Source: Neisseria elongata subsp. elongata (lineage in GTDB: Bacteria > Pseudomonadota > Gammaproteobacteria > Burkholderiales > Neisseriaceae). From it: a stretch of DNA of 64,000 nt. Both the position numbers and the translations under genes were made by a program. The stretch covers positions 1 to 64,000 of the forward strand of contig NZ_FOPS01000006.1 of NCBI RefSeq assembly GCF_900113545.1, given 5' to 3'. Of the stretch, positions 1-64,000 are shown piece by piece. The stretch's first letter is position 1, and the number at the start of each line of letters is the position of its first letter. A model generated the notes under the pieces. It did no database searches and was not told the origin of the DNA. It worked only from the letters and a program-made list of their open reading frames with translations.

Positions 1-61
1 TTGCATGTGTAAAGCATGCCGCCAGCGTTCAATCTGAGCCAGGATCAAACTCTTATGTTCA
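1..61 (-). rRNA. rrs: 16S rRNA, 5' end only (partial)
   Basis: Read on the minus strand this is the start of bacterial 16S rRNA. The conserved AGAGTTTGATCCTGGCTCAG segment (the universal 27F primer site) is followed by the beta-proteobacterial ATTGAACGCTGGCGGCATGC. The mature 5' end is placed at about 61, where the TGAACATAAGAG start typical of Neisseria begins. The rest of the rRNA operon lies outside the window to the left. Confidence 0.97.
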
Positions 62-182
62 ATCTCTAACTTATAACTTCTGGTCTGCTTCAAAGAAACC
101 GACAGAATAATGTTCAAAACATCATCTTGTCTGTCTTCTAAACAGTGTGAGGCCTAAGCACTCACACTTATCGGTAATCTGT

Positions 183-195
183 TTGTTAAAGAGCA
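183..195 (-). promoter_or_regulatory. rRNA leader boxA antitermination site
   Basis: The minus strand reads TGCTCTTTAACAA, identical to the boxA core of enteric rrn leaders. It lies about 120 nt upstream of the 16S start and just downstream of the P2 promoter, where the Nus/S10 antitermination complex loads on nascent rRNA. Confidence 0.85.
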
Positions 196-204
196 AAGAC
201 GATT

Positions 205-232
205 ATTATAGCACGCCGCTTCTTTTTGTCAA
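205..232 (-). promoter_or_regulatory. rRNA promoter P2
   Basis: On the minus strand a perfect -35 TTGACA (227-232) and a perfect -10 TATAAT (205-210) are separated by 16 bp. It reads into boxA and then 16S, so it is the proximal promoter of a tandem pair. Confidence 0.88.
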
Positions 233-271
233 ACTATTTCTGAAAAGAAACGGAACTCAACCGTCAAAATA

Positions 272-287
272 CGCCGCCGAAGCGGCG
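272..287 (-). other. UUCG-loop hairpin at the 5' end of the rRNA leader
   Basis: The minus strand reads CGCCGC-TTCG-GCGGCG, a 6-bp GC stem closed by a UUCG tetraloop. It lies within the first nucleotides of the transcript expected from P1. A very stable 5' hairpin could protect the leader or act in rRNA processing. The role is inferred. Confidence 0.6.
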
Positions 288-296
288 AAGAACCGA

Positions 297-325
297 ACTA
301 TACGCACATCCGAAAATACTGTCAA
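297..325 (-). promoter_or_regulatory. rRNA promoter P1
   Basis: On the minus strand TTGACA (320-325) and TATAGT (297-302) are separated by 17 bp. A strongly AT-rich tract upstream (about 340-385) could serve as an UP element. It is the distal partner of P2 and drives the rRNA operon leaving the window. Confidence 0.88.
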
Positions 326-479
326 ACATATATTGTAGAAAATAGAAGATTTCTTATTATATTTTTGTTTTTTAAAAAATTAAATTTGAACCCACATAGG
401 GATTGACCTAAGGATACTTATTTCCAACTTACCTGTATGCTTTTATTTTGACTTCGGCGTACAATTCTTACTCGATTAA

Positions 480-1517
<1,038 letters not shown>

Positions 1518-1540
1518 TACCGACCACTTTGAAGAATGAG

Positions 1541-1574
1541 CTGAGGCCGTCTGAAACTTTTCAGACGGCCTCAG
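1541..1574. terminator. DUS-palindrome terminator between hemB and recR
   Basis: Arms CTGAGGCCGTCTGAA (1541-1555) and its exact complement (1560-1574) form a 15-bp stem with a 4-nt loop. It lies between convergent genes and can serve both. Confidence 0.85.
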
Positions 1575-1591
1575 TATGTTCAACTGATAAA

Positions 1592-2197
1592 TTACTCTTT
1601 TAACTGCTTACGGTCATATACTGCTTGAGCCAGTGTTCCCGCATCAATATATTCCAGTTCCGCCCCCAGCGGCATACCGCGTGCCAAACGGCTGACTTTA
1701 TAAGGCAGGTTTTTCAACAATTCGGCCAAAATGTAGGCAGTGGCATCGCCTTCGGCGGTGAAATTTGTGGCGATAATGATTTCCTCAATTTCGCTGTTTT
1801 GCAGCCTTACAACCAATTGCTCCAATGCAATATGACCCAAGTCCATATCTTGCAGCGGGCTGATATGCCCCATCAGGACAAAATATAAGCCGTCATGACA
1901 ATGCGCCGCTTCCATTCCGGCAACATCGGCGGGCATATGAACTATCATCAGCCGCTTGCCGTCCCGATCCGGATTGGCGCAGATTTCGCATAATTCATTC
2001 TCGCACAAAGTATTGCAAAGCGTGCAATGCCGCACTTGTTTCAGCGCATGCTGCAAAGCCTCAACCAGTTCTTTCGCGCCTTCACGGTTGTATTGGAGAA
2101 GTTGGTAGGCCATACGCTGGGCCGATTTCGGGCCGACATTGGGCAGGATTTTCAGCGCATGTATCAATCTGGAAAATGCATCTTGCGGTTTGGACAT
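1592..2197 (-). CDS. recR: recombination mediator protein RecR
   Basis: With RecF/RecO, RecR loads RecA onto gapped single-stranded DNA in recombinational repair. The 201-residue length is standard. In order there is an N-terminal helix-hairpin-helix (LPNVGPKSAQRMA, about residues 18-30), a four-cysteine zinc finger (CTLC then CEIC, about 57-72) and a TOPRIM domain (residues 80-175) with the NFTAEGDATA segment. There is no strong Shine-Dalgarno before the ATG. It is separated from glyA by a DUS palindrome, so it is probably transcribed on its own. Confidence 0.96.
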   Translation of the reverse strand: MSKPQDAFSRLIHALKILPNVGPKSAQRMAYQLLQYNREGAKELVEALQHALKQVRHCTLCNTLCENELCEICANPDRDGKRLMIVHMPADVAGMEAAHCHDGLYFVLMGHISPLQDMDLGHIALEQLVVRLQNSEIEEIIIATNFTAEGDATAYILAELLKNLPYKVSRLARGMPLGAELEYIDAGTLAQAVYDRKQLKE

Positions 2198-2227
2198 AGT
2201 ATCGTTAGAGGAAGAATTGAACAGTAA

Positions 2228-2265
2228 AGGCCGTCTGAAACGCCATAAAGATTTTCAGACGGCCT
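2228..2265. terminator. DUS-palindrome between recR and glyA
   Basis: AGGCCGTCTGAAA (2228-2240) and its complement (2253-2265) form a 13-bp stem. It lies downstream of glyA on the minus strand. Confidence 0.75.
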
Positions 2266-2310
2266 CAATGGCAGCAAAGGATGGTTTATCCGGCCGCCAT
2301 ATACTTTCAC

Positions 2311-3561
2311 TTATGCGCCGTATACCGGATTTTTAGCGCACAGAGCCTGAGCGGCAGCGGCCACACGGCCCAGATTGGCTTCGTCATTCGGGTTGTCCAA
2401 AACATCGGCAACCAAATTGGCCAATTCGCGTGCGTCGGCTTCGCTGAACCCGCGCGTAGTGATGGCTGCCGCGCCGACGCGGATACCGCTGGTAACGAAC
2501 GGTTTTTCCGGATCATTCGGGATGGCGTTTTTGTTAATGGTGATGTGCGCTTTGCCCAAGGCTTCTTCCGCCGCTTTGCCGGTAATGTTTTTGGCGCGCA
2601 AATCCACCAGGAATACGTGGCTTTCGGTGCGGCCGGAGATGATGCGCAGGCCGCGTTTGACCAGCTCTTCCGCCATCGCCGACGCGTTGATTTTGACCTG
2701 TTTGGCGTATTCTTTAAACTCGGGCTGCAATGCTTCTTTGAATGCAACGGCTTTGGCCGCAATCACGTGCATCAGCGGGCCGCCTTGCAGGCTGGGGAAA
2801 ATGGCGGAATTGAGGGCTTTCTCGTGTGTGTTGTCGCGGCACATAATCACACCGCCGCGCGGGCCGCGCAGGGTTTTGTGGGTGGTAGTGGTTACAAAAT
2901 CGGCAAACGGCACGGGGTTGGGATATTCGCCGCCCGCAATCAAGCCGGCATAGTGCGCCATATCGACAAACAGGTACGCGCCGACTTTATCGGCGATTTC
3001 GCGGAATTTCGCCCAGTCGATTTGCAATGCGTAGGCCGATGCCCCCGCCACAATCATTTTGGGCTTGTGTTCCAATGCCAAGCGTTCTACTTCGGCATAA
3101 TCCAACACTTCGTTTTCATCCAAACCGTAAGCTACGGCGTGATAAAGTTTGCCTGAAATATTCACGCTTGCACCGTGGGTCAGGTGGCCACCGTGCGCGA
3201 GGCTCATGCCCAAAATGGTGTCGCCCGGTTTCAGCACGCTGGCGTAAACCGCTTGGTTGGCTTGGCTACCTGAATGTGGCTGCACGTTCACATATTCCGC
3301 GCCGAAGAGTTTTTTGCAGCGGTCAATCGCCAACTGTTCGGCAACGTCCACATGTTCGCAACCGCCGTAATAACGTTTGTTCGGATAACCTTCGGCATAT
3401 TTGTTGGTCAATTGGCTGCCCTGTGCCTCCATTACGGCATAGCTGACGTAGTTTTCAGAGGCAATCAATTCAATGTGGTCTTGCTGACGTTCGACTTCTG
3501 CGGCAATCGCGGCAGCAAGCTCGGGGTCGTATTTTGCAATGGTTACGCTTTTTGAGAACAT
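2311..3561 (-). CDS. glyA: serine hydroxymethyltransferase
   Basis: PLP enzyme interconverting serine and glycine with tetrahydrofolate; the main source of one-carbon units in the cytoplasm. At 416 residues it is full length. The PLP-lysine motif [14 protein letters not shown] is at about residue 224-237. The N-terminal signature [11 protein letters not shown] and the YYGGCEHVD stretch are intact. A good Shine-Dalgarno (AGGA, spacing about 8) precedes ATG 3561. It is monocistronic, with terminators on both sides, and functionally linked to gcvH at 49.2 kb. Confidence 0.98.
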
Positions 3562-3705
3562 GGGATTTCCTTTGGACTAAAGATATGCGGAAGTGTGTGC
3601 CTGCCAGCTGCCGTTTTCAGACGGCCTCTTTCCAGACAGGACGGGCGGTCATTGTAACAGAGCCGACGTTAATATGTATCGTGATTTCACCGCCGCCTAT
3701 GATGA

Positions 3706-3764
3706 AGGCCGTCTGAAAACCCTTGTTCCGACGATGGAAACGAAAGATGGTTTTCAGACGGCCT
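3706..3764. terminator. DUS-palindrome downstream of mglC
   Basis: Arms AGGCCGTCTGAAAAC (3706-3720) and complement (3750-3764), 15 bp, with a 29-nt loop. The loop is long, so terminator strength is uncertain. A third, single DUS lies at about 3616. Confidence 0.6.
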
Positions 3765-3785
3765 CTTAATAGACAGGCAAACCTT

Positions 3786-4796
3786 TTATTTTTTCTTCGC
3801 GTGTTTCAACGAATCGATGGCCACGGCCAAAACGATAATCGAACCTTTGATGATGTATTGCCAATAAGGGTTTACGCCGATATAGCTCAAGCCGTAGTTA
3901 ATCAGGGTAAAGATAACCACGCCGATAACCACGCCGAATACCGTACCGACACCGCCGCTGAACGACACGCCGCCGATCACACAGGCTGCAATCGCGTCCA
4001 TTTCATACATAAAACCCAGATTGTTAGTAGCCGAACCGATACGTCCCGCCTCCAGCAGGCCGCCGAAAGCGTAAAACACGCCGGACAGGGTGTAGATGCC
4101 AATCAGGTTTAAAGTAACGTTTACGCCGGAAACACGGGCGGCTTCCGGATTGCCGCCGATGGCAAATAGGTTTTTACCGAAACGGGTTTTGTTCCAAATC
4201 ACCCACATCAATGCAATCGCAACAATGGCATAAATGGTGATGTAGGACAGACGGAATCCGCCGATATCGAAGAAACCTTGAGTGAAGGCGGAATATGCGC
4301 CGTCGAAACCGGCAATAGGTGCGGAGCCGACGTAGTCGTAATACAGAGAATTCACACCGTAGATAATCAGCATTGTGCCGAGCGTGGCGATGAACGGGGT
4401 AACGTTCATGACGGTAACGATAACGCCGTTCACCAGCCCGATGAGCGCGCCGATGGCGCACACCAGCAAAATAACCATCGGAATCGGCACAACACCCAAA
4501 TCGGGGAAGACTTTATTTACATTGTCCACCGCCTGCAGCAATGTGGCAGAAATCACTGCTGCCAATCCGACTTGGCGGCCCACCGACAGATCTGTGCCTT
4601 GGGTAACGATTAGGCCGGCCACGCCCAGCGCAATGATGATGCGGACCGAAGATTGGGTTAAAACGTTACTGAAATTGGTCAGGCTTAAAAAGCTGGCATC
4701 TTTGGAGATAATCACCACCAGCAACAACAGCAGCACGAAATACAGCGCGTAGTCCTTCATAAAGTCCAAGGCTTTGTTCTGTTTGACGGCACTCAT
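3786..4796 (-). CDS. mglC: galactose/methyl-galactoside ABC transporter permease
   Basis: Inner-membrane permease of the high-affinity galactose/beta-methylgalactoside importer. The 336-residue, strongly hydrophobic protein has about ten membrane segments. Long stretches are near-identical to enteric MglC as I know it (NLGFMYEMDAIAACVIGGVS; GVNPYWQYIIKGSI; WNKTRFGKNLFAIGGNPEAA). It is the last gene of mglBAC, 65 bp after mglA, with AAGGA before ATG 4796. The very strong resemblance to gammaproteobacterial Mgl and my belief that meningococci lack it suggest acquisition by a commensal lineage; that history is inference. Confidence 0.95.
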   Translation of the reverse strand: MSAVKQNKALDFMKDYALYFVLLLLLVVIISKDASFLSLTNFSNVLTQSSVRIIIALGVAGLIVTQGTDLSVGRQVGLAAVISATLLQAVDNVNKVFPDLGVVPIPMVILLVCAIGALIGLVNGVIVTVMNVTPFIATLGTMLIIYGVNSLYYDYVGSAPIAGFDGAYSAFTQGFFDIGGFRLSYITIYAIVAIALMWVIWNKTRFGKNLFAIGGNPEAARVSGVNVTLNLIGIYTLSGVFYAFGGLLEAGRIGSATNNLGFMYEMDAIAACVIGGVSFSGGVGTVFGVVIGVVIFTLINYGLSYIGVNPYWQYIIKGSIIVLAVAIDSLKHAKKK

Positions 4797-4861
4797 AAAA
4801 TTCCTTTAAATAATCAATTTGTTTGCATTCAGCGTAATAGCTTTGAAGTTTTCAGACGGCC

Positions 4862-6385
4862 TTATAAATATTTGGCCGACAATTGCAGGATTTCTTCCTG
4901 ATTGGTTTTCGCCGTTTCGACAATACCGGCCACCTTGCCCGCACTCATCACTAATATGCGGTCGGTAACCCCCAAAAGCTCGGGCATTTCGGAAGAAATA
5001 ATGATGACCGCCTTACCTTGCGCGGCCAGTTCGCCGATTAACTGGTAAATCTCAAATTTCGCACCGATGTCGATACCGCGCGTCGGTTCGTCCAACATCA
5101 GGATTTCGGGTTTGGTTAAAAGCCAGCGGCCTAAAATCACCTTCTGCTGATTACCGCCCGACAACGATCCAATACGGGTTTTCTGGCTGGGTGTTTTCAC
5201 ACGCATGGAATCGATAACCCACTGAGTGTCGCTCTTCATGCTTTTATTGCTCAGCAAACCGCCTTTTTGATAGCTCTTCATATTGGAAATCAGTGAGTTG
5301 AAGCTGATATCCAGTCCGCCAAAAATACCGGTGCTGCGGCGCTCTTCCGTTACCAGGGCAAAACCGTTTTTAATCGCCTCCACCGGCGATTTGTTCTGCA
5401 CCTCTTTTCCGTGCAGCAACACTTCGCCTGCCCCACGCTCGCGGATGCCGAACAGGGTTTCGACAATATCGGTACGTTTCGCACCAACCAATCCGCCGAT
5501 ACCCAATACTTCGCCTTTTCGCAATTCAAAGCTGACATCGCGGATGGACGGCTGGTTTTTCGCCGTCAGGTTTTTTACCTGCAACACGACTTCCCCGGGC
5601 GTATTGTTTTTTTCCGGGAAACGCTGGGTAAGGCTGCGGCCGACCATTTTTGCCACCAACTCGTCCATGGTGGTCTCTTTCACCGCTACGGTATCTATCC
5701 ATTTTCCGTCGCGCAATATCGTGATTTCGTCACAAATTTTGAAGATTTCCTCCATTTTGTGCGAAATATAAATAATGCCGCAACCGCGCTGCTTCAGTTT
5801 GTCGATAATGGTAAACAGATGGCCGACTTCCTTTTCCGACAGGGAGGATGTCGGCTCATCCATAATGACGATTTTAGCGTTGTAGGAAAAAGCCTTTGCG
5901 ATTTCAATCATCTGCATTTCCGACACGGTCAACTTTGCGACTTTTTCGCGCGGATCGATGTTGATGCCCAATTCGTCAAAAATCGCTTTGGTATCGGCAT
6001 ACATTTTTTTCTGATCGACGAACAAGCCTTTGGTCGGATACCGTCCCAACCACAGATTGTCCATTACCGAACGCTGCTTCACCAGGTTCAATTCCTGATG
6101 CACCATCGAAATACCGTTTTCCAAAGCTTCTTTCGCACTGGAAAAATCCACTTCGCGGCCGAGAAAACGGATACTGCCCGAATCTTTGGCATAGATGCCG
6201 AACAGGCATTTGAGCAGGGTGGATTTGCCTGCCCCGTTTTCCCCCATCAGCGCGTGCACCGAATGCGCCCTTACCTGCAAATTCACGCCGTCCAAGGCTT
6301 TCACGCCGGGGAAGGCTTTATGCACGTCGGTCATGGTCAGCAGCACGGAATGGTCTTGTTCCGCCGTCGAATCCTTAGCCGTCAT
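4862..6385 (-). CDS. mglA: galactose/methyl-galactoside ABC transporter ATP-binding protein
   Basis: Double-ATPase subunit of the Mgl importer, 507 residues. The N-terminal half has Walker [10 protein letters not shown] and Walker [13 protein letters not shown]. The C-terminal half keeps a good ABC signature ([13 protein letters not shown]) and Walker B ([12 protein letters not shown]), but its Walker A position reads GLVGAKRTD. That degenerate second site is normal for sugar ABC proteins of the RbsA/MglA type. The Shine-Dalgarno GAGGA precedes ATG 6385. It lies 206 bp after mglB with a stem-loop between them. Confidence 0.96.
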
Positions 6386-6539
6386 GGTTTGTTCCTCATG
6401 ATTGTCAACAAAATGGCTTCCTGAAAACAGTGTGCCACAGATTTTCAGACGGCCTTATCGTGATACGGCACCCGCCGTTTTCCGGTTGGGGCGTAATATG
6501 GAAGACCCTGTCTAAAAATAAAAAATATAAATAGCGAAG

Positions 6540-6567
6540 CCGGCCGGATTATATTCAATCCGGCCGG
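6540..6567 (-). terminator. mglB-mglA intergenic stem-loop (attenuator-like)
   Basis: An 11-bp GC-rich stem (left arm 6540-6550, right arm 6557-6567) closes a 6-nt loop. On the minus strand it is followed by a T-rich stretch. It lies just after the mglB stop and before mglA. It probably terminates most transcripts or stabilises the mglB 3' end, so that the binding protein is made in excess over the membrane subunits. The role is inferred. Confidence 0.7.
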
Positions 6568-6591
6568 GCATCCAATCAGGCCGTCTGAAAA

Positions 6592-7635
6592 TTATTGTTT
6601 CAGGAACTGATCCAGATTGGTTTTGTCCACGCCCACATAAGGTACGCGGATATTTCTGTTTGCATCAAGTTTGTAGGCGGAAGAAGCGGCCGGATCTTTA
6701 CCTGCGGCCAAGTCTACTGCCAGAGCGTATACCGCTTTAGCCTGTGTTTCGCCGTCGTTCAATACCGAACCGGCCAGCGTATCGGCCTTAATCATTTGCA
6801 GGGCTTCAGGCAGTGCGTCTACACCGAAGGTCGGCAGGACTTTACCTTGTGCCTTCATGGCTTCTACAGCACCCATCGCCATACCGTCGTTGTTGGAAAT
6901 AACCACTTCGATGTCTTTACCCGAAGTACCGGACAACCATGCCTGCATGATGTCTTTGGCTTTGGCTGCGTCCCACATGCCGGTGTCCAACTGCAGTTGT
7001 TTGGTTTTGATGCCGTCGGCGTTCAATTTTTCAACCACATATTTGGTACGCGCTTCGGCATCAGGGTGGCCCGGCTCGCCTTTCAGCAGAACGAAATCAA
7101 CCACGCCGTCTTTGTTCAAGTCCCATTCCGGATGCTCTTTCCACATTTTGCCAATCAAAGATGCCTGGATTTCGCCTGACTCCTGAGGATTGGTACCGAC
7201 AAAATAAGCCTTATCATAGCTTTTCAGAGCGGCTTCGCCAGGGTCTTTATTGAAGAAAATGACCGGAACGCCGGCGGCTTTTGCCTTCTCGATAATCGTG
7301 CTGCCTGCGGCAGGATCGACTAGGTTGATGGCCAAAACTTTTGCACCTTTGGCGAGCATTACATCCACTTGATCGTTTTGCGTGGATTGGTTGTTCTGCG
7401 AATCGTTCATCAACAATTCGGCATTTTTCGCCGCAGCCGCTTCGCCTTCCAATGATTTACGCATCAGCGACATGAAGTTGTCGTCATATTTATAGATGGT
7501 TACACCGATTTTAGGCGCATCGCCGGCAGGCTTTCCGCCTTCAGCTTGGGATGCGTTTTGGCTGCCGCCGTTACAGGCGGTCAAACCCAATACTGCAGCC
7601 AATGCTGCGGCGGTCAATGTTTTCTGGAAATTCAT
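6592..7635 (-). CDS. mglB: galactose/glucose-binding lipoprotein MglB
   Basis: Substrate-binding protein of the Mgl importer, about 347 residues. A lipoprotein signal peptide starts [14 protein letters not shown] and ends in the lipobox LTAC (Cys at about residue 21). The mature part is clearly Mgl[30 protein letters not shown], the calcium-loop region [21 protein letters not shown] and [11 protein letters not shown]. Enteric MglB is a soluble periplasmic protein, so the acylated version is a difference. ATG 7635 is chosen over upstream starts because of GGAG at 9-nt spacing and the signal peptide. A single DUS lies in the leader at about 7672. Confidence 0.95.
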
Positions 7636-7865
7636 AAAAACTGTCTCCGTATTTTTTGTTGCTGCGGTGCGGTAGGCCGTCTGAAAAATCCGCCCTCCGC
7701 GTCTATGGTGCCTCTCGGCAAAACAGGCGGCAGTTTGAATTAAAATGCCTGATTTGTAAATTACCCATACGGATTTTCTGATAATTTCTGACACCTTCTA
7801 ACAACAATTTATCGTCTTTTTACTAAAATTCCCGCATAAAATAAAAAATGTACCTTTTTTCGCCA

Positions 7866-7903
7866 ATAAGGCCGTCTGAAAGATCTTTTCAGACGACCTT
7901 ATT
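7866..7903 (-). terminator. terminator of the 7917-8330 gene, mixed AG-DUS/AG-mucDUS arms
   Basis: The left arm carries AGGCCGTCTGAA. The right arm (7888-7899) carries the complement of AGGTCGTCTGAA, the mucDUS dialect. In minus-strand RNA the variant position forms a G-U pair, so the stem remains intact for the gene ending at 7917. Confidence 0.75.
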
Positions 7904-7916
7904 GGGGAGCATCAAT

Positions 7917-8330
7917 CTAATCAATCAGCGCATCATGACGATGATTGCGGTAGTGTTTGTATTTCACTGCATAAGCGGCAACAGTCGGCACCAAAGCCAA
8001 AACAATCTTAAAAGTCCAAGATGCAAACCACGGCTTGTTAATCACAATTGTGTCGGCAACAGCCCCTGGCTCGACAAACTTACTCACGGCATACCAATCC
8101 AACAGCGGCCACCAACATGCAGTCAGCAACCCGAGAAACAAAGGCCAAATCAGGCGAATGCGATCCCGCTGCCATAACAAAAACAAAACTGCCGCCCAAA
8201 TCAGCGTAAGCGTGCAAATCAACAAGGCAGTATGCACCGGCGCACCAAAATAAGAAGCCGCAAAATAAGTCAGCACCACCCATAAAGCGGCCAACACCGC
8301 CATAATCAATTCTTCCGGACGTTTGAACAT
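7917..8330 (-). CDS. small integral membrane protein, unknown function
   Basis: A 137-residue protein that I do not recognise by family. Three to four hydrophobic segments alternate with short polar loops (ELIMAVLAALWVVLTYFAA near the N-terminus; ALLICTLTLIWAAVLFLLW; LIWPLFLGLLTACWW; IVLALVPTVAAYAV). It ends in a basic, histidine-containing tail (KYKHYRNHRHDALID). The start at 8330 is preferred over the longer frame beginning at 8801: the longer frame would run antisense through the 5' part of the gene at 8431, and AGGA lies upstream of 8330. It is divergent from the ATPase gene with a 100-bp gap and ends in a terminator. Confidence 0.7.
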   Translation of the reverse strand: MFKRPEELIMAVLAALWVVLTYFAASYFGAPVHTALLICTLTLIWAAVLFLLWQRDRIRLIWPLFLGLLTACWWPLLDWYAVSKFVEPGAVADTIVINKPWFASWTFKIVLALVPTVAAYAVKYKHYRNHRHDALID

Positions 8331-8430
8331 AATAAAAATCCTTGCAGACCAATCGCTGTGAATATACCGCAAATCGACCGTTTTGGATATGGTGTAAAAT
8401 CCCGCTTTTGTCATTTCTTGAGATGAAAGC

Positions 8431-9303
8431 ATGAAACTGAAATCCTTTTTGCGTAAGGCCGAATCGGTTCTGAACCGCCTGGATGCCTGGCTGCCGCCCG
8501 AAACCCGCGAACCGGACTGGAATGCCGGCGCCTTCCGATGGCAAAAGGCCGGCAACAAAGGAATTTTGGAAAGCCTGCCCGCACCGCATACCTTCCCATT
8601 ATCCCGCCTGGCAGCGGTAGACAACCAAACCGCCAAGCTGGTCCGCAACACCGAACAGTTCCTGGCAGGCCGCCCCGCCAACAATGTCCTGCTGACCGGA
8701 TCGCGCGGCACCGGCAAATCGTCATTAGTCAAAGCATTGCTGCATGAATACGGCGCGAGCGGCCTGCGACTGATCGAAGTAGACAAAAGCGACCTGACCA
8801 CCCTGCCCGCCCTGTTGCAACTACTGGCTTCCCGTCCGGAAAAATTTATTGTTTTTTGCGACGATTTATCTTTCGAAGACGGCGAAGACGGCTACAAGGC
8901 ATTAAAGACCGCTTTGGACGGCGGCCTGTCCCAACGCTGTGCCAATGTTTTGGTGTATGCCACGTCAAACCGCCGCCACCTGATGCCTGAATATATGGAT
9001 GAAAATACGGGACACACCGGCGTTCGCGGCGAAGTGCATGCCAAAGAGGCGGTGGAAGAAAAAATTTCCCTATCCGACAGATTCGGGCTGTGGCTGAGTT
9101 TTTATCCGTTTGACCAAAACGATTACCTTCAGGCAGTGGCGAACTGGTTGGAATATTACGGTGTGGATTTTGATGATACTGCACAACGGGCAGCATTGAA
9201 TTGGTCTCAAATGCGAGGCGGGCGTTCCGGCCGCGTTGCCTGGCAATTTGCCTGCGACTGGGCAGGACGGCTGCCCCAAGACCGCAGTTTGAATCTGAGT
9301 TAA
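8431..9303 (+). CDS. DUF815-family AAA ATPase
   Basis: Cytoplasmic P-loop ATPase of 290 residues. Walker A is GSRGTGKSS (about residues 90-98), Walker B FIVFCDDLSFE, and the sensor-1-like stretch is VYATSNRRHL. The segments around LVRNTEQFLAGRPANNVLLTG and LKTALDGGL are characteristic of the DUF815 family as I know it. The biological role of the family is not established. It is transcribed alone, divergent from the membrane protein at 7917-8330. No terminator is obvious at its 3' end, which runs into the decayed region at 9.3-9.8 kb. Confidence 0.88.
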   Translation: MKLKSFLRKAESVLNRLDAWLPPETREPDWNAGAFRWQKAGNKGILESLPAPHTFPLSRLAAVDNQTAKLVRNTEQFLAGRPANNVLLTGSRGTGKSSLVKALLHEYGASGLRLIEVDKSDLTTLPALLQLLASRPEKFIVFCDDLSFEDGEDGYKALKTALDGGLSQRCANVLVYATSNRRHLMPEYMDENTGHTGVRGEVHAKEAVEEKISLSDRFGLWLSFYPFDQNDYLQAVANWLEYYGVDFDDTAQRAALNWSQMRGGRSGRVAWQFACDWAGRLPQDRSLNLS

Positions 9304-9586
9304 TAAGGTTGCCGGCGTTTACGGAAAAGGCAAAAGCAGAGTTCAAGTAATGAAACGGCAAGGGGTTGTTGCGATATATAGACAATACAAAAACCGTTCG
9401 ATGCTTACTTCCTTCGGGCTCCAATAGTCCCTCTCGGAACGCACGAACGGCTTAGCGGGAAATTATCCTTACTGTCTGCGCCTGCCAATAACCACCCAAA
9501 AGCATACACGGCTTTTATGCCCGTATCGGGTGCGCTACCGTGCTATTAAATGTGCTATTAAAAATGCCGACACCTCGACTTTTCAT
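9304..9586 (-). pseudogene. decayed phage-type fragment, Ash-family-like
   Basis: One minus-strand frame starts at ATG 9586 and begins MKSRGVGIFNSTF...TVAHPIRA. It then meets stop codons but continues in the same frame with KPCMLLGGYWQAQTVR and, after another stop, EPEGSKHRTVFVLS and NNPLPFHYLNSAF. The HPIRA core followed by a GG-Q-x-QTVR stretch is what I remember of small Ash-like proteins of P4-type satellites and prophages. No intact phage gene is nearby. I read it as a vestige. The rest of the gap (9587-9813) shows nothing else I can support. Confidence 0.45.
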
Positions 9587-9813
9587 CTACGAAAGCAGCC
9601 GCTCATATTGATTTATCGAGGCACATCCATCAGGACTTGTCGGTTAGTGAAAGTCTGACCAGAATTAGATAATTTCAGGCTCTAACTCATGCAAAACCAC
9701 CTGAAACTGCCCAACGGAGGATATGTTGCAGTTTGATAGAACAGGCAAACGGAAAAGCCGCAGATACACAAAACAAAGCATAATGCCGATTTACACTAAA
9801 ATCCGCCATAAAA

Positions 9814-9862
9814 AGGCCGTCTGAAAATACCCACTGTCGCAGCAGGTATTTTCAGACGGCCT
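9814..9862. terminator. DUS-palindrome downstream of nlpD
   Basis: 18-bp arms (AGGCCGTCTGAAAATACC, 9814-9831; complement 9845-9862) with a 13-nt loop, 19 bp after the nlpD stop. Confidence 0.82.
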
Positions 9863-9880
9863 AACGTTCTTTTTTATGTG

Positions 9881-10852
9881 TTAGAAGGCAACATAATTGA
9901 CGGGATTGACCGGCTTGCCATCTTGACGTACTTCGAAATGCAGCTTGACGCGGTCGGTATCGGTATTACCCATCCGCGCAATGGTTTGCCCGCGTTTTAC
10001 CACTTCTCCTTCTTTCACCAACAAAGCCTGGTTATGGCCGTAGGCGGTCAGGTAGGTAGAATTGTGCTGGACGATAACCAAGTTGCCGTAGCCGCGCAAT
10101 CCGTTGCCGGCATACACCACTTTACCGTCTGCGGCAGACACAACGGCCTGTCCGCTTGTTCCGGCAATATCGACACCCTTATTGCTGTTACTGTAATGGG
10201 CGATAATGTTACCGGCTGTAGGCCGCTGCCAAGTAATACCGGCTGCAGTGCGCACGCCTCCGGACGATCCGGCGGAAGAAACGAGCGGTGTCGGCGCGGA
10301 CTGCTGTACGACACTCACCGGCGGCGTATTGACAGGTGCGCTGACCGGCGGATGGCTTGGTGCAGGCCTATGCACGACGGTTGAAGATGCCGGGGCAACA
10401 TAGCCGGCCGGCTTCACGCGCAGGGTCTGGCCAACGCTGATATTGTTATCGGTCAAACCGTTCCAGGCACGCAAATTATCCTGAGTGATGTTGTAGCGTT
10501 TGGAAATATTATAGACGGTATCGCCGCGCACGACTTTGTGCGTCGCGGCATTAATGTCTACCGGCGCATATGAAGGCACATAGGTGCTTCCGGAAACCGA
10601 AGGTGAGGAAATTGTCGGCGGCGGTGTATAAACAGGGGCATTTCCGCCCATGTTTCCAACCGATGCGCTGGGTTCATAAGGCGCGGCACCGTAAGGATTG
10701 CCGCCTGTGATGCTGCTTTCGGTATTCTGCATGCCGACGCCGGTATTGGTGCCTTCCACTACAGGTGCGGCCGGCTGCTGAAGCCACGAACAAGCTCCCA
10801 ACATCAAAACGGCTGCTAAGGAACCGGCTCTCAACGCAGTTTTTTTCAACAT
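9881..10852 (-). CDS. nlpD: NlpD-type outer-membrane lipoprotein with LysM and degenerate M23 domain
   Basis: Lipoprotein of 323 residues. The signal peptide ends in the lipobox LGAC. It is followed by a low-complexity Pro/Gly/Ser stretch, one LysM peptidoglycan-binding module (HKVVRGDTVYNISKRYNIT, about residues 108-126), another Pro/Ser linker, and an M23/LytM domain (about 215-323). The LytM domain lacks metal ligands: the first His position reads SNSNKGVDI and the final HxH reads KLHFEVR. It should therefore activate an amidase rather than cut peptidoglycan, as shown for E. coli NlpD. It lies 124 bp downstream of surE, the usual partner. Confidence 0.92.
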   Translation of the reverse strand: MLKKTALRAGSLAAVLMLGACSWLQQPAAPVVEGTNTGVGMQNTESSITGGNPYGAAPYEPSASVGNMGGNAPVYTPPPTISSPSVSGSTYVPSYAPVDINAATHKVVRGDTVYNISKRYNITQDNLRAWNGLTDNNISVGQTLRVKPAGYVAPASSTVVHRPAPSHPPVSAPVNTPPVSVVQQSAPTPLVSSAGSSGGVRTAAGITWQRPTAGNIIAHYSNSNKGVDIAGTSGQAVVSAADGKVVYAGNGLRGYGNLVIVQHNSTYLTAYGHNQALLVKEGEVVKRGQTIARMGNTDTDRVKLHFEVRQDGKPVNPVNYVAF

Positions 10853-10976
10853 AATTTTTCTTACCTTTTGAGTTTCTTAAGTTAAGCGGACGCTATCATA
10901 ATAAAACTAAGCCGCCTTCTCAAGTCCAAACCCTGCTGTATGGCCGAATATCGGGCAGTCAGACTGTAAAATCCCG

Positions 10977-11729
10977 TTATCCTTCACTCTGCTGCCAATA
11001 GCGCGCCGTTTCATGGAGCAGATTATAGGCTGTCAAATCAATCTGCAACGGCGTAACGGTAATAAAACCGGCGGCACATTCGGCAAAATCGGTTCCATCT
11101 TCCCGGTCTGCAGCTTCTCCTGCGGCACCAATCCAATAAACCTTTTCCCCCCTCGGGTTGTGCATCGGCACAATACTCTGTTCGTGATGACGCCTCCCCA
11201 GCCGCGTGATCCTGCATCCGCGCAAATCTTCGGCGGCAACGGCAGGGATATTGACGTTCCACAAAACCGGCTGTTGCGGTGGATTCGCCGTCAATTTTTC
11301 CAATAACTGCCATGCCGCCTTCTCGGCAGTCGGCCAATAGCGGTCGGTATGGTCGTTTAAGGAAAAGGCCACAGCGGGGAAACCGAGCAAATAGGCTTCG
11401 GTTGCTGCCGCCACCGTGCCCGAATACAGGGTATCGTCCCCCATATTCGCACCGTGATTGATGCCGGACAACACCAAGTCGGGCTTGAATTCGGGCAGTG
11501 CATGTAACGCCAAATGGATGCAGTCGGTCGGCGTGCCGCTGACATAGTAAAAGCCGTTTTCCGCCTGTCTGAGCTGCAACGGCCTGTCCAGAGTCAGCGA
11601 GTTGCTGACCCCGCTGCGGTTACGCTCCGGTGCCACAACGCGCACATTGGCAAACTCGGCCGCCACTCTGGCCAAAACGGCAATCCCTTGAGCAAGATAG
11701 CCGTCGTCGTTGCAAATCAGGATGTTCAT
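10977..11729 (-). CDS. surE: 5'-nucleotidase SurE
   Basis: Metal-dependent nucleoside-5'-monophosphate phosphatase of 250 residues. The catalytic NDDG (residues 7-10), [10 protein letters not shown] (about 37-46) and [19 protein letters not shown] (about 89-107) motifs are intact. GGAG precedes ATG 11729. It is followed by nlpD in the same direction, as in many proteobacteria. SurE is linked to stationary-phase survival in E. coli; the role here is inferred from family. Confidence 0.96.
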
Positions 11730-11772
11730 TATTGCTCTCCGTTTTTAAATCTGTTGTTTGATGCTGATATGA

Positions 11773-11810
11773 AGGCCGCCTGAAACCCGAATAATGTTTT
11801 CAGACGGCCT
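11773..11810 (-). terminator. hpnE terminator with one variant DUS arm
   Basis: The left arm reads AGGCCGCCTGAAAC and the right arm is the complement of AGGCCGTCTGAAAAC. In minus-strand RNA the mismatch is a G-U pair. It lies 23 bp after the hpnE stop. Confidence 0.7.
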
Positions 11811-11832
11811 GTTATCATGGATAAAAGCCGAT

Positions 11833-13134
11833 TTAATACCCCGAACCGCCATACTCGCACAATATCAATTCCGCAGCCGCCAAACCGCTCTGCACTGCGG
11901 CCTCCAAGGTGGCGGGATAACGCGGATGCAGGTAATCGCCTGCGGGATAAATACCGTTTTGCTGCAACCACCGGCAATCGGGCAGCGGCCTGTTTGCATA
12001 AGAGGCGGCAGTTGCCCGTTTTTCCGTAATGACTTTTGCCGCAATCGGGGTGCCGATTTCGGGACAAATGCGGTGCAAATCCGCATCGGCACGCCGTATC
12101 CATTCTTCCGCCGACAAGCGTCCGACATGCTCGGATACGCTAATGACTGCCGCCACTTCGCGGTCGGAAGCACCTAGGCAGCCGCGTCGGAAAAACCACT
12201 GTACCGTACCTTCGGCCAAACCGGTCATTACCGACGGCAAGCGGACTGTTTCGGCATAGCGCAGGTAAACCGTTGTAATGGCATGGTACCGGATACCTTC
12301 AAAAGCCGTCTGAATATCCTCAGGTGTTTCAGACGGCATTAAAGCGGAAATATGATAAGGAGCAACCGCCGCCACCACTGCATCAAATGGTTCGCCGTTT
12401 ACAGCCACACGTCCGCCCGGCAACAGGGCCAAACGGCCGACGCGCTGTTCGAAATACAGACGAACCCCGTGTCGGCGTAAAAAACGGATTGCCGGTTCGA
12501 CCAATAAAGTATTCAAATCGGTTTTTGGCAACAGATAGTCAGCAGCATGTTTATCCGCCCATACGCCGTCTTCCAATACCGCCCGTAAAACACGCAGGCT
12601 GGCATCCTCAATCGGCGTATTCAATGCCCCCAACACCAGCGGCCGCCAAAATCCTGCCAATAATTTTTGCGGGCATTGTTGGGAACGCAGCCATTTGCCT
12701 ACAGGAACATCTTCACCATGCCATATGCGCAGATTCCGCATCTGTTTTAACAATGCGGCCTTATCCGACCAACGGACGTTTTTTGCCCCTAACACACCCC
12801 ATAAAAGATGCAGAGGCGCAGGCAGAGAGGCCGTCTGAAACTGTAATCCGTCGGCCAAATGCCATTGCAGCGGCAATCTGACACAATCATGCCGGTAATC
12901 AGCCCCGATTTTATCCATCAGATGACGGACACCGCGATAGGCGTACATCATAATATGTTGGCCGTTATCCAAAAAGCTGAAGCCCGCATTATCCGCCGCC
13001 AACGCCCGCGCCCTGCCCCCGGCCGTTTTACCGGCCTCAAACATTGTTACATCTGCTTTTCCGGCCAGATTAACCGCAGCCGACAAACCGCTCCAACCCG
13101 CACCGATAACCGCTATTTTCCGCTTCACGCTCAT
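11833..13134 (-). CDS. hpnE: hydroxysqualene dehydroxylase HpnE (FAD-dependent)
   Basis: Flavoprotein that reduces hydroxysqualene to squalene in the HpnCDE route. About 433 residues, with an N-terminal dinucleotide fold (IAVIGAGWSGLSAAVNLA, then FEAGKTAGGRARA) and a C-terminal FAD segment (GIYPAGDYLHPRYPATLEAAVQSG). ATG 13134 gives a 4-bp ATGA overlap with the hpnD stop, strong evidence of translational coupling; the frame is open to 13155 but needs no longer start. No hopene cyclase gene and no hpnC are in the window. Confidence 0.9.
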   Translation of the reverse strand: MSVKRKIAVIGAGWSGLSAAVNLAGKADVTMFEAGKTAGGRARALAADNAGFSFLDNGQHIMMYAYRGVRHLMDKIGADYRHDCVRLPLQWHLADGLQFQTASLPAPLHLLWGVLGAKNVRWSDKAALLKQMRNLRIWHGEDVPVGKWLRSQQCPQKLLAGFWRPLVLGALNTPIEDASLRVLRAVLEDGVWADKHAADYLLPKTDLNTLLVEPAIRFLRRHGVRLYFEQRVGRLALLPGGRVAVNGEPFDAVVAAVAPYHISALMPSETPEDIQTAFEGIRYHAITTVYLRYAETVRLPSVMTGLAEGTVQWFFRRGCLGASDREVAAVISVSEHVGRLSAEEWIRRADADLHRICPEIGTPIAAKVITEKRATAASYANRPLPDCRWLQQNGIYPAGDYLHPRYPATLEAAVQSGLAAAELILCEYGGSGY

Positions 13135-13979
13135 GGTCTGAATCCAAATAACCAAGTTTTCAATGCAATCCGTTTTTTTCTCGGCCCCGGGATTGCAATT
13201 TTGTAACGCAACACATTTCCCAAGCCGTCCCTACGGATTTCCTGCAATAAAGCATAATATATCGCCGCCATAATCAAGCCCGCTTTCTGCCTGCGGCAAT
13301 CCTCATCAGGTAAAAGATCACGCGCTTCACGATAAAGATTTTGCGCCCGTGTGTATTGAAAATTCATAAATTCGATAAATTCAGCTGAAGATTCGGCGCG
13401 CAATACCGTCTGTTCTGCAATACCAAAACGTTCCAGCTCATCCTGCGGGAGGTAAATTCTGCCCATCCGCGCATCCTCGCCAACATCCCGGATAATATTG
13501 GTCAGCTGCAAAGCCAATCCTTGTTTTTCGGCATACAGTAAAGTTTGCTCATTATCAAATCCCAAAATCCGTGCAATCAACCTGCCTACCACTCCGGCTA
13601 CCCGATAACAATAAACCGACAGCTCGCCAAAATCGGGATACCTTACTTGCCGAAGATCCATTTGCATGCCCTCGATAATTTCCTCCAACTCGGCTTGAGG
13701 CAGAGAAAATTCGATAACAATATGTTTTAACGTCTGATTAACCGGATGCTCCGGTAGACCGTCTGAAAATACCTTGGCCAAATCCCCCCGCCACCATTGC
13801 AAGCCCATTGCCGCCACTTGCTTATCGGCACAATCGTCCACTACATCGTCCAGTTCGCGGCAAAATGCATATAAGGCAATCAGAGCATTTTGCCTATTTC
13901 GCGGTAAAAAACGAAAACCGGAAACAAAGCTGGAACCGCTTTCGGAAACTTTGTTACGGCAATAATCAAGGGGCTGCAT
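13131..13979 (-). CDS. hpnD: presqualene diphosphate synthase HpnD
   Basis: Trans-isoprenyl diphosphate synthase of the squalene/phytoene synthase family, 282 residues. Both Asp-rich motifs are present: ELDDVVDD (about 42-49) and LTNIIRDVGEDA (about 163-174), followed by the family signature GRIYLP. It joins two farnesyl diphosphates to presqualene diphosphate. It is first gene of hpnDE and overlaps hpnE by four bases. A variant DUS (AGACCGTCTGAA) lies inside it at about 13757. The usual partner hpnC is not adjacent. Confidence 0.9.
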   Translation of the reverse strand: MQPLDYCRNKVSESGSSFVSGFRFLPRNRQNALIALYAFCRELDDVVDDCADKQVAAMGLQWWRGDLAKVFSDGLPEHPVNQTLKHIVIEFSLPQAELEEIIEGMQMDLRQVRYPDFGELSVYCYRVAGVVGRLIARILGFDNEQTLLYAEKQGLALQLTNIIRDVGEDARMGRIYLPQDELERFGIAEQTVLRAESSAEFIEFMNFQYTRAQNLYREARDLLPDEDCRRQKAGLIMAAIYYALLQEIRRDGLGNVLRYKIAIPGPRKKRIALKTWLFGFRP

Positions 13980-14035
13980 ATTTGTTTTTGAAAAGTACCA
14001 ACTAAAAAGGCGATTGTAGTGTGATTTATAAAATG

Positions 14036-14069
14036 AAACAAACCCGCAATACTACTTGCGGGTTTGTTT
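14036..14069 (-). terminator. terminator of the minor-pilin operon
   Basis: Perfect 14-bp stem (arms 14036-14049 and 14056-14069) with a 6-nt loop. It lies 10 bp after the last pilin stop. Unlike most terminators in this window it contains no DUS. Confidence 0.88.
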
Positions 14070-14078
14070 TCAATACCT

Positions 14079-14558
14079 TTATTTACACGGAGCAGAAGTT
14101 TGAAATGCCTTTGCTGCTGCAATATTCTCGTCACGAGTGCCATCCATACAAGAATAACTTGCGCCCTGGCTACTTACCCATGCAGTATAGCTGTACCCCG
14201 ATTTTTTAGGCTCCGCATAAATCCTAATGCCAACAGGATAACCTTTATCTTTCTTTCCCTGCCTAATAAATTCAGTAGTAAAAGTATATTTTGCTTTGAG
14301 ATCGCCATCAATCATGTTTGCAATCTCGGTATTTAAAGTAGCCTCGGTTTTATTTTGTAAATAAGATGGTTCTTTAACCAATTCTGTTTTGATAAGATCC
14401 GCAACGCTAGCCATCTTTGATCTTGCATTCACAAGATCACCCTTCTCGATATATTTTGTGTATGAAGGCAAAGCAATTGATGCCAGTATCGCAATAATTG
14501 CAACAGTAACCATCATTTCAACCAAGGTAAAACCAAGCTGCCTACTTGAAGCTTTCAT
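14079..14558 (-). CDS. pilX: minor type IV pilin, PilX-like
   Basis: Prepilin of 159 residues. The class-III leader ends MKASSRQLG, and the mature protein starts FTLVEMMVTVAIIA with Glu5, then a hydrophobic helix. Near the C-terminus a cysteine pair (YSCMDG ... SAPCK) would form the D-region disulfide typical of pilins. It is the last gene of the five-gene cluster beside dnaB, the position of pilX in meningococcus (pilL in gonococcus). PilX promotes pilus-pilus aggregation in meningococcus; here the function is inferred. ATG 14558 is preferred over the longer frame because the leader follows and AAGGAAAA lies 5 nt upstream. Confidence 0.88.
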   Translation of the reverse strand: MKASSRQLGFTLVEMMVTVAIIAILASIALPSYTKYIEKGDLVNARSKMASVADLIKTELVKEPSYLQNKTEATLNTEIANMIDGDLKAKYTFTTEFIRQGKKDKGYPVGIRIYAEPKKSGYSYTAWVSSQGASYSCMDGTRDENIAAAKAFQTSAPCK

Positions 14559-14568
14559 TACGTTTTCC

Positions 14569-15060
14569 TTAAATATCCGCCGCAACATATGATTGCAAGG
14601 TGACAACTGTATTAGTATTCTCCCCCCACGCCCTCGCAGTAACTCGATAAACAATCTGCTCAGTACCATCCGAAATCCATTCAATTACATACTTCGGTTT
14701 TTTATTCAATACGGTATCTGCAGCATATTCTTTACCGTTTGTTTCCAGTAAACTATTACTCCCTCCCTCCCAAACGGCCTGTTTAGATTTCGATGGCAGG
14801 CACAAGCCATTATCGCAATTAGAAGTAAATTGTGCTTTTTTATCAAGATCAACTAAATCTTGATCTACAATAGCTTGCTCTCCTTGACGTAAAGCTGCCT
14901 CCGCAATCTGCATTGTCATTTTACGATCTGCATCATTACTACTCAGCCGACTTTCAGTATTGAATAGCTGTGCCGCAGCCAAAACTAAAATAGCGAGCAC
15001 CAACATCATAATCATCACAATAGGAAGAGAAAATCCTTTTACATTATCTTGGCTCTTCAT
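14569..15060 (-). CDS. pilK: minor pilin PilK (PilX-family of the pilus tip set)
   Basis: 163 residues, with a prepilin-like N-terminus (VKGFSLPIVMIMMLVLAILVL). It lacks Glu5 of the mature protein, as usual for GspK/PilX-type tip pilins. The segment ESRLSSNDADRKMTMQIAEAALR and the tail YRVTARAWGENTNTVV are typical of neisserial PilK. Its ATG (15060) shares one base with the pilJ stop (TAATG), so translation is coupled. It is thought to form part of the priming complex that starts pilus assembly. Confidence 0.87.
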   Translation of the reverse strand: MKSQDNVKGFSLPIVMIMMLVLAILVLAAAQLFNTESRLSSNDADRKMTMQIAEAALRQGEQAIVDQDLVDLDKKAQFTSNCDNGLCLPSKSKQAVWEGGSNSLLETNGKEYAADTVLNKKPKYVIEWISDGTEQIVYRVTARAWGENTNTVVTLQSYVAADI

Positions 15061-16154
15061 TAATTTGCATCCTCTTGGAAATTGCGTTCTGCACATGAGT
15101 TGCCTCCACGTATAGTTGCATTGATGTAATAAGTTTGAACATCAGATTCAGAATTATTAGCTGCTTTACCGCCCTTAACCGCTCCATCGTTACCGGAACC
15201 TCGCAATTTCATTCTTAGCAAAGCAGGGGATAAGGCCGTTTTATCACTTTCGATATCATTAACGAATTTGATTTTCGCATCATTTTGCATAGATTTACAT
15301 CCTGGAGATTGAACATATCCAAACTCTAGCTTCCAAGATGTAACCCCTGCCAATAACAATTGAGGCTTACCAAGCTCTCCAGTTGTCGGATTTAACTGGA
15401 ATAAATAAAGTCCTTCCTCCCCACCTGTAGGAGCACCAATCGCATATACATTAACTACCTGCCTAAATACGGATATTTCTGATTGGAGCTTAGGATTAAC
15501 TTGAGTGTCATGATCAGGACTCAGATTAGGGGACAAATCTTTAACGGTTAGCTCACTACCATTCAACTCCTTAGTACTACTAGGAAATCTCTCTAATGAT
15601 GAACAGGTGCTAACAATGATGGGAGCTTTAGTTTGTTTATTCAACTCCGCCAACTCACCACCTTTCTCAATCTGTACAGAAAAACTATTTGCACCACTGG
15701 ACGAATACCCGCTACTTGAACCAATTCCATAAGTAAAAAGCAGAACTTTCGAACTAGACTTACTAATAGTAAATTCAGGCAGTGATAAGATGGTTCCATC
15801 CAAGTATTTAACGCCTTGATTTTGATTATTGTACTCCAAAGCTCCTAATACATTAGCAGTGCCATGATCTTTCAATTTTGTTTGATTACTCGCAGCCGTT
15901 TTTGCTAAATTGAAGCAACCAAACGAACCTGCCATTCTAGCATCACGCACAATCATATTGGTTGCATTGCGCAAATCATTTTGCACCTGTAGACGCCCCT
16001 TTGCCACCTGACTGAGTTTTTGTGTAGTGACAAAGCCTGATCCTGCTGCAATCAACACAATAATGCTCAATGCACTGGCAACAAGTAGTTCAATTAAAGT
16101 AAATCCCGTAATTTTTTTAGGTAAGACGGTATATCGATTGTTTTGCCGTTTCAT
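15060..16154 (-). CDS. pilJ: minor pilin PilJ (PilW family)
   Basis: 364-residue prepilin. The leader is MKRQNNRYTVLPKKITG and the mature end FTLIELLVASALSIIVLIAAG with Glu5. Next come a helix (SQVAKGRLQVQNDLRNATNMIVRDARMAGSFGC, shown here only by position 50-82) and a large globular domain with several cysteines. Length and the RDARMAGSFGC stretch fit the PilW family. It starts 5 nt after pilI and overlaps the pilK start. Confidence 0.88.
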   Translation of the reverse strand: MKRQNNRYTVLPKKITGFTLIELLVASALSIIVLIAAGSGFVTTQKLSQVAKGRLQVQNDLRNATNMIVRDARMAGSFGCFNLAKTAASNQTKLKDHGTANVLGALEYNNQNQGVKYLDGTILSLPEFTISKSSSKVLLFTYGIGSSSGYSSSGANSFSVQIEKGGELAELNKQTKAPIIVSTCSSLERFPSSTKELNGSELTVKDLSPNLSPDHDTQVNPKLQSEISVFRQVVNVYAIGAPTGGEEGLYLFQLNPTTGELGKPQLLLAGVTSWKLEFGYVQSPGCKSMQNDAKIKFVNDIESDKTALSPALLRMKLRGSGNDGAVKGGKAANNSESDVQTYYINATIRGGNSCAERNFQEDAN

Positions 16155-16159
16155 AAAAT

Positions 16160-16768
16160 TTACTCTCCGTCTCGAATATAAGTTTGATAACTAACCGTTT
16201 GCGCCTTATCTGTATTTTTATCTGACAAAGGCTGAACCAACCAAGCAATTTTTATTGCCACCTTATTACTTGCCTTATTATCACAACCCCAATCTGAAAC
16301 CTCACCAGTATCCGGATCTATTGCAATAGCTGTTTTCAAACTATTAGTCTTACAAATCTTCGTTCTAACATTCATATCGCCTAGCTTGCTTGCATTTAAT
16401 TCGGCATTAAATTCTTTCAACTGTTTCAAAGCAAGGTTGGTAGTATCATAGCTATCATTAGAATCTCGCTCAGCATCAGGAAGTGGATCTTTTTCAATAA
16501 TATAATGGTCATATTTCCTTTTAGTCCAAACACCATCACTACCAACCAACTCCAATTGCGGATTAGCTGTCATACCCTCAATCAAATTTTGGGCAGCCTG
16601 TGCTGCAATGCTCTGTGTTTCAGCATCCCTAACACTACCTACCGAACGCAGCTGTGTTGCCAGCAATGCCAAAATACCCAAAGCCAAGACCACAACAGAA
16701 ATCAAAACCTCAATTAAAGCAAAACCCTGCTGTTGGAATCCAATTCCCATATATTTATTTATTTTCAT
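16160..16768 (-). CDS. pilI: minor pilin PilI (PilV family)
   Basis: About 202 residues. The leader ends FQQQG and the mature end is FALIEVLISVVVLALGILAL, including Glu5. The family motif LRSVGSVRDAETQSIAAQAA (about 47-66) follows. I chose ATG 16768, two bases past the pilH stop, because GGTGG lies 8 nt upstream. An in-frame ATG at 16789 would overlap pilH and lacks such a site. Confidence 0.87.
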   Translation of the reverse strand: MKINKYMGIGFQQQGFALIEVLISVVVLALGILALLATQLRSVGSVRDAETQSIAAQAAQNLIEGMTANPQLELVGSDGVWTKRKYDHYIIEKDPLPDAERDSNDSYDTTNLALKQLKEFNAELNASKLGDMNVRTKICKTNSLKTAIAIDPDTGEVSDWGCDNKASNKVAIKIAWLVQPLSDKNTDKAQTVSYQTYIRDGE

Positions 16769-16769
16769 A

Positions 16770-17480
16770 TTAACATCCACCATACTCATTACATGTTGCG
16801 CCAGTTAAATCGACATCGTACTTACAAGCCGGACGGCTATCGCCATTGGCACAAAAACTAACTTGCCCTCCTGATACCAGCAAAGTTACCGCTCTACGCT
16901 CACCCGTTTCTTTATCTTTCGCCTCATTATCGGTAAAGGTAAATTTAGTAAAACCGCCAACAGGATAACCAACGCCCATATTTCCTGAACTGTCAGCAAT
17001 ATATCTTTTTATTGAGCCATCTGGAAAAAATGCCAATATTTTTGCATCCTTTTCTGCCTTTATATCTTTTCCATCAAATCCCACATTTCTAATTTGATAA
17101 CGAACTTTTATCTGATCTTTGGCTTTATTCATTACTACTGTACGTAAAGATTCATCCTTACTCCTTTCGTATTTTTGATCATACTCTGGTGAATCAGCCC
17201 ATACAGCATATCCCGAACCTGCATAAGTACTCTTACAATACTGATCCGGCTTACCATCTGTCTTAATTTGTACTGGGCACAGATAAACTGGCTTATTTAA
17301 CCTTGCTGCCTCTGCCCTAGCGAACCTGATTTGACTAGCCACTTTTTCAGCTACTGATGCAACACGCCTCTTAGCAACCCATTCTGCAAAATTTGGAATA
17401 GCAATTGCTGCCATTATGGCCATAATAGCTATTGTCACCATCAATTCAATCAGGGTAAAACCCTTTTGCCTAGATCCCAT
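16770..17480 (-). CDS. pilH: minor pilin PilH (FimT/GspH family)
   Basis: 236-residue prepilin: leader MGSRQKG, mature FTLIELMVTIAIMAIMAAIA, then the FimT signature SQIRFARAEAARLNKPVYLCP. Several cysteines are near the C-terminus. It is first gene of pilHIJKX, next to dnaB exactly as in meningococcus. The region upstream carries an unusual pair of direct repeats (17520-17565). The whole operon is AT-richer than its neighbours and free of DUS. Confidence 0.88.
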   Translation of the reverse strand: MGSRQKGFTLIELMVTIAIMAIMAAIAIPNFAEWVAKRRVASVAEKVASQIRFARAEAARLNKPVYLCPVQIKTDGKPDQYCKSTYAGSGYAVWADSPEYDQKYERSKDESLRTVVMNKAKDQIKVRYQIRNVGFDGKDIKAEKDAKILAFFPDGSIKRYIADSSGNMGVGYPVGGFTKFTFTDNEAKDKETGERRAVTLLVSGGQVSFCANGDSRPACKYDVDLTGATCNEYGGC

Positions 17481-17519
17481 AATTCATTCCCAACTTTCAA
17501 TTGTTTTCGCAGTATTTTT

Positions 17520-17565
17520 ATTCCATTATTCTAAACGATAATGGAGCTTATATTCCAGTATTCTA
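17520..17565. promoter_or_regulatory. pilH upstream direct repeats, candidate operator
   Basis: Two 14-bp copies of ATTCCANTATTCTA (17520-17533 and 17552-17565) differ at one position. They start exactly 32 bp apart, about three helical turns. Between them ATAATGG (17538-17544) pairs with CCATTAT (17523-17529) as an inverted repeat. On the minus strand each copy includes TAGAAT, which also resembles a -10 element. It could be a regulator site or a tandem promoter for the pilin operon. Confidence 0.5.
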
Positions 17566-17596
17566 GAAAATTTTAATTGATCTCTAATGGATAAAC

Positions 17597-19009
17597 TTAC
17601 TCGTCCATCATGGCCGCATCCGGCACATATGCCGCATTATCGAATTTGGTAAACTGCCCCATCCAAGTCAGATAAACCTTCCCAACCGGGCCGTTACGAT
17701 GTTTGCCGATAATACATTCGGCCAAACCCTTCATTGGTGACTCAGGATTGTAGTATTCGTCTCGATACATGAACATAATCAAATCCGCATCTTGCTCAAT
17801 CGCCCCCGACTCACGCAGATCCGACATCATCGGCCTCTTATCAGTTCTCTGCTCGACCGAACGGCTCAATTGCGACAATGCGATAATCGGTACTTGCAAC
17901 TCTTTGGCCAAGGATTTTAATGAGCGGGAAATTTCTCCCAATGCGGCGGCACGGTTGTCCGTTTTTCCCGAACTTTCCATCAACTGCAAGTAGTCGATAA
18001 CAATCAAGCCCAATTTGCCGCCAAACTGCCTTGCCAACCTACGGGCGCGGGCGCGTAATTCCAAAGCGGTCAGCCCTGCGGTTTCATCAATAAACATCGG
18101 CGCATCGGCCAGTTTGTTGACTGCCTCGTTCAAACGTCCCCAATGTTCATCCTGCAACGCACCCGTTTTCAAGATATGCTGATCCAAACGGCCGACCGAA
18201 CCCAGCATACGCATCACCAACTGCGCGCCGCCCATCTCCATTGAAAACACGGCTACCGGCAATTTACTTTCCACTGCGACATGCTCGGCAATATTGATGG
18301 AAAACGCTGTTTTACCCATCGATGGCCGGCCGGCCACGATAATCAAATCTCCCGGCTGCAAACCGGATGTTTTCTTATCCAAGTCGATAAATCCGGTAGG
18401 AACCCCGGTTACTTCGTCCGGATTGTCGCGTGCATAAAGCATGTCGATGCGTTCGACAACTTCTTTCAGCAAATCCGGCAATTCCAAAAAACCCTGTTTC
18501 GACTTGGCTGTGCTTTCTGCAATTTGGAAAACTTTGTTTTCCGCTTCGTCCAGCAGCTGGGCTGCGTCTTTTCCTTGCGGATTATAGGCATTTCTAGCAA
18601 TTTCCGTGCCGACTTCAGCCAATTGCCGCATCACGGACTTCTCCCGCACGATTTCGGCATAACGTCTGATATTTGCGGCAGACGGCGTATTTTGTGCCAA
18701 TGTAATCAGATAATTGAAGCCGCCTACCGCTTCCAACTCGTCATTTCTCTCCAGCCACTCCTGAACCGTAATGATGTCCGCAGGGCGACTTTCGTTAATT
18801 AGTGCCGCAATTGTGCGGAAAATTACCCGATGTTCATGCCGGTAAAAGTCCTCTCTGGCAACCACGTCGGCAATGCGGTCCCACGCGCTGTTTTCCAGCA
18901 GCAATCCACCCAAAACCGACTGTTCCGCTTCGACAGAATGCGGCGGCAACGACAGGGCAGCCACTTCGTTTAAGCCGTCATCCGCATAATCGGCATATTG
19001 TTGTTCCAT
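17597..19009 (-). CDS. dnaB: replicative DNA helicase
   Basis: Hexameric 5'-3' helicase of the replication fork, about 470 residues. The N-terminal primase-interaction domain (LPPHSVEAEQSVLGGLLL) is followed by the RecA-fold helicase domain with Walker A AGRPSMGKTAF (about 228-238), Walker B LGLIVIDYLQLM, and SQLSRSVEQRTDKRP. The end has the usual IIGKHRNGPVG. ATG 19009 is favoured; an in-frame TTG lies at 19021. It lies upstream of the pilin operon in the same direction, 116 bp apart. Confidence 0.98.
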   Translation of the reverse strand: MEQQYADYADDGLNEVAALSLPPHSVEAEQSVLGGLLLENSAWDRIADVVAREDFYRHEHRVIFRTIAALINESRPADIITVQEWLERNDELEAVGGFNYLITLAQNTPSAANIRRYAEIVREKSVMRQLAEVGTEIARNAYNPQGKDAAQLLDEAENKVFQIAESTAKSKQGFLELPDLLKEVVERIDMLYARDNPDEVTGVPTGFIDLDKKTSGLQPGDLIIVAGRPSMGKTAFSINIAEHVAVESKLPVAVFSMEMGGAQLVMRMLGSVGRLDQHILKTGALQDEHWGRLNEAVNKLADAPMFIDETAGLTALELRARARRLARQFGGKLGLIVIDYLQLMESSGKTDNRAAALGEISRSLKSLAKELQVPIIALSQLSRSVEQRTDKRPMMSDLRESGAIEQDADLIMFMYRDEYYNPESPMKGLAECIIGKHRNGPVGKVYLTWMGQFTKFDNAAYVPDAAMMDE

Positions 19010-19100
19010 TTTTTTCACCAAAATAAACCGGGACGGGCATTATAACGGAAATGGTCCGGGCAAACCCGTTCCGGTTCGCTCGGACCATTTCCGTTATTTA

Positions 19101-19271
19101 TCAGTCACCGAATTCAATTAACTCAAACTCGTCTTTACCGGCAAAACATTCCGGACACTCCCAATCGTCGGGCAAATCGGCGAATTTCGTTCCCGGGGCG
19201 ATGCCGCGCTTGGGGTCGCCGAATTCTTCATCATAAATCCATTCACATAATACGCATACATATTGAGCCAT
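19101..19271 (-). CDS. rubredoxin
   Basis: 56-residue one-iron electron-transfer protein. Two CxxC pairs ([13 protein letters not shown] and [14 protein letters not shown]) bind the Fe(Cys)4 centre. The [20 protein letters not shown] linker is the standard rubredoxin spacer. AAGGA lies 8 nt before ATG 19271. It stands alone between dnaB and an acyl-CoA dehydrogenase. The electron partner is unknown. Confidence 0.95.
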
Positions 19272-19542
19272 TTCCCATATCCTTAATGTGACGGCGGGCA
19301 AACACAGCATCCGTCCGTTTATAGTGGAACTGCCAATCAGCCGACGCGGCCTTCGCTTTGATTACCGCATCAGCAGATGAATCGCTCCTTACATGACGAA
19401 CGCACCGATTTTTGAACGTGAAAACCAGAGGAAATCCTACACTTCCCGTCCGGCAGATTAGGCCGTCTGAACAAACGCCCCATCTATCTCACCTCATCGG
19501 CCATGCGCCTGAACCAGCCCGTCCGCATACCGTTGCTGTCAA

Positions 19543-19567
19543 AAAAGGCCGTCTGAAACGGCCTTTT
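19543..19567 (-). terminator. terminator after the acyl-CoA dehydrogenase gene
   Basis: AAAAGGCC (19543-19550) pairs with GGCCTTTT (19560-19567) around a single DUS. On the minus strand the stem is followed by six T's. The rest of the 19.3-19.6 kb gap holds only another single DUS at about 19461. Confidence 0.75.
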
Positions 19568-19614
19568 CACCTGTTCGTCGGTATTGTACCGACAGTTTGA
19601 CGACGGATACAGGG

Positions 19615-20721
19615 TTAAATGGAAAACTCTCCCTCGCCGATAAATTCCAATTCGCTGATTTCTTTGCGCAGATGTTTGATTGCGGGCGTAACGATGGCGA
19701 CAAACATGGCCTCACGCACCCTCCGTTGCACCGGGCTGCTCATCAAATAACCTGCGGCACCGGCGTGCAGTGCGGCCGACTGGGCGGCATCCAAACACAG
19801 CCAGGCGGCAGCTTCGCGCAAACGCAGGGTTTCCAACAATTCGGGTTCGTTGCGGTAGGCGGCATCTGCCAGCTCGATGGTGCGCGACAAGGCCGTCTGA
19901 AAACGGTTATTCAGCTCGTCGTAACCGTTATCAAGGAAGTCGTTGGTTTCGCTGCCTGCATTCGAAGCGGCGATTTCGGCCAGACAGCCGTCGATAATAC
20001 CGGCACCGATGCCGATTTGCAGCAGGATAAAACCGGCCTTGATGGATTTGATATACGTTTCAAACTGTTCCGGCTGTGCGATAACATCTTCATTCGGCAC
20101 AAAAACGTTTTCAAATTTAATGGCAAACGTGCGCGTGCCTTCCAAGCCGCAGAATTCCGGGCACGGAATCAGCGACACGCCTTCGCGGCCGCCGCCGGTG
20201 ATGAACATCACATATTCTTCGCCCAACTGCGCCGTATTCGCCCAAATATGGTTGTCGCCCAAATTCGATACCCACGGCAGGATGCCGTTGACGCGGTAAC
20301 CGCCCTCGACACGCTCCGCCTGCAACTGATGCTTCTCGATTCCGGCCAAATGTTTGACCGTATTCGACATTCCCGTTCCTGCCAGCACGCGTCCGTTCAA
20401 CACGTCGGACAGATAACGGCGTTTCACTTCCGCGTTCGGCGTTTGGTGCAGATACCAGGCGCAGGCGGCCTGACACCAGGCGGAAAACGCAGTGGCACCG
20501 CATACTTTACCGATCTCGCGCAACACTTCGATTTGCACGGCCAGACCAAGCGCACTGCCGCCCTCTTCCGCACTGCCTGCGGCGGCAAAACCGCCTATCC
20601 CGCCCAATTCGCGTAAAAAGGCTTCGGGGTAAAGTCCCTTGCGGTCGATGTCTTCCGCCAAGGGTTTCAGTTTGGTCTGCACCAGTTCGGCAACGTGTTT
20701 CAAAAGGGTTTCGCGGGACAT
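19615..20721 (-). CDS. acyl-CoA dehydrogenase family protein
   Basis: FAD enzyme of 368 residues with the full family layout: N-terminal helical domain, beta domain with WVSNLGDNHIWANT and GTRTFAIKFENVFVPNED (about 204-221), and C-terminal helical domain (GAAGYLMSSPVQRRVREAMF). The usual C-terminal catalytic Glu position cannot be assigned by eye, so substrate and true reaction are open. GGAGAA precedes ATG 20721. A DUS is built into the reading frame (RFQTAL). No beta-oxidation genes are nearby. Confidence 0.85.
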   Translation of the reverse strand: MSRETLLKHVAELVQTKLKPLAEDIDRKGLYPEAFLRELGGIGGFAAAGSAEEGGSALGLAVQIEVLREIGKVCGATAFSAWCQAACAWYLHQTPNAEVKRRYLSDVLNGRVLAGTGMSNTVKHLAGIEKHQLQAERVEGGYRVNGILPWVSNLGDNHIWANTAQLGEEYVMFITGGGREGVSLIPCPEFCGLEGTRTFAIKFENVFVPNEDVIAQPEQFETYIKSIKAGFILLQIGIGAGIIDGCLAEIAASNAGSETNDFLDNGYDELNNRFQTALSRTIELADAAYRNEPELLETLRLREAAAWLCLDAAQSAALHAGAAGYLMSSPVQRRVREAMFVAIVTPAIKHLRKEISELEFIGEGEFSI

Positions 20722-20762
20722 AATATTCTCCAGATTGTGAAGGTGGGGCGTTCGTCAGCTTG

Positions 20763-20815
20763 AAGGCCGTCTGAAAGTGTCCGCTTGGTGAAGCGGGAAA
20801 TTTTCAGACGGCCTT
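20763..20815. terminator. nested DUS-palindrome terminator
   Basis: The outer stem AAGGCCGTCTGAAA / complement (20763-20776, 20802-20815) encloses an inner CCGCTT-GGTG-AAGCGG hairpin (20781-20796). It lies downstream of the AhpD-like gene. Confidence 0.78.
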
Positions 20816-20834
20816 TCATCATGCAAACCTGTTT

Positions 20835-21377
20835 TTAGGCGTAGGCTTGCAATTCGGGATTGATTTCGGTGCGCGCCAGATTGTTGGTGTAATTGCACAG
20901 GGTGGCCAAGGCTACGCCCAGTACGACCTCAACCGCCTGCTGTTGATTGTAGCCGGCATCGAAAAAGGCTTTCAGTTCTTCGTCGGACACATTGCCTTTT
21001 TGCGCCATAACTTGCTGTGTGAAGTTTGAAAGGGCGTTCAATTTGGCATCGGCAATCGGCGCTACCGCACGCACTGCCTGAATTTCTTCTTCTTTCAACA
21101 GTTTTTTCAAAGTTGCCAATTTGGTGTGTCCGGCCACGCAGAAGCCGCATTGGTTGATTTTAGCCGCCAAAATCTGCACCACTTCGCGCTCGCCTGCGGT
21201 CAGCGAAGTTTCGCCGTTGAGCTTGCCGACTTCCTGATAAAAAGCCAGGGCTTCGGGCGAATTGGCCAATACGCCGATCAGGTTCGGCAGGAAGCCGTTG
21301 TTTTTTAAAGCCGCCTCAACGCGTGGTTTTGCTTTTTCCGGTGCGCTTTCAACGGTATGGATGGTTAAACGTGCCAT
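20835..21377 (-). CDS. carboxymuconolactone decarboxylase/AhpD-like protein
   Basis: 180 residues of the AhpD-like fold. The redox motif CGFCVAGHTKLA (CxxC followed by His, about residues 87-98) is that of peroxidase-linked members. It is probably a peroxidase or alkylhydroperoxidase-type enzyme, with partner unknown. ATG 21377 has AAGGA at usable spacing; the longer frame from 21410 lacks support. It is flanked by DUS palindromes and so is probably monocistronic. Confidence 0.87.
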   Translation of the reverse strand: MARLTIHTVESAPEKAKPRVEAALKNNGFLPNLIGVLANSPEALAFYQEVGKLNGETSLTAGEREVVQILAAKINQCGFCVAGHTKLATLKKLLKEEEIQAVRAVAPIADAKLNALSNFTQQVMAQKGNVSDEELKAFFDAGYNQQQAVEVVLGVALATLCNYTNNLARTEINPELQAYA

Positions 21378-21490
21378 ATCTGTATTCCTTTTTTGAGTGT
21401 GTCGTTGCAATTAAAAGACGGCGGATGATACGGCAAAGCCGAAATCGGGGAAAAGAACATTTCGTCCGCACGTTCAAACCAAAAGTTATA

Positions 21491-21548
21491 AAGAGGCCGT
21501 CTGAAAATGCCGGATTGCCCAACCCGCAACATTTTCAGACGGCCTCTT
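21491..21548. terminator. DUS-palindrome downstream of pyrC
   Basis: 18-bp arms AAGAGGCCGTCTGAAAAT (21491-21508) and complement (21531-21548), 20 bp after the pyrC stop. Confidence 0.8.
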
Positions 21549-21568
21549 ATATTGAAACAGCCTTTAAT

Positions 21569-22603
21569 TCAATACTGTACCGACCATTCGGTGTTGCCGC
21601 CGGCACGCATCGGTATCAGTTTACCTTCGCCGTAGGGAATACTGTCGGGGACACGCTGCGACTGTTTGACCAGTGTGATTTGCCGCGTGTTGAACGGCAG
21701 GCCGTAGAAGCGCGCGCCGTTTTGCGAGGCAAAGGCTTCGAGTTTGTCCAACGCGCCCGCCTGTTCGAATATTTCGGCATACAGCTCGACGGCGGTTGCC
21801 GCGCTGAACATGCCCGCGCAGCCGCAGGCGTTTTCTTTGGCCGATTGGGCATGTGGGGCGGAGTCCGTACCCAAGAAGAATTTGTGCGCTTTCTCACCGG
21901 TTACGGCGGCCACCAGGGCCTGCCTGTGGCTTTCGCGTTTCAATACCGGCAGGCAGTAATGATGCGGGTGTACGCCGCCGACCAGCAAATCATTGCGGTT
22001 GAGCAGCAGGTGCTGCGGGGTAACGGTGGCGGCCACATTGTCGCCTGCTTCCAAAACAAGGCGCGCGGCTTCGGCGGTGGTGATGTGTTCGAACACGACT
22101 TTCAGATTCGGCACTTGTGCCAAAACGGGTTTCATCACGCGATCGATGAAAGCGGCTTCGCGGTCGAAGATGTCGATGTCGGAATCGGTTACTTCGCCGT
22201 GAACCAAAAAGCGCATGTCTTGCGCGGCGATTTCGTGCAACACCGGCAACAGTTTGAATAAATCGGTTACGCCGGAATCGGAATTGGTGGTGGCACCCGC
22301 CGGATAAAGTTTGAAGGCCACGATACCGGCCGCTTTGGCTTCACGCACAAGCTCGGGCGTGGCCTTGTCGGTCAGATAAAGCGTCATCAACGGCTCAAAC
22401 GTGCTGCCTTCGGGCAGGGCGGCAATGATGCGCTGTTTGTAGGCCAGCGCGTCGGCCACGCTGACGACGGGCGGCTTCAAGTTGGGCATGATGACGGCGC
22501 GGCCCATTTGGCGGGCGGTAAACGGCAGTACGGCTCGGAGCGCGTCGCTGTCGCGCAAGTGAAGGTGCATATCGTCGGGCTGGATAATGGTCAGGGTTTG
22601 CAT
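21569..22603 (-). CDS. pyrC: dihydroorotase (class II)
   Basis: Zinc enzyme closing carbamoyl aspartate to dihydroorotate in pyrimidine synthesis. It has 344 residues, as E. coli PyrC. Metal ligands are visible: HLHLR (about residues 13-17), the carboxylated lysine in [13 protein letters not shown], His in VHGEV and FEHITT, and Asp in [11 protein letters not shown] 22603 is the obvious start. It is monocistronic between terminators. Confidence 0.97.
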
Positions 22604-22730
22604 GGCTGTTCTTTTAGTGGGTTGATGGATGGTTCGGGCTGCAACGACCCGTGTGTTTTCAGACGGCCTTTCTTCTCCGTCTGATACCGCGCAATTATAT
22701 AGTGAAATGCCGGAATCCCGGCAATAAGGC

Positions 22731-22791
22731 GGAAAGGCCGTCTGAAAGGCCTCCGCTTCCCGCGAAGCACAACCTTTCAGACGGCCTTTCC
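22731..22791. terminator. DUS-palindrome, 19-bp arms
   Basis: Left arm 22731-22749 and right arm 22773-22791 are exact complements that include AGGCCGTCTGAA. They lie just after the stop of the 22804-23172 gene. Confidence 0.82.
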
Positions 22792-22803
22792 ATTGAAACC
22801 GGC

Positions 22804-23172
22804 TTAATGGTTATCCAAATCCAAATCAGCCTTATATTCGATGCGGTGTCCCTTGTCCTCAATCGAGACATCCAATTCCTGATTGCCGCGTTTGAATTTC
22901 AAATCGGCATCGTCGTGTTTGATTTTCGATTCGACAATCTGAAAACCATGGCTGCGTGCATAGGCGATGACTTTTTCCGCCAGCGAAGGAATGGAAATGC
23001 GTTTGCCGGGCAACTCGGCTTCATATTCGAACTCCCCGCTTCCCTGATGATGGGCTTTCACTGTTCGCGCGCCGATCGGTTTGTATATTTCAGACGGCAC
23101 GGGCGCGGCAAACGCGGCGGCGGAAAAAAGGGACAGGATGCCGGTCAGCAGCAAGGTCTTTGTTTTATACAT
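22804..23172 (-). CDS. small exported protein, unknown function
   Basis: 122 residues that I do not assign to a family. The signal peptide [22 protein letters not shown] would be cut after AFA. The mature domain of about 99 residues is charged and mainly predicted beta/alpha ([40 protein letters not shown]). No cysteines remain after processing, so it is likely a soluble periplasmic protein. AAGGAAG precedes ATG 23172. A DUS overlaps codons near residue 28 (PSEI). Confidence 0.7.
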
Positions 23173-23402
23173 ATGCTCACTTCCTTTTAAGATCGGGCAG
23201 ACAAACTGCCTGTTCGAAAGGCTGTCATCCTAATCGGAGCACAAACGGGCAATCAAGTGGGGAAACATGCTTTTACCAGCAGCCGACCTGCCTTGCCGTG
23301 CCTTTACACGGCTTTTCACTCGGCGATCGTGCCGCAAAACGGCGTTGCCGTTTCCGCATCAACAGGACGCTTCCTTTTGATTTGAATTGGCTGAAAAATG
23401 GG

Positions 23403-23437
23403 AAAGGCCGTCTGAAACAGGGTTTCAGACGGCCTTT
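23403..23437. terminator. aspS terminator (DUS-palindrome)
   Basis: AAAGGCCGTCTGAAAC (23403-23418) and complement (23422-23437) form a 16-bp stem with a 3-nt loop, 15 bp after the aspS stop. The remaining gap to 23172 shows no gene. Confidence 0.85.
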
Positions 23438-23452
23438 AACCGTTGCGGAAAA

Positions 23453-25261
23453 CTACGCTTCTTTATTTTCGGTCGCTTTTTGACGCAGGCGCAGGCTCAA
23501 TTCGCGCAGTTGTTTGTCGTCCACCGCATTCGGTGCATTAGTCAGCAGACATTGGGCGCGTTGGGTTTTCGGGAAGGCAATCACGTCGCGGATGGACTCG
23601 GCGCCGGTCATCAGCGTTACCAAACGGTCAAGGCCGAATGCCAAACCGCCGTGTGGTGGCGCGCCGAATTTCAGGTTGTCCAAGAGGAAGCCGAATTTGT
23701 TTTGCTGCTCTTCAGGCGTGATTTTCAGCGCGGCGAACACTTTTTCCTGAATGTCGGCGCGGTGGATACGGATGGAGCCGCCGCCGATTTCCCAGCCGTT
23801 GAGCACCATGTCGTAGGCGCGGGCCAGGCAGTTTTCAGGGTCGGATTCCATTAGGTCTTCATGGCCGGGTTTGGGCGAGGTGAACGGATGGTGCATGGCT
23901 GCCCAGCGGTCGCCGTCTTCGTCGTATTCGAACATCGGGAAATCGACGACCCACAAAGGTTTCCATTCGTCCACGAAGTAGCCGTTTTCCGCGCCGTGTT
24001 CCAAACCGACTTTGATACGCAGTGCGCCGATGGCTTCGTTCACAACTTTGGCTTTGTCTGCGCCGAAGAAGATGATGTCACCGTTTTGCGCGCCGGTACG
24101 TTCGATGATTTCTTTCAGGGCATTTTCAGACAGGAATTTCACGATTGGAGATTGCAGACCGCTGTCTTCGCCGTTGGAAAGGTTGCCGACATCGTTCACT
24201 TTGATGTACGCCAAACCTTTCGCGCCGTAGATGCCGACAAATTTGGTGTATTCGTCGATTTCCTTGCGGCTGAATTTCGCGCCGTTCGGTACGCGCAGGG
24301 CAACCACGCGGCCGCCTTTCATGTCGGCGACGCCACGGAAGACTTTGAATTCTTCCGTTTTCATCAGGTCGGTCAGCTCGGTGAATTTCAGGCTGATGCG
24401 CATATCGGGTTTGTCGGAGCCGTAGTAGAACATGGCTTCGGCGTAAGGCATACGCGGGAAATCGCCCAAGTCCACGCCCAACGCGTCTTGGAAAACTTGT
24501 TTTGCCATGCCTTCGGTGATGTCCATGATTTCATCCTCGTTCAAGAACGAGGTTTCCAAGTCGATTTGGGTGAATTCAGGCTGGCGGTCGGCGCGCAAGT
24601 CTTCGTCGCGGAAGCACTTGGTAATTTGGTAGTAACGGTCGAAACCCGCCACCATCAACAGTTGTTTGAACAATTGCGGCGATTGCGGCAGCGCGAAAAA
24701 CTCGCCCGGATGAACGCGGCTCGGCACGAGGTAGTCGCGCGCACCTTCAGGCGTGGAGCGGGTCAGCATCGGGGTTTCGATGTCGATGAAACCTTGCGCG
24801 TCCAAATAACGGCGAACGCCCATAGCGACTTGATAACGCAGGCGCAGGTTGCGCTGCATCACCGGACGGCGCAGGTCGATAACGCGGTTGGTCAGGCGCA
24901 CGTTTTCGCTGATGTTTTCGTCGTCGATTTGGAACGGCGGCGTAGCGGCGGCGTTCAACACTTCGATTTCTTTGGCGAGGATTTCGATTTTGCCGGAAAT
25001 CATTTTGTCGTTGGTCGTGCCTTCAGGACGGTTGCGCACGCGGCCGGTAATGCTCAAAACGTATTCGTTGCGGGCGGAATCGGCAGTGGCAAACGCTTCG
25101 GGCGTATCGGGGTCAATCACGACTTGGACAATGCCTTCGCGGTCGCGCAGGTCGATAAAAATCACACCGCCGTGGTCGCGCCGGCGGTGCACCCAGCCTT
25201 TGACGGTTACGGTTTGGTCTAAGTATTGCTCGCTGATCAGGCCGCAATAGTTGGTACGCAT
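23453..25261 (-). CDS. aspS: aspartyl-tRNA synthetase
   Basis: Class IIb synthetase of 602 residues, the bacterial long form. It has an N-terminal OB-fold anticodon domain ([23 protein letters not shown], positions 18-40), class II motif 2 ([18 protein letters not shown]), a GAD insertion domain, and motif 3 ([14 protein letters not shown], near the end). It charges tRNA-Asp. Whether it also mischarges tRNA-Asn, as in species using amidotransferase, cannot be decided here. AAGGTGA precedes ATG 25261. Confidence 0.98.
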
Positions 25262-25323
25262 AAAATCACCTTTTTATGATTGTTCAATTTGAAAAGAAAG
25301 AAAAGGCCGTCTGAAAAGACACC

Positions 25324-26022
25324 TTAATTGTTTTGTTCCGTATCGCCGTTTTCAGATGGCCTGTATTCGGCAAAAGCTTTTGCCGGCACTTCATCGGGTA
25401 TCACCATGCCCAGCGAAATCACATATTTCAATGCGTCGTCCACGCTCATGTCGAGTTCGCGCACATCGCCCTTTTTCACCATGATGTAATAGCCGCCGGT
25501 CGGATTGGGCGTGGTCGGTACATAAACGGGAATATAGCCTTCTTGTGCCGGCAGGGCGGAGGCAACGCTTTCGGCCAAAGCACCGGATACGAATCCGATC
25601 GTCCAAATATCCGGCTGCGGAAAAGGAACCAAAACCGGCGTTTTAAACGAGCGGCTGTTGTCGGAAAATAAGGATTCGGATACTTTTTTTACGCTGGAAT
25701 AGATGGATTTCACCACCGGGATACGCCCCAAAAGCGAATCCCACCCCTCCAAAATCTTGCGTCCCAGCATATTGGCGGCAAACACGCCGGTAATCAATAA
25801 GACGACTACGGCCACAAGGAATCCGGTTCCCGGCAGATGGAAGCCGAGGTAGCGTTCCGGCTGCCATTGCGCCGGAATCAATGCCGCCAACTGATCGGTC
25901 GCGGAAATGATATAACCGATTACCCACACGGTAACGGCAATCGGCGTCCATACCAGAACGCCGGTAATCAGGTATTTTTTCAGCGCTTTGCCAATACCGC
26001 CTTCTTGTTTTTTGTCTGCCAT
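25324..26022 (-). CDS. DUF502 family inner-membrane protein
   Basis: 232 residues with two N-terminal membrane segments (YLITGVLVWTPIAVTVWVIG and FLVAVVVLLITGVFAAN) and a C-terminal soluble part. The stretches PVVKSIYSSVKKVSE and VYVPTTPNPTGGYYIMV are hallmarks of DUF502. The function of the family is unknown to me. Near the C-terminus a degenerate DUS (AGGCCATCTGAA) encodes RPSEN. It lies just upstream of aspS in the same direction, 62 bp apart, and may share its transcript. Confidence 0.88.
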   Translation of the reverse strand: MADKKQEGGIGKALKKYLITGVLVWTPIAVTVWVIGYIISATDQLAALIPAQWQPERYLGFHLPGTGFLVAVVVLLITGVFAANMLGRKILEGWDSLLGRIPVVKSIYSSVKKVSESLFSDNSRSFKTPVLVPFPQPDIWTIGFVSGALAESVASALPAQEGYIPVYVPTTPNPTGGYYIMVKKGDVRELDMSVDDALKYVISLGMVIPDEVPAKAFAEYRPSENGDTEQNN

Positions 26023-26129
26023 GCCTTTGTTCTATGTGGAGCAGGCTGCGCATTATACGCCGCCGTTTTGAAAGAAACGAATTTTTCAGACGGCCTCCGG
26101 GTATCTTTGAAAGAGGCCGTCTGAAAGTT

Positions 26130-27266
26130 TTAAAAACCGTCCCAACCGTTGAACATCAAACCGAAACCGATGCCGCTTTGTTTGTGGTTATAGTCAATCA
26201 GGCTCTCGCCGTAACCGTGAAAGCCGCGCACCACTCCCTGAAGTTTGCCCTTGATGGGGAAAGTGTAGGCCGCCTCCGCCGCGCCATAGCCGCTTTTCGG
26301 GTTGTAGCGCAAAGTGGTCGAAAAATTATGCTTGTCGTTCAGGCGGTATTGCAGTTTGACGTCGCCATAACCCAAATATTTGGTTAAATCGGGGTTATCG
26401 TTATCTTCGCCTCTGCTGTCGAAAAGCCTCATCCAAACGCGCGGGATAACCGTCAGCTTGCCCCACTCCATACCGGCCATTGCGTAAACTTTATTCCAAG
26501 AGCGCGACTCCGGCCTGCTTTGCCCGTTTGACTGATGGGCAAAACCAACACCCAACATACGGAGCCTGCCGCCCCATGGCAGCTGGGCCTTCACGGGCTG
26601 GGTAATGAAGATTTCAGGCTCGTAATCCGTATTGCGGAACGGCGCGGAACGGCGGCCTTGGTTATAAATCTGCCAATCGGATTTCTGGGTATAGCCAAAC
26701 CATAAGTCAGCACGGCTTTTAAACAAATCTTCGGCAATTTTGCTCTTGAAAGAAACCTGCATTTTGGTTTCTATCCGTTTTTGATCCGAAAACCGTTCCT
26801 GCGAAGCCGCGCCCCGCGTTGGCGAAGACGGCGCATAATTCGGGCTGCTGTTGTACCATACGGGCATGAGGTACATCGGGTTGTGTTCCCGTACGGTTAA
26901 AATACCGTGCGGATCGTTGGCATCCAAATCGTACATCTGACTCAAAGGCGTATAGGCGGCTGCCGCATCGGCCAATTCTTGAGACGGCTCCGCCTGCCCT
27001 TCCGGCGTATCAAACACCAACGTCGCCTCTTTATTCCCTATACTCTGACGAACGCTCTGCACAACGTCGAGCTGAGGTTTGCCGTCAGCCTCATGCTCTG
27101 AAAGCGGCTGCTCCGGCGGCAATTGTGCGGCAAAAACCTTATCGTAACAGGCCAACCTTAAGGCATTGTCTTGCAATAATGTACATTGCAACGCGGCATC
27201 GTTGGCAACTGCGGCTGCCGGCAACGCGGCTGCAACAGCAAAAAGCAAAAAACGGTATTTATACAT
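26130..27266 (-). CDS. pldA: outer-membrane phospholipase A (OMPLA)
   Basis: Outer-membrane beta-barrel phospholipase of 378 residues. The signal peptide MYKYRFLLFAVAAALPAAAVA is followed by a neisserial N-terminal extension (about residues 22-125), and then the barrel. The catalytic His-Ser motif FAHQSNGQSR (about 247-256) and the Asn in SWNKVYAMAGMEWG are intact. It ends in an aromatic residue (GWDGF) as barrel proteins do. It hydrolyses phospholipids that reach the outer leaflet. Inverted and single DUS lie downstream (26083-26128). Confidence 0.93.
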   Translation of the reverse strand: MYKYRFLLFAVAAALPAAAVANDAALQCTLLQDNALRLACYDKVFAAQLPPEQPLSEHEADGKPQLDVVQSVRQSIGNKEATLVFDTPEGQAEPSQELADAAAAYTPLSQMYDLDANDPHGILTVREHNPMYLMPVWYNSSPNYAPSSPTRGAASQERFSDQKRIETKMQVSFKSKIAEDLFKSRADLWFGYTQKSDWQIYNQGRRSAPFRNTDYEPEIFITQPVKAQLPWGGRLRMLGVGFAHQSNGQSRPESRSWNKVYAMAGMEWGKLTVIPRVWMRLFDSRGEDNDNPDLTKYLGYGDVKLQYRLNDKHNFSTTLRYNPKSGYGAAEAAYTFPIKGKLQGVVRGFHGYGESLIDYNHKQSGIGFGLMFNGWDGF

Positions 27267-27327
27267 TCATCCACTCTGTTTTTATGCAGAATTGTCCGGT
27301 GTCGCCCCAATTACGCCACCATAAAAA

Positions 27328-27368
27328 ACAACCCCCGCCAACCGCAAGGCGGCCGTCTCGGGGGCGTT
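27328..27368 (-). terminator. rpsT terminator
   Basis: On the minus strand CAACGCCCCCG and CGGGGGTTG flank a GC-rich loop, then six T's. It lies 15-50 bp after the rpsT stop. It contains only part of a DUS. Confidence 0.75.
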
Positions 27369-27383
27369 GGTCGGCAAAGGCTG

Positions 27384-27647
27384 TTATGCCATTGCTTTGA
27401 TTTTGGCAGACAGACGGCTTTTGTGTCGTGCTGCTTTATTTTTGTGGAATACGCCTTTGTCGGCAATGCGGTCCAACACTTTTACCGCGTCGCGGAATAC
27501 GGATTGTGCTGCGGCTTTATCGCCTGCTTCAACAGCTTTCAAAACTTTTTTTACGGCAGTGCGGAACGCAGTACGCAAACTGGCGTTATGCGCGCGGTTT
27601 TTCACTGCCTGACGTGCACGCTTGCGGGCTTGTGCGCTATTGGCCAT
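27384..27647 (-). CDS. rpsT: 30S ribosomal protein S20
   Basis: 87-residue, Lys/Arg/Ala-rich protein. The start [23 protein letters not shown] and the [21 protein letters not shown] segment (residues 24-44) are diagnostic of S20, which binds the 5' domain of 16S rRNA. It is transcribed alone, divergent from potD. Confidence 0.98.
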
Positions 27648-27811
27648 ATCGGATATCTCCTGAATGAATTGAATTTCGTAAACGCGGCATTTTAATAACT
27701 AAACTGCCCAGATGCAAGGTTTTTATCGTAAAGGCTTTTTCAGACGGCCTCCTTTGTGTACGGTTGGACGCAAAACCGGCAAACCCCTCACAGGAAGTTA
27801 TGTTTAATATT

Positions 27812-27840
27812 TTGATTTTTTGTAAAAATAACATTACAAT
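27812..27840 (+). promoter_or_regulatory. potD promoter
   Basis: -35 TTGATT (27812-27817), 17-bp spacer, -10 TACAAT (27835-27840). It lies about 85 bp upstream of the potD start in an otherwise empty intergenic stretch. A single DUS is at about 27748. Confidence 0.75.
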
Positions 27841-27926
27841 CCCCGGCATCCTGCCGAACCGAATCAGTGCATACTGAAATAAACGGCAGGAAGCTTTTTT
27901 ATCAACACCAAGGAATGATAGCCATC

Positions 27927-29069
27927 ATGAAAAAAACTTTATTGACTGCAATGATTGCACTGGCTCTTGCCGCCTGCGGCGGAAAATCCGAACAGGCCGC
28001 CGATTCACAAAACAACGGTCAAACGCCTGCAACTGCTGCCAATAGCGGCGCTACCGACGCGCTGAATATCTACAACTGGTCGAATTATGTGGATGAAGAC
28101 ACCGTAGACGAATTCAAGCAAGCCAACAACTTGAAACTGGTTTACGACTTATACGAAAACAACGAAACGCTGGAAGCCAAAGTGCTGACAGGGAAATCGG
28201 GCTACGACTTGGTGGTTCCCGGCATTGCCTTCCTTCCGCGCCAAATTCAGGCCGGTGCCTATCAAAAAATCAATAAAGACCTAATCCCGAATTACAAAGA
28301 CATCAATCCCAAATTGCTGGAAATGCTGGCAACTGCCGACCCCGGCAACGAATATGCCGTCCCGTATTTTTCTGGTGTTAATACTGTAGCCATTACAGCC
28401 AAAGGCAAAGAGGCTTTGGGCGGCCAGTTACCCGAAAACGGCTGGGATTTGCTGTTCAAACCTGAATACACATCCAAACTGAAAGGCTGCGGCATCGCCA
28501 TGTGGGACACGCCGAGCGAAGTCTTCCCCATCATCCTGAACTATCTGGGCAAGGATCCGGCAGGTAAAAATCCCGCCGATATTGAAGCCGCTGCGGAAGT
28601 GTTGAAAAAAGTGCGTCCGGACATCAAACGTTTCAGCCCGTCATTGATTGATGAACTGGCACGAGGCGACGTCTGTTTGGCTGTCGGCAACGGCGGCGAC
28701 CTGAATATGGCGAAGAAACGTTCGGAAGAAGTCGGCAGCAAAGTTGGCATCGAAGTTTTGACACCGAAAGGCATGGGTTTCTGGATTGAATCTTGGCTGA
28801 TTCCCGCCGATGCCAAAAACGTGGTTAACGCACACAAATACATCAATTACACCCTACAACCCGAAATCGCTGCCCGAAACGGTAATTTCGTTACCTTTGC
28901 TCCTGCAAGTTTGCCTGCAAAAAAACTGATGGATCCGAAACTGGTTGAAGTCCGTTCGATTTTCCCGAACGATCAGGATATGGCCGATGGCTTTGTGATG
29001 CCTCAAATGAGTAATGAAGCGAAAAAACAAACCGTCGATTTATGGCAAAAAATCAAATCAGGCAACTGA
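27927..29069 (+). CDS. potD: spermidine/putrescine-binding lipoprotein (PotD/PotF-like)
   Basis: Polyamine-binding component of an ABC importer, 380 residues. The signal peptide starts MKKTLLTAMIALALAAC and has the lipobox LAAC. The mature protein shows the family start NIYNWSNYVDEDTVDEFK, then YDLVVPGIAFLPRQI and PKGMGFWIESWLIP. No potABC genes are adjacent, so this is an orphan binding protein that must use a transporter encoded elsewhere. ATG 27927 is chosen for the signal peptide; the frame is open upstream to 27867. Promoter and terminator are both well defined. Confidence 0.93.
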   Translation: MKKTLLTAMIALALAACGGKSEQAADSQNNGQTPATAANSGATDALNIYNWSNYVDEDTVDEFKQANNLKLVYDLYENNETLEAKVLTGKSGYDLVVPGIAFLPRQIQAGAYQKINKDLIPNYKDINPKLLEMLATADPGNEYAVPYFSGVNTVAITAKGKEALGGQLPENGWDLLFKPEYTSKLKGCGIAMWDTPSEVFPIILNYLGKDPAGKNPADIEAAAEVLKKVRPDIKRFSPSLIDELARGDVCLAVGNGGDLNMAKKRSEEVGSKVGIEVLTPKGMGFWIESWLIPADAKNVVNAHKYINYTLQPEIAARNGNFVTFAPASLPAKKLMDPKLVEVRSIFPNDQDMADGFVMPQMSNEAKKQTVDLWQKIKSGN

Positions 29070-29077
29070 TTTCTCTG

Positions 29078-29115
29078 AAAAAAGGCCGTCTGAAAACTTT
29101 CAGACGGCCTTTTTT
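29078..29115 (+). terminator. potD terminator (DUS-palindrome)
   Basis: An 18-bp stem including AAGGCCGTCTGAAA with a 2-3 nt loop, followed by a T run. It starts 9 bp after the potD stop. Confidence 0.9.
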
Positions 29116-29136
29116 ATTTTATGGCTGGCATACAGT

Positions 29137-31014
29137 TTAATTCTTTTTACTATACGCCCAATCTGCAGCCTCGTTCTGCCAATCCACGGTTCCTCCGCGC
29201 AACAGCGTCTGCATCATTTCCGCAGTTTCTTCATCAAGTTGCTTGGATTTTTCCATCAATGCTTCATTGGCAAACGGCGGCACTTCGGGGTCATACAGTT
29301 CCGACAAGGCAAATAAGTGATATCGGTCTCGGGCCGCGTAAAACTCACTCAAATCCTTAGCCTGCGCCAACGGTACGCCCAAACTTTCCAAAGCAATCCG
29401 TCCGCTGCGAATCGCACCGTCAAAAGTTTCCCTGACGATAAAATCCGCTCCTGCATGATGCAGGTTGTAAGCATGTTGTTGCCCATGCGCCCTGGCAATA
29501 ATGGTCAGCGTAGGATAATGCCGGCGAACGAACTTCACCACTTCTGTTGATTGGTCGTCATCTCCGATGGCAACAATCAATAATTTAGCCTTACCCAAGC
29601 CGATGGAGTTCAATAATTCCGGGCTGGTCGCATCACCGTAGTAAATTTTACAGCCATATTTGCTCAAACCTTCCACGGTTTCGGCATGAAAATCGATGAC
29701 TGTGGTATGAAAGCCGCATCCTGTCAGCATGCTGTTGATTTGCCGTCCAAATCGCCCGTGCCCCAACAAAATAATCGGATTTTCCTCATGTATTTCGTCG
29801 TGCGGACGGCTCTCGTTTTCTTTGGCTATACCGCGCGGGGCAATTACCTTATCGTACAGGATGAACAATGCCGGCGTCAGCAACATAGATAATGCGACCA
29901 CGAGGGAAATACGGTCAGCCAGTGCTTGCGGCAATACACGATTCTGCTGGGAAATAGACAGAAGCACAAAGCCAAACTCTCCAGCCTGAGCCAAACTCAA
30001 AGCAAACAATTTACCTGCTGTAGAAGGCAATCGGAACAGTTTGCCCAATATAAGCAACACGACTATCTTTACCACCATAGTGGCAACAGTTAAACCCAGA
30101 ATCAGTAAAAACTCCCTGCCTAACAAGCCGAAATTCATACCCGCACCAACCGTAATAAAAAACAAGCCAAGCAACAAGCCTTTGAACGGCTCCAAATGGC
30201 TTTCCATTTCATGTCGGTATGAGCTGTTTGCCAATGCCACACCTGCAATAAAAGCACCCAGTGCAGGAGACAAACCGATCAACGACATCAAAGTTGCAAT
30301 TCCGACCACCACAGCCAAAGTAAATAATGTAAACATTTCCCTCAGGCGGCTCTTGCTGATAAAGCGGAAAGTAATTGGAACAAGATAGCGCACACCGATG
30401 ACAATGACAGCAATTGCCGCCACGCTGACCAAAGCGATTACCCAGCCCGGCTGGTCAGCCAAAAGATTGGTTTGCACATCACTATGATCCGATTTAACGA
30501 CAGCCGTACCCAACAAGGGTAGTAACGCTAACATAGGAATAGCTGCCACATCCTGAAACAGCAATACGGCAAAACCGGCCTGTCCGCCCGGAGTCGGCAG
30601 CAAATTCTTCTCACTAAATGTCTGCAACACAATGGCCGTGGACGACAATGCCAAGATACAGCCGACGGCCACACCTGTCTGCCAAGTCTGCCCCAGCAAC
30701 ATGGCCAAGCCGGCAATGGCAGCCAAAGTCAATCCGACTTGCAACCCACCTAAACCCAATAGTTTATGCCGCAAACGCCACAGCATCTGCGGTGCCAATT
30801 CCAAACCGACCAAAAACAGCATCATTACCACGCCGAATTCCGCAACGTGCTGTATGGATTGTGCTTCTTTTCCCACCAGCCCCAATACAGGCCCGATTAA
30901 AATTCCGGCTGCCAAATAACCCAACACCGAACCCAGGCCCAATTTTTGCGAAACCAAAACGGCAGCTACGGCAAAAGCCATATAAATAAAAGTGAAAAGT
31001 AAGATTTCCGTCAT
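29137..31014 (-). CDS. Kef-type K+/H+ antiporter with TrkA-N domain
   Basis: CPA2 family cation/proton antiporter of 625 residues. There are about 12 membrane segments (residues 1-390), including the family stretches GYLAAGILIGP and FLVGLELAPQMLW. The cytoplasmic RCK/TrkA-N domain begins PIILLGHGRFGRQI (about 414-427). The architecture is that of KefB/KefC, glutathione-adduct-gated potassium efflux systems. No KefF/KefG ancillary gene is adjacent, so gating is uncertain. It is transcribed alone. Confidence 0.9.
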   Translation of the reverse strand: MTEILLFTFIYMAFAVAAVLVSQKLGLGSVLGYLAAGILIGPVLGLVGKEAQSIQHVAEFGVVMMLFLVGLELAPQMLWRLRHKLLGLGGLQVGLTLAAIAGLAMLLGQTWQTGVAVGCILALSSTAIVLQTFSEKNLLPTPGGQAGFAVLLFQDVAAIPMLALLPLLGTAVVKSDHSDVQTNLLADQPGWVIALVSVAAIAVIVIGVRYLVPITFRFISKSRLREMFTLFTLAVVVGIATLMSLIGLSPALGAFIAGVALANSSYRHEMESHLEPFKGLLLGLFFITVGAGMNFGLLGREFLLILGLTVATMVVKIVVLLILGKLFRLPSTAGKLFALSLAQAGEFGFVLLSISQQNRVLPQALADRISLVVALSMLLTPALFILYDKVIAPRGIAKENESRPHDEIHEENPIILLGHGRFGRQINSMLTGCGFHTTVIDFHAETVEGLSKYGCKIYYGDATSPELLNSIGLGKAKLLIVAIGDDDQSTEVVKFVRRHYPTLTIIARAHGQQHAYNLHHAGADFIVRETFDGAIRSGRIALESLGVPLAQAKDLSEFYAARDRYHLFALSELYDPEVPPFANEALMEKSKQLDEETAEMMQTLLRGGTVDWQNEAADWAYSKKN

Positions 31015-31163
31015 ATTTTTATTCTCGTATTTTCAATCACTTTTCAGATGGCCCCTCCTTATCAGGTAAGGCCGTCTGAAAAAACATTTCAAGCGCCACA
31101 AATAACTTGTTATTTTAACCTACTCAAGTCATAAGTAAGCATGACTTGTTTAAAATAATACGA

Positions 31164-31204
31164 AAGACCGTCTGAAAAAATTAAAGAGTTTTGCAGACGG
31201 TCTT
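31164..31204. terminator. covariant DUS-like palindrome upstream of the Kef gene
   Basis: AAGACCGTCTG (31164-31174) and CAGACGGTCTT (31194-31204). Both arms carry the same change from AGGCCG to AGACCG, so pairing is kept. It is not next to a gene end, which makes its function unclear. Confidence 0.55.
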
Positions 31205-31766
31205 AAATATAAGGAGCCCCAAATTGATTTACACAACATATTGAGAACAAAGCCACTCAGATTGCAAAAGTGTATCTTCTTTCAAATCCTTAAGAAGAAA
31301 ATTGCCATGCCACCCTTTTATCAGAGTACAGATAATCCATTCCGCTTTTACCTTTAGTTGCAGGACGCGCAATAGGAGTAAACCTTTAATCAACATTGTT
31401 TTGCATACAACAGGTAAAACAAATAGTCGGCATTGCCATGCTATTTCATGCTGTTATCCGAATAGGAAAATTCAGTAGTATACGTAGAATAATCTATGAC
31501 ATCTCACAGAAGAAATTTAACACACAGACTGTTATACAGCCAAGCCAGATGGCCGCATACAATCCACAGGAAAATTTATTAAGAGTAACAAACCAACCAA
31601 TGAATCTGTTCTTTTCATAGTAACTTAAATGGATTTTTTACATAAGGGTAATCTTAATTCAAAAGTGGGTATTCCCGGTTCATCTAGAACAAATCCTAAT
31701 TTAATATCCTCTTGTAACACTAATAGATAGCTGTACCATTTTCTACATATTAGACTAAGTTCAAAA
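31205..31766. other. AT-rich spacer without recognisable gene
   Basis: About 560 bp between the Kef antiporter and the pilQ terminator. There are two short open frames: a 55-codon minus-strand frame (31229-31396, beginning MLIKGLLLLRVLQLK) and a 74-codon plus-strand frame (31396-31620). Neither has a convincing ribosome-binding site or recognisable homology. No DUS occurs within it. It could hold decayed mobile DNA or simply spacer. Confidence 0.5.
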
Positions 31767-31803
31767 AATAGCCTAAAGCCTGTTATACAGGCTTTAGGCT
31801 ATT
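31767..31803 (-). terminator. pilMNOPQ operon terminator
   Basis: Perfect 16-bp stem (31767-31782 with 31788-31803), 5-nt loop, then T's on the minus strand. It lies 21 bp after the pilQ stop and has no DUS. Confidence 0.9.
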
Positions 31804-31823
31804 CAGAATTTATTAGTAACAGA

Positions 31824-33968
31824 TCAATATCTCAAATTGCTACCAATATTATCAACAATACGAGGAGTAATGAAAATCAAGAGTTCAGTTTTCTTATCAG
31901 ATCTAGTTTTCGACTTAAACAAGTTACCAACAACCGGAATATCGCCTAATAATGGAACTTTACTTACGCCTTCTGAGTTTTCCTCTTGATAAATACCACC
32001 CAAAATTAGCGTTCCACCATCTTCTACCATAACATTGGTATTTAAACGCTGAGTATTTATACAAGGTTCGGTAGCCCTACAATCTGAATTTACTGAATCT
32101 TTATTGATCTTAATATCCATAATTATCTGGCCATCAGGAGTGATATTAGGCGTTACAGTCATACCCAATACTGCTTTCTTAAATGACGTAGATGTAGCAC
32201 CACTTGAAGAAGCTTCTTGATATGGAACTTCGGTACCCGCTTCAATTATCGCCTCTTTGCGATCCTGCGTTAAAACACGAGGAGTTGAAACTATTTTCAA
32301 CTTATTCTGCGCCTGTTGTGCAGACAGCTCTAACCCCAGGGCACCAGAAGATAACGCATGAACCAAAGCAATACTTGACGTAGCAGCAGCTGTAGGTAAA
32401 TTCACATTAGGGTCAACAGTCCATGCTGGCAATGCTGGAATATCTTGGGATGGATTTCTACTCCAATTTGCAAGAGTTCTTTGCTTATCTACATAACTAT
32501 TACGGTTAGCACCAGCATTGGCCCAGTTACTCCCCCAACTATTTTTACCATTTGAACCTGCATATCCGAATTTAACACCCAATTGACGTGAGAAGCCGTC
32601 TTCCGCCTCCACAATTCTAGCCTCAACCATCACCTGCCGTGCGGGAACATCTAATTCTGCAATTAATTTTTCAAATTTTTGCAGTACAAAGGTATTATCA
32701 GTAATAACTAACGTATTAGTAGCTGGATCAATTAATGCACTACCTCGATTACTTAAAATCGTTCTATTGATATTATTACTAGTGTTGCTACTATTATTTT
32801 CATCAAGTTTTAGTATTTTACGAAATTCTTCTACATTTTTATATTTTAGTTGGAATGTTCTAGAATATAAAGGACCCAACTCATCAATTTCTCTCTGTTG
32901 AGTTAGAATCGCTTTATCTTTAGCCAATAACTCTTCTCTAGGCGCTACATTAATAACATTACCTGTTTTTCTCATATCTAAATTACGAGCCTGCATCACT
33001 AAATCTAGTGCCTGATCCCAAGGGACATCTTTAAGAGTCAAAGTCATTTTTCCTGTAACACTATCGCTAGCTACAATATTCATACCTGATTCTTTAGCTA
33101 GAATTTGCAACACTGTACGAACATCAACATCTTGAAAGTCTAAAGAAACTTTATTACCCTTAAATGATTTATTCTGATTAGAAGGCAAACCTGAACTCTC
33201 AACTGATGATTTCTGACTTACTTCAACAATAAATCTATCATTCGTTGTTTTAATATCATGAGTCCACGAACCTTGATTCTTAATAACTATTTGCGTATCA
33301 TTGCCAATTCTTTTTAAGACAACATTTCGCACGGGTGTACTAAAATCACTCACATCCAAATTACGCTGAGCTTGAACGGGAAGAGGATAATTTTTAAAGG
33401 TAATTATTAAACTACCATTATTATGTTTAATATCAGGTTTACCCTGATATTTTCTAGTCATAATCTCAACAATACCATTTGATCTTCCTGACTTTCTAAA
33501 ATCAACCGTAACTGCAGCAGCTTCAGAACTTGCAATTTTACTATTTACAACTTGAGCACTTGGTGTCGTATGACTCGAAGACACCGCCTCATTAATATAA
33601 ATCCAAACTTCTTTACCTTTAACCTCTGCTTTATAGTGTCCTAATCTGTTTAGACCCAACAATACACGAGCATTGTTTCCATTTTTTACTACAGCAACCT
33701 GGTTTAATAATGAATCTGAATACTCAAATGAAGATTGTGGCAATGTCACTCCAGTAGCCGGAAAATCCAAAGCAATACGAGAAGAAGGTTCATTTACCAT
33801 CGAATTTGATGGTAAAACTGTGTCTTTATCAAATTTAACTTTAACAATCTTCTGATTATTTGGCAATGTAGAAACATTAATATCAGTAATATCGCCCGCA
33901 AAGACAGCCTGCACAGCCAATGCCATTCCTAAAATTGGAAAAATTTTAACATCTACTAACTTTTTCAT
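31824..33968 (-). CDS. pilQ: type IV pilus secretin PilQ
   Basis: Outer-membrane secretin through which the pilus emerges and DNA enters, 714 residues. In order: a signal peptide (to about residue 24), two AMIN domains (VKFDKDTVLPSNSMV; VTVDFRKSGRSNGIVEIMTRK), an STN/N0 region (VSLDFQDVDVRTVLQILAKES, about 293-313), an N1 domain, and the secretin core (LSAQQAQNKLKIVSTPRVLT; VPLLGDIPVVGNLFKSK). The Lys/Gln-rich short repeats of meningococcal PilQ between the AMIN domains are missing. AAGGGG precedes ATG 33968. It is the last gene of pilMNOPQ. Confidence 0.96.
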   Translation of the reverse strand: MKKLVDVKIFPILGMALAVQAVFAGDITDINVSTLPNNQKIVKVKFDKDTVLPSNSMVNEPSSRIALDFPATGVTLPQSSFEYSDSLLNQVAVVKNGNNARVLLGLNRLGHYKAEVKGKEVWIYINEAVSSSHTTPSAQVVNSKIASSEAAAVTVDFRKSGRSNGIVEIMTRKYQGKPDIKHNNGSLIITFKNYPLPVQAQRNLDVSDFSTPVRNVVLKRIGNDTQIVIKNQGSWTHDIKTTNDRFIVEVSQKSSVESSGLPSNQNKSFKGNKVSLDFQDVDVRTVLQILAKESGMNIVASDSVTGKMTLTLKDVPWDQALDLVMQARNLDMRKTGNVINVAPREELLAKDKAILTQQREIDELGPLYSRTFQLKYKNVEEFRKILKLDENNSSNTSNNINRTILSNRGSALIDPATNTLVITDNTFVLQKFEKLIAELDVPARQVMVEARIVEAEDGFSRQLGVKFGYAGSNGKNSWGSNWANAGANRNSYVDKQRTLANWSRNPSQDIPALPAWTVDPNVNLPTAAATSSIALVHALSSGALGLELSAQQAQNKLKIVSTPRVLTQDRKEAIIEAGTEVPYQEASSSGATSTSFKKAVLGMTVTPNITPDGQIIMDIKINKDSVNSDCRATEPCINTQRLNTNVMVEDGGTLILGGIYQEENSEGVSKVPLLGDIPVVGNLFKSKTRSDKKTELLIFITPRIVDNIGSNLRY

Positions 33969-33987
33969 AATACTAACCCCTTAAATT

Positions 33988-34506
33988 CTAATTTTTAGCC
34001 TGATCCGAATCGTTTAATATTAATTCAGTTTGACGGAAAGTCCAATTACCATAAGCATCTTCAACTAATTCCGTTATATCTATTGCATCCGCCCTTATAT
34101 TTGTGATTCGCCCATAGTTTTGACCGATATAATTACCTTTCCGTACAGTATAAACATGGCCATCTACCTCAACAAAGGCTGATATTTTACCTTTTTGATT
34201 AAATGAGCCAACATATTTAATGCTGTCTAATCCAAAAGCCTCTAACACCTCTTTTGGTCTATTCAAATCTGGAGCATTAACACCATTTTGATTAGTACTC
34301 AACCTTTTACTATTAAACGCATCTAATGTTGGTTGCACAGGAGGAGTATAAGTCAACTGAGGTGCCCCTTGAGGAATATCTACAGGAGTAAACTTTCCCT
34401 CAGCCTCTTTTTTTGTTGCATTAACCCATTCGCGAAGATCACCTGGTTCCGCATCGCATGCTGTCAGTAGTAACATACTGGATAACAAACAAAGTTTTTT
34501 GACCAT
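33988..34506 (-). CDS. pilP: type IV pilus assembly lipoprotein PilP
   Basis: Inner-membrane-anchored lipoprotein of 172 residues that links the PilMNO platform to PilQ. The signal ends LLLTAC (lipobox). An unstructured region (to about 75) follows, then the beta domain (IKYVGSFNQKGKISAFVEVDGHVYTV, about 95-120, and RKGNYIGQNYGRITNI). GGGGATG precedes ATG 34506. It is 19 bp after pilO and 19 bp before pilQ. Confidence 0.95.
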   Translation of the reverse strand: MVKKLCLLSSMLLLTACDAEPGDLREWVNATKKEAEGKFTPVDIPQGAPQLTYTPPVQPTLDAFNSKRLSTNQNGVNAPDLNRPKEVLEAFGLDSIKYVGSFNQKGKISAFVEVDGHVYTVRKGNYIGQNYGRITNIRADAIDITELVEDAYGNWTFRQTELILNDSDQAKN

Positions 34507-34524
34507 TTTAACATCCCCATTATC

Positions 34525-35151
34525 TTACTGAACTGCAGAGGCAGATGCTGCCTCAAGTTGCTTGCGCTCCGCTTCTAGATCTGCAGCAGGACGAGCTTTA
34601 TATGTGTTTGCGATAGCATCTAAAGTGATTAAACCAGTTTTATCATCTTTCTTTATATTCAACTGACTCAAGGTAATTATACGGGATAACTCACCTATAT
34701 CGCGCGCAAATTTAGATACTTGGTCATATTGACCACTAATTGAAAGATTATACGGAAGGCGTTGAATTGCACCATCATTCACTGGCTCAAGTGGAGACAG
34801 TCCACTTAGTTGCAAACCATTTTTTGAAGCAGCTTGATGAAGCTCCTGAATTAAATTAGGTATTTCTTTATCTGTTGGCAGCTGTTTCAATAATTGATTA
34901 AATGAGGCTCGAAGTGCCTCTAGCTCTAATTTCAAGTTATTTAAATTAGCAGCTTGTATACTTTTTTGCCGGAACGTTTCTTTTAAGCTTATTTCTTTTT
35001 CTTTAGCAACATCTAATTCGGCTAACTGATCTTTGAAAAAGAATATATACCCCAAACCTAATATACAAATAATTAACAAACAGGCCAATCCATATTTTAA
35101 TGGATCATTTAATTCATGTAGATTCTTCAAGTCCAAATCTTTATTTGCCAT
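34525..35151 (-). CDS. pilO: type IV pilus inner-membrane protein PilO
   Basis: 208-residue bitopic membrane protein. There is a short cytoplasmic start (MANKDLDLKNLHELNDPLKY), a membrane helix (GLACLLIICILGLGYIFFF), a coiled coil (about 45-95) and a ferredoxin-like domain ending in an alanine-rich tail. It heterodimerises with PilN. ATG 35151 lies one base past the pilN stop behind a perfect GGAGGA, so the longer frame (from 35235) inside pilN is rejected. Confidence 0.95.
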   Translation of the reverse strand: MANKDLDLKNLHELNDPLKYGLACLLIICILGLGYIFFFKDQLAELDVAKEKEISLKETFRQKSIQAANLNNLKLELEALRASFNQLLKQLPTDKEIPNLIQELHQAASKNGLQLSGLSPLEPVNDGAIQRLPYNLSISGQYDQVSKFARDIGELSRIITLSQLNIKKDDKTGLITLDAIANTYKARPAADLEAERKQLEAASASAVQ

Positions 35152-35152
35152 T

Positions 35153-35818
35153 TCATCTTCCTCCATTTGATGCATTTTGTTCAGCAGGTATTGCTGCCGA
35201 TGCACTAGATGCAGATTCTGATGATGCAGAATCAATTGCTATCCCAGCTCCAGCATCAAGAATTTTATTTTGGGGGGTAATTAAATCCGATTTAATAACA
35301 AAATCCTGGCCATTATCGGTTTTTTTGATCTCCAAAAGTTCCGGTTGCTCAAACAACATTGTAGAAGGTAATGATTTCATAAACATTGCGATTCGATTAT
35401 CGCTAGAAGCTTTACCTTTTATTTCATAATTCTTTTCATTAGATGAAGATACTGAAATGAGAAAGACTCCTTCTGGTATAAGCTGATTCAATGTGTCAAT
35501 TATCTGAGCACCTTCAAAACGTTTACTTTGTAACTCTTCTACTTTCTGTTTTTTAGCTAAAAAATCTTCCTTCTCTGCTTTTAAACTAGCAATTTCTGCT
35601 ATTGCTGTATCCAATATTTTAATTTCACCTTCCAAGAAGGCATTCCTACTTTCTTGGGCAGAAATAGCTTGATTAATGCCTAGAAAAGCTACTACTGCTA
35701 GACCAATACCAATTATTCCTGAAGCAGCCATTAAAACATTAAACTTCTGCTTTTTCTTTTGATTTAACTCTTCCCTATATGGTAAAAGATTAATCTTAAT
35801 CAAATCCATCATTCTCAT
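35153..35818 (-). CDS. pilN: type IV pilus inner-membrane protein PilN
   Basis: 221 residues. The cytoplasmic peptide DLIKINLLPYREE (about 4-16) is the conserved PilM-binding motif. It is followed by a membrane helix, a coiled coil (KAEKEDFLAKKQKVEELQSK) and a periplasmic ferredoxin-like domain. The C-terminus is a low-complexity Ala/Ser stretch. Its ATG overlaps the pilM stop by four bases (ATGA), so the two are translationally coupled. Confidence 0.95.
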   Translation of the reverse strand: MRMMDLIKINLLPYREELNQKKKQKFNVLMAASGIIGIGLAVVAFLGINQAISAQESRNAFLEGEIKILDTAIAEIASLKAEKEDFLAKKQKVEELQSKRFEGAQIIDTLNQLIPEGVFLISVSSSNEKNYEIKGKASSDNRIAMFMKSLPSTMLFEQPELLEIKKTDNGQDFVIKSDLITPQNKILDAGAGIAIDSASSESASSASAAIPAEQNASNGGR

Positions 35819-36912
35819 AGCCCCCTTAAAGCTAAGCCAAATGCAACTGTCAGTCCAAATGCATCTTGATTTAATTCAGACACATCTACATGTTTACTAT
35901 ACTGCAAACAACTGATTGGATTGATGCATTCAGCAGCAGTATTTGTTTGTGAAAAAATAACTTCTGTTAGTCCAGCTTGAGTGGACGCCGCACCCGTCAA
36001 AAATATATGTTTGATATTTGAGAATTGCTCCCCAGATTGCGTCGTATAGTAAAATTGTAGAACTCTCTGAATTTCTTGAGCTATTTGAACATTAAACCTA
36101 TCAGAAATTTGAATTTGATAATCTGCAGGCCTATCCCCTCCTCTTTGCATTACCTGCGCTTGCTCTTCACTAACTTGATAAGTTCTTTGGATCAATTGAT
36201 TTAACTGCTCCCCTCCTAATGGTGATTCCTGTTTATATAGTATTTGACCATCTTGCATAACAAGGGAATACATTTCACTTTCTGAAATATTAACAACAAC
36301 AATCTTCTCTCCTTTCAACTCAGGAGATTGATCATTTAACCAATAATTAAAGGCATTCGCTTGGGCGAAAATATCAATATCTAAAAATTTTGGAGTTAAA
36401 TTAGCACTATCAAACGCTTCCAATCTAGGCTCAATATCCTCCTTTCGCGAAGCAACTAGTAAAAGCTTACTTTGAGAAAGATTACCACCATTATCTAGTA
36501 TTTGATAATCATAATTAACCTCCTCCAGCGGCACCAACTGGGCAATCTCAAATTCTGCAAAATCCTCTACATCCATCTCAGTATCTTTTGCACTATACGA
36601 AACTGTTTCAATAATTGTGAACGTTTGAGGCATTGCCACAACAATATTGCGATTATTGGTATTTAATTGGGTATATGCATGTTGCAAATATGAGACGAGT
36701 TGATCGTAATCCAGTATTCGATTCCCTTTTATGATGTTTTTAGGCAAACGAACTACCGAGTACTTTTCCAACTGAACTTGATTTAAATTACGACCAGACA
36801 GATAAACCATTTTGATGGCATTCTGAGTAACATCTATACCGACTGCGCCTCGCGCAGAAAAGCCTGACGAAGCTTTACCTTTTGTATTCTTTCCATTTTT
36901 TGTTAAACGCAT
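35815..36912 (-). CDS. pilM: type IV pilus ATP-binding protein PilM
   Basis: Actin/FtsA-like cytoplasmic protein that binds the PilN tail. About 365 residues. The actin-fold phosphate-1 region (AVGIDVTQNAIKMVYLS, about 23-39), VVVNISESEMYSLVMQDG and IFLTGAASTQAGL (adenosine region) are visible. ATG 36912 has AGGGA 9 nt upstream; an in-frame ATG at 36930 has no Shine-Dalgarno. It is first gene of pilMNOPQ, divergent from ponA. Confidence 0.94.
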   Translation of the reverse strand: MRLTKNGKNTKGKASSGFSARGAVGIDVTQNAIKMVYLSGRNLNQVQLEKYSVVRLPKNIIKGNRILDYDQLVSYLQHAYTQLNTNNRNIVVAMPQTFTIIETVSYSAKDTEMDVEDFAEFEIAQLVPLEEVNYDYQILDNGGNLSQSKLLLVASRKEDIEPRLEAFDSANLTPKFLDIDIFAQANAFNYWLNDQSPELKGEKIVVVNISESEMYSLVMQDGQILYKQESPLGGEQLNQLIQRTYQVSEEQAQVMQRGGDRPADYQIQISDRFNVQIAQEIQRVLQFYYTTQSGEQFSNIKHIFLTGAASTQAGLTEVIFSQTNTAAECINPISCLQYSKHVDVSELNQDAFGLTVAFGLALRGL

Positions 36913-36978
36913 AACTAATTTCCCTGCCATGTAATATTGGTTACAATATCGGCTTCCGTAAGCGGTTGATACGAATGT

Positions 36979-36997
36979 GCAGTAATTGATTTACTGC
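36979..36997. promoter_or_regulatory. palindrome in the ponA-pilM divergent region
   Basis: GCAGTAA-TTGAT-TTACTGC, a perfect 7-bp inverted repeat with a 5-bp centre, lies between the two divergent starts. It is the shape and size of a dimeric-regulator site. I cannot place convincing -35/-10 elements around it. Confidence 0.5.
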
Positions 36998-37061
36998 CCT
37001 GTCTAAACGTTAAAGCCATTTTACTTTATTTAATGCCTTCTTGGGTAAATATTACTTAGTC

Positions 37062-39470
37062 ATGATTAAAAAATTTCTCACCACGCTATTCGGTTTGCTT
37101 GTCGGACTGGTTCTTTTCGCTATTGGCCTATTGGCGATTGCTGTCTTGATTACCTACCCGAAATTACCTGCCTTAGATGCAGTTCAAAACTATCAACCTA
37201 AAATGCCGCTAACCATTTACTCTGCCGATGGAAAATTAATTGGCTCTTATGGTGAAGAACGGAGGGCATTTACCGAAATCAAAGAGTTTCCTCAAGTATT
37301 AAAAGATGCTGTGATTGCTGCGGAAGATAAACGCTTTTATCAGCATTGGGGAGTAGATGTATTTGGCGTAGGTCGTGCAATGGTAGGGAATCTACGCTCA
37401 GGCGGAGTTCGTTCCGGTGCCAGTACAATTACACAGCAGGTCGCCCGTAACTTTTACCTGACCAACGAACAAACTTTCACACGAAAATTTAACGAAGCTT
37501 TACTTGCTTACAAAATAGAACAATCTTTAACTAAAGATCAGATTTTAGAGCTTTATTTCAACCAAATTTATTTGGGGCAGCGTGCATATGGCTTTGCCGC
37601 CGCATCACAGGTTTATTTCAATAAACCTGTGCAAGAACTGAATTTAGCAGAAGCCTCAATGTTGGCAGGTTTACCCAAATTCCCTTCTGCTGCCAACCCA
37701 CTAGTCAACCCGAAACGGGCGAAACAACGCCAAGAGTACATACTCGATAATATGGTTGAGCTCGGTATGATTACTCCTGCCGAAAAAAATGCGGCTTTTA
37801 ATCAAGAGCTGCATTACGAACGACATGTTCAAGATATCGACCAAACTTCGTTATATGTTGCGGAAATGGCACGTCAGGAACTCTACGAGAAATATGGAGA
37901 AGATGCCTACACGCAAGGCTTTAAAGTGTATACAACGGTAGATACCGAAAGCCAACGCATTGCCACCAATGCATTACGCAAAACTTTACGCGGCTTTGAT
38001 CGGGGAAGCGCTTATCGTGGTGCTGAGGGTTATTTGGAACTAGGCAAAGACAGCGATGAAGATCTTGAAGAAATAGTCGGCAAATACCTGTCTACCATGC
38101 ATGCTGTCGATGGTCTGGAACCTGCCGTTATTATTGAAGCATCAAAAAACACCGGTATTGTCGCTCAAATCACAACAGGCGACCGCGTTCGTTTAACCCC
38201 CGCTCAAATGGGAAGTGCGCGCAATGCTATCCTCAATGCAAAACTCGAAGAAGCACAACTTCGCCCAGGTGCGGTTATCCGCCTGCAAAGAATCAAAGGC
38301 GGCGAATGGCGTATCGCCCAAGAACCTGCCTTGCAGGGCGCATTAGTTGCCTTGGATGTACGCACCGGCGCGGTAAAAGCTTTAGTTGGCGGTTATAACT
38401 TCCACAGCAAAAATTTCAACCGGGCCACCCAAGCCATGCGTCAACCGGGTTCTTCATTCAAACCGTTTGTATATTCGGCAGCACTGGCAAAAGGCATGAC
38501 AGCTGCAACTTTAATAAATGACGAACCGCTTTCCATTCCCGGAGCAGGACGAGGAGGACGGCCTTGGACACCAAAAAATTCAGACGGCCGTTATGATGGC
38601 CCGATTACACTGCGCCATGCGTTGACCAAATCCAAAAATATGGTTTCCATCCGTATCTTGATGGCCAATGGTGTGGACTATACACAGCAATATATCCAAA
38701 AATTTGGCTTCAAACCGTCCAACCATCCTGCCAACCTTTCAATGGCACTTGGGGCAGGATCAAGCACCCCTTTACAAATGGCTGAAGCCTATGCTGTGTT
38801 TGCGAACGGCGGCTACAAAGTTTCTGCGTATGTCATCGACAAAATCTATGATTCGCAAGACCGCCTCAAAGCCCAAATGCAACCGCTTGTCGCCGGGGAG
38901 AACGCACCGCAGGTTATCGACCCGCGCAATGCCTACATCATGTATAAAATCATGCAGGATGTCGTCAAATACGGTACTGCACGAGGCGCATTGTCTCTGG
39001 GCCGCTCGGACATTGCCGGCAAAACCGGCACGACCAATGACAACAAAGACGCATGGTTTGTCGGTTTCAACCCAGACATCGTAACCGCCGTCTTCATTGG
39101 CTTCGATAAACCGCGCAGTATGGGTCGTGCTGGCTATGGCGGCACCATCGCCCTGCCTGTTTGGGTGGAATATATGCGTCACGCATTGAAAGGCAAAGAA
39201 AGCAACGGTATGAAAGTACCGACAGGCTTGGTACTGCGTGGAGGAGAATATTTCTACAAAGAACGTCAAACTACTGACCCATCGATTAGAATTGACAACA
39301 CCAGCAGCCGTCCCGCCAATGAAAACACCGATACAGGTTCACCAACCCGAACCAATCAAGACAATGGCGAACAAGAGCTGAAACCCATCAACAGGGTAAC
39401 GGAAGAAACCGAAGTCAAACCAATCAACCGCAAACCCGCGGCTGATAACGATTTGAACGATTTATTCTGA
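37062..39470 (+). CDS. ponA: penicillin-binding protein 1A (bifunctional)
   Basis: Class A PBP of 802 residues that polymerises and cross-links peptidoglycan. An N-terminal membrane anchor is followed by the glycosyltransferase domain (AAEDKRFYQHWGVD with catalytic Glu; STITQQVARNFYL; KIEQSLTKDQILELYFNQIYLG) and an intermediate OB domain. The transpeptidase domain has PGSSFKPF (catalytic Ser), the SKN motif and AGKTGTTNDNKDAWFVG. The C-terminus is a polar, Asn/Thr-rich tail. ATG 37062 is preferred to the upstream in-frame start. A DUS variant sits in frame near residue 507 (NSDGR). Divergence from pilM is conserved in Neisseria. Confidence 0.97.
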   Translation: MIKKFLTTLFGLLVGLVLFAIGLLAIAVLITYPKLPALDAVQNYQPKMPLTIYSADGKLIGSYGEERRAFTEIKEFPQVLKDAVIAAEDKRFYQHWGVDVFGVGRAMVGNLRSGGVRSGASTITQQVARNFYLTNEQTFTRKFNEALLAYKIEQSLTKDQILELYFNQIYLGQRAYGFAAASQVYFNKPVQELNLAEASMLAGLPKFPSAANPLVNPKRAKQRQEYILDNMVELGMITPAEKNAAFNQELHYERHVQDIDQTSLYVAEMARQELYEKYGEDAYTQGFKVYTTVDTESQRIATNALRKTLRGFDRGSAYRGAEGYLELGKDSDEDLEEIVGKYLSTMHAVDGLEPAVIIEASKNTGIVAQITTGDRVRLTPAQMGSARNAILNAKLEEAQLRPGAVIRLQRIKGGEWRIAQEPALQGALVALDVRTGAVKALVGGYNFHSKNFNRATQAMRQPGSSFKPFVYSAALAKGMTAATLINDEPLSIPGAGRGGRPWTPKNSDGRYDGPITLRHALTKSKNMVSIRILMANGVDYTQQYIQKFGFKPSNHPANLSMALGAGSSTPLQMAEAYAVFANGGYKVSAYVIDKIYDSQDRLKAQMQPLVAGENAPQVIDPRNAYIMYKIMQDVVKYGTARGALSLGRSDIAGKTGTTNDNKDAWFVGFNPDIVTAVFIGFDKPRSMGRAGYGGTIALPVWVEYMRHALKGKESNGMKVPTGLVLRGGEYFYKERQTTDPSIRIDNTSSRPANENTDTGSPTRTNQDNGEQELKPINRVTEETEVKPINRKPAADNDLNDLF

Positions 39471-39477
39471 TGTACCC

Positions 39478-39508
39478 AAACGGCAACGTCTCCCAAACGT
39501 TGCCGTTT
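39478..39508 (+). terminator. ponA terminator
   Basis: AAACGGCAACGT (39478-39489) and complement (39497-39508), 12-bp stem, then CTTTAT. It starts 7 bp past the ponA stop. Confidence 0.82.
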
Positions 39509-39699
39509 CTTTATCTGCAAACACCATCATACTACATCCTTCATTAAAATAAAATATATGAAAATCATATACATATGAACCAAATAGGCCGTCTGAAAAC
39601 CATTTTAACCACGACTCGCGTTTCTTAGCGGAAAAATAGCGTACACTACGCCGCTTTACACACTGGCCAAAAGCCACGCATCCACAAGGAAACCGATTA

Positions 39700-40563
39700 A
39701 TGACCACCGGTCAAATCACCACACTCCCCGTCCCCAGCGGACACGGCAGCCTGGATCAATATATCCACACAGTAAACAGCATCCCGTTGCTCACCCCGGA
39801 AGAAGAACACAACCTGGCCGAACGCAAAATGGGAGGCGACGTAGAGGCTGCCAAACAACTGATCCTTTCGCACCTCCGCGTCGTTGTATCCATCGCCCGC
39901 GGCTACGACGGCTACGGCCTCAACCAAGCCGACCTGATACAGGAAGGCAATATCGGCCTGATGAAAGCCGTCAAACGCTACGAACCCGATCGCGGCGCAC
40001 GACTGTTTTCTTTTGCCGTTCACTGGATTAAGGCCGAAATCCACGAATTCATCCTGCGCAACTGGCGTTTGGTACGCGTCGCCACCACCAAACCGCAACG
40101 CAAACTGTTCTTCAACCTGCGCAGCATGCGCAAATCCCTGTCCGCACTTTCACCGAAAGAAGCGCAGGCCATTGCCGACGACTTAGGAGTCAAACTCTCC
40201 GAAGTTTTGGAAATGGAACAACGCATGACAGGCAAAGATGTCGCCTTGCTGGCAGACAACAGCGACGATGACGACAACTTTGCCCCCATAGACTGGCTGG
40301 CAGACCACGACAACGAGCCGACGCGCCAAATCGAACGCAAAGCCCACTACACCCTGCAAACCGAAGGCCTGCAAAACGCACTGGCCAAACTCGACGACCG
40401 CAGCCGTCGCATCGTCGAGACACGCTGGCTGCAGGACGACGGCGGGCTGACTCTGCACGAACTGGCTGCCGAATACGGCGTTTCCGCCGAACGCATCCGC
40501 CAAATAGAAGCCAAAGCCATGCAAAAACTGCGTACCTTTTTGGCAGAAGAAACAAAACAGTAA
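39700..40563 (+). CDS. rpoH: heat-shock sigma factor RpoH (sigma 32)
   Basis: 287-residue group 3 sigma factor directing heat-shock transcription. Region 2 (LRVVVSIARGYDGYGLNQAD; GLMKAVKRYEPDRGARLFSFAVHWIKAEI) and region 4 (LDDRSRRIVETRWL; VSAERIRQIEAKAMQKLR) are clear. The RpoH box PQRKLFFNLR (about 128-137), which separates sigma 32 from other sigmas, is present. AAGGAAAC precedes ATG 39700. A TACACT -10-like element at 39642-39647 lacks a good -35. Confidence 0.96.
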   Translation: MTTGQITTLPVPSGHGSLDQYIHTVNSIPLLTPEEEHNLAERKMGGDVEAAKQLILSHLRVVVSIARGYDGYGLNQADLIQEGNIGLMKAVKRYEPDRGARLFSFAVHWIKAEIHEFILRNWRLVRVATTKPQRKLFFNLRSMRKSLSALSPKEAQAIADDLGVKLSEVLEMEQRMTGKDVALLADNSDDDDNFAPIDWLADHDNEPTRQIERKAHYTLQTEGLQNALAKLDDRSRRIVETRWLQDDGGLTLHELAAEYGVSAERIRQIEAKAMQKLRTFLAEETKQ

Positions 40564-40582
40564 CACCCTGCACCCCGCATGC

Positions 40583-40662
40583 AGGCCGTCTGAAAACAAA
40601 TATACCGCCACCGATACGGCCCATCGTCCTGCATCAGACATAAAATCCCTTTCAGACGGCCT
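40583..40662. terminator. widely spaced DUS pair between rpoH and dapA
   Basis: AGGCCGTCTGAAA (40583-40595) and complement (40650-40662) are 54 nt apart. The distance makes termination doubtful. Confidence 0.45.
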
Positions 40663-40730
40663 TTTGCCTATCCGGCAAAAGTTAGGCTAAAATCGGCGTG
40701 TTTTTTCCAACCCACTACAAAGGTTTTATT

Positions 40731-41606
40731 ATGCTGACAGGCAGCTTGGTTGCATTGATTACCCCCATGCACGAAGACGGCAGCGTCAATTTCCAACAAC
40801 TCGAAACACTGATTGACTGGCACATTGCCAACGGCACCGACGGCATCGTCGCCGTCGGCACTACGGGAGAATCCGCCACCCTTTCCGTAGCAGAACACAC
40901 CGCCGTTATCGAAGCAGTAGTCAAACATACCGCCAAACGCGTTCCCGTCATTGCCGGTACGGGGGGCAACAGCACTGCCGAAGCAGTCGCCCTTTCACAA
41001 GCCGCCAAACAAGCGGGTGCGGACTACACCCTGTCAGTCGTCCCCTACTACAACAAACCGTCCCAAGAAGGCATTTACCGCCATTTCAAAACCATTGCCG
41101 AATCGGTCGACATCCCGATGATTATCTACAACGTTCCCGGACGGACCGTGGTAGACATGAGCAACGAAACCATCCTGCGCCTGGCCGAAATTCCCAACAT
41201 CGTCGGCGTTAAAGAAGCCAGCGGCGCCATCGGCCGCGAAATCGACTTAATCAACCATGCGCCGGAAGGCTTTGCCGTTTATTCCGGCGATGACCCCACA
41301 GGCATCGCCTTCATGCTGTGCGGCGGCCATGGAGTCATCACCGTGGCAGCCAACGTTGCCCCAAAACTCTTCGCCGACATGTGCCGTGCCGCCCTAAACG
41401 GAGAAATCGCACGCGCACGCGAACTGAACAAACAACTTACCCCGATTTACGATGTTATGTTCTGCGAACCCAGTCCTGCCGCCCCAAAATGGGCTGCAGA
41501 ACAACTCGGTGTCTGCGCCGCACACGTCCGGCTGCCCATCATCCCCCTCACCGAAGGCGGGCAAGCCAAAGTACGTGCCGCACTGGCCGCAGCCAAACTG
41601 ATTTAA
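40731..41606 (+). CDS. dapA: 4-hydroxy-tetrahydrodipicolinate synthase
   Basis: Condenses pyruvate with aspartate semialdehyde in lysine/meso-diaminopimelate synthesis. 291 residues. Conserved features: [10 protein letters not shown] (substrate loop), the Tyr-Arg pair in IIYNVPGRT, and the Schiff-base lysine in GVKEASG (about 158-164). ATG 40731 has AAGG 8 nt upstream; the frame is open to 40698. It is followed after 17 bp by bamC, as in enterobacteria. dapB lies at 53.5 kb. Confidence 0.97.
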
Positions 41607-41623
41607 TCTCACACGGAGTCCGT

Positions 41624-42745
41624 ATGAATCCAATCAAACCCGCCATTTTGGCTCTTTCCCTCCTCAGCCTGGCCGCATGTTCGGGCAGCAAAAAAGAACA
41701 ACCCAAACTCGACTATCAATCGCAAAACCGCAAAGTCGTGAACCTCGAAGTTCCGCCCGACCTGACAAACCCCGGGCAAAACAGCCTTTACCAACTGCCT
41801 GCCGGCAGCGGTGCCGTCCGCGCCAGCGACATCAACCGCAACCGCGCAATCAACCAACATGCAGGCGGCCAGACCGTCCTCGCAGGCGTGAGCGGTGTCA
41901 AAATGGAACGGGACGGCAGCCAACGCTGGCTGACCGTATCCGGCAAAAAACCCGCCGAACTGTGGCCGCTGCTGAAAACCTTCTGGCAGGAAAGCGGCTT
42001 TACCATTGCAAGCGAAGAACCCGCCATCGGCCAAATGGAAACCGACTGGGCTGAAAACCGAGCCAAACTCTCCGGCGGCGGCCTCCGCAGCCTGCTCGAA
42101 AAAATCGGCTTGGGCGGCGTTTACTCCACCAGCGAGCGCGACAAATTCATCATCCGCATCGAACAAGCCAAAAACGGCGGCACAGACATCTTCTTCGCCC
42201 ACAAAGGCATGAGCGAAACCTATACCGACCGCAGCGAAGAACGCACCATGTGGCAGCCGCGCCCGAACGATCCGAACCTGGAAGCCGCCTTTTTGGCACG
42301 CTTCATGCAATACCTGGGCGCGGACGAAAAACAAATCCAGTCCGAACTCGGCGACACTGCCGCCGCCAAACAGGCTTCCAACCTAGCCAAACTGGAAAAC
42401 GGCAGCCTGCTGCTCTCCGGCGACTACTCGCGTAACTGGCGGCGCACCGCACTGGCACTCGACCGGATCGGTCTGACCGTTATCGGCCAAAATACCGAGA
42501 AACACGCCTTCCTCGTACAGCCTGCACAAGCCGAAGGTGCCGCAGTCCGAGAGAAGAAACCCGGACTCGTCGGCCGACTGTTCGGCAAAAAAGCCGCCGT
42601 ACCGACCCAGCAGCCCGAATTAGTCGCCTTCCTCGAACCGGTCAAAGAAGGTGCAAGACTGCGCATCCTCAACAGGGACGGCAGCCTCTACACCGGTCCG
42701 GAAAGCAAAGAATGGCTGAACCGCCTGCATACCGAGCTGCGCTAA
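41624..42745 (+). CDS. bamC: outer-membrane assembly lipoprotein BamC
   Basis: 373-residue accessory subunit of the BAM beta-barrel assembly machine. The signal starts MNPIKPAILALSLLSLAAC, with lipobox LAAC. An N-terminal extended segment with YQSQNRKVVNLEVPPDLT follows; the equivalent region contacts BamD in E. coli. Two helix-grip domains come next (about 110-230 and 260-373). CGGAG precedes ATG 41624. The location downstream of dapA supports the call. A longer frame open from 41318 overlaps dapA and is rejected. Confidence 0.92.
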   Translation: MNPIKPAILALSLLSLAACSGSKKEQPKLDYQSQNRKVVNLEVPPDLTNPGQNSLYQLPAGSGAVRASDINRNRAINQHAGGQTVLAGVSGVKMERDGSQRWLTVSGKKPAELWPLLKTFWQESGFTIASEEPAIGQMETDWAENRAKLSGGGLRSLLEKIGLGGVYSTSERDKFIIRIEQAKNGGTDIFFAHKGMSETYTDRSEERTMWQPRPNDPNLEAAFLARFMQYLGADEKQIQSELGDTAAAKQASNLAKLENGSLLLSGDYSRNWRRTALALDRIGLTVIGQNTEKHAFLVQPAQAEGAAVREKKPGLVGRLFGKKAAVPTQQPELVAFLEPVKEGARLRILNRDGSLYTGPESKEWLNRLHTELR

Positions 42746-42822
42746 GGAAAGCTAAAAACCATCGGATACAGGCGTAAAACCCGCCATTCGCGAAAACCGC
42801 GATAGATATCCGCAAACGGCAT

Positions 42823-42863
42823 AAGGCCGTCTGAAAACCGACATCGCGTTTTCAGACGGCCTT
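42823..42863 (+). terminator. dapA-bamC terminator (DUS-palindrome)
   Basis: 16-bp arms AAGGCCGTCTGAAAAC (42823-42838) and complement (42848-42863), 77 bp after bamC. From there to 43048 I see no gene. Confidence 0.8.
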
Positions 42864-43048
42864 CCTCCATGGGAACTCCAAACACCACAACTGCAAAAAC
42901 ACCGCTATCCGCATCCTCAACCGTATTTTTGCAAATCGGAACAAAATTACCCGTTATATAAAAACACGTTAAATCCTTGCCCCACGTAGAAAATTACTTT
43001 ACCCTGCACCGGCCTGGACACCTCAGGCGCATTTTAGGAAACATAACC

Positions 43049-43318
43049 ATGAACAAAAAAATCGCAGTTCTGCTGGCCCTTGCCGCCGCAGTTGCCGCAC
43101 CCGCCGCCATGGCGAAAGACATCAAAATACAGGAAAACTCTGCCGGACTGTCCGAACAACTGACCGAAAACCTGGCAGCCACCGCCGTTTCCATGGGCGT
43201 GAAAGAACCCCTGTCCATCAGAAAATCTGCCGACGGCGTAACCATCTCCGGCAGCAGCAGCACACGGTGCAACATCAAACTGAACGACGGCAAAATTGCC
43301 GGCGTCAGCTGCAAATAA
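43049..43318 (+). CDS. small exported protein, unknown function
   Basis: 89 residues that I do not assign to a family. The signal peptide MNKKIAVLLALAAAVAAPA(AMA) would leave a mature protein of about 66 residues. It contains two cysteines (STRCNIKL and GVSCK) spaced 15 apart that could form a periplasmic disulfide. TAGGAAAC lies before ATG 43049. It is followed by a DUS-palindrome and so is probably monocistronic. Confidence 0.75.
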   Translation: MNKKIAVLLALAAAVAAPAAMAKDIKIQENSAGLSEQLTENLAATAVSMGVKEPLSIRKSADGVTISGSSSTRCNIKLNDGKIAGVSCK

Positions 43319-43331
43319 GCCGCACAAACCC

Positions 43332-43367
43332 AACAGGCCGTCTGAAACCACTTTCAGACGGCCTGTT
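43332..43367 (+). terminator. DUS-palindrome terminator
   Basis: 16-bp arms AACAGGCCGTCTGAAA (43332-43347) and complement (43352-43367), 13 bp after the preceding stop. Another single DUS is at about 43424. Confidence 0.85.
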
Positions 43368-43545
43368 TGTTTTACCCCCCAAAAACAACACTTCTGCGCA
43401 CCCTGCAGCAACACTTTCAGACGGCCTGCACACCATCCTGACAAAATTTAACTTTTCCTTCTCTTTGCCCCGCGTTTATGTTAAAACCGCAGCCGAAAAG
43501 AACAACCGCGTCATGACAGACCCGACACCCGCAAAAGAGAAAAAC

Positions 43546-44475
43546 ATGGAATTGAACCAACTCAAAGCCTTCGTTACCGTGGCGCACCAGGGTAACCTGA
43601 CACAGGCTTCCGAACGGCTGTTTTTATCCCAACCCGCCGTTTCGGCACAAATCAAAGCCATCGAAAACGAACTGGGCACACCGCTGTTTGTCCGCAACAG
43701 CAACGGCATGACCCTGACCCGCGCAGGCGAAATCTTCCTGCCCGAGGCCGAATCCCTGCTGCAACACAAACACCGGCTGGAACACTTTGCCAAAACGCTG
43801 GCCGCCAACCACACCGAAGAAATCCGCCTCGGCCTGATTCACCCCGTGGACTCGGCCAAAGTTACCCGCCTCACCGCCCTCATCAGCCAACGCGAACCGA
43901 AAACCCGTCTGCACATCCAATACGGCATGAGCGGCGAAATCGCAGACAGGATTCAGGAACACAAACTGCACGGCGGCTTTTTCCTCGGCACCTCCAAACA
44001 AATGGGCATCCGCAGCATTTTCTTGGAAAATATCCATTATTCGCTGATTTGCCCCAAAGCCGAACGCGACGCCATCCGCCAAGGCATACCCAAAAGCCTG
44101 GAAAACCACATTTGGATCGAAATGTCCGGCGCGGCGAGCAGCAACCGACACCTGCAACAATTCTGGCGTGCCAACCGCCTCGCGCCGAAACGCCAAATCC
44201 TGTGCGACTACCCGCAGACCATCATCGACCTCGTGGCCGACGGCCTGGGCATCGCCATGGTGCCGGAAAGCAAAGCGGCGGCGGCAATCAATGCGGGCAG
44301 GCCCGTCGCCGTCATCGAAGAATACCGCCAAACCCTGCCGCTGCACTTCATCCATGCCGACGAATATGCGCAAAACCCCGGCCTGCAACTGTTAAAGCAA
44401 TGTATCGGAACAGTATGGCAAATGCTGGACAACGGATACGCCGGGCCGTCTGAAAGCGAAACCGAAACGGAATAA
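43546..44475 (+). CDS. LysR-family transcriptional regulator
   Basis: 309 residues. The N-terminal winged helix is typical (LNQLKAFVTVAHQGNLTQAS; LSQPAVSAQIKAIENELG; LFVRNSNGMTLTRAGE), followed by a periplasmic-binding-like effector domain (about 90-295). The effector is unknown. The last codons (GPSESETETE) run through a DUS variant that forms one arm of the terminator. The start could be 43546 or the in-frame ATG 43513. No obvious target gene is divergent. Confidence 0.88.
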   Translation: MELNQLKAFVTVAHQGNLTQASERLFLSQPAVSAQIKAIENELGTPLFVRNSNGMTLTRAGEIFLPEAESLLQHKHRLEHFAKTLAANHTEEIRLGLIHPVDSAKVTRLTALISQREPKTRLHIQYGMSGEIADRIQEHKLHGGFFLGTSKQMGIRSIFLENIHYSLICPKAERDAIRQGIPKSLENHIWIEMSGAASSNRHLQQFWRANRLAPKRQILCDYPQTIIDLVADGLGIAMVPESKAAAAINAGRPVAVIEEYRQTLPLHFIHADEYAQNPGLQLLKQCIGTVWQMLDNGYAGPSESETETE

Positions 44476-44514
44476 AAACACCCTCCCCACGATACCGCCC
44501 GCTTTCAGACGGCC
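44444..44514 (+). terminator. lysR terminator overlapping its 3' coding end
   Basis: GGCCGTCTGAAAGCG (44444-44458, inside the gene) and complement (44500-44514) flank the stop codon. The 41-nt loop is long. Confidence 0.55.
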
Positions 44515-44538
44515 TCACACTTGCAAAAAGGAAAACCA

Positions 44539-45465
44539 ATGACCTACACCGACACCCCTTGTCCCGAATACCCCGTCCCAAACGGCTACCGCTGCGGCTT
44601 CATCGCCATCGTCGGCCGTCCCAACGTCGGCAAATCCACCCTGATGAACCACCTCATCGGGCAAAAAATCAGCATCACCAGCAAAAAAGCACAAACCACG
44701 CGCCACAAAGTAACCGGCATCTACACCGACGACACCGCCCAATTCGTCTTCGTCGATACCCCCGGCTTCCAAACCGACCACCGCAACGCGCTGAACGACC
44801 GCCTCAACCAAAACGTTACCGAAGCCTTGACGGGCGTAGATGCCGTCGTCTTCGTCGTCGAAGCCATGCGCCTCACCGAAGCCGACCGCACCGTCATCAA
44901 ACAACTGCCCAAACACACCCCCGTGATTCTGGCGGTCAATAAAATCGACAAAGACAAAGCAAAAGACAAATACGCCCTGCAAGCCTTTATCGACGACGTA
45001 CGGCGCGAATTCGACTTTGCCGCCGCCGAGGCCGTCAGCGCGAAACACGGGCTGCGCATCGCCAACCTGCTCGAGCTGCTCAAAACCTACCTGCCCGAGA
45101 GCGTCCCCATGTATCCCGAAGACATGGTTACGGACAAATCCAGCCGCTTCCTCGCCATGGAAATCGTGCGCGAAAAACTGTTCCGCTATCTGGGTGAAGA
45201 ACTGCCTTATGCCATGAACGTGGAAGTCGAACAGTTCAAAGAAGAAAACGGCATCCAACACATCTACATCGCCGTTTTGGTGGACAAAGAAAACCAAAAA
45301 CCCATCGTTATCGGCAAAGGCGGCGAAAAACTGAAAAAAATCTCCACCGAAGCCCGCCTCGACATGGAAAAGCTGTTCGACTGCAAAGTATTTTTACAAG
45401 TTTGGGTCAAAGTGAAATCGGGCTGGGCAGACGACATCCGCTTCTTGAACGAACTGGGCATGTAG
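44539..45465 (+). CDS. era: GTPase Era
   Basis: Essential GTPase for 30S subunit maturation, 308 residues. G1 GRPNVGKST, G2 region TTRHKVTGI, G3 DTPGFQ, G4 NKID, then the C-terminal KH domain with VIGKGGEKLKKISTEARLDME (about 260-280). AAAAGGA precedes ATG 44539. Here it stands alone rather than with rnc. A DUS begins within its stop codon region (45465 onward). Confidence 0.97.
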   Translation: MTYTDTPCPEYPVPNGYRCGFIAIVGRPNVGKSTLMNHLIGQKISITSKKAQTTRHKVTGIYTDDTAQFVFVDTPGFQTDHRNALNDRLNQNVTEALTGVDAVVFVVEAMRLTEADRTVIKQLPKHTPVILAVNKIDKDKAKDKYALQAFIDDVRREFDFAAAEAVSAKHGLRIANLLELLKTYLPESVPMYPEDMVTDKSSRFLAMEIVREKLFRYLGEELPYAMNVEVEQFKEENGIQHIYIAVLVDKENQKPIVIGKGGEKLKKISTEARLDMEKLFDCKVFLQVWVKVKSGWADDIRFLNELGM

Positions 45466-45643
45466 GCCGTCTGAAAAATCTTGGCGGCAAACCGGAGCAT
45501 ACCGGCATCAACCAACCCGCTATCCCTTACTTTTTTCAGACGGCCTCCCCCATCCGGAGGCCGTCTGAAAACATATCGGGCATACCCGTCCCGTCCAAAT
45601 GCGGCACAAACAACCGCCGCACACATCACACAGGAGAAAAAAC

Positions 45644-46657
45644 ATGGCATTCCGTACCTTCCTTGCCTCGCGCAACATCGAATTCAGCCTGCGCCGCTAC
45701 GGCATAGACGCGCTGAACTTTATGGCTCTGGGACTGTTCTCGTCGCTGATTATCGGCCTGATTTTAAAAACCGTCGGCGGCTGGCTGGACTGGCCTTGGC
45801 TGATAGAAGTGGGCAAACAGGCGCAGGGGGCTATGGGCGCGGCCATAGGCGTGGGCGTGGCCTACGCGCTGAAAGCCCCGCCGCTGGTGTTGTTTGCCAG
45901 CGTTGCCACAGGCACGGCGGGTGCGGCTTTGGGCGGACCGGTCGGCTGCTTTATCGCCGCCACCGTCGGGGCTGAGTTCGGCAAGCTGGTTTATAAATCC
46001 ACGCCCGTGGACATCGTCGCCACACCTGCCGCCACCCTGATTGCCGGTTTGGCCGCCGCCCAATTCGTCGGCCCCGCGATTCAGACGGCCATGACCGAAA
46101 TCGGCGCGTTGATTATGTGGGCGGTGGATTTGCAGCCGTTTTTGATGGGTATTTTGGTGTCGGTCATCATGGGTATTTTGCTGACGCTGCCGGTTTCCAG
46201 CGCGGCGGTAGCGATTGCCCTGTCGCTCAACGGCTTGGCGGCAGGCGCGGCCACAGTCGGCTGCTGCGCCCAAATGGTCGGCTTCGCGGTCATGAGTTTC
46301 CGCGACAACCGCTGGTCGGGGCTGTTGAGCCAGGGTTTGGGTACCAGTATGCTGCAAATGCCCAATATCGTGAAGAATCCGAAAGTCTGGCTGCCGCCGA
46401 TTATCGCCTCCGCCATTTTAGGCCCGCTGGCGACGCTGGTCTTCCAAATGCAGAATATCCCCTCGGGCGCGGGCATGGGCACGAGCGGCCTGGTCGGACA
46501 GGTCGGCACGTTGGACGCGATGGGCGGCGCGCCTTCGGTGTGGCTGGCCATCGGCCTGCTGCATTTCGTGCTGCCCGCACTTTTGACTTGGCTGATTGCC
46601 ATCCCCATGCGCCGCATCGGTTGGATTAAAGACGGCGACTTGAAGTTGGACGCGTAA
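45644..46657 (+). CDS. PTS_EIIC_2-family membrane protein
   Basis: 337-residue, very hydrophobic protein with about eight to ten membrane segments. The N-terminal stretch SLRRYGIDALNFMALGLFSSLIIGL... and the GTSMLQMPNIVKNPKVWLPP segment match the family annotated as PTS transporter subunit IIC (PF13303) as I remember it. No EIIA/EIIB or Hpr genes are near, so true sugar phosphotransfer is doubtful. CAGGAG precedes ATG 45644. Its last 30 codons have a decayed copy at 47439-47523. Confidence 0.75.
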   Translation: MAFRTFLASRNIEFSLRRYGIDALNFMALGLFSSLIIGLILKTVGGWLDWPWLIEVGKQAQGAMGAAIGVGVAYALKAPPLVLFASVATGTAGAALGGPVGCFIAATVGAEFGKLVYKSTPVDIVATPAATLIAGLAAAQFVGPAIQTAMTEIGALIMWAVDLQPFLMGILVSVIMGILLTLPVSSAAVAIALSLNGLAAGAATVGCCAQMVGFAVMSFRDNRWSGLLSQGLGTSMLQMPNIVKNPKVWLPPIIASAILGPLATLVFQMQNIPSGAGMGTSGLVGQVGTLDAMGGAPSVWLAIGLLHFVLPALLTWLIAIPMRRIGWIKDGDLKLDA

Positions 46658-46681
46658 CAGACCGCCCAAAAAGGAAATGCG

Positions 46682-47413
46682 ATGAAAATTTACGCCAATC
46701 TCGACGAACTGGTGCCGCATCTGGGCGAAATCGACGGCTGGCTTTATGTGGATGAAGACCGATGGGCGCAAAATCCCGCCGCCGCCGAAATCTATCTGTT
46801 TGCGGAAGAAGAGGCCGAATATTGGGACACGCACGCCGATGGCGAAGATTTTGACGATGCCCGTCCGCCCTACATCCCCGCGCAACTGGCCGACCGCCCC
46901 ATCGGCATCCTGCTGGAAAGCGGCACGCTTTACGATGTGCTGTGGAACCTGGCCAAATACGTTCCCGACTACACGCCCGAACAGCTCGCACATGCAGTGT
47001 CGTTCTATCAAGAGAACGACACATTCTACGAAGCGTGCGGTTTAACCCTCGCCTTCCATGTGTGGGCCACATGGGCGGAACGTAAAGACGCATGGCGGCT
47101 GAAAGAGCGCAAAGCCGAACTCGACAAAGCCCTGAAACAGCCGCTCGGCGAAATCTGGGTAGCGTCCAACCGCCCCGTGCCCGCCGCTGAACTCGCCACC
47201 CAATACGGCGAAACGCAGTTTGCCACGCCTGAAGAAGCCGCACGATTCGCACAGGCCTGCGCCGAAAAACTGCAAGGGCGGGACATCAACGCCGTCTACC
47301 TGCTTGCCGAAACCGCCGCACCGAATGCCGCCCGAACCAATGTAAAAGATATGGTGTATCTGGGTGCTTTCGCCGTCCGCACCGGCAACGGCGGAACCAC
47401 GTTTGACGCGTAA
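46682..47413 (+). CDS. hypothetical cytoplasmic protein
   Basis: 243 residues that I do not assign with confidence. It is acidic and soluble. The N-terminal 130 residues (LDELVPHLGEIDGWLYVDED; ILLESGTLYDVLWNLAKYVPDY) look like one compact domain, possibly DUF7716-like. The C-terminal part is alanine/glutamate-rich. AAGGAAA precedes ATG 46682. It lies between the EIIC-like gene and a decayed copy of that gene's 3' end, suggesting a local duplication or insertion event. Confidence 0.7.
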   Translation: MKIYANLDELVPHLGEIDGWLYVDEDRWAQNPAAAEIYLFAEEEAEYWDTHADGEDFDDARPPYIPAQLADRPIGILLESGTLYDVLWNLAKYVPDYTPEQLAHAVSFYQENDTFYEACGLTLAFHVWATWAERKDAWRLKERKAELDKALKQPLGEIWVASNRPVPAAELATQYGETQFATPEEAARFAQACAEKLQGRDINAVYLLAETAAPNAARTNVKDMVYLGAFAVRTGNGGTTFDA

Positions 47414-47438
47414 CCACAAAATAAAAACCGCCCGCCAT

Positions 47439-47523
47439 GGCGGCTTTCCTTCCGCATGGTTGGCAACCGCCCCACTTCACTTTATACTGCCCGCGCTTTT
47501 GACTCGGCCAACCGCCGCACCGG
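47439..47523 (+). pseudogene. decayed copy of the EIIC-like gene's 3' end
   Basis: Translated, this reads GGFPSAWLATAPLHFILPALLT, which lines up without gaps against GGAPSVWLAIGLLHFVLPALLT near the end of the upstream EIIC-like protein (DNA 46523-46605). About 28 codons are alignable. There is no start, no stop in the right place, and the rest of the gene is missing. Confidence 0.75.
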
Positions 47524-47562
47524 CCGGACAAACAGCGGAAATCTGCAACCGGAAAACCGAAT

Positions 47563-48141
47563 ATGCCCCTGCTGCCCGCCCTCGCCTTTGCCCGTCAACT
47601 CATCGAAGGCCGTCTGAAAAACGGCGGCCGCACCTTGGACGGCACAGCCGGAAACGGCCGCGACACCCTGTTTTTAGCGCAACTTGTGGGAGGAAACGGA
47701 AAAGTTTGGGCGTTCGACATCCAGGCGCAAGCCCTGTCCAACACCGCCGGACTATTGCGCGAAAACGGCGTTGAAGAACGAGTGGAACTGATTGCCGCCA
47801 GCCATGCCGATTTGGCCGATTACGTCCGCGAACCGCTGGATGCCGCCATGTTCAACTTCGGCTACCTGCCCGGCGGCGACAAAACCGTTACCACAACAGC
47901 CGACAGCAGCGTGCGCGCCATGCAGGCCGCCGCCGCACTGCTGGCCGAAGGCGGACTGCTGACCGCCGTCGTTTACAGCGGCCACCCGGCCGGACGCGCC
48001 GAAGCCGCCGCCATCGAACAATGGGCGGCCGCCCTGCCGCAGGAACAATATCAAGTCCTGCACTACCGCTTTACCAACCAGCGCAACCATCCGCCGCAAC
48101 TGCTGGCCATAGAAAAACGTATCCGAAAACCGAACCGATAG
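47563..48141 (+). CDS. class I SAM methyltransferase, YtqB/MnmM-like
   Basis: 192 residues of Rossmann methyltransferase. Motif I is TLDGTAGNGRDTLFLA (about 28-43), followed by the acidic AFDIQ and the motif IV-like region MFNFGYLPGGDKTVTT (about 105-120). The NFGYLPGGDK segment is the signature of the YtqB family, shown in Gram-positives to methylate nm5U34 of tRNA (MnmM). The same role here is inference. A DUS in frame encodes GRLKNG near the N-terminus. Confidence 0.83.
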   Translation: MPLLPALAFARQLIEGRLKNGGRTLDGTAGNGRDTLFLAQLVGGNGKVWAFDIQAQALSNTAGLLRENGVEERVELIAASHADLADYVREPLDAAMFNFGYLPGGDKTVTTTADSSVRAMQAAAALLAEGGLLTAVVYSGHPAGRAEAAAIEQWAAALPQEQYQVLHYRFTNQRNHPPQLLAIEKRIRKPNR

Positions 48142-48157
48142 ATAAGGAAAACCGACC

Positions 48158-48529
48158 ATGATTTACATCTGGGCAAAAAAAGGCCACTTGTTTTTTGTCG
48201 CCATGACCGTTTTATTATTCAACCTGCGCTACTGGATGCTGTTTGCCAAACCCGAAAAACCGCTGCCGGGCGTATTGAAAGTGTTGCCGCACCTCAACGA
48301 CACCACACTGCTGTTCACCGGCCTGTGGATTATGACCATCGCCCACTGGACACCCTTCGGCAACGCCAACTGGCTGGGCGTGAAACTGCTCTTAGTGGTT
48401 GCCTACGTCCTCGTCGGCATGAAGGCACTGAAATCCAAGCCCCGCAGCACGCAAGCCTGGCTGTTTTACCTGCTGTCGATGGGCATCGTCGGTATCATTT
48501 ACTGGCTGGCGACATACAAACCGTTCTAA
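48158..48529 (+). CDS. SirB2-family membrane protein
   Basis: 123 residues with four hydrophobic segments and conserved RYWMLF and LPHLNDTTLLFTGLWIM stretches, as in SirB2-like proteins. Function unknown; the Salmonella name refers to invasion-gene expression and probably does not transfer. It starts 17 bp after the methyltransferase, likely co-transcribed, and ends at a DUS terminator. Confidence 0.82.
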   Translation: MIYIWAKKGHLFFVAMTVLLFNLRYWMLFAKPEKPLPGVLKVLPHLNDTTLLFTGLWIMTIAHWTPFGNANWLGVKLLLVVAYVLVGMKALKSKPRSTQAWLFYLLSMGIVGIIYWLATYKPF

Positions 48530-48551
48530 GAAACAGTAAGAGTAATAACAA

Positions 48552-48594
48552 AAGGCCGTCTGAAAACCAAGCAAACAGGTTTTCAGACGGCCTT
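48552..48594. terminator. DUS-palindrome after the SirB2-like gene
   Basis: 17-bp arms AAGGCCGTCTGAAAACC (48552-48568) and complement (48578-48594) lie between convergent genes. Confidence 0.83.
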
Positions 48595-48641
48595 CTTTCA
48601 TTTTCAAGCCAAGCACAAACGGCAGACAAACCCAATCCCAA

Positions 48642-49022
48642 CTACCGATTAGCCGCACCGCCGTCGAAACGGACGGAACTACCGCTAAAGCGTCCCGGAT
48701 TACCGCCGCCTCGGCCTTCTTCGCGATAATAACCGCGCGGCGGCGGATAATTCCGATAAACGCGCGGCGGCGGTGCATACCCCCGGTCGTCCGCATCCCC
48801 AATCCGCACCGACACACCGTTCCTGCCGCCTTCATAATAAAAATACGAACGCGGCGGAGGCGGAGGCGGCGGATAAAGGTCGTCATACGTGTAAATATAA
48901 ATATCCCGCTGCTGCGGACGCTCCGTCGTTACCACCCCGTGTTCAAAAGCACGCGAAATGTCCTGTTGCGCCCACCCGCTTGCCGACACCAGCAACAGGG
49001 CGGATAAAATCAACCTTTTCAT
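48642..49022 (-). CDS. exported proline/tyrosine-rich protein, unknown function
   Basis: 126 residues. The signal peptide MKRLILSALLLVSASGWAQ is followed by a low-complexity mature region with a run of seven prolines (YPPPPPPPRSY), many Arg/Tyr/Gly, and a glycine-rich end. No family recognised; it is perhaps cell-envelope associated. The very strong AGGAGG Shine-Dalgarno sits 5 nt before ATG 49022. Confidence 0.7.
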   Translation of the reverse strand: MKRLILSALLLVSASGWAQQDISRAFEHGVVTTERPQQRDIYIYTYDDLYPPPPPPPRSYFYYEGGRNGVSVRIGDADDRGYAPPPRVYRNYPPPRGYYREEGRGGGNPGRFSGSSVRFDGGAANR

Positions 49023-49185
49023 CTCAACCTCCTGCAAAACGGCGGATTACCGTATAGCAAATTATGCCGCAGAACAAAGTTAAACGGCACTATCAAACGT
49101 AAAACCACCGTATATTCCAAAAGTACCGCAAGCCTGCTATGCTTCCGCCCCGAACAAACCCTTACCCGATCAAAGAGGACAAACC

Positions 49186-49569
49186 ATGAGCAATATCCCC
49201 GCCGAACTCAAATATGCCGACAGCCACGAATGGCTGCGCAAAGAAGAAGACGGCACAATGACCGTAGGCATCACCTTCCACGCCCAAGAACTACTGGGCG
49301 ACATCGTCTTTGTCGAACTGCCCGAAATCGGCACCAAACTGGCGGCAAAAGACCAAGTCGGCGTAGTCGAATCGGTCAAAGCCGCCTCCGATATTTACGC
49401 CCCGCTCGCCGGAGAAATCACCGCCGTCAACGAAAACCTCGCCTCGGCACCCGAAACGGCCAACAGCGACCCGTACGGCCAAGGCTGGTTCTTCAAAATC
49501 AAACCCGACAACCCCGCCGACTACGACTCCCTGCTCGGCGCAGAACAATACGCAGCGATTGCCGGATAA
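49186..49569 (+). CDS. gcvH: glycine cleavage system H protein
   Basis: Lipoyl carrier protein of the glycine cleavage complex, 127 residues. The lipoylated lysine is in [19 protein letters not shown] (about 57-75). The N-terminus ([14 protein letters not shown]) is typical. gcvT and gcvP are not adjacent. GAGGA precedes ATG 49186. I see no glycine riboswitch in the short (about 160 bp) upstream gap. Confidence 0.97.
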
Positions 49570-49590
49570 ACCCCATACCCCGTCTTCATG

Positions 49591-49621
49591 AGGCCGTCTG
49601 AAAACATCTTTCAGACGGCCT
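49591..49621 (+). terminator. gcvH terminator (DUS-palindrome)
   Basis: 13-bp arms AGGCCGTCTGAAA (49591-49603) and complement (49609-49621), followed by TTT. From here to 49894 is the accB leader. Its best promoter-like pair (TTGCTG at 49735, TAGTAA at 49758) is weak. Confidence 0.82.
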
Positions 49622-49894
49622 TTCCGTAGCCGCCGTTTATCCGCCCGCATAACCGCTTAAAAACATTTCAGAATCCGCCCCGCCTTCCGGCCAAACGGCC
49701 TGTTTAACCGCAAAAAGCGTATTTTTCTCACATTTTGCTGGACTTTTAACACCATCTTAGTAAAAATACGCGTTTGTTTCCGGCCTGCGGAACCATTCCG
49801 TTCCGCCATCGGGCAAACCGCCCGGACCGCGCCACCCCATACCTTACGCAGCCGCCGTCAAACGCGGATGTACAACCTTTGCAAGGAAACCGAA

Positions 49895-50344
49895 ATGGAC
49901 TTACGCAAACTGAAAAAGCTGATTGATTTGGTTGAAGAATCCGGCATTGCCGAAATCGAAGTAACCGAAGGCGAGGAAAAAGTTCGCATCACCCGCTCCA
50001 CCGTGGCGCAAACCGTCTACGCGCCCGCACCCGTAGCGGCCGCACCCGCCGCACCGGCCCCGGCCGCCGCGCCCGCTCCTGCGGCAGCCGCTCCTGCCGC
50101 ACGGAACCTCTCCGCCGCACAAAAATCGCCCATGGTCGGCACCTTCTACCGTGCCGCCAGCCCGAGCAGCCCCGCGTTTGTCGAAGTCGGACAAACCGTC
50201 AAAGCCGGCGACACCCTGTGCATCATCGAAGCCATGAAACTGATGAACGAAATCGAAGCCGAGAAATCCGGCGTCATCAAAGAAATCCTGGTAGAAAACG
50301 GAACACCGGTCGAATACGGCGAACCCCTGTTCATCATCGAATAA
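49895..50344 (+). CDS. accB: biotin carboxyl carrier protein of acetyl-CoA carboxylase
   Basis: 149 residues: an N-terminal dimerisation helix ([21 protein letters not shown]), an Ala/Pro-rich flexible linker (about 50-80) and the biotinyl domain with the biotin lysine in EAMKLMNE (about 113-120). It carries CO2 between AccC and the carboxyltransferase in fatty-acid synthesis. AAGGA precedes ATG 49895. accC follows after a small membrane-protein gene. Confidence 0.97.
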
Positions 50345-50345
50345 C

Positions 50346-50388
50346 CCTTTCAGACGGCCTTCCGCACCTCGGAAAGGCCGTCTGAAAG
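50346..50388. terminator. inverted DUS pair after accB
   Basis: CTTTCAGACGGCCTT-CCG and CGG-AAAGGCCGTCTGAAAG pair with one bulged base, with the DUS arms in the opposite order to most palindromes in this window. It could attenuate between accB and accC. Confidence 0.65.
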
Positions 50389-50421
50389 CTTGACCGTCCT
50401 TCATTGGACAAAGGATGCCTT

Positions 50422-50619
50422 ATGCGCCTGCTCATCGCCCTACTGCTGCCCTGGCTGCAATTCTTCACCATCGGCCGCCCCATCGCCGGCATCATCTGCC
50501 TGATACTGCAACTCACACTTATCGGCTGGCTGCCTGCCGCCATCTGGTCGGTATACGCCCTGAGCCAATACAAAACCGACCAAAAAATACGCAACGCGCT
50601 GAACAACCGACAAGTCTGA
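50422..50619 (+). CDS. small YqaE/Pmp3-like membrane protein
   Basis: 65 residues, with two membrane helices ([39 protein letters not shown]), then [16 protein letters not shown]. The layout and the [12 protein letters not shown] turn are those of the Pmp3/YqaE family of stress-related small membrane proteins. AAGGATG lies just upstream of ATG 50422. It sits between accB and accC. Confidence 0.75.
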
Positions 50620-50656
50620 CCGAAGGCCGTCTGAAAACCAAACCGAGAGGTTAATC

Positions 50657-52021
50657 ATGTTGAAAAAAGTATTAATCGCCAACCGTGGGGAAATCGCACT
50701 CCGCGTCCTGCGCGCCTGCCGCGAAATGGGCATTGCCACCGTTGCCGTCCATTCCGAAGCCGACAAAGACAGCCTGCACGTCAAATTGGCCGACGAATCC
50801 GTCTGCATCGGCCCCGCGCCCTCGCCCCAAAGTTACCTGAACATCCCGGCCATCATCGCCGCCGCAGAAGTAACCGGTGCGGACGCCGTCCACCCCGGCT
50901 ACGGCTTTTTGGCCGAAAACGCCAATTTTGCCGAACAAGTCGAACAATCCGGCTTCATCTTCATCGGCCCGCGCGCCGACACCATCCGCCTGATGGGCGA
51001 CAAAGTGTCTGCCAAACAAGCCATGCAGGAAGCGGGCGTGCCATGCGTGCCCGGTTCGGACGGCGCACTGCCGGACGACCCCGAAACCATCATCAAAACC
51101 GCCGCCGAAGTCGGCTACCCCGTCATCATCAAAGCATCGGGCGGCGGCGGCGGACGCGGCATGCGCGTGGTGGAAAGAGAAGAAGACCTGATCAAATCGG
51201 TGGAAATGACCAAAGCCGAAGCCGGCGCCGCATTCGGCAACCCCATGGTTTACATGGAACGCTACCTGCAACGCCCGCGCCACGTCGAAATCCAAGTGCT
51301 GGCCGACGAACACGGCAACGCCATCTACTTGGGCGAGCGCGACTGCTCCATGCAGCGCCGCCACCAAAAAGTCATCGAAGAAGCCCCCGCGCCCGGCATT
51401 ACCGCCAGAGAGCGCGAGAAAATCGGCAAAGCCTGCGTCGAAGCCTGCAAACGCATCGGCTACCGTGGTGCGGGAACATTTGAATTCCTGTATGAAGGCG
51501 GCGAATTTTTCTTTATCGAAATGAACACCCGCGTACAGGTCGAACACCCCGTTACCGAACTGATTTCCGGCGTGGACATCGTTCAGGAACAACTGCGCGT
51601 GGCTGCAGGCGAGAAATTGCAATACAAACAGAAAGACATTGTTTTGGAAGGCCATGCCTTCGAATGCCGCATCAACGCCGAAGACCCGTACAACTTCATC
51701 CCCAGCCCCGGCCTGATTGAAAGCTGCCACCTGCCCGGCGGCTTCGGCATCCGCGTGGACAGCCACATTTATCAGGGTTACCGCATCCCGCCGAACTACG
51801 ACAGCCTGATCGGCAAAATCTGCGTACACGGCAAAACCCGCGAACAGGCAATGGCAAAAATGCGTGTGGCGTTAGCCGAGCTGGCCATTACCGGCATCAA
51901 AACCAATACCGACCTGCACCGCGACCTGTTCCGTGATCCGGGCTTCTCCGACGGCGGTGTCAGCATCCATTATCTGGAACAATGGCTGGAAGCGCGCAAA
52001 GCACGCGAGGAAGGCAAATAA
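50657..52021 (+). CDS. accC: biotin carboxylase subunit of acetyl-CoA carboxylase
   Basis: ATP-grasp enzyme, 454 residues, that carboxylates biotin on AccB. Visible: [20 protein letters not shown] start, [15 protein letters not shown], the glycine-rich ATP loop [14 protein letters not shown] (about 159-172), [19 protein letters not shown] and [14 protein letters not shown] catalytic regions. A DUS precedes the gene at about 50623. It ends in a DUS terminator. Confidence 0.98.
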
Positions 52022-52046
52022 CCCGCCTGCCTGAGGTTCAACCCTG

Positions 52047-52080
52047 AAAAGGCCGTCTGAAAACTTTCAGACGGCCTTTT
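52047..52080 (+). terminator. accC terminator (DUS-palindrome)
   Basis: 16-bp arms AAAAGGCCGTCTGAAA (52047-52062) and complement (52065-52080) with a 2-nt loop, 26 bp after accC. Confidence 0.87.
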
Positions 52081-52222
52081 ATCACAAGCACTTTTCTTGT
52101 CTTAATATTCCACAACGGCTTTTTCAATAAATGAAACCGGAAAACAGCCAAACCGCCCGCAGCGGCAGCTTATAAAATCAATCAACCCGCACAAACCCAA
52201 ACATAAAGCCCAAGCATCATGA

Positions 52223-52274
52223 AGGCCGTCTGAAAACATCATTTTAACGGCGCGCAAACCGTTTCAGACGGCCT
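52223..52274 (-). terminator. terminator of the methyltransferase gene
   Basis: AGGCCGTCTGAAAC-type left arm (from 52223) and complement (52261-52274), just after the stop of the gene ending at 52283. The 25-nt loop contains no further structure. The gap 52081-52222 is otherwise empty. Confidence 0.6.
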
Positions 52275-52282
52275 CTTCCGCC

Positions 52283-53395
52283 CTACCCTGCCTTCAAACG
52301 GTATAAAGACGTTGTTTCCCAATTTCGGGCAAATGCCAGCGGGTCGTCGGTAGAAACAGCTTTACCGTGCTGCGGGCGGATGTGCAGCGTTTCAATCAGG
52401 CTCAGTCCGGCCGTCTGAAAACAGCGCGGCAGGAAATCGGCGGCGCGCAATCCCAAATGTTCGGCCAAATCCGACATAATCAGCCAAACTTCACCGCCAT
52501 CGTTCAAATGACTGCGCGCGCCGTTCAGGAAACCGCGCAGCATGGCATGGTCGGGATCATACAGCGCGGTTTCTACGGCCGACGTGGGTTTCGCAGGCAG
52601 CCAGGGCGGATTGCAGACAATCAGGTCGGCACATCCTTCCGGAAACAAGTCGGCGGCCTCGATGCCGATTTGCCGCTGCAAGCCGAGGCGGCGGATGTTG
52701 TCTCCGGCACAACTCAGGGCGCGCGGGTTGTTGTCGGTAGCGGTAATCTGCCGCAGGCCGCGTTTGGCCAGCAATGCGGCCAACACGCCCGAACCCGTTC
52801 CTATATCGAAGGCCGTCTGAAAAGACGGCGGCAGTTCCGCCCGCATCAGCAGGTCGAGATACTCGCCGCGCAAAGGGGAAAAGACACCGAAAGGCACATG
52901 TATCCGCCCGCCCAGTGCGGGAATGTCCACGCCTTTTTTATGCCACTCGTGCGCGCCGACGAATCCGAGCAATTGGTTGAGCGGCAACAGGAAAGGCGTG
53001 TCGTTTTCTTCCCCGTACACATCGGCCAGCGCGGCACGGACATCGGGCGCGCGCGGCAGTTCGAGCCGGAAACCGGCGCCGATTTCCACCGCCAGCATAT
53101 TGACTGTTCGACTCTGCTGCGCCTGCCGCATCCGGTGTCGGTGGAAGCGTTCCGCAGGAGTCAGGTCGTTTTTTTCAGACGGCCTTTTCGCCCGCAGGCG
53201 TTTTTTCAGTGCGGCCAGGACTTGCTTGGCATTGTGAAAATCGCCGCGCCAAATGACGGCCGTATCCTGCCGCGCTTGATCGAGGATGGCGGCGGCTCCG
53301 GCATCATGCAGGCTGACGGCTTGTTTCGGCGGCTTCTGCGTACTCTCGTTGCGCCATTCGGCCGGGCCGCAGTCGGTGGTTATTTGTGGATACAC
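52283..53395 (-). CDS. N6-type methyltransferase (MTS family), RNA or protein target
   Basis: 370 residues. The N-terminal accessory domain (about 1-195) is followed by a Rossmann methyltransferase with motif I FDIGTGSGVLAALLA (about 198-212) and motif IV IVCNPPWLP (about 262-270). NPPW is the signature of enzymes methylating an amide or exocyclic nitrogen (PrmB/PrmC/RlmG/RlmF-like); the target is not determinable. It starts with GTG at 53395 behind AGGA. Three DUS are read in frame (KRPSEKN, SFQTAFD, CFQTAGL). Confidence 0.85.
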   Translation of the reverse strand: MYPQITTDCGPAEWRNESTQKPPKQAVSLHDAGAAAILDQARQDTAVIWRGDFHNAKQVLAALKKRLRAKRPSEKNDLTPAERFHRHRMRQAQQSRTVNMLAVEIGAGFRLELPRAPDVRAALADVYGEENDTPFLLPLNQLLGFVGAHEWHKKGVDIPALGGRIHVPFGVFSPLRGEYLDLLMRAELPPSFQTAFDIGTGSGVLAALLAKRGLRQITATDNNPRALSCAGDNIRRLGLQRQIGIEAADLFPEGCADLIVCNPPWLPAKPTSAVETALYDPDHAMLRGFLNGARSHLNDGGEVWLIMSDLAEHLGLRAADFLPRCFQTAGLSLIETLHIRPQHGKAVSTDDPLAFARNWETTSLYRLKAG

Positions 53396-53420
53396 GTTCG
53401 GAATCCTGAGAGGTGTGGAA

Positions 53421-53460
53421 AGGCCGTCTGAAAGCGGCCAAACGGCTTTTCAGACGGCCT
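53421..53460 (-). terminator. dapB terminator (DUS-palindrome)
   Basis: AGGCCGTCTGAAA (53421-53433) and complement (53448-53460), extended by an internal AGC/GCT. It lies downstream of the dapB stop at 53492. Confidence 0.78.
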
Positions 53461-53491
53461 CGTTGTATGAAACGGCATTCGGCACGGGCAA

Positions 53492-54307
<816 letters not shown>

Positions 54308-54679
54308 TTATTCCGTAACCGCAGATTGCTGTTGGCGGGCATATTCGAGCGCGTTGCCCTCTGCCTTAACCAGGCGGTCGTTTTCAAACCAAACGGTCAG
54401 GTTGCGCGTTTCGGCTTGATTGACCACGCCGTTGCGGCTGATTTCGTAGGTGTAGTCCCAGCGGTCGCTGTGGAAAGGATCGCGCAGCAGCGGCGTACCC
54501 AGCAGCAGTTGGACCTGATCGCGGCTCATACCCTGCTGCAACGAAGAAACGGCGCGGGCATCGAGCTGGTTGCCCTGAATCACTTTCAGTTTGTAGGAAG
54601 GAAAATTAGAAATGCGCTCGGCCGAACAGGCGGAAAGCCCGATAACGGCGGCGGCAAGCAGAATGGGAAGTCTGTTCAC
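54308..54679 (-). CDS. bamE: outer-membrane assembly lipoprotein BamE (SmpA)
   Basis: 123 residues. The signal is (M)NRLPILLAAAVIGLSAC with lipobox LSAC. The SmpA/OmlA domain has IQGNQLDARAVSSLQQGMSR and LLLGTPLLRDPFHSDRWDYTYEI. The start is GTG 54679, with AAAAGG about 8 nt upstream; the frame is open further to 54742 but only GTG gives a proper lipoprotein signal. It is divergent from fur. Confidence 0.93.
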   Translation of the reverse strand: MNRLPILLAAAVIGLSACSAERISNFPSYKLKVIQGNQLDARAVSSLQQGMSRDQVQLLLGTPLLRDPFHSDRWDYTYEISRNGVVNQAETRNLTVWFENDRLVKAEGNALEYARQQQSAVTE

Positions 54680-54829
54680 GGACGATACCTTTTCCGAGTG
54701 TGGGGGATAATGTTGTACAGTATGCCACAGCAAAGACTCCATTTAGAAATCTTTATCATCTTTGTGTGTGCAAAACTACAAAATGTGCGTATTATAGCGG
54801 CAATTGGATAACTACGGTATGGAAAGACC

Positions 54830-55258
54830 ATGGATCATAATGTAGCTCAACTCAGGCACAACGGCCTGAAAGTAACCGGCCCGCGTTTGAAAATCCTCGA
54901 TTTGTTCGAGCGGTATCCCGATCAGCACATGAGCGCGGAAGACGTTTACCGCCTCCTGCTGGAGCACGAAATCGAAATCGGCGTTGCCACCATCTACCGC
55001 GTTTTAACCCAATTCGAACAGGCAGGCATCCTGCTGCGCCACCATTTCGAAACCGGCAAAGCCGTTTACGAACTGAATACCGGCGGCCACCACGACCACA
55101 TCGTCTGCGTCAAATGCGGCGACGTAACCGAATTCCACAGCGAAGAAATCGAAAAACTGCAGGATAAAATCGCCGAAGAAAACGGCTACCGCATCGTAGA
55201 TCACGCCCTGTATATGTACGGCGTTTGCGGCCCTTGCCAGAAAAAGGAAAAACGCTGA
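54830..55258 (+). CDS. fur: ferric uptake regulator Fur
   Basis: 142-residue iron-responsive repressor. The winged helix (LRHNGLKVTGPRLKILDLF; VGVATIYRVLTQFEQAGIL-like region) is followed by the metal sites (GGHHDHIVCVKCGDVTEFH with CxxC, about 86-104) and a second Cys pair (YGVCGPCQKK). The N-terminus reads MDHNVAQLRHNGL. GGAAAGACC precedes ATG 54830. The 150-bp divergent region with bamE has TATTAT at 54790 as the best -10; no clear Fur box. Confidence 0.97.
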   Translation: MDHNVAQLRHNGLKVTGPRLKILDLFERYPDQHMSAEDVYRLLLEHEIEIGVATIYRVLTQFEQAGILLRHHFETGKAVYELNTGGHHDHIVCVKCGDVTEFHSEEIEKLQDKIAEENGYRIVDHALYMYGVCGPCQKKEKR

Positions 55259-55297
55259 TTATTCCGAACGGCCAAACCGAAAACGGGATCAGCAGAC

Positions 55298-55324
55298 AAA
55301 AGCCGGAATCTTCCGGCTTTTTCT
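55298..55324 (+). terminator. fur terminator
   Basis: AAAGCCGGAA and TTCCGGCTTT (55299-55308, 55311-55320) followed by TTC-TTTT. Rho-independent, no DUS. Confidence 0.85.
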
Positions 55325-55358
55325 TTTACCCGTCACCCTTAAATATTTACCCGACACA

Positions 55359-55400
55359 GAGGCCGTCTGAAAACCCTGAAAGTGGTTTTCAGACGGCCTC
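55359..55400. terminator. DUS-palindrome overlapping the histidine kinase stop
   Basis: 17-bp arms GAGGCCGTCTGAAAACC (55359-55375) and complement (55384-55400). The right arm contains the last codons and the TGA of the kinase gene. Confidence 0.8.
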
Positions 55401-56363
55401 TTCGCCCTCCCCTTCAAACAACAGCAAGGCTTCCACGCCGTTTTCGCGATTGGCGAGCATCAGGCGGCCGTGGTGCAGGCGCATGATTTCGGTGGTGAAG
55501 CTCAAGCCTAGCCCGCTGCTGCGGCTACCGTCGGCGCGGGGGAGCGAATAGAAGCGTTGGGGGATTTTGGCCAACGCGTAATCGGGAACAAGGCTGCCTT
55601 GGTTGTAAACCGCCAGTTCAGTGCGGTTTCGGCTGCGGGTGAGGCTGAGGCGGATTTCGCTGCCGGGTTCGGCAAAGTCGATGGCGTTGTAAAGCAGGTT
55701 GTCGATGGCTTGGCGCAGCAGCAGCGGGTCTCCTTGGACGGCACGGGGCGGGCAGTTGAGGGCGATGTGCAGCTGTTTGGCTTGCAGGGCGGCGCGGCTT
55801 TCTTGGGCGGCTTGGACGGCTAGATTGGCCAAATCAACGGTTTGCGTGCTTTGCAGGCTGTCGCGGTTTTCCAGACGGGCCAGTTCGAGCAGACGGGCGA
55901 TGAGTTGCTTTTGTTTTTGGGTATTGCGGCGGATGCGGTCGAGCAGCTGCTGTTGGTCGGGACTGAGTGGACTGTCTTGCAGCAGTTCGAGGGCGGCCTG
56001 CTGGGCGGTGAGCGGAGTTTTGAGTTCGTGGGTGAGGCCTAAGACGTAATTTTCAATGTGTTGGCGGTGGTCGAGTTCGTCGCGCAGATGGGCGACGGCG
56101 TGGACGAGGCGGTAGAGGTAGCTGTCGCCGAATTGCGGTTGCGCGGCGGGGCGGTTGGCGGCCATGGCTTCGGCATAACTTCGGATGCGGTTGATACTGC
56201 GCGCCAGCCACCAGGCGAGCGTACCGAGCACGAGCAGGCTGGCAGTGAGCAGAAACAAGACGTGCTGCTTGGCATAGACCAGCGACCAGGCGGTGAGCAG
56301 GAGCAGGATACCGAGCAGGACGAAGAACAGGCGGATGCTGAGGTGTTTGAAATATTTAAGCAT
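55389..56363 (-). CDS. sensor histidine kinase without adjacent response regulator
   Basis: About 324 residues, with two membrane segments near the N-terminus (LFFVLLGILLLLTAWSLVYA and FLLTASLLVLGTLAWWLA) and almost no periplasmic loop. A HAMP-like segment follows, then the H-box LTHELKTPLTAQQAA (His at about residue 130), the N-box NLLYNAIDFAEPG and the G-box SSGLGLSF. It somewhat resembles CreC/PhoR-type kinases. No response regulator is within the window. ATG 56363 is preferred to the open frame from 56390. Its final codons EEAV-stop are made by a DUS. Confidence 0.87.
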   Translation of the reverse strand: MLKYFKHLSIRLFFVLLGILLLLTAWSLVYAKQHVLFLLTASLLVLGTLAWWLARSINRIRSYAEAMAANRPAAQPQFGDSYLYRLVHAVAHLRDELDHRQHIENYVLGLTHELKTPLTAQQAALELLQDSPLSPDQQQLLDRIRRNTQKQKQLIARLLELARLENRDSLQSTQTVDLANLAVQAAQESRAALQAKQLHIALNCPPRAVQGDPLLLRQAIDNLLYNAIDFAEPGSEIRLSLTRSRNRTELAVYNQGSLVPDYALAKIPQRFYSLPRADGSRSSGLGLSFTTEIMRLHHGRLMLANRENGVEALLLFEGEGEEAV

Positions 56364-56438
56364 GGGTTGGCTGAATGGATAGGGTTGCACGGCCTGATAT
56401 TAAGCCGGGCGGTGTTTCAATTTCGTTGCGGTTTTGCT

Positions 56439-56450
56439 TTCAGGTAGCCT
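56439..56450 (-). repeat. Eikenella-dialect uptake sequence (AG-eikDUS)
   Basis: The minus strand reads AGGCTACCTGAA, an exact 12-mer of the Eikenella DUS dialect, inside an AG-DUS genome. It lies between the histidine kinase and the 56513-56959 gene. Confidence 0.8.
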
Positions 56451-56512
56451 GACAAAGCGTGTGTGATTAAGTCGGGCTGGTTTTCGCGCTTGGAGGCCGT
56501 CTGAAAAGGCGG

Positions 56513-56959
56513 TTAGCGATAACTGATGACTATCCCCGTACTGCCGTCTTTATTGTGGTAATACGCGCCCACATCGCCCCAGGCAAATCTGCGGCATTTG
56601 CCTGCTGCCGATGTTTCAATGGCGCAAGGGGCATCGTCCAGCTGTTTATCCAGCCATCGATCAAACTGTTTTCTGCGTTGCAATTCACGCTCTTCCGACC
56701 ATGCTGCCCAGCTATTGTCTTCACCTATCGGGCAGAAGAATATGGATAAGCGCTCCAGCCGCTGCTGCTCGAACTGGGCGGTAAGGGTGTATTGTTCGGA
56801 CTGTTTGGTAAATGACAAACCGAAAAATGTTATTCCCGTTTGCAGATGATTCGGGCTTGATTTTGGGAAACATGCAATCCAGTCATCAAGCGTGGTTCGT
56901 GCACTAATAATATTGCAGTCCGGCAGGATGATGCTGCCGTTTTCAGGGTTTATCTTCAT
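56513..56959 (-). CDS. hypothetical protein
   Basis: 148 residues, no family assigned. Soluble and mixed charge. It starts MKINPENGSIILPDCNI and ends with a beta-rich FAWGDVGAYYHNKDGSTGIVISYR-type stretch (last 24 residues). Three cysteines. The size, the isolated position and the pattern of a short beta domain would fit an immunity-type or small enzyme-partner protein, but nothing proves it. It is bracketed by single DUS copies (about 56492 and 56982). Confidence 0.6.
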   Translation of the reverse strand: MKINPENGSIILPDCNIISARTTLDDWIACFPKSSPNHLQTGITFFGLSFTKQSEQYTLTAQFEQQRLERLSIFFCPIGEDNSWAAWSEERELQRRKQFDRWLDKQLDDAPCAIETSAAGKCRRFAWGDVGAYYHNKDGSTGIVISYR

Positions 56960-57038
56960 CGGTTTGAATTTCCAAATGTAGTTTTCAGACGGCCTGAAAC
57001 CATGTCCGTTTTATAACGCCTTTAAGCCGCACGATTTT

Positions 57039-57980
57039 TCATTTAACCAACAACCGTCCCTGTCTCGCCAAATTCAAAGTAGCCAGCAACAGTAACATAA
57101 CCAAGCCGGATCCTGTGGTGGCGAGGAAATAACCTAAAAACAGTAAACGCTCTTCGGCGATCAAATGGAAACCGCAGCCCGTCATTGCCGCCAAACCGAA
57201 TGAGAAACCCCAAAAACTGGGGCTGAATCCCTGTTCCAGCATCCAAGGCAGAAGGCGCAGTAGTAGCAGGAATTGCAGGCAGCCGTAGCCGATTAAAAGC
57301 AGCGCGAAGGCATCGATGTGCCCGCCCGATACGGCAAAATAAGTGCCGCTGCCGACAAAAGAGGGCGCAAGCTGAATGCCGACAATACCGCGCACAGGGG
57401 CGTTGACGGGTGTGCCGGTGCGCAAACGGCTCAATATGGCGGCTTCCAAGCTAAGCCATGAAAACAGTCCCGCGCCCAAAAACAGCCAGGCGTAATCCGA
57501 CCAACCCAATGCCGCCATTGCGGTCGCGCTGACAAAATTGGTGGCAACAGTGGGCAGGTAAACAATCGGCGTGGTGGCATCAAGGGTATGGACGCCGCGC
57601 CACAAGCCGCCTGCGCGGTACATGGCAAATGCCAACTGTCCCGCCGTTCCCAGCAAAATCAACCCTTTTGCCAGTGGTGTTTGGTAGGGTAGTGCCGCCA
57701 AACCTGCCAGCATAGCGGTAATCGGAATCGCGCTGATGAAACAGCATTGCACCAAATCCTGCAAATCCTGCAAAAATTCGGGGCGGAAAAAACGGATTTT
57801 GATGATGTAGGCAATAACCAGCAGCAGCCAAAGCACGAAGGCGGCGGCTAACAGCGTTTCCGCAGCCCAATTCGGTAAAAGCCCGATACGCGCGCCGTAA
57901 CGCCACGACAAACCGAGCGCGAAAAGCCCCAACGGCATGCTGAAATAGCTGAGGGGGATGGGAAATTTTTTGGTACTCAT
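57039..57980 (-). CDS. TehA/SLAC1-family (TDT) transporter
   Basis: About 313 residues and ten membrane segments. The start STKKFPIPLSYFSMPLGLFALGLSWR, and GIVGIQLAPSFVGSGTYF (about 210-227), are typical of the tellurite-resistance/dicarboxylate (TDT) family related to SLAC1 anion channels. The transported ion is unknown. ATG 57980 fits the family N-terminus; the longer frame from 58028 has no better Shine-Dalgarno. No tehB is adjacent. Confidence 0.87.
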   Translation of the reverse strand: MSTKKFPIPLSYFSMPLGLFALGLSWRYGARIGLLPNWAAETLLAAAFVLWLLLVIAYIIKIRFFRPEFLQDLQDLVQCCFISAIPITAMLAGLAALPYQTPLAKGLILLGTAGQLAFAMYRAGGLWRGVHTLDATTPIVYLPTVATNFVSATAMAALGWSDYAWLFLGAGLFSWLSLEAAILSRLRTGTPVNAPVRGIVGIQLAPSFVGSGTYFAVSGGHIDAFALLLIGYGCLQFLLLLRLLPWMLEQGFSPSFWGFSFGLAAMTGCGFHLIAEERLLFLGYFLATTGSGLVMLLLLATLNLARQGRLLVK

Positions 57981-58148
57981 GACAATGTGTGTTTTAAGAA
58001 AAGGCAGGCGGCAGTATAGCCGATTCAAATCGGTAAATGCAGCTTGGGTTGAGACCTAATAAAGATGCTAAATCTGTCTGGAGTATCGGGTTTCAGCATG
58101 AGCCGTATTGGGCATTGATATTCTGATGTTTGAGTTTGTAAATGTGTT

Positions 58149-58160
58149 TTCAGACGACCT
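58149..58160 (-). repeat. mucDUS-dialect uptake sequence
   Basis: The minus strand reads AGGTCGTCTGAA, the mucDUS 12-mer. It stands singly in the gap between the TehA-like gene and the LysR remnant. The only other copy I saw is in the terminator at 7888-7899. Confidence 0.7.
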
Positions 58161-58208
58161 GAAGGCAAGCGGAAACAGACGATGAATGTCGCTTGAGCCT
58201 TCTTGATT

Positions 58209-58220
58209 TTCAGGTAGCCT
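58209..58220 (-). repeat. Eikenella-dialect uptake sequence (AG-eikDUS)
   Basis: An exact AGGCTACCTGAA on the minus strand. It overlaps the last codons of the LysR remnant and supplies its TGA stop. Confidence 0.8.
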
Positions 58221-58424
58221 TTTTATCATACATTTCCCGCAACACCTCCGTCAGCCAGTCGAACACCTTTAACACGCGACCCGAAGTTACTCTGCGTTGC
58301 GGGCGGTAGATGTAGAGTTGCCACGGGCGGCGCGGGACGTCGGGGAGGGGTTCTACAAGTTCGCCGTTTTGCAGGTGGATTCGGCGGCGGAGCAGAAGTG
58401 TTTTAGGGCGTTGAGTTTGTCCAT
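58210..58424 (-). pseudogene. LysR-family regulator reduced to its two ends
   Basis: From ATG 58424 the minus strand encodes MDKLNALKHFCSAAES, a typical LysR N-terminus. After a frame change at about 58378 it continues HLQNGELVEPLPDVP, RPWQLYIYRP and SGRVLKVFDWLTEVLREMY, a typical LysR C-terminus. About 230 codons between them are missing. It lies immediately downstream of the accessory operon, 23 bp from the 58447 stop. Confidence 0.82.
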
Positions 58425-58446
58425 TGCATATATAAAGATTATGCTG

Positions 58447-59832
58447 CTATGGTTTTAACAAACCAAAGTCTTTTTGTCTTATTTCATCTTCATCCCTATC
58501 AGGGAATAGGGCAGAATTTAGATAATTTTTAGCCAATCTTATAATATGATTTACTTTTTTAATATCGGTAGTCATAAACCCGATAGGCAATGTCACAGGA
58601 TAAGAAGATAGTTTTGCGTGATAACAAACTACAGCAAATTTATCTTCTAGAAATAGAATTTCAGTATTTCCATCTAAAAAACCTTCACAGAATCCGTAAA
58701 GTACTTTATCTGATATTATATCTTTAAAATGATTTAGCCATTCTTGTTTTTCATGCTGATTTCGTTCGGAAGGCAAAGGTAAGTACAGGTGAAAATCATA
58801 ACCATTTTTTTGTTTAGCTATTAGATTTTGAATTTTGTCATGAATTTTCCGTTGTTTTCCCCAGTAAATATCGCTTGGAGCCAACCAATAGAGTTTTTTA
58901 GGTGATTTTTTGTTTAAGTTATCTAAAATTTTATTGATTTGTTCGAACAAGGTTTCTTGATGATAAATTTGTCCTAAAAAATACAAGCCATTTTGTTGTT
59001 CATGCTCCTGATAAACTTTTAAAAATTCGTTAAAGTCTAATGTTCCGCCGAATAGCACTTTTAAAGTATCGTCATCACCAATTTCTTCTATACTGTTAAG
59101 CAGTTCACGCAAATTATCATGCTGACCAAATCGCTCCAGTTGTGCGGTAATGGCTTGCTGAATATTTTCTTGATGAGTAATTGTCGGTACATCATGACGT
59201 TCTTTGGCTTCGCCTGTTTCAGGCAGCAATTCAAATTGTTGCGTAAAACGGAAATAATCAGGCACGCCTTTGGGTTCAATAGCATCAATTTTATACAAAG
59301 AAATATCTTTCTCATCTAAATTGATGATGTCGTCTTCCATTAGCTGCCGAAAGCGATTTTGAAATGTTTTTCGTGCAATTTCGCTACTTTCTGATAACAC
59401 CTTCGGTTCGACGACTAACTCAACGGCTTGCTGGCGATTTTTATCACAGTCGTTTTTTTTCAGAAAATTACTATCTAATAATTCCATACGATATTCACCA
59501 CCACATTCTTTTAAAGCAGGAATATGGGGTGATTCCTGATTGTCTTGAAACAGTCTCTGCCCTTCTGTCGATAATGCAATCAAGCCGTTATCCTGCCAAA
59601 TAATCCATTTATTGCTCTCCAAATCAGCAAGGGCAACTTCGGTCTCGTGTTGGGTAAATCCGAAATATTGGGCAATTTGTGCAGGTTTGCACGGTGTTAC
59701 TTTCAAAAGTCGCAACAAATATTCGCGCACAAACGCCACGCCTTTATCGCTCATATAGGAAAACACAATATGAAAACGCGGAGCCTTAACCACAAAATCA
59801 ATTTGATTGTAAGTTATGTTTTGTTTACTCAT
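58447..59832 (-). CDS. winged-helix protein of a Mokosh type I-like system (candidate MkoB)
   Basis: 461 residues. The N-terminal winged helix (about 33-95) includes CKPAQIAQYFGFTQHETEVALADLESNKWI by position 48-77. A middle acidic region (about 100-270) has no recognised fold. The C-terminal alpha/beta domain (about 283-440) has LYFLGQIYHQETLFEQI, LYWLAPSDIYWGKQRKIHD and FAVVCYHAKLSS. The last resembles a degenerate phospholipase-D half, but HAK lacks the Asp of HxKxxxxD, so activity is unproven. Its ATG overlaps the upstream helicase stop (ATGA), so the two are co-translated. Base composition is clearly AT-richer than the neighbouring core genes. The name rests on the partner, not on this sequence. 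Confidence 0.72.
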   Translation of the reverse strand: MSKQNITYNQIDFVVKAPRFHIVFSYMSDKGVAFVREYLLRLLKVTPCKPAQIAQYFGFTQHETEVALADLESNKWIIWQDNGLIALSTEGQRLFQDNQESPHIPALKECGGEYRMELLDSNFLKKNDCDKNRQQAVELVVEPKVLSESSEIARKTFQNRFRQLMEDDIINLDEKDISLYKIDAIEPKGVPDYFRFTQQFELLPETGEAKERHDVPTITHQENIQQAITAQLERFGQHDNLRELLNSIEEIGDDDTLKVLFGGTLDFNEFLKVYQEHEQQNGLYFLGQIYHQETLFEQINKILDNLNKKSPKKLYWLAPSDIYWGKQRKIHDKIQNLIAKQKNGYDFHLYLPLPSERNQHEKQEWLNHFKDIISDKVLYGFCEGFLDGNTEILFLEDKFAVVCYHAKLSSYPVTLPIGFMTTDIKKVNHIIRLAKNYLNSALFPDRDEDEIRQKDFGLLKP

Positions 59833-62800
59833 TTTTTCGCTCCGTTTTTTAATATTTTAATTGCGTAATCTTGCGGATTATTTTGCTTTTGTATAAAACG
59901 TAAAACTTTTGCCAATGGAGTTTTGCTGTTTTTCGGCTGCTCCCAAACGGTTTTTGCGCCAACAATCACCAGTTTATCCATTGCACGAGACAAGGCTACG
60001 TTAATACGGTTTGGCAAATGTAAAAAGCCTGTGCTGTATGTTTTGTCATAGCGTGTCAGCGACAAGATAATCACGCGGTTTTCTTTACCTTGATAACTAT
60101 CTACACTATCAATTTTAACTAAGCGGTGGAAATCATCACTCCAACTGCGTTCGTTGAATTTTTTACGAATCAGTTTTTTCTGCTCGCCGTACATACAAAT
60201 CACACCAACAGCCTGTTCGTTCTTTTCCAAACATTTTTGTACAACTTCGCTGTTTATAAAGGTTTCATCATTTGCTAAATCCTGTAATAAATCAATAATG
60301 GTATCGGCTTCGGCACGGTTGGATAAACTACCATTTTTGCCTTGTTCATGATACGCATTTGGTAATAAAGTTGTATCTAACCATGTTACACAGGATTTTA
60401 TCTTTTCAGGTAGCCTGAAATAAATATTGGGCACATCATTGTCAGTTTTACCATTTTCCAAAACATTTTCATAAAAACATGCTGATACTAAACTGCCAAT
60501 CGCAGGAGCCATGCGGTATTGTGTTTTGAGTGTGGCGCAAGTTTGCTTTCCATATTCGGATAGGAAAACGCGTTCAAAATCACTGCCTAATGCTTGATCT
60601 AATTCCTCACCGCGCTTGGAAATCCCTAATCGGCGGGCAAGTGCGTTTTTATGCTCTTCTGAATACAAAGGCGGTAATTGCTTATGGTCGCCTACAAGCA
60701 AAATACGCGTACCAGACTGCATTGCAATAGCCAATTCACTGGAAATAGAACGTGCGGCCTCGTCCACAATCACCCAATCATAAAGATTATCGGCAATGCC
60801 GATATGGCGTTGTCCGATACCTACGCAAGTGCCAATCACAAGCTGACGGGAACGAGCCAAAAATTCATCATAATTGGTGCGTTCGTTAGATAGGGCTTCC
60901 AGCATATCCTGAGTTAAATCAATCAATTTACGTGCTTGGATATTTTCAATCGGCTGAATATTATGCTTGTGATCCAATTCACTGATAAATTTTGGCAGAA
61001 TTTCGTCAATTTCAAATTCACGAAGCCCCATTGCTTGAGCTTGTTCTTTAATGCTTTTTTCTAATTTTTGGTGTAAGCGTTTTTCATCTTCATCAATGTT
61101 TTCATTTTTTGATGAATTGACAATTTTTTGATAACGACGGATTTGCACGCCAATATCAAACGCTAATTCGGCACGTTTACGCAAATAGTCTTCAGGCAGC
61201 CCCATGCTGCGCCCAAGCTGGCAGATATTGCTAATCTTGTTTACATTTAACTGTGCCCGTTTTTGTCCGACTAAATTGGGTGAAAACACATCTTCCAATA
61301 TTTCGGAATCGGCAATTTCACGATTACTGAACCGTACTAGTTGCAAGTCTGTTCCCAAACGCTGACAGTGTTTACGGATACGTTCGGCAGCAGTATTGAC
61401 TGCTTCATGTGATTGGCTGACCAGTAGAATATTTCGAACCTTTTGCACATCAAATAAATAATGTACAAATGCAGCAATAAATTCTGTTTTCCCTGTTCCC
61501 GGCGGACCTTGTAATAAAGATAACGGTCCATTGGCAATCAAACGCTGAAAAGCAATACGTTGTGCTTTATTAAGGCTTACATTTTTTTCAGGCTGGTCAT
61601 AGCGTTTAAATTCTTCATCGCTGACATGAATCTCATATTTTTCAGACGGCAAGTTGCAATATTCATCAAAATAATGCACTAGATTTTTCACCGCACTTTC
61701 ACCATCTAGAATGCGTTGTAAGGCATTTTTACGGCGTGTATAAGATGCTTTATTTTGAAAGCTTTGTAAATAAACAGGCGTACCTGATTGGATGCGAACA
61801 GTATTTTTATCTTTATATTTTTTCAGATGAATTTCATTTAATGTACTTTTAACAACATCTACTGTGCCGTACACAAAGGTTTTTTCCCTATCTTCACTTT
61901 TTCCGATAGCTTCAACAATTTCATCTCGCTTAAACTGATCAATCGGATTGATTTCGCCATCATAGGGAATATAAGTTTCGCCATTTTCTGTTTTTTGCAA
62001 TGCTTCGCTGGCAGTAATAGAAGGTAAAGCTTCGGTTTCAGTATCTAAAATTGCCTGCCAAAGTTTTTGAATATTAGGACGTTGCTCGATAACTGTTTCT
62101 TCTGCAATAATATCAACAGGTTCGGCTTCAAAGTTCTCGTTATTTTCAGCTTGTTCTTTTTCAGGCTGTTTGAAAAAGTGCTCTTGGACAAATTGAATAA
62201 TAGAGTTCTTAAATTCTGTACTGCCCGCAATGAAATCATTAAGTTTATCTAAGTTGCTATAATTGCTATGTGTGATATTCAAACCGATTTGCAAACTACA
62301 TTTGCTATCATCACGATCATTTCGACTAATATGATAGCGTTCAAATGGAGATAATCCGTGTCGGAATCGTTTCTCGGAAATGGTATAAAAAGCGGTAAAT
62401 TTTCCGCCTAATCCAATAAATGTAATATCTATTTCTTCATTTGGATATTTTTGACTTTCTTTAAATTGAACAAACAATTCACCATTTTCAGGGTAAATTT
62501 CAATAGGTAAAAACGACTCACGCCCGCCTACTGTGATGTCAATCATTGGCGTAACCGGTTTGGGATTGAGAGCCTCTTTAAAACGAGCCAACGAAATAAA
62601 CGCAGTTTTGCTATCTGAATACTCTTGCTGTATCACTTCAGCAACTTCAACAAAACTTTCAGACGGCCTATTCCATTCAACGCCCAATAATTCGCACGCC
62701 ATTTTCATCACGGCAAAATTATCGCGTTGTTTCTCGGTAGGATGATCGAATTCCGGCGAATATTCAGTATTGAACTGGCTTTGCCCACTTGGCGAAAAAT

Positions 62801-64000
62801 CCAATATATCCAAAACATGCAGTTGAACAGAATCATCTTCAATCGTTACCAACACATTGTCAGGTTTCAAATCGCCATGTGTGAAACCTAGACTGTGTAA
62901 ATGTTCAATGCTTTGAATAAATTGATGGATAAGAGTCTGTTTTTGTTTATCCGATAAATCAAGTTTGCAAATATCTTGCCAAGTATGCCCGTCAATAAAA
63001 TCACTTGCTGCAAAAAGGCAGCCTGATTTTTTGGCAATACCGAATTCTCGGATTTTCGATAAATAATCAGGCGACAAATTTGCCAGTTTTGCCATATTTT
63101 CCAACCAATTCAAAACCACTCTGGCTTTTGAATTATCGGTTTGCGGGTCTGCGTTCAGCCATGCTTTAACCAACAAACCATTGGAACGGTAAACTTCTTT
63201 CTCTCTGGTGTCTACAATAAAATCATCATCTTCACGATAAGCACGGGAATGGTTGATGTCATGTGTGAATGGCTCTAATTTTGTAAAATCAAATGAAAAA
63301 TCCACCGCCTGTTCAGGTTTGGCTTGATTAAATTTATCTAAAACATCTATCGCACTTTTAAAAGGTATATCAGACAATGCCTCACGCAAAATTTCGGCAT
63401 ACCATGTGGTTTCATCTGCTAATTTATTTTTCATTTCATCAAGACTGACTTGTGAAATGCGCTTAGCCTGAATGATATGCCATGCCAAAACAGCCAAAGA
63501 ACGTACATCATATTGGTATGGCGTGAGTTTGATGCCGTCTGAAAGTGGAAAGTGAGATTTTGCTAAATCGCCGGAGACTTCCAAAATCTCACGAATGTCG
63601 CCAACAGTTTCTTCAGATGAAAAATAAGCGGTAGCAAACCCTGATAGCGTAATTTTGTCATCTGCCGAGAGCCAAATGCTGTGATTACCCAAATCGCGAT
63701 GGGCAATACCGATTTTGTGTAACTGGGCAAATTTATCCAACAATAATTGCACCAATCCCAAACGGCGTTCTGTGCTTAGATTTTCGCCATTGTATCCGCC
63801 GACAAATTGGTCAAAACGTTTTTGCTGTGGGAACAGCTCAAATAAATCAATATGTTCCGCCGTAATTTCGCCTTTTTGCGGCGTAGATTTGTAATTCAAG
63901 CAGGTGTGATACAAGTCTTTATTTTGTAATTTAATATGGTTCAATACATCGTATTCACGGCTGACTAGGCGATAACGCCCGTCAGGTGTTTGAGCTTCGG
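59829..64000 (-). CDS. pseudokinase-kinase-SF1 helicase fusion, candidate Mokosh type I MkoA (5' end outside window)
   Basis: At least 1,389 codons are visible; the frame is open to the window edge, so the start lies beyond 64000. Numbering from 63944, kinase domain 1 covers about -18 to 205. Its loop reads AHRDLGNHSIW (no Asn at the usual position) and its DFG site LSGFA, so it is probably a pseudokinase. Kinase domain 2 (about 245-455) has VKAW lysine, THGDLKPDNVLV and VLDILDF, so it is probably active. A linker domain (460-660) is followed by a UPF1/COG1112-type helicase: Walker A QGPPGTGKTEF (812-822), DEAA (1061-1064), GDHKQLPPL, TQYRMAP, DSYQGKEN and NRINVALSRA. A 200-residue helical insertion separates Walker A and B. 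The C-terminus has no nuclease. It carries several DUS dialects. Confidence 0.8.
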   Translation of the reverse strand, partial: EAQTPDGRYRLVSREYDVLNHIKLQNKDLYHTCLNYKSTPQKGEITAEHIDLFELFPQQKRFDQFVGGYNGENLSTERRLGLVQLLLDKFAQLHKIGIAHRDLGNHSIWLSADDKITLSGFATAYFSSEETVGDIREILEVSGDLAKSHFPLSDGIKLTPYQYDVRSLAVLAWHIIQAKRISQVSLDEMKNKLADETTWYAEILREALSDIPFKSAIDVLDKFNQAKPEQAVDFSFDFTKLEPFTHDINHSRAYREDDDFIVDTREKEVYRSNGLLVKAWLNADPQTDNSKARVVLNWLENMAKLANLSPDYLSKIREFGIAKKSGCLFAASDFIDGHTWQDICKLDLSDKQKQTLIHQFIQSIEHLHSLGFTHGDLKPDNVLVTIEDDSVQLHVLDILDFSPSGQSQFNTEYSPEFDHPTEKQRDNFAVMKMACELLGVEWNRPSESFVEVAEVIQQEYSDSKTAFISLARFKEALNPKPVTPMIDITVGGRESFLPIEIYPENGELFVQFKESQKYPNEEIDITFIGLGGKFTAFYTISEKRFRHGLSPFERYHISRNDRDDSKCSLQIGLNITHSNYSNLDKLNDFIAGSTEFKNSIIQFVQEHFFKQPEKEQAENNENFEAEPVDIIAEETVIEQRPNIQKLWQAILDTETEALPSITASEALQKTENGETYIPYDGEINPIDQFKRDEIVEAIGKSEDREKTFVYGTVDVVKSTLNEIHLKKYKDKNTVRIQSGTPVYLQSFQNKASYTRRKNALQRILDGESAVKNLVHYFDEYCNLPSEKYEIHVSDEEFKRYDQPEKNVSLNKAQRIAFQRLIANGPLSLLQGPPGTGKTEFIAAFVHYLFDVQKVRNILLVSQSHEAVNTAAERIRKHCQRLGTDLQLVRFSNREIADSEILEDVFSPNLVGQKRAQLNVNKISNICQLGRSMGLPEDYLRKRAELAFDIGVQIRRYQKIVNSSKNENIDEDEKRLHQKLEKSIKEQAQAMGLREFEIDEILPKFISELDHKHNIQPIENIQARKLIDLTQDMLEALSNERTNYDEFLARSRQLVIGTCVGIGQRHIGIADNLYDWVIVDEAARSISSELAIAMQSGTRILLVGDHKQLPPLYSEEHKNALARRLGISKRGEELDQALGSDFERVFLSEYGKQTCATLKTQYRMAPAIGSLVSACFYENVLENGKTDNDVPNIYFRLPEKIKSCVTWLDTTLLPNAYHEQGKNGSLSNRAEADTIIDLLQDLANDETFINSEVVQKCLEKNEQAVGVICMYGEQKKLIRKKFNERSWSDDFHRLVKIDSVDSYQGKENRVIILSLTRYDKTYSTGFLHLPNRINVALSRAMDKLVIVGAKTVWEQPKNSKTPLAKVLRFIQKQNNPQDYAIKILKNGAKK

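Follow-up and report, generated by a model that had tools for sequence, protein, structure and literature searches.

Organization of the operon

We analysed a 64,000-base window forming the start of a 179,253-base contig and found, towards its far end, an operon of two minus-strand genes, mkoA followed by mkoB, whose reading frames share a 4-base overlap, ATGA (Table 1). Following the mkoA frame past the window edge gave a complete gene with an ATG start (C12:59829-64790), encoding a protein of 1,653 aa. Pfam matches on this protein comprised a NERD domain (residues 42-148), a kinase (592-668) and the two halves of a UPF1-type helicase (1073-1376 and 1403-1613). A first-pass annotation of the window had described one giant protein with kinase domains fused to a UPF1-like SF1 helicase, coupled through ATGA to a winged-helix partner, and this description agrees with the Pfam matches, the conserved residues and the winged helix of MkoB. 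It had also placed the genes in AT-rich DNA beside a broken gene, which we confirmed: GC content is 0.385-0.387 at 58-64 kb versus 0.536-0.593 at 50-58 kb, and the broken gene is a LysR-type remnant. A larger operon continuing just past position 64000 was considered and rejected, as the next upstream same-strand frame encodes a methyltransferase that lies 418 bases off, after a hydrolase remnant.

Table 1. Features of the mkoAB locus, in window coordinates unless stated otherwise.
Feature	Position	Strand	Description	Evidence
mkoB	58447..59832	-	461 aa; winged helix and putative degenerate PLD-like C-terminal domain	ORF; PADLOC MkoB PDLC03923
MkoB winged-helix domain	59524..59745	-	residues 30-103	
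MkoB C-terminal domain	58513..58986	-	residues about 283-440	fold predicted to be PLD-like; conserved HKD absent
mkoA, 3' part within window	59829..64000	-	residues about 265-1653	PADLOC MkoA PDLC03921
MkoA NERD nuclease domain	contig 64347-64667, past window edge	-	residues 42-148; D72, E85, K87	Pfam NERD 8e-11
MkoA pseudokinase	63321..63959	-	residues about 278-490	residue counts; PglW-like stretch 51-459
MkoA kinase domain with active-site residues	62556..63257	-	residues about 512-745; K542, D640, N645, D661	
MkoA UPF1-like SF1 helicase	59901..61595	-	residues about 1066-1630	Pfam AAA_11/AAA_12; Nam7/UPF1 chains; motif residues
LysR-type gene remnant	58205..58425	-	C-terminal piece plus roughly the first 15 codons; also adjoins the operon in relative G021	
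AGGTCGTCTGAA	58149..58160	-	uptake-sequence-like 12-mer; G026 collinearity stops at its last base, 58160	

Across the 27 loci of the NERD-bearing lineage compared below, mkoA is always directly followed by mkoB, and the 4-base overlap recurs in 15, including all 6 from Neisseria. The broken surroundings raise the alternative of a decaying or silent defence cluster that is inactive in this genome. The LysR remnant and a hydrolase remnant (locus L002, about 8940-9085) flank the operon, and a simple scan for sigma-70-like promoters 5' of mkoA (L002 8600-9220) returned none, versus a mean of 1.4 in shuffled sequences; a terminator scan 5' of mkoA likewise returned none (shuffles, mean 0.6). However, both frames are full length, MkoA carries the consensus residue at every catalytic column checked in the NERD, second-kinase and helicase domains, and the remnants are flanking genes outside the operon. 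We consider decay very improbable.

Assignment to Mokosh type I

The first-pass annotation had proposed a relative of Mokosh type I, a system reportedly described in a 2022 paper, to be checked with defence-system HMMs once the 5' end was recovered. With the complete gene in hand, PADLOC models spanned nearly all of both proteins: MkoA matched PDLC03921 with 1804 bits (protein 2-1645, profile 1-1598 of 1607) and MkoB matched PDLC03923 with 331 bits (3.1e-99, profile 1-451 of 454). These two models, of 1607 and 454 positions, define the NERD lineage in PADLOC, and the window operon shares its gene order and the near-full length of both proteins, with no difference in anatomy found. We are nearly certain that the operon is complete and belongs to the NERD-bearing lineage of the Mokosh type I anti-phage systems. 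The locus is thus a real, intact and ordinary member, new in itself but belonging to a family already known. Compared with enterobacterial copies, its MkoB shows about 28 percent identity, against 68-78 percent for those of Moraxella osloensis and Actinobacillus capsulatus.

Individual features are consistent with this assignment. MkoA contains the UPF1-like SF1 helicase of Mokosh type I, which we take to be of the COG1112 type (Pfam, Nam7/UPF1 chains and motif residues), the Ser/Thr-kinase domain that is a type I trait of this protein (Pfam, residue conservation and the fold of a homologue) and the NERD domain (Pfam and residue alignment). The PLD feature is less apparent in the window's MkoB, where a Pfam PLD match, a conserved HKD and a profile match are all absent and the predicted fold is PLD-like with modest scores. 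MkoA is placed with the UPF1 helicases in a passage of PMC10925250, and a review table in PMC10952713 lists NERD for Mokosh type I and PLD for types I and II. The earlier remark that the partner protein lacks a clear nuclease holds, with no Pfam nuclease family in any of 27 NERD-lineage MkoB proteins; the accompanying suggestion that the effector step may depart from described members does not, because NERD, found here in MkoA, is already listed for type I in that table.

Other known systems fit less well. BREX type 2 PglW has the NERD, pseudokinase and kinase order of the MkoA front, an order described for PglW and some DndF in a passage of PMC12839542, but there its kinase is followed by winged helices and a STAND domain, and PglW has no UPF1 helicase. 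The best PglW stretch (MkoA 51-459, 6.8e-32) covered only profile positions 33-443 of 1403, and the NCBIfam BREX_PglW score was 102.5 bits versus a cut-off of 990. MAD6 matched best at MkoA 64-461, again the NERD-kinase front (1.4e-33), far below its NCBIfam cut-off. MkoC of Mokosh type II has a UPF1-like helicase in common with MkoA (1.8e-29), but type II consists of one gene that also encodes a fused PLD domain (as in L092); the two-gene structure of the window system rules it out.

Two Mokosh type I lineages with nuclease domains in different proteins

PADLOC also holds a PLD lineage of Mokosh type I (MkoA PDLC03920, 1112 positions; MkoB PDLC03922, 610). We compared 37 loci, 27 from the NERD-bearing and 10 from the PLD lineage; several are close relatives, and the loci are not independent. 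From among the matches listed, 10 of 146 plasmid records were taken for the NERD lineage (11 with L111, see below) and 8 of 48 for the PLD lineage, the latter joined by the two strong loci of a 299-genome search; Agrobacterium plasmid records were deliberately left out. Loci were dropped where the MkoA frame starts late (L030, 1501 aa), where short stretches do not hold all of mkoA (L011, L012), where they are the same loci as others (L060 and L090, the same as L023 [N. wadsworthii 9715] and L032), where they are short versions of loci used in longer form (L003-L010, L013, L014), or where they are weak matches (L015-L021) or a broken remnant (L087).

The two lineages have a common architecture, with mkoA and mkoB in tandem, a pseudokinase and UPF1-like helicase in MkoA and a winged helix in MkoB, and both the helicases (E 2.5e-58) and the winged helices (E 4.9e-6) align between them. 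In contrast, Pfam NERD was detected in 26 of the 27 NERD-lineage MkoA proteins versus 0 of 10 in the PLD lineage, while PLDc_2 was detected in 0 of 27 versus 10 of 10 MkoB proteins, every one of the ten carrying at least one intact HxKx4D. PLD-lineage operons thus differ from the window operon in an MkoA without Pfam NERD or an active kinase and an MkoB with HKD-bearing PLD repeats. A 28th operon, added after this comparison from an E. coli plasmid (L111; NZ_CP034659.1 214742-221118), has the same domains as the NERD lineage, with NERD at 2.7e-7, a kinase and an MkoB without any Pfam family.

As sampled, these counts give each lineage one recognizable nuclease, and the two therefore look complementary, with the nuclease in different proteins. 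It follows that the likely effector of the window system is the NERD domain of MkoA. The alternation was not found stated in the literature searched, the original 2022 description lying outside that search; the relevant passage of PMC10952713 lists NERD and PLD without saying that they alternate. The alternation between lineages offers a way to test directly whether MkoA or MkoB holds the effector, and it is this feature, rather than the present locus, that deserves a second look. One scenario, plausible although we rate it slightly below even, is an exchange of effectors: from an ancestral pair of a pseudokinase-helicase and a winged-helix-PLD protein, MkoA would have gained a PglW-type NERD-kinase front, while the PLD domain of MkoB would have lost its catalytic residues and been kept as a dead adaptor. 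If true, one sensing core drives two unrelated nucleases.

Catalytic residues of MkoA

The NERD fold is mostly DNA-cutting, and its residues D72, E85 and K87 are present in all 26 aligned MkoA proteins having that region; at the 27th locus, L101, NERD is annotated as a separate overlapping gene. We found no report of NERD activity in any Mokosh system in the literature searched. All six helicase motif residues are conserved in 27 of 27. The first kinase-like domain keeps its HRD Asp (D366) throughout, with position 371 (the Asn after HRD) being Ser in 24, Asn in 2 and Cys in 1, and position 383 (the DFG Asp) being Ser in 26 and Thr in 1, marking it as a pseudokinase.

In the second kinase domain, K542, D640, N645 and D661 are each kept in 25-27 of the 27 proteins. 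Such conservation favours the main rival to a NERD effector, in which infection leads MkoA to phosphorylate host proteins and stop growth, with NERD and the helicase acting as sensor or back-up. The MkoA front is common to the defence kinases PglW and MAD6 at the E values given above, and a passage of PMC12839542 describes the NERD of PglW as a possible back-up. However, the HRD Asp is missing from two of the 27, and the HRD and DFG Asp are each absent from the kinase-like domain of all ten PLD-lineage MkoA proteins; with the PLD lineage having a pseudokinase alone, an active kinase is not a shared trait of Mokosh type I. We therefore regard a kinase effector as unlikely.

The C-terminal domain of MkoB

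The predicted MkoB model (mean pLDDT 65.5) suggests that its C-terminal domain weakly resembles the phospholipase D (PLD) fold. Foldseek matches included Nuc, the regulator TrmB, which has a winged helix, H. pylori NucT (E 1.5e-4) and, as the best match, FAM83 (4urj, E 1.2e-4), with target TM scores of only 0.47-0.57 and rmsd of 6-7. FAM83 is a pseudo-PLD according to the abstract of PMC6008594. In five profile comparisons, the domain did not match the repeats of PLD-lineage MkoB (E 0.11-0.46), while repeat 1 versus repeat 2 of that lineage, used as a control, gave 8.2e-13. A PDB sequence search with MkoB returned 0 matches, and the PLD and NERD folds are absent from the best 50 matches of each VIA-align structure list because winged-helix and kinase matches fill them. 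A single HxKx4D string, at residue 368, occurs in the window copy alone (1 of 27) and was taken as chance because it is not conserved. In 17 of the 27 proteins a bare HxK lies among the C-terminal 250 residues, again without conservation, K407 being present in just 8.

Four residues of MkoB, E391, H405, P416 and G418, are invariant in all 27, among which identity to the window copy drops to 18-20 percent. Since E391 and H405 are polar, a hidden activity is possible, and MkoB itself could be the effector, its PLD-like domain using these two residues as a changed active site of a nuclease or other phosphoesterase. The predicted resemblance to the PLD nucleases NucT and Nuc points the same way, but the best fold match is a pseudo-PLD, a winged-helix regulator is also among the matches, a conserved HKD is absent and, as noted, none of the 27 copies matches a Pfam nuclease family. 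An MkoB effector thus appears distinctly improbable, more so than a kinase effector.

Candidate mechanism

For a system with its effector in the NERD domain of MkoA, we propose that MkoB would bind nucleic acid through its winged helix, with the PLD-like domain serving as a non-catalytic scaffold, and would assist in loading MkoA onto an intermediate of phage nucleic acid. Translocating along this nucleic acid, the UPF1-like helicase would deliver the N-terminal NERD nuclease to cut it, while the pseudokinase-kinase pair may set a threshold, either through autophosphorylation or through the marking of a partner. This mechanism draws on the full-length models, gene order, NERD residues, helicase motifs and lineage complementarity, together with the defence surroundings described below, and we give it as a whole, with the effector in MkoA and not MkoB, an even chance. 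Counted against it, the PLD-like fold of MkoB comes from a model of mean pLDDT 65.5 with modest TM scores and no profile match, its invariant polar residues leave room for a hidden activity, and the loci compared are not independent.

No mechanistic study of Mokosh was found in the literature searched (titles, abstract starts and some passages). According to a passage of PMC11291487, viral transcripts are degraded by Mokosh; this is not obviously explained by a NERD nuclease, given the fold noted above.

Distribution of the two lineages

Among 46 Neisseria genomes, 6 contained MkoB of the NERD lineage, the source genome being one of them. The source genome is placed in Neisseria through its genus group, which includes G040; a contig of G040 (L060) carries 6,400 bases identical at every position to the N. 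wadsworthii 9715 locus (L023). A search across the phylum flagged 13 of 398 genomes, 6 of them real; the other 7, which were short and scored low (E 1.2e-8 to 6.2e-4), were rejected. A species collection gave 11 loci with this MkoB from 52 pattern matches. On plasmids it was found in 146 of 72,556 records (105 Acinetobacter, 25 Pseudomonas), versus 3 of 50,697 phage records, and among 16 pattern-match candidates from viral contigs there were 0 relatives. The PLD-lineage MkoB model flagged 116 of 299 genomes, only 2 with E below 1e-70; the remaining hits are probably PLD enzymes of other kinds or incomplete matches. In 309 of 5,426 E. coli genomes, DNA close to L111 spanned 80 percent or more of the L111 operon, with 329 of the 333 records at 80-90 percent identity and 4 at 99 or more.

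Insertion site and uptake sequences

In relative G021, the slot between the hydrolase and LysR genes (Pfam) holds an AbiL-like pair instead (AbiLi model, 292 bits; AbiLii model, 91 bits, profile 21-89 of 170), and LysR is intact (Pfam, 2.7e-17 and 1.4e-16), while in the source genome only remnants of these two genes are left on either side of mkoAB. Elsewhere in its genome, G021 has mkoAB beside this LysR remnant (90 percent over 6,774 columns), so operon and remnant seem to travel together. Defence genes near mkoAB in other relatives include Avs1c, CBASS-type genes and type I restriction genes (Pfam, L026).

Relative G026 is without the operon at this site, its collinearity stopping at window 58160 and resuming at L002 9145 (contig 65144). 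Copies of AGGTCGTCTGAA lie at or near both ends, one in the window (Table 1) and others at L002 9076 and 9153. The source genome contains 147 copies of AGGTCGTCTGAA versus 2,809 of AGGCCGTCTGAA, while the reverse holds in G026 (2,833 versus 150) and G018 (2,854 versus 189). This fits, but does not prove, uptake of the operon from a relative like G026 or G018, where AGGTCGTCTGAA dominates. The window as a whole contains 68 copies of AGGCCGTCTGAA and 2 of ATGCCGTCTGAA, a dialect that we take to be that of commensal Neisseria rather than gonococcal or meningococcal.

An ATPase gene upstream of mkoA in Neisseria

In three Neisseria genomes (loci L057, L058 and L060 of genomes G041, G045 and G040, respectively), hrpA is interrupted after 466-469 codons by mkoAB together with a gene for a 431-aa AAA_14/DUF4143 ATPase, located 33-34 bp upstream of the operon. 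The ATPase of L060 matches PADLOC candidate PDC-S01 (625 bits). An ATPase of the same type also lies upstream of mkoA in G043, outside hrpA, and the gene therefore accompanies four of the six Neisseria operons, being absent from those of the source genome and G021. It is possibly a third gene of the Mokosh system.

Coordinates of features in the source genome, in other genomes and on a plasmid
Feature	Location	Remark
AAA_14/DUF4143 ATPase	L059 (G043) 6004-7299	30 bp upstream of mkoA
AbiLi/AbiLii-like pair	L053 3894-5854 (G021:C1:1290500-1299500)	
Uptake-sequence variant, left cassette edge	window 58149-58160	
Uptake-sequence variant, other cassette edge	L002 9076-9087 and 9153-9164	L002, source-genome stretch around mkoAB
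NERD, annotated as its own gene	L101 755-1132	Acinetobacter soli plasmid
mkoA	L101 1120-5979	overlaps NERD gene
MkoA frame, late start	L030 3490-7995	Vibrio sp. CK2-1, 1501 aa
Gene after mkoB	L022 9515-10522	Actinobacillus capsulatus
Second UPF1-like protein	G000:C9:68179-70692 (L079)	source genome, 1197 aa
AT-rich stretches	window 14001-18000 and 30001-38000	GC 0.36-0.41

Possible exchange site and cassette edges

The hydrolase/LysR place, occupied by mkoAB in the source genome, holds an AbiLi/AbiLii-like pair in the relative G021 and may represent a defence exchange site in Neisseria. The uptake-sequence variant found at the cassette edges is scarce in the source genome (147 versus 2809 of the other form) and is the dominant form in relatives with an empty site.

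Variants and neighbours in other bacteria

In A. capsulatus, the gene that follows mkoB scores 463 bits against PDC-S02, a defence candidate. In three marine gammaproteobacteria, mkoAB is flanked by type I restriction genes, one of hsdS type and one of hsdR type, labelled by Pfam for L026 and by likeness of ORF ends for L029 and L031. At the NERD end of MkoA, the separately annotated gene in A. soli reflects either a natural split or a frameshift. The Vibrio frame starts within or past the NERD region, which may mean that the nuclease has been lost or that the assembly is faulty.

Other regions of the source genome

The second UPF1-like protein scored 244 bits against MkoC, the single-gene Mokosh type II protein, covering only positions 244-948 of the 1136-position profile. 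Two further AT-rich stretches in the window are possibly other acquired islands.
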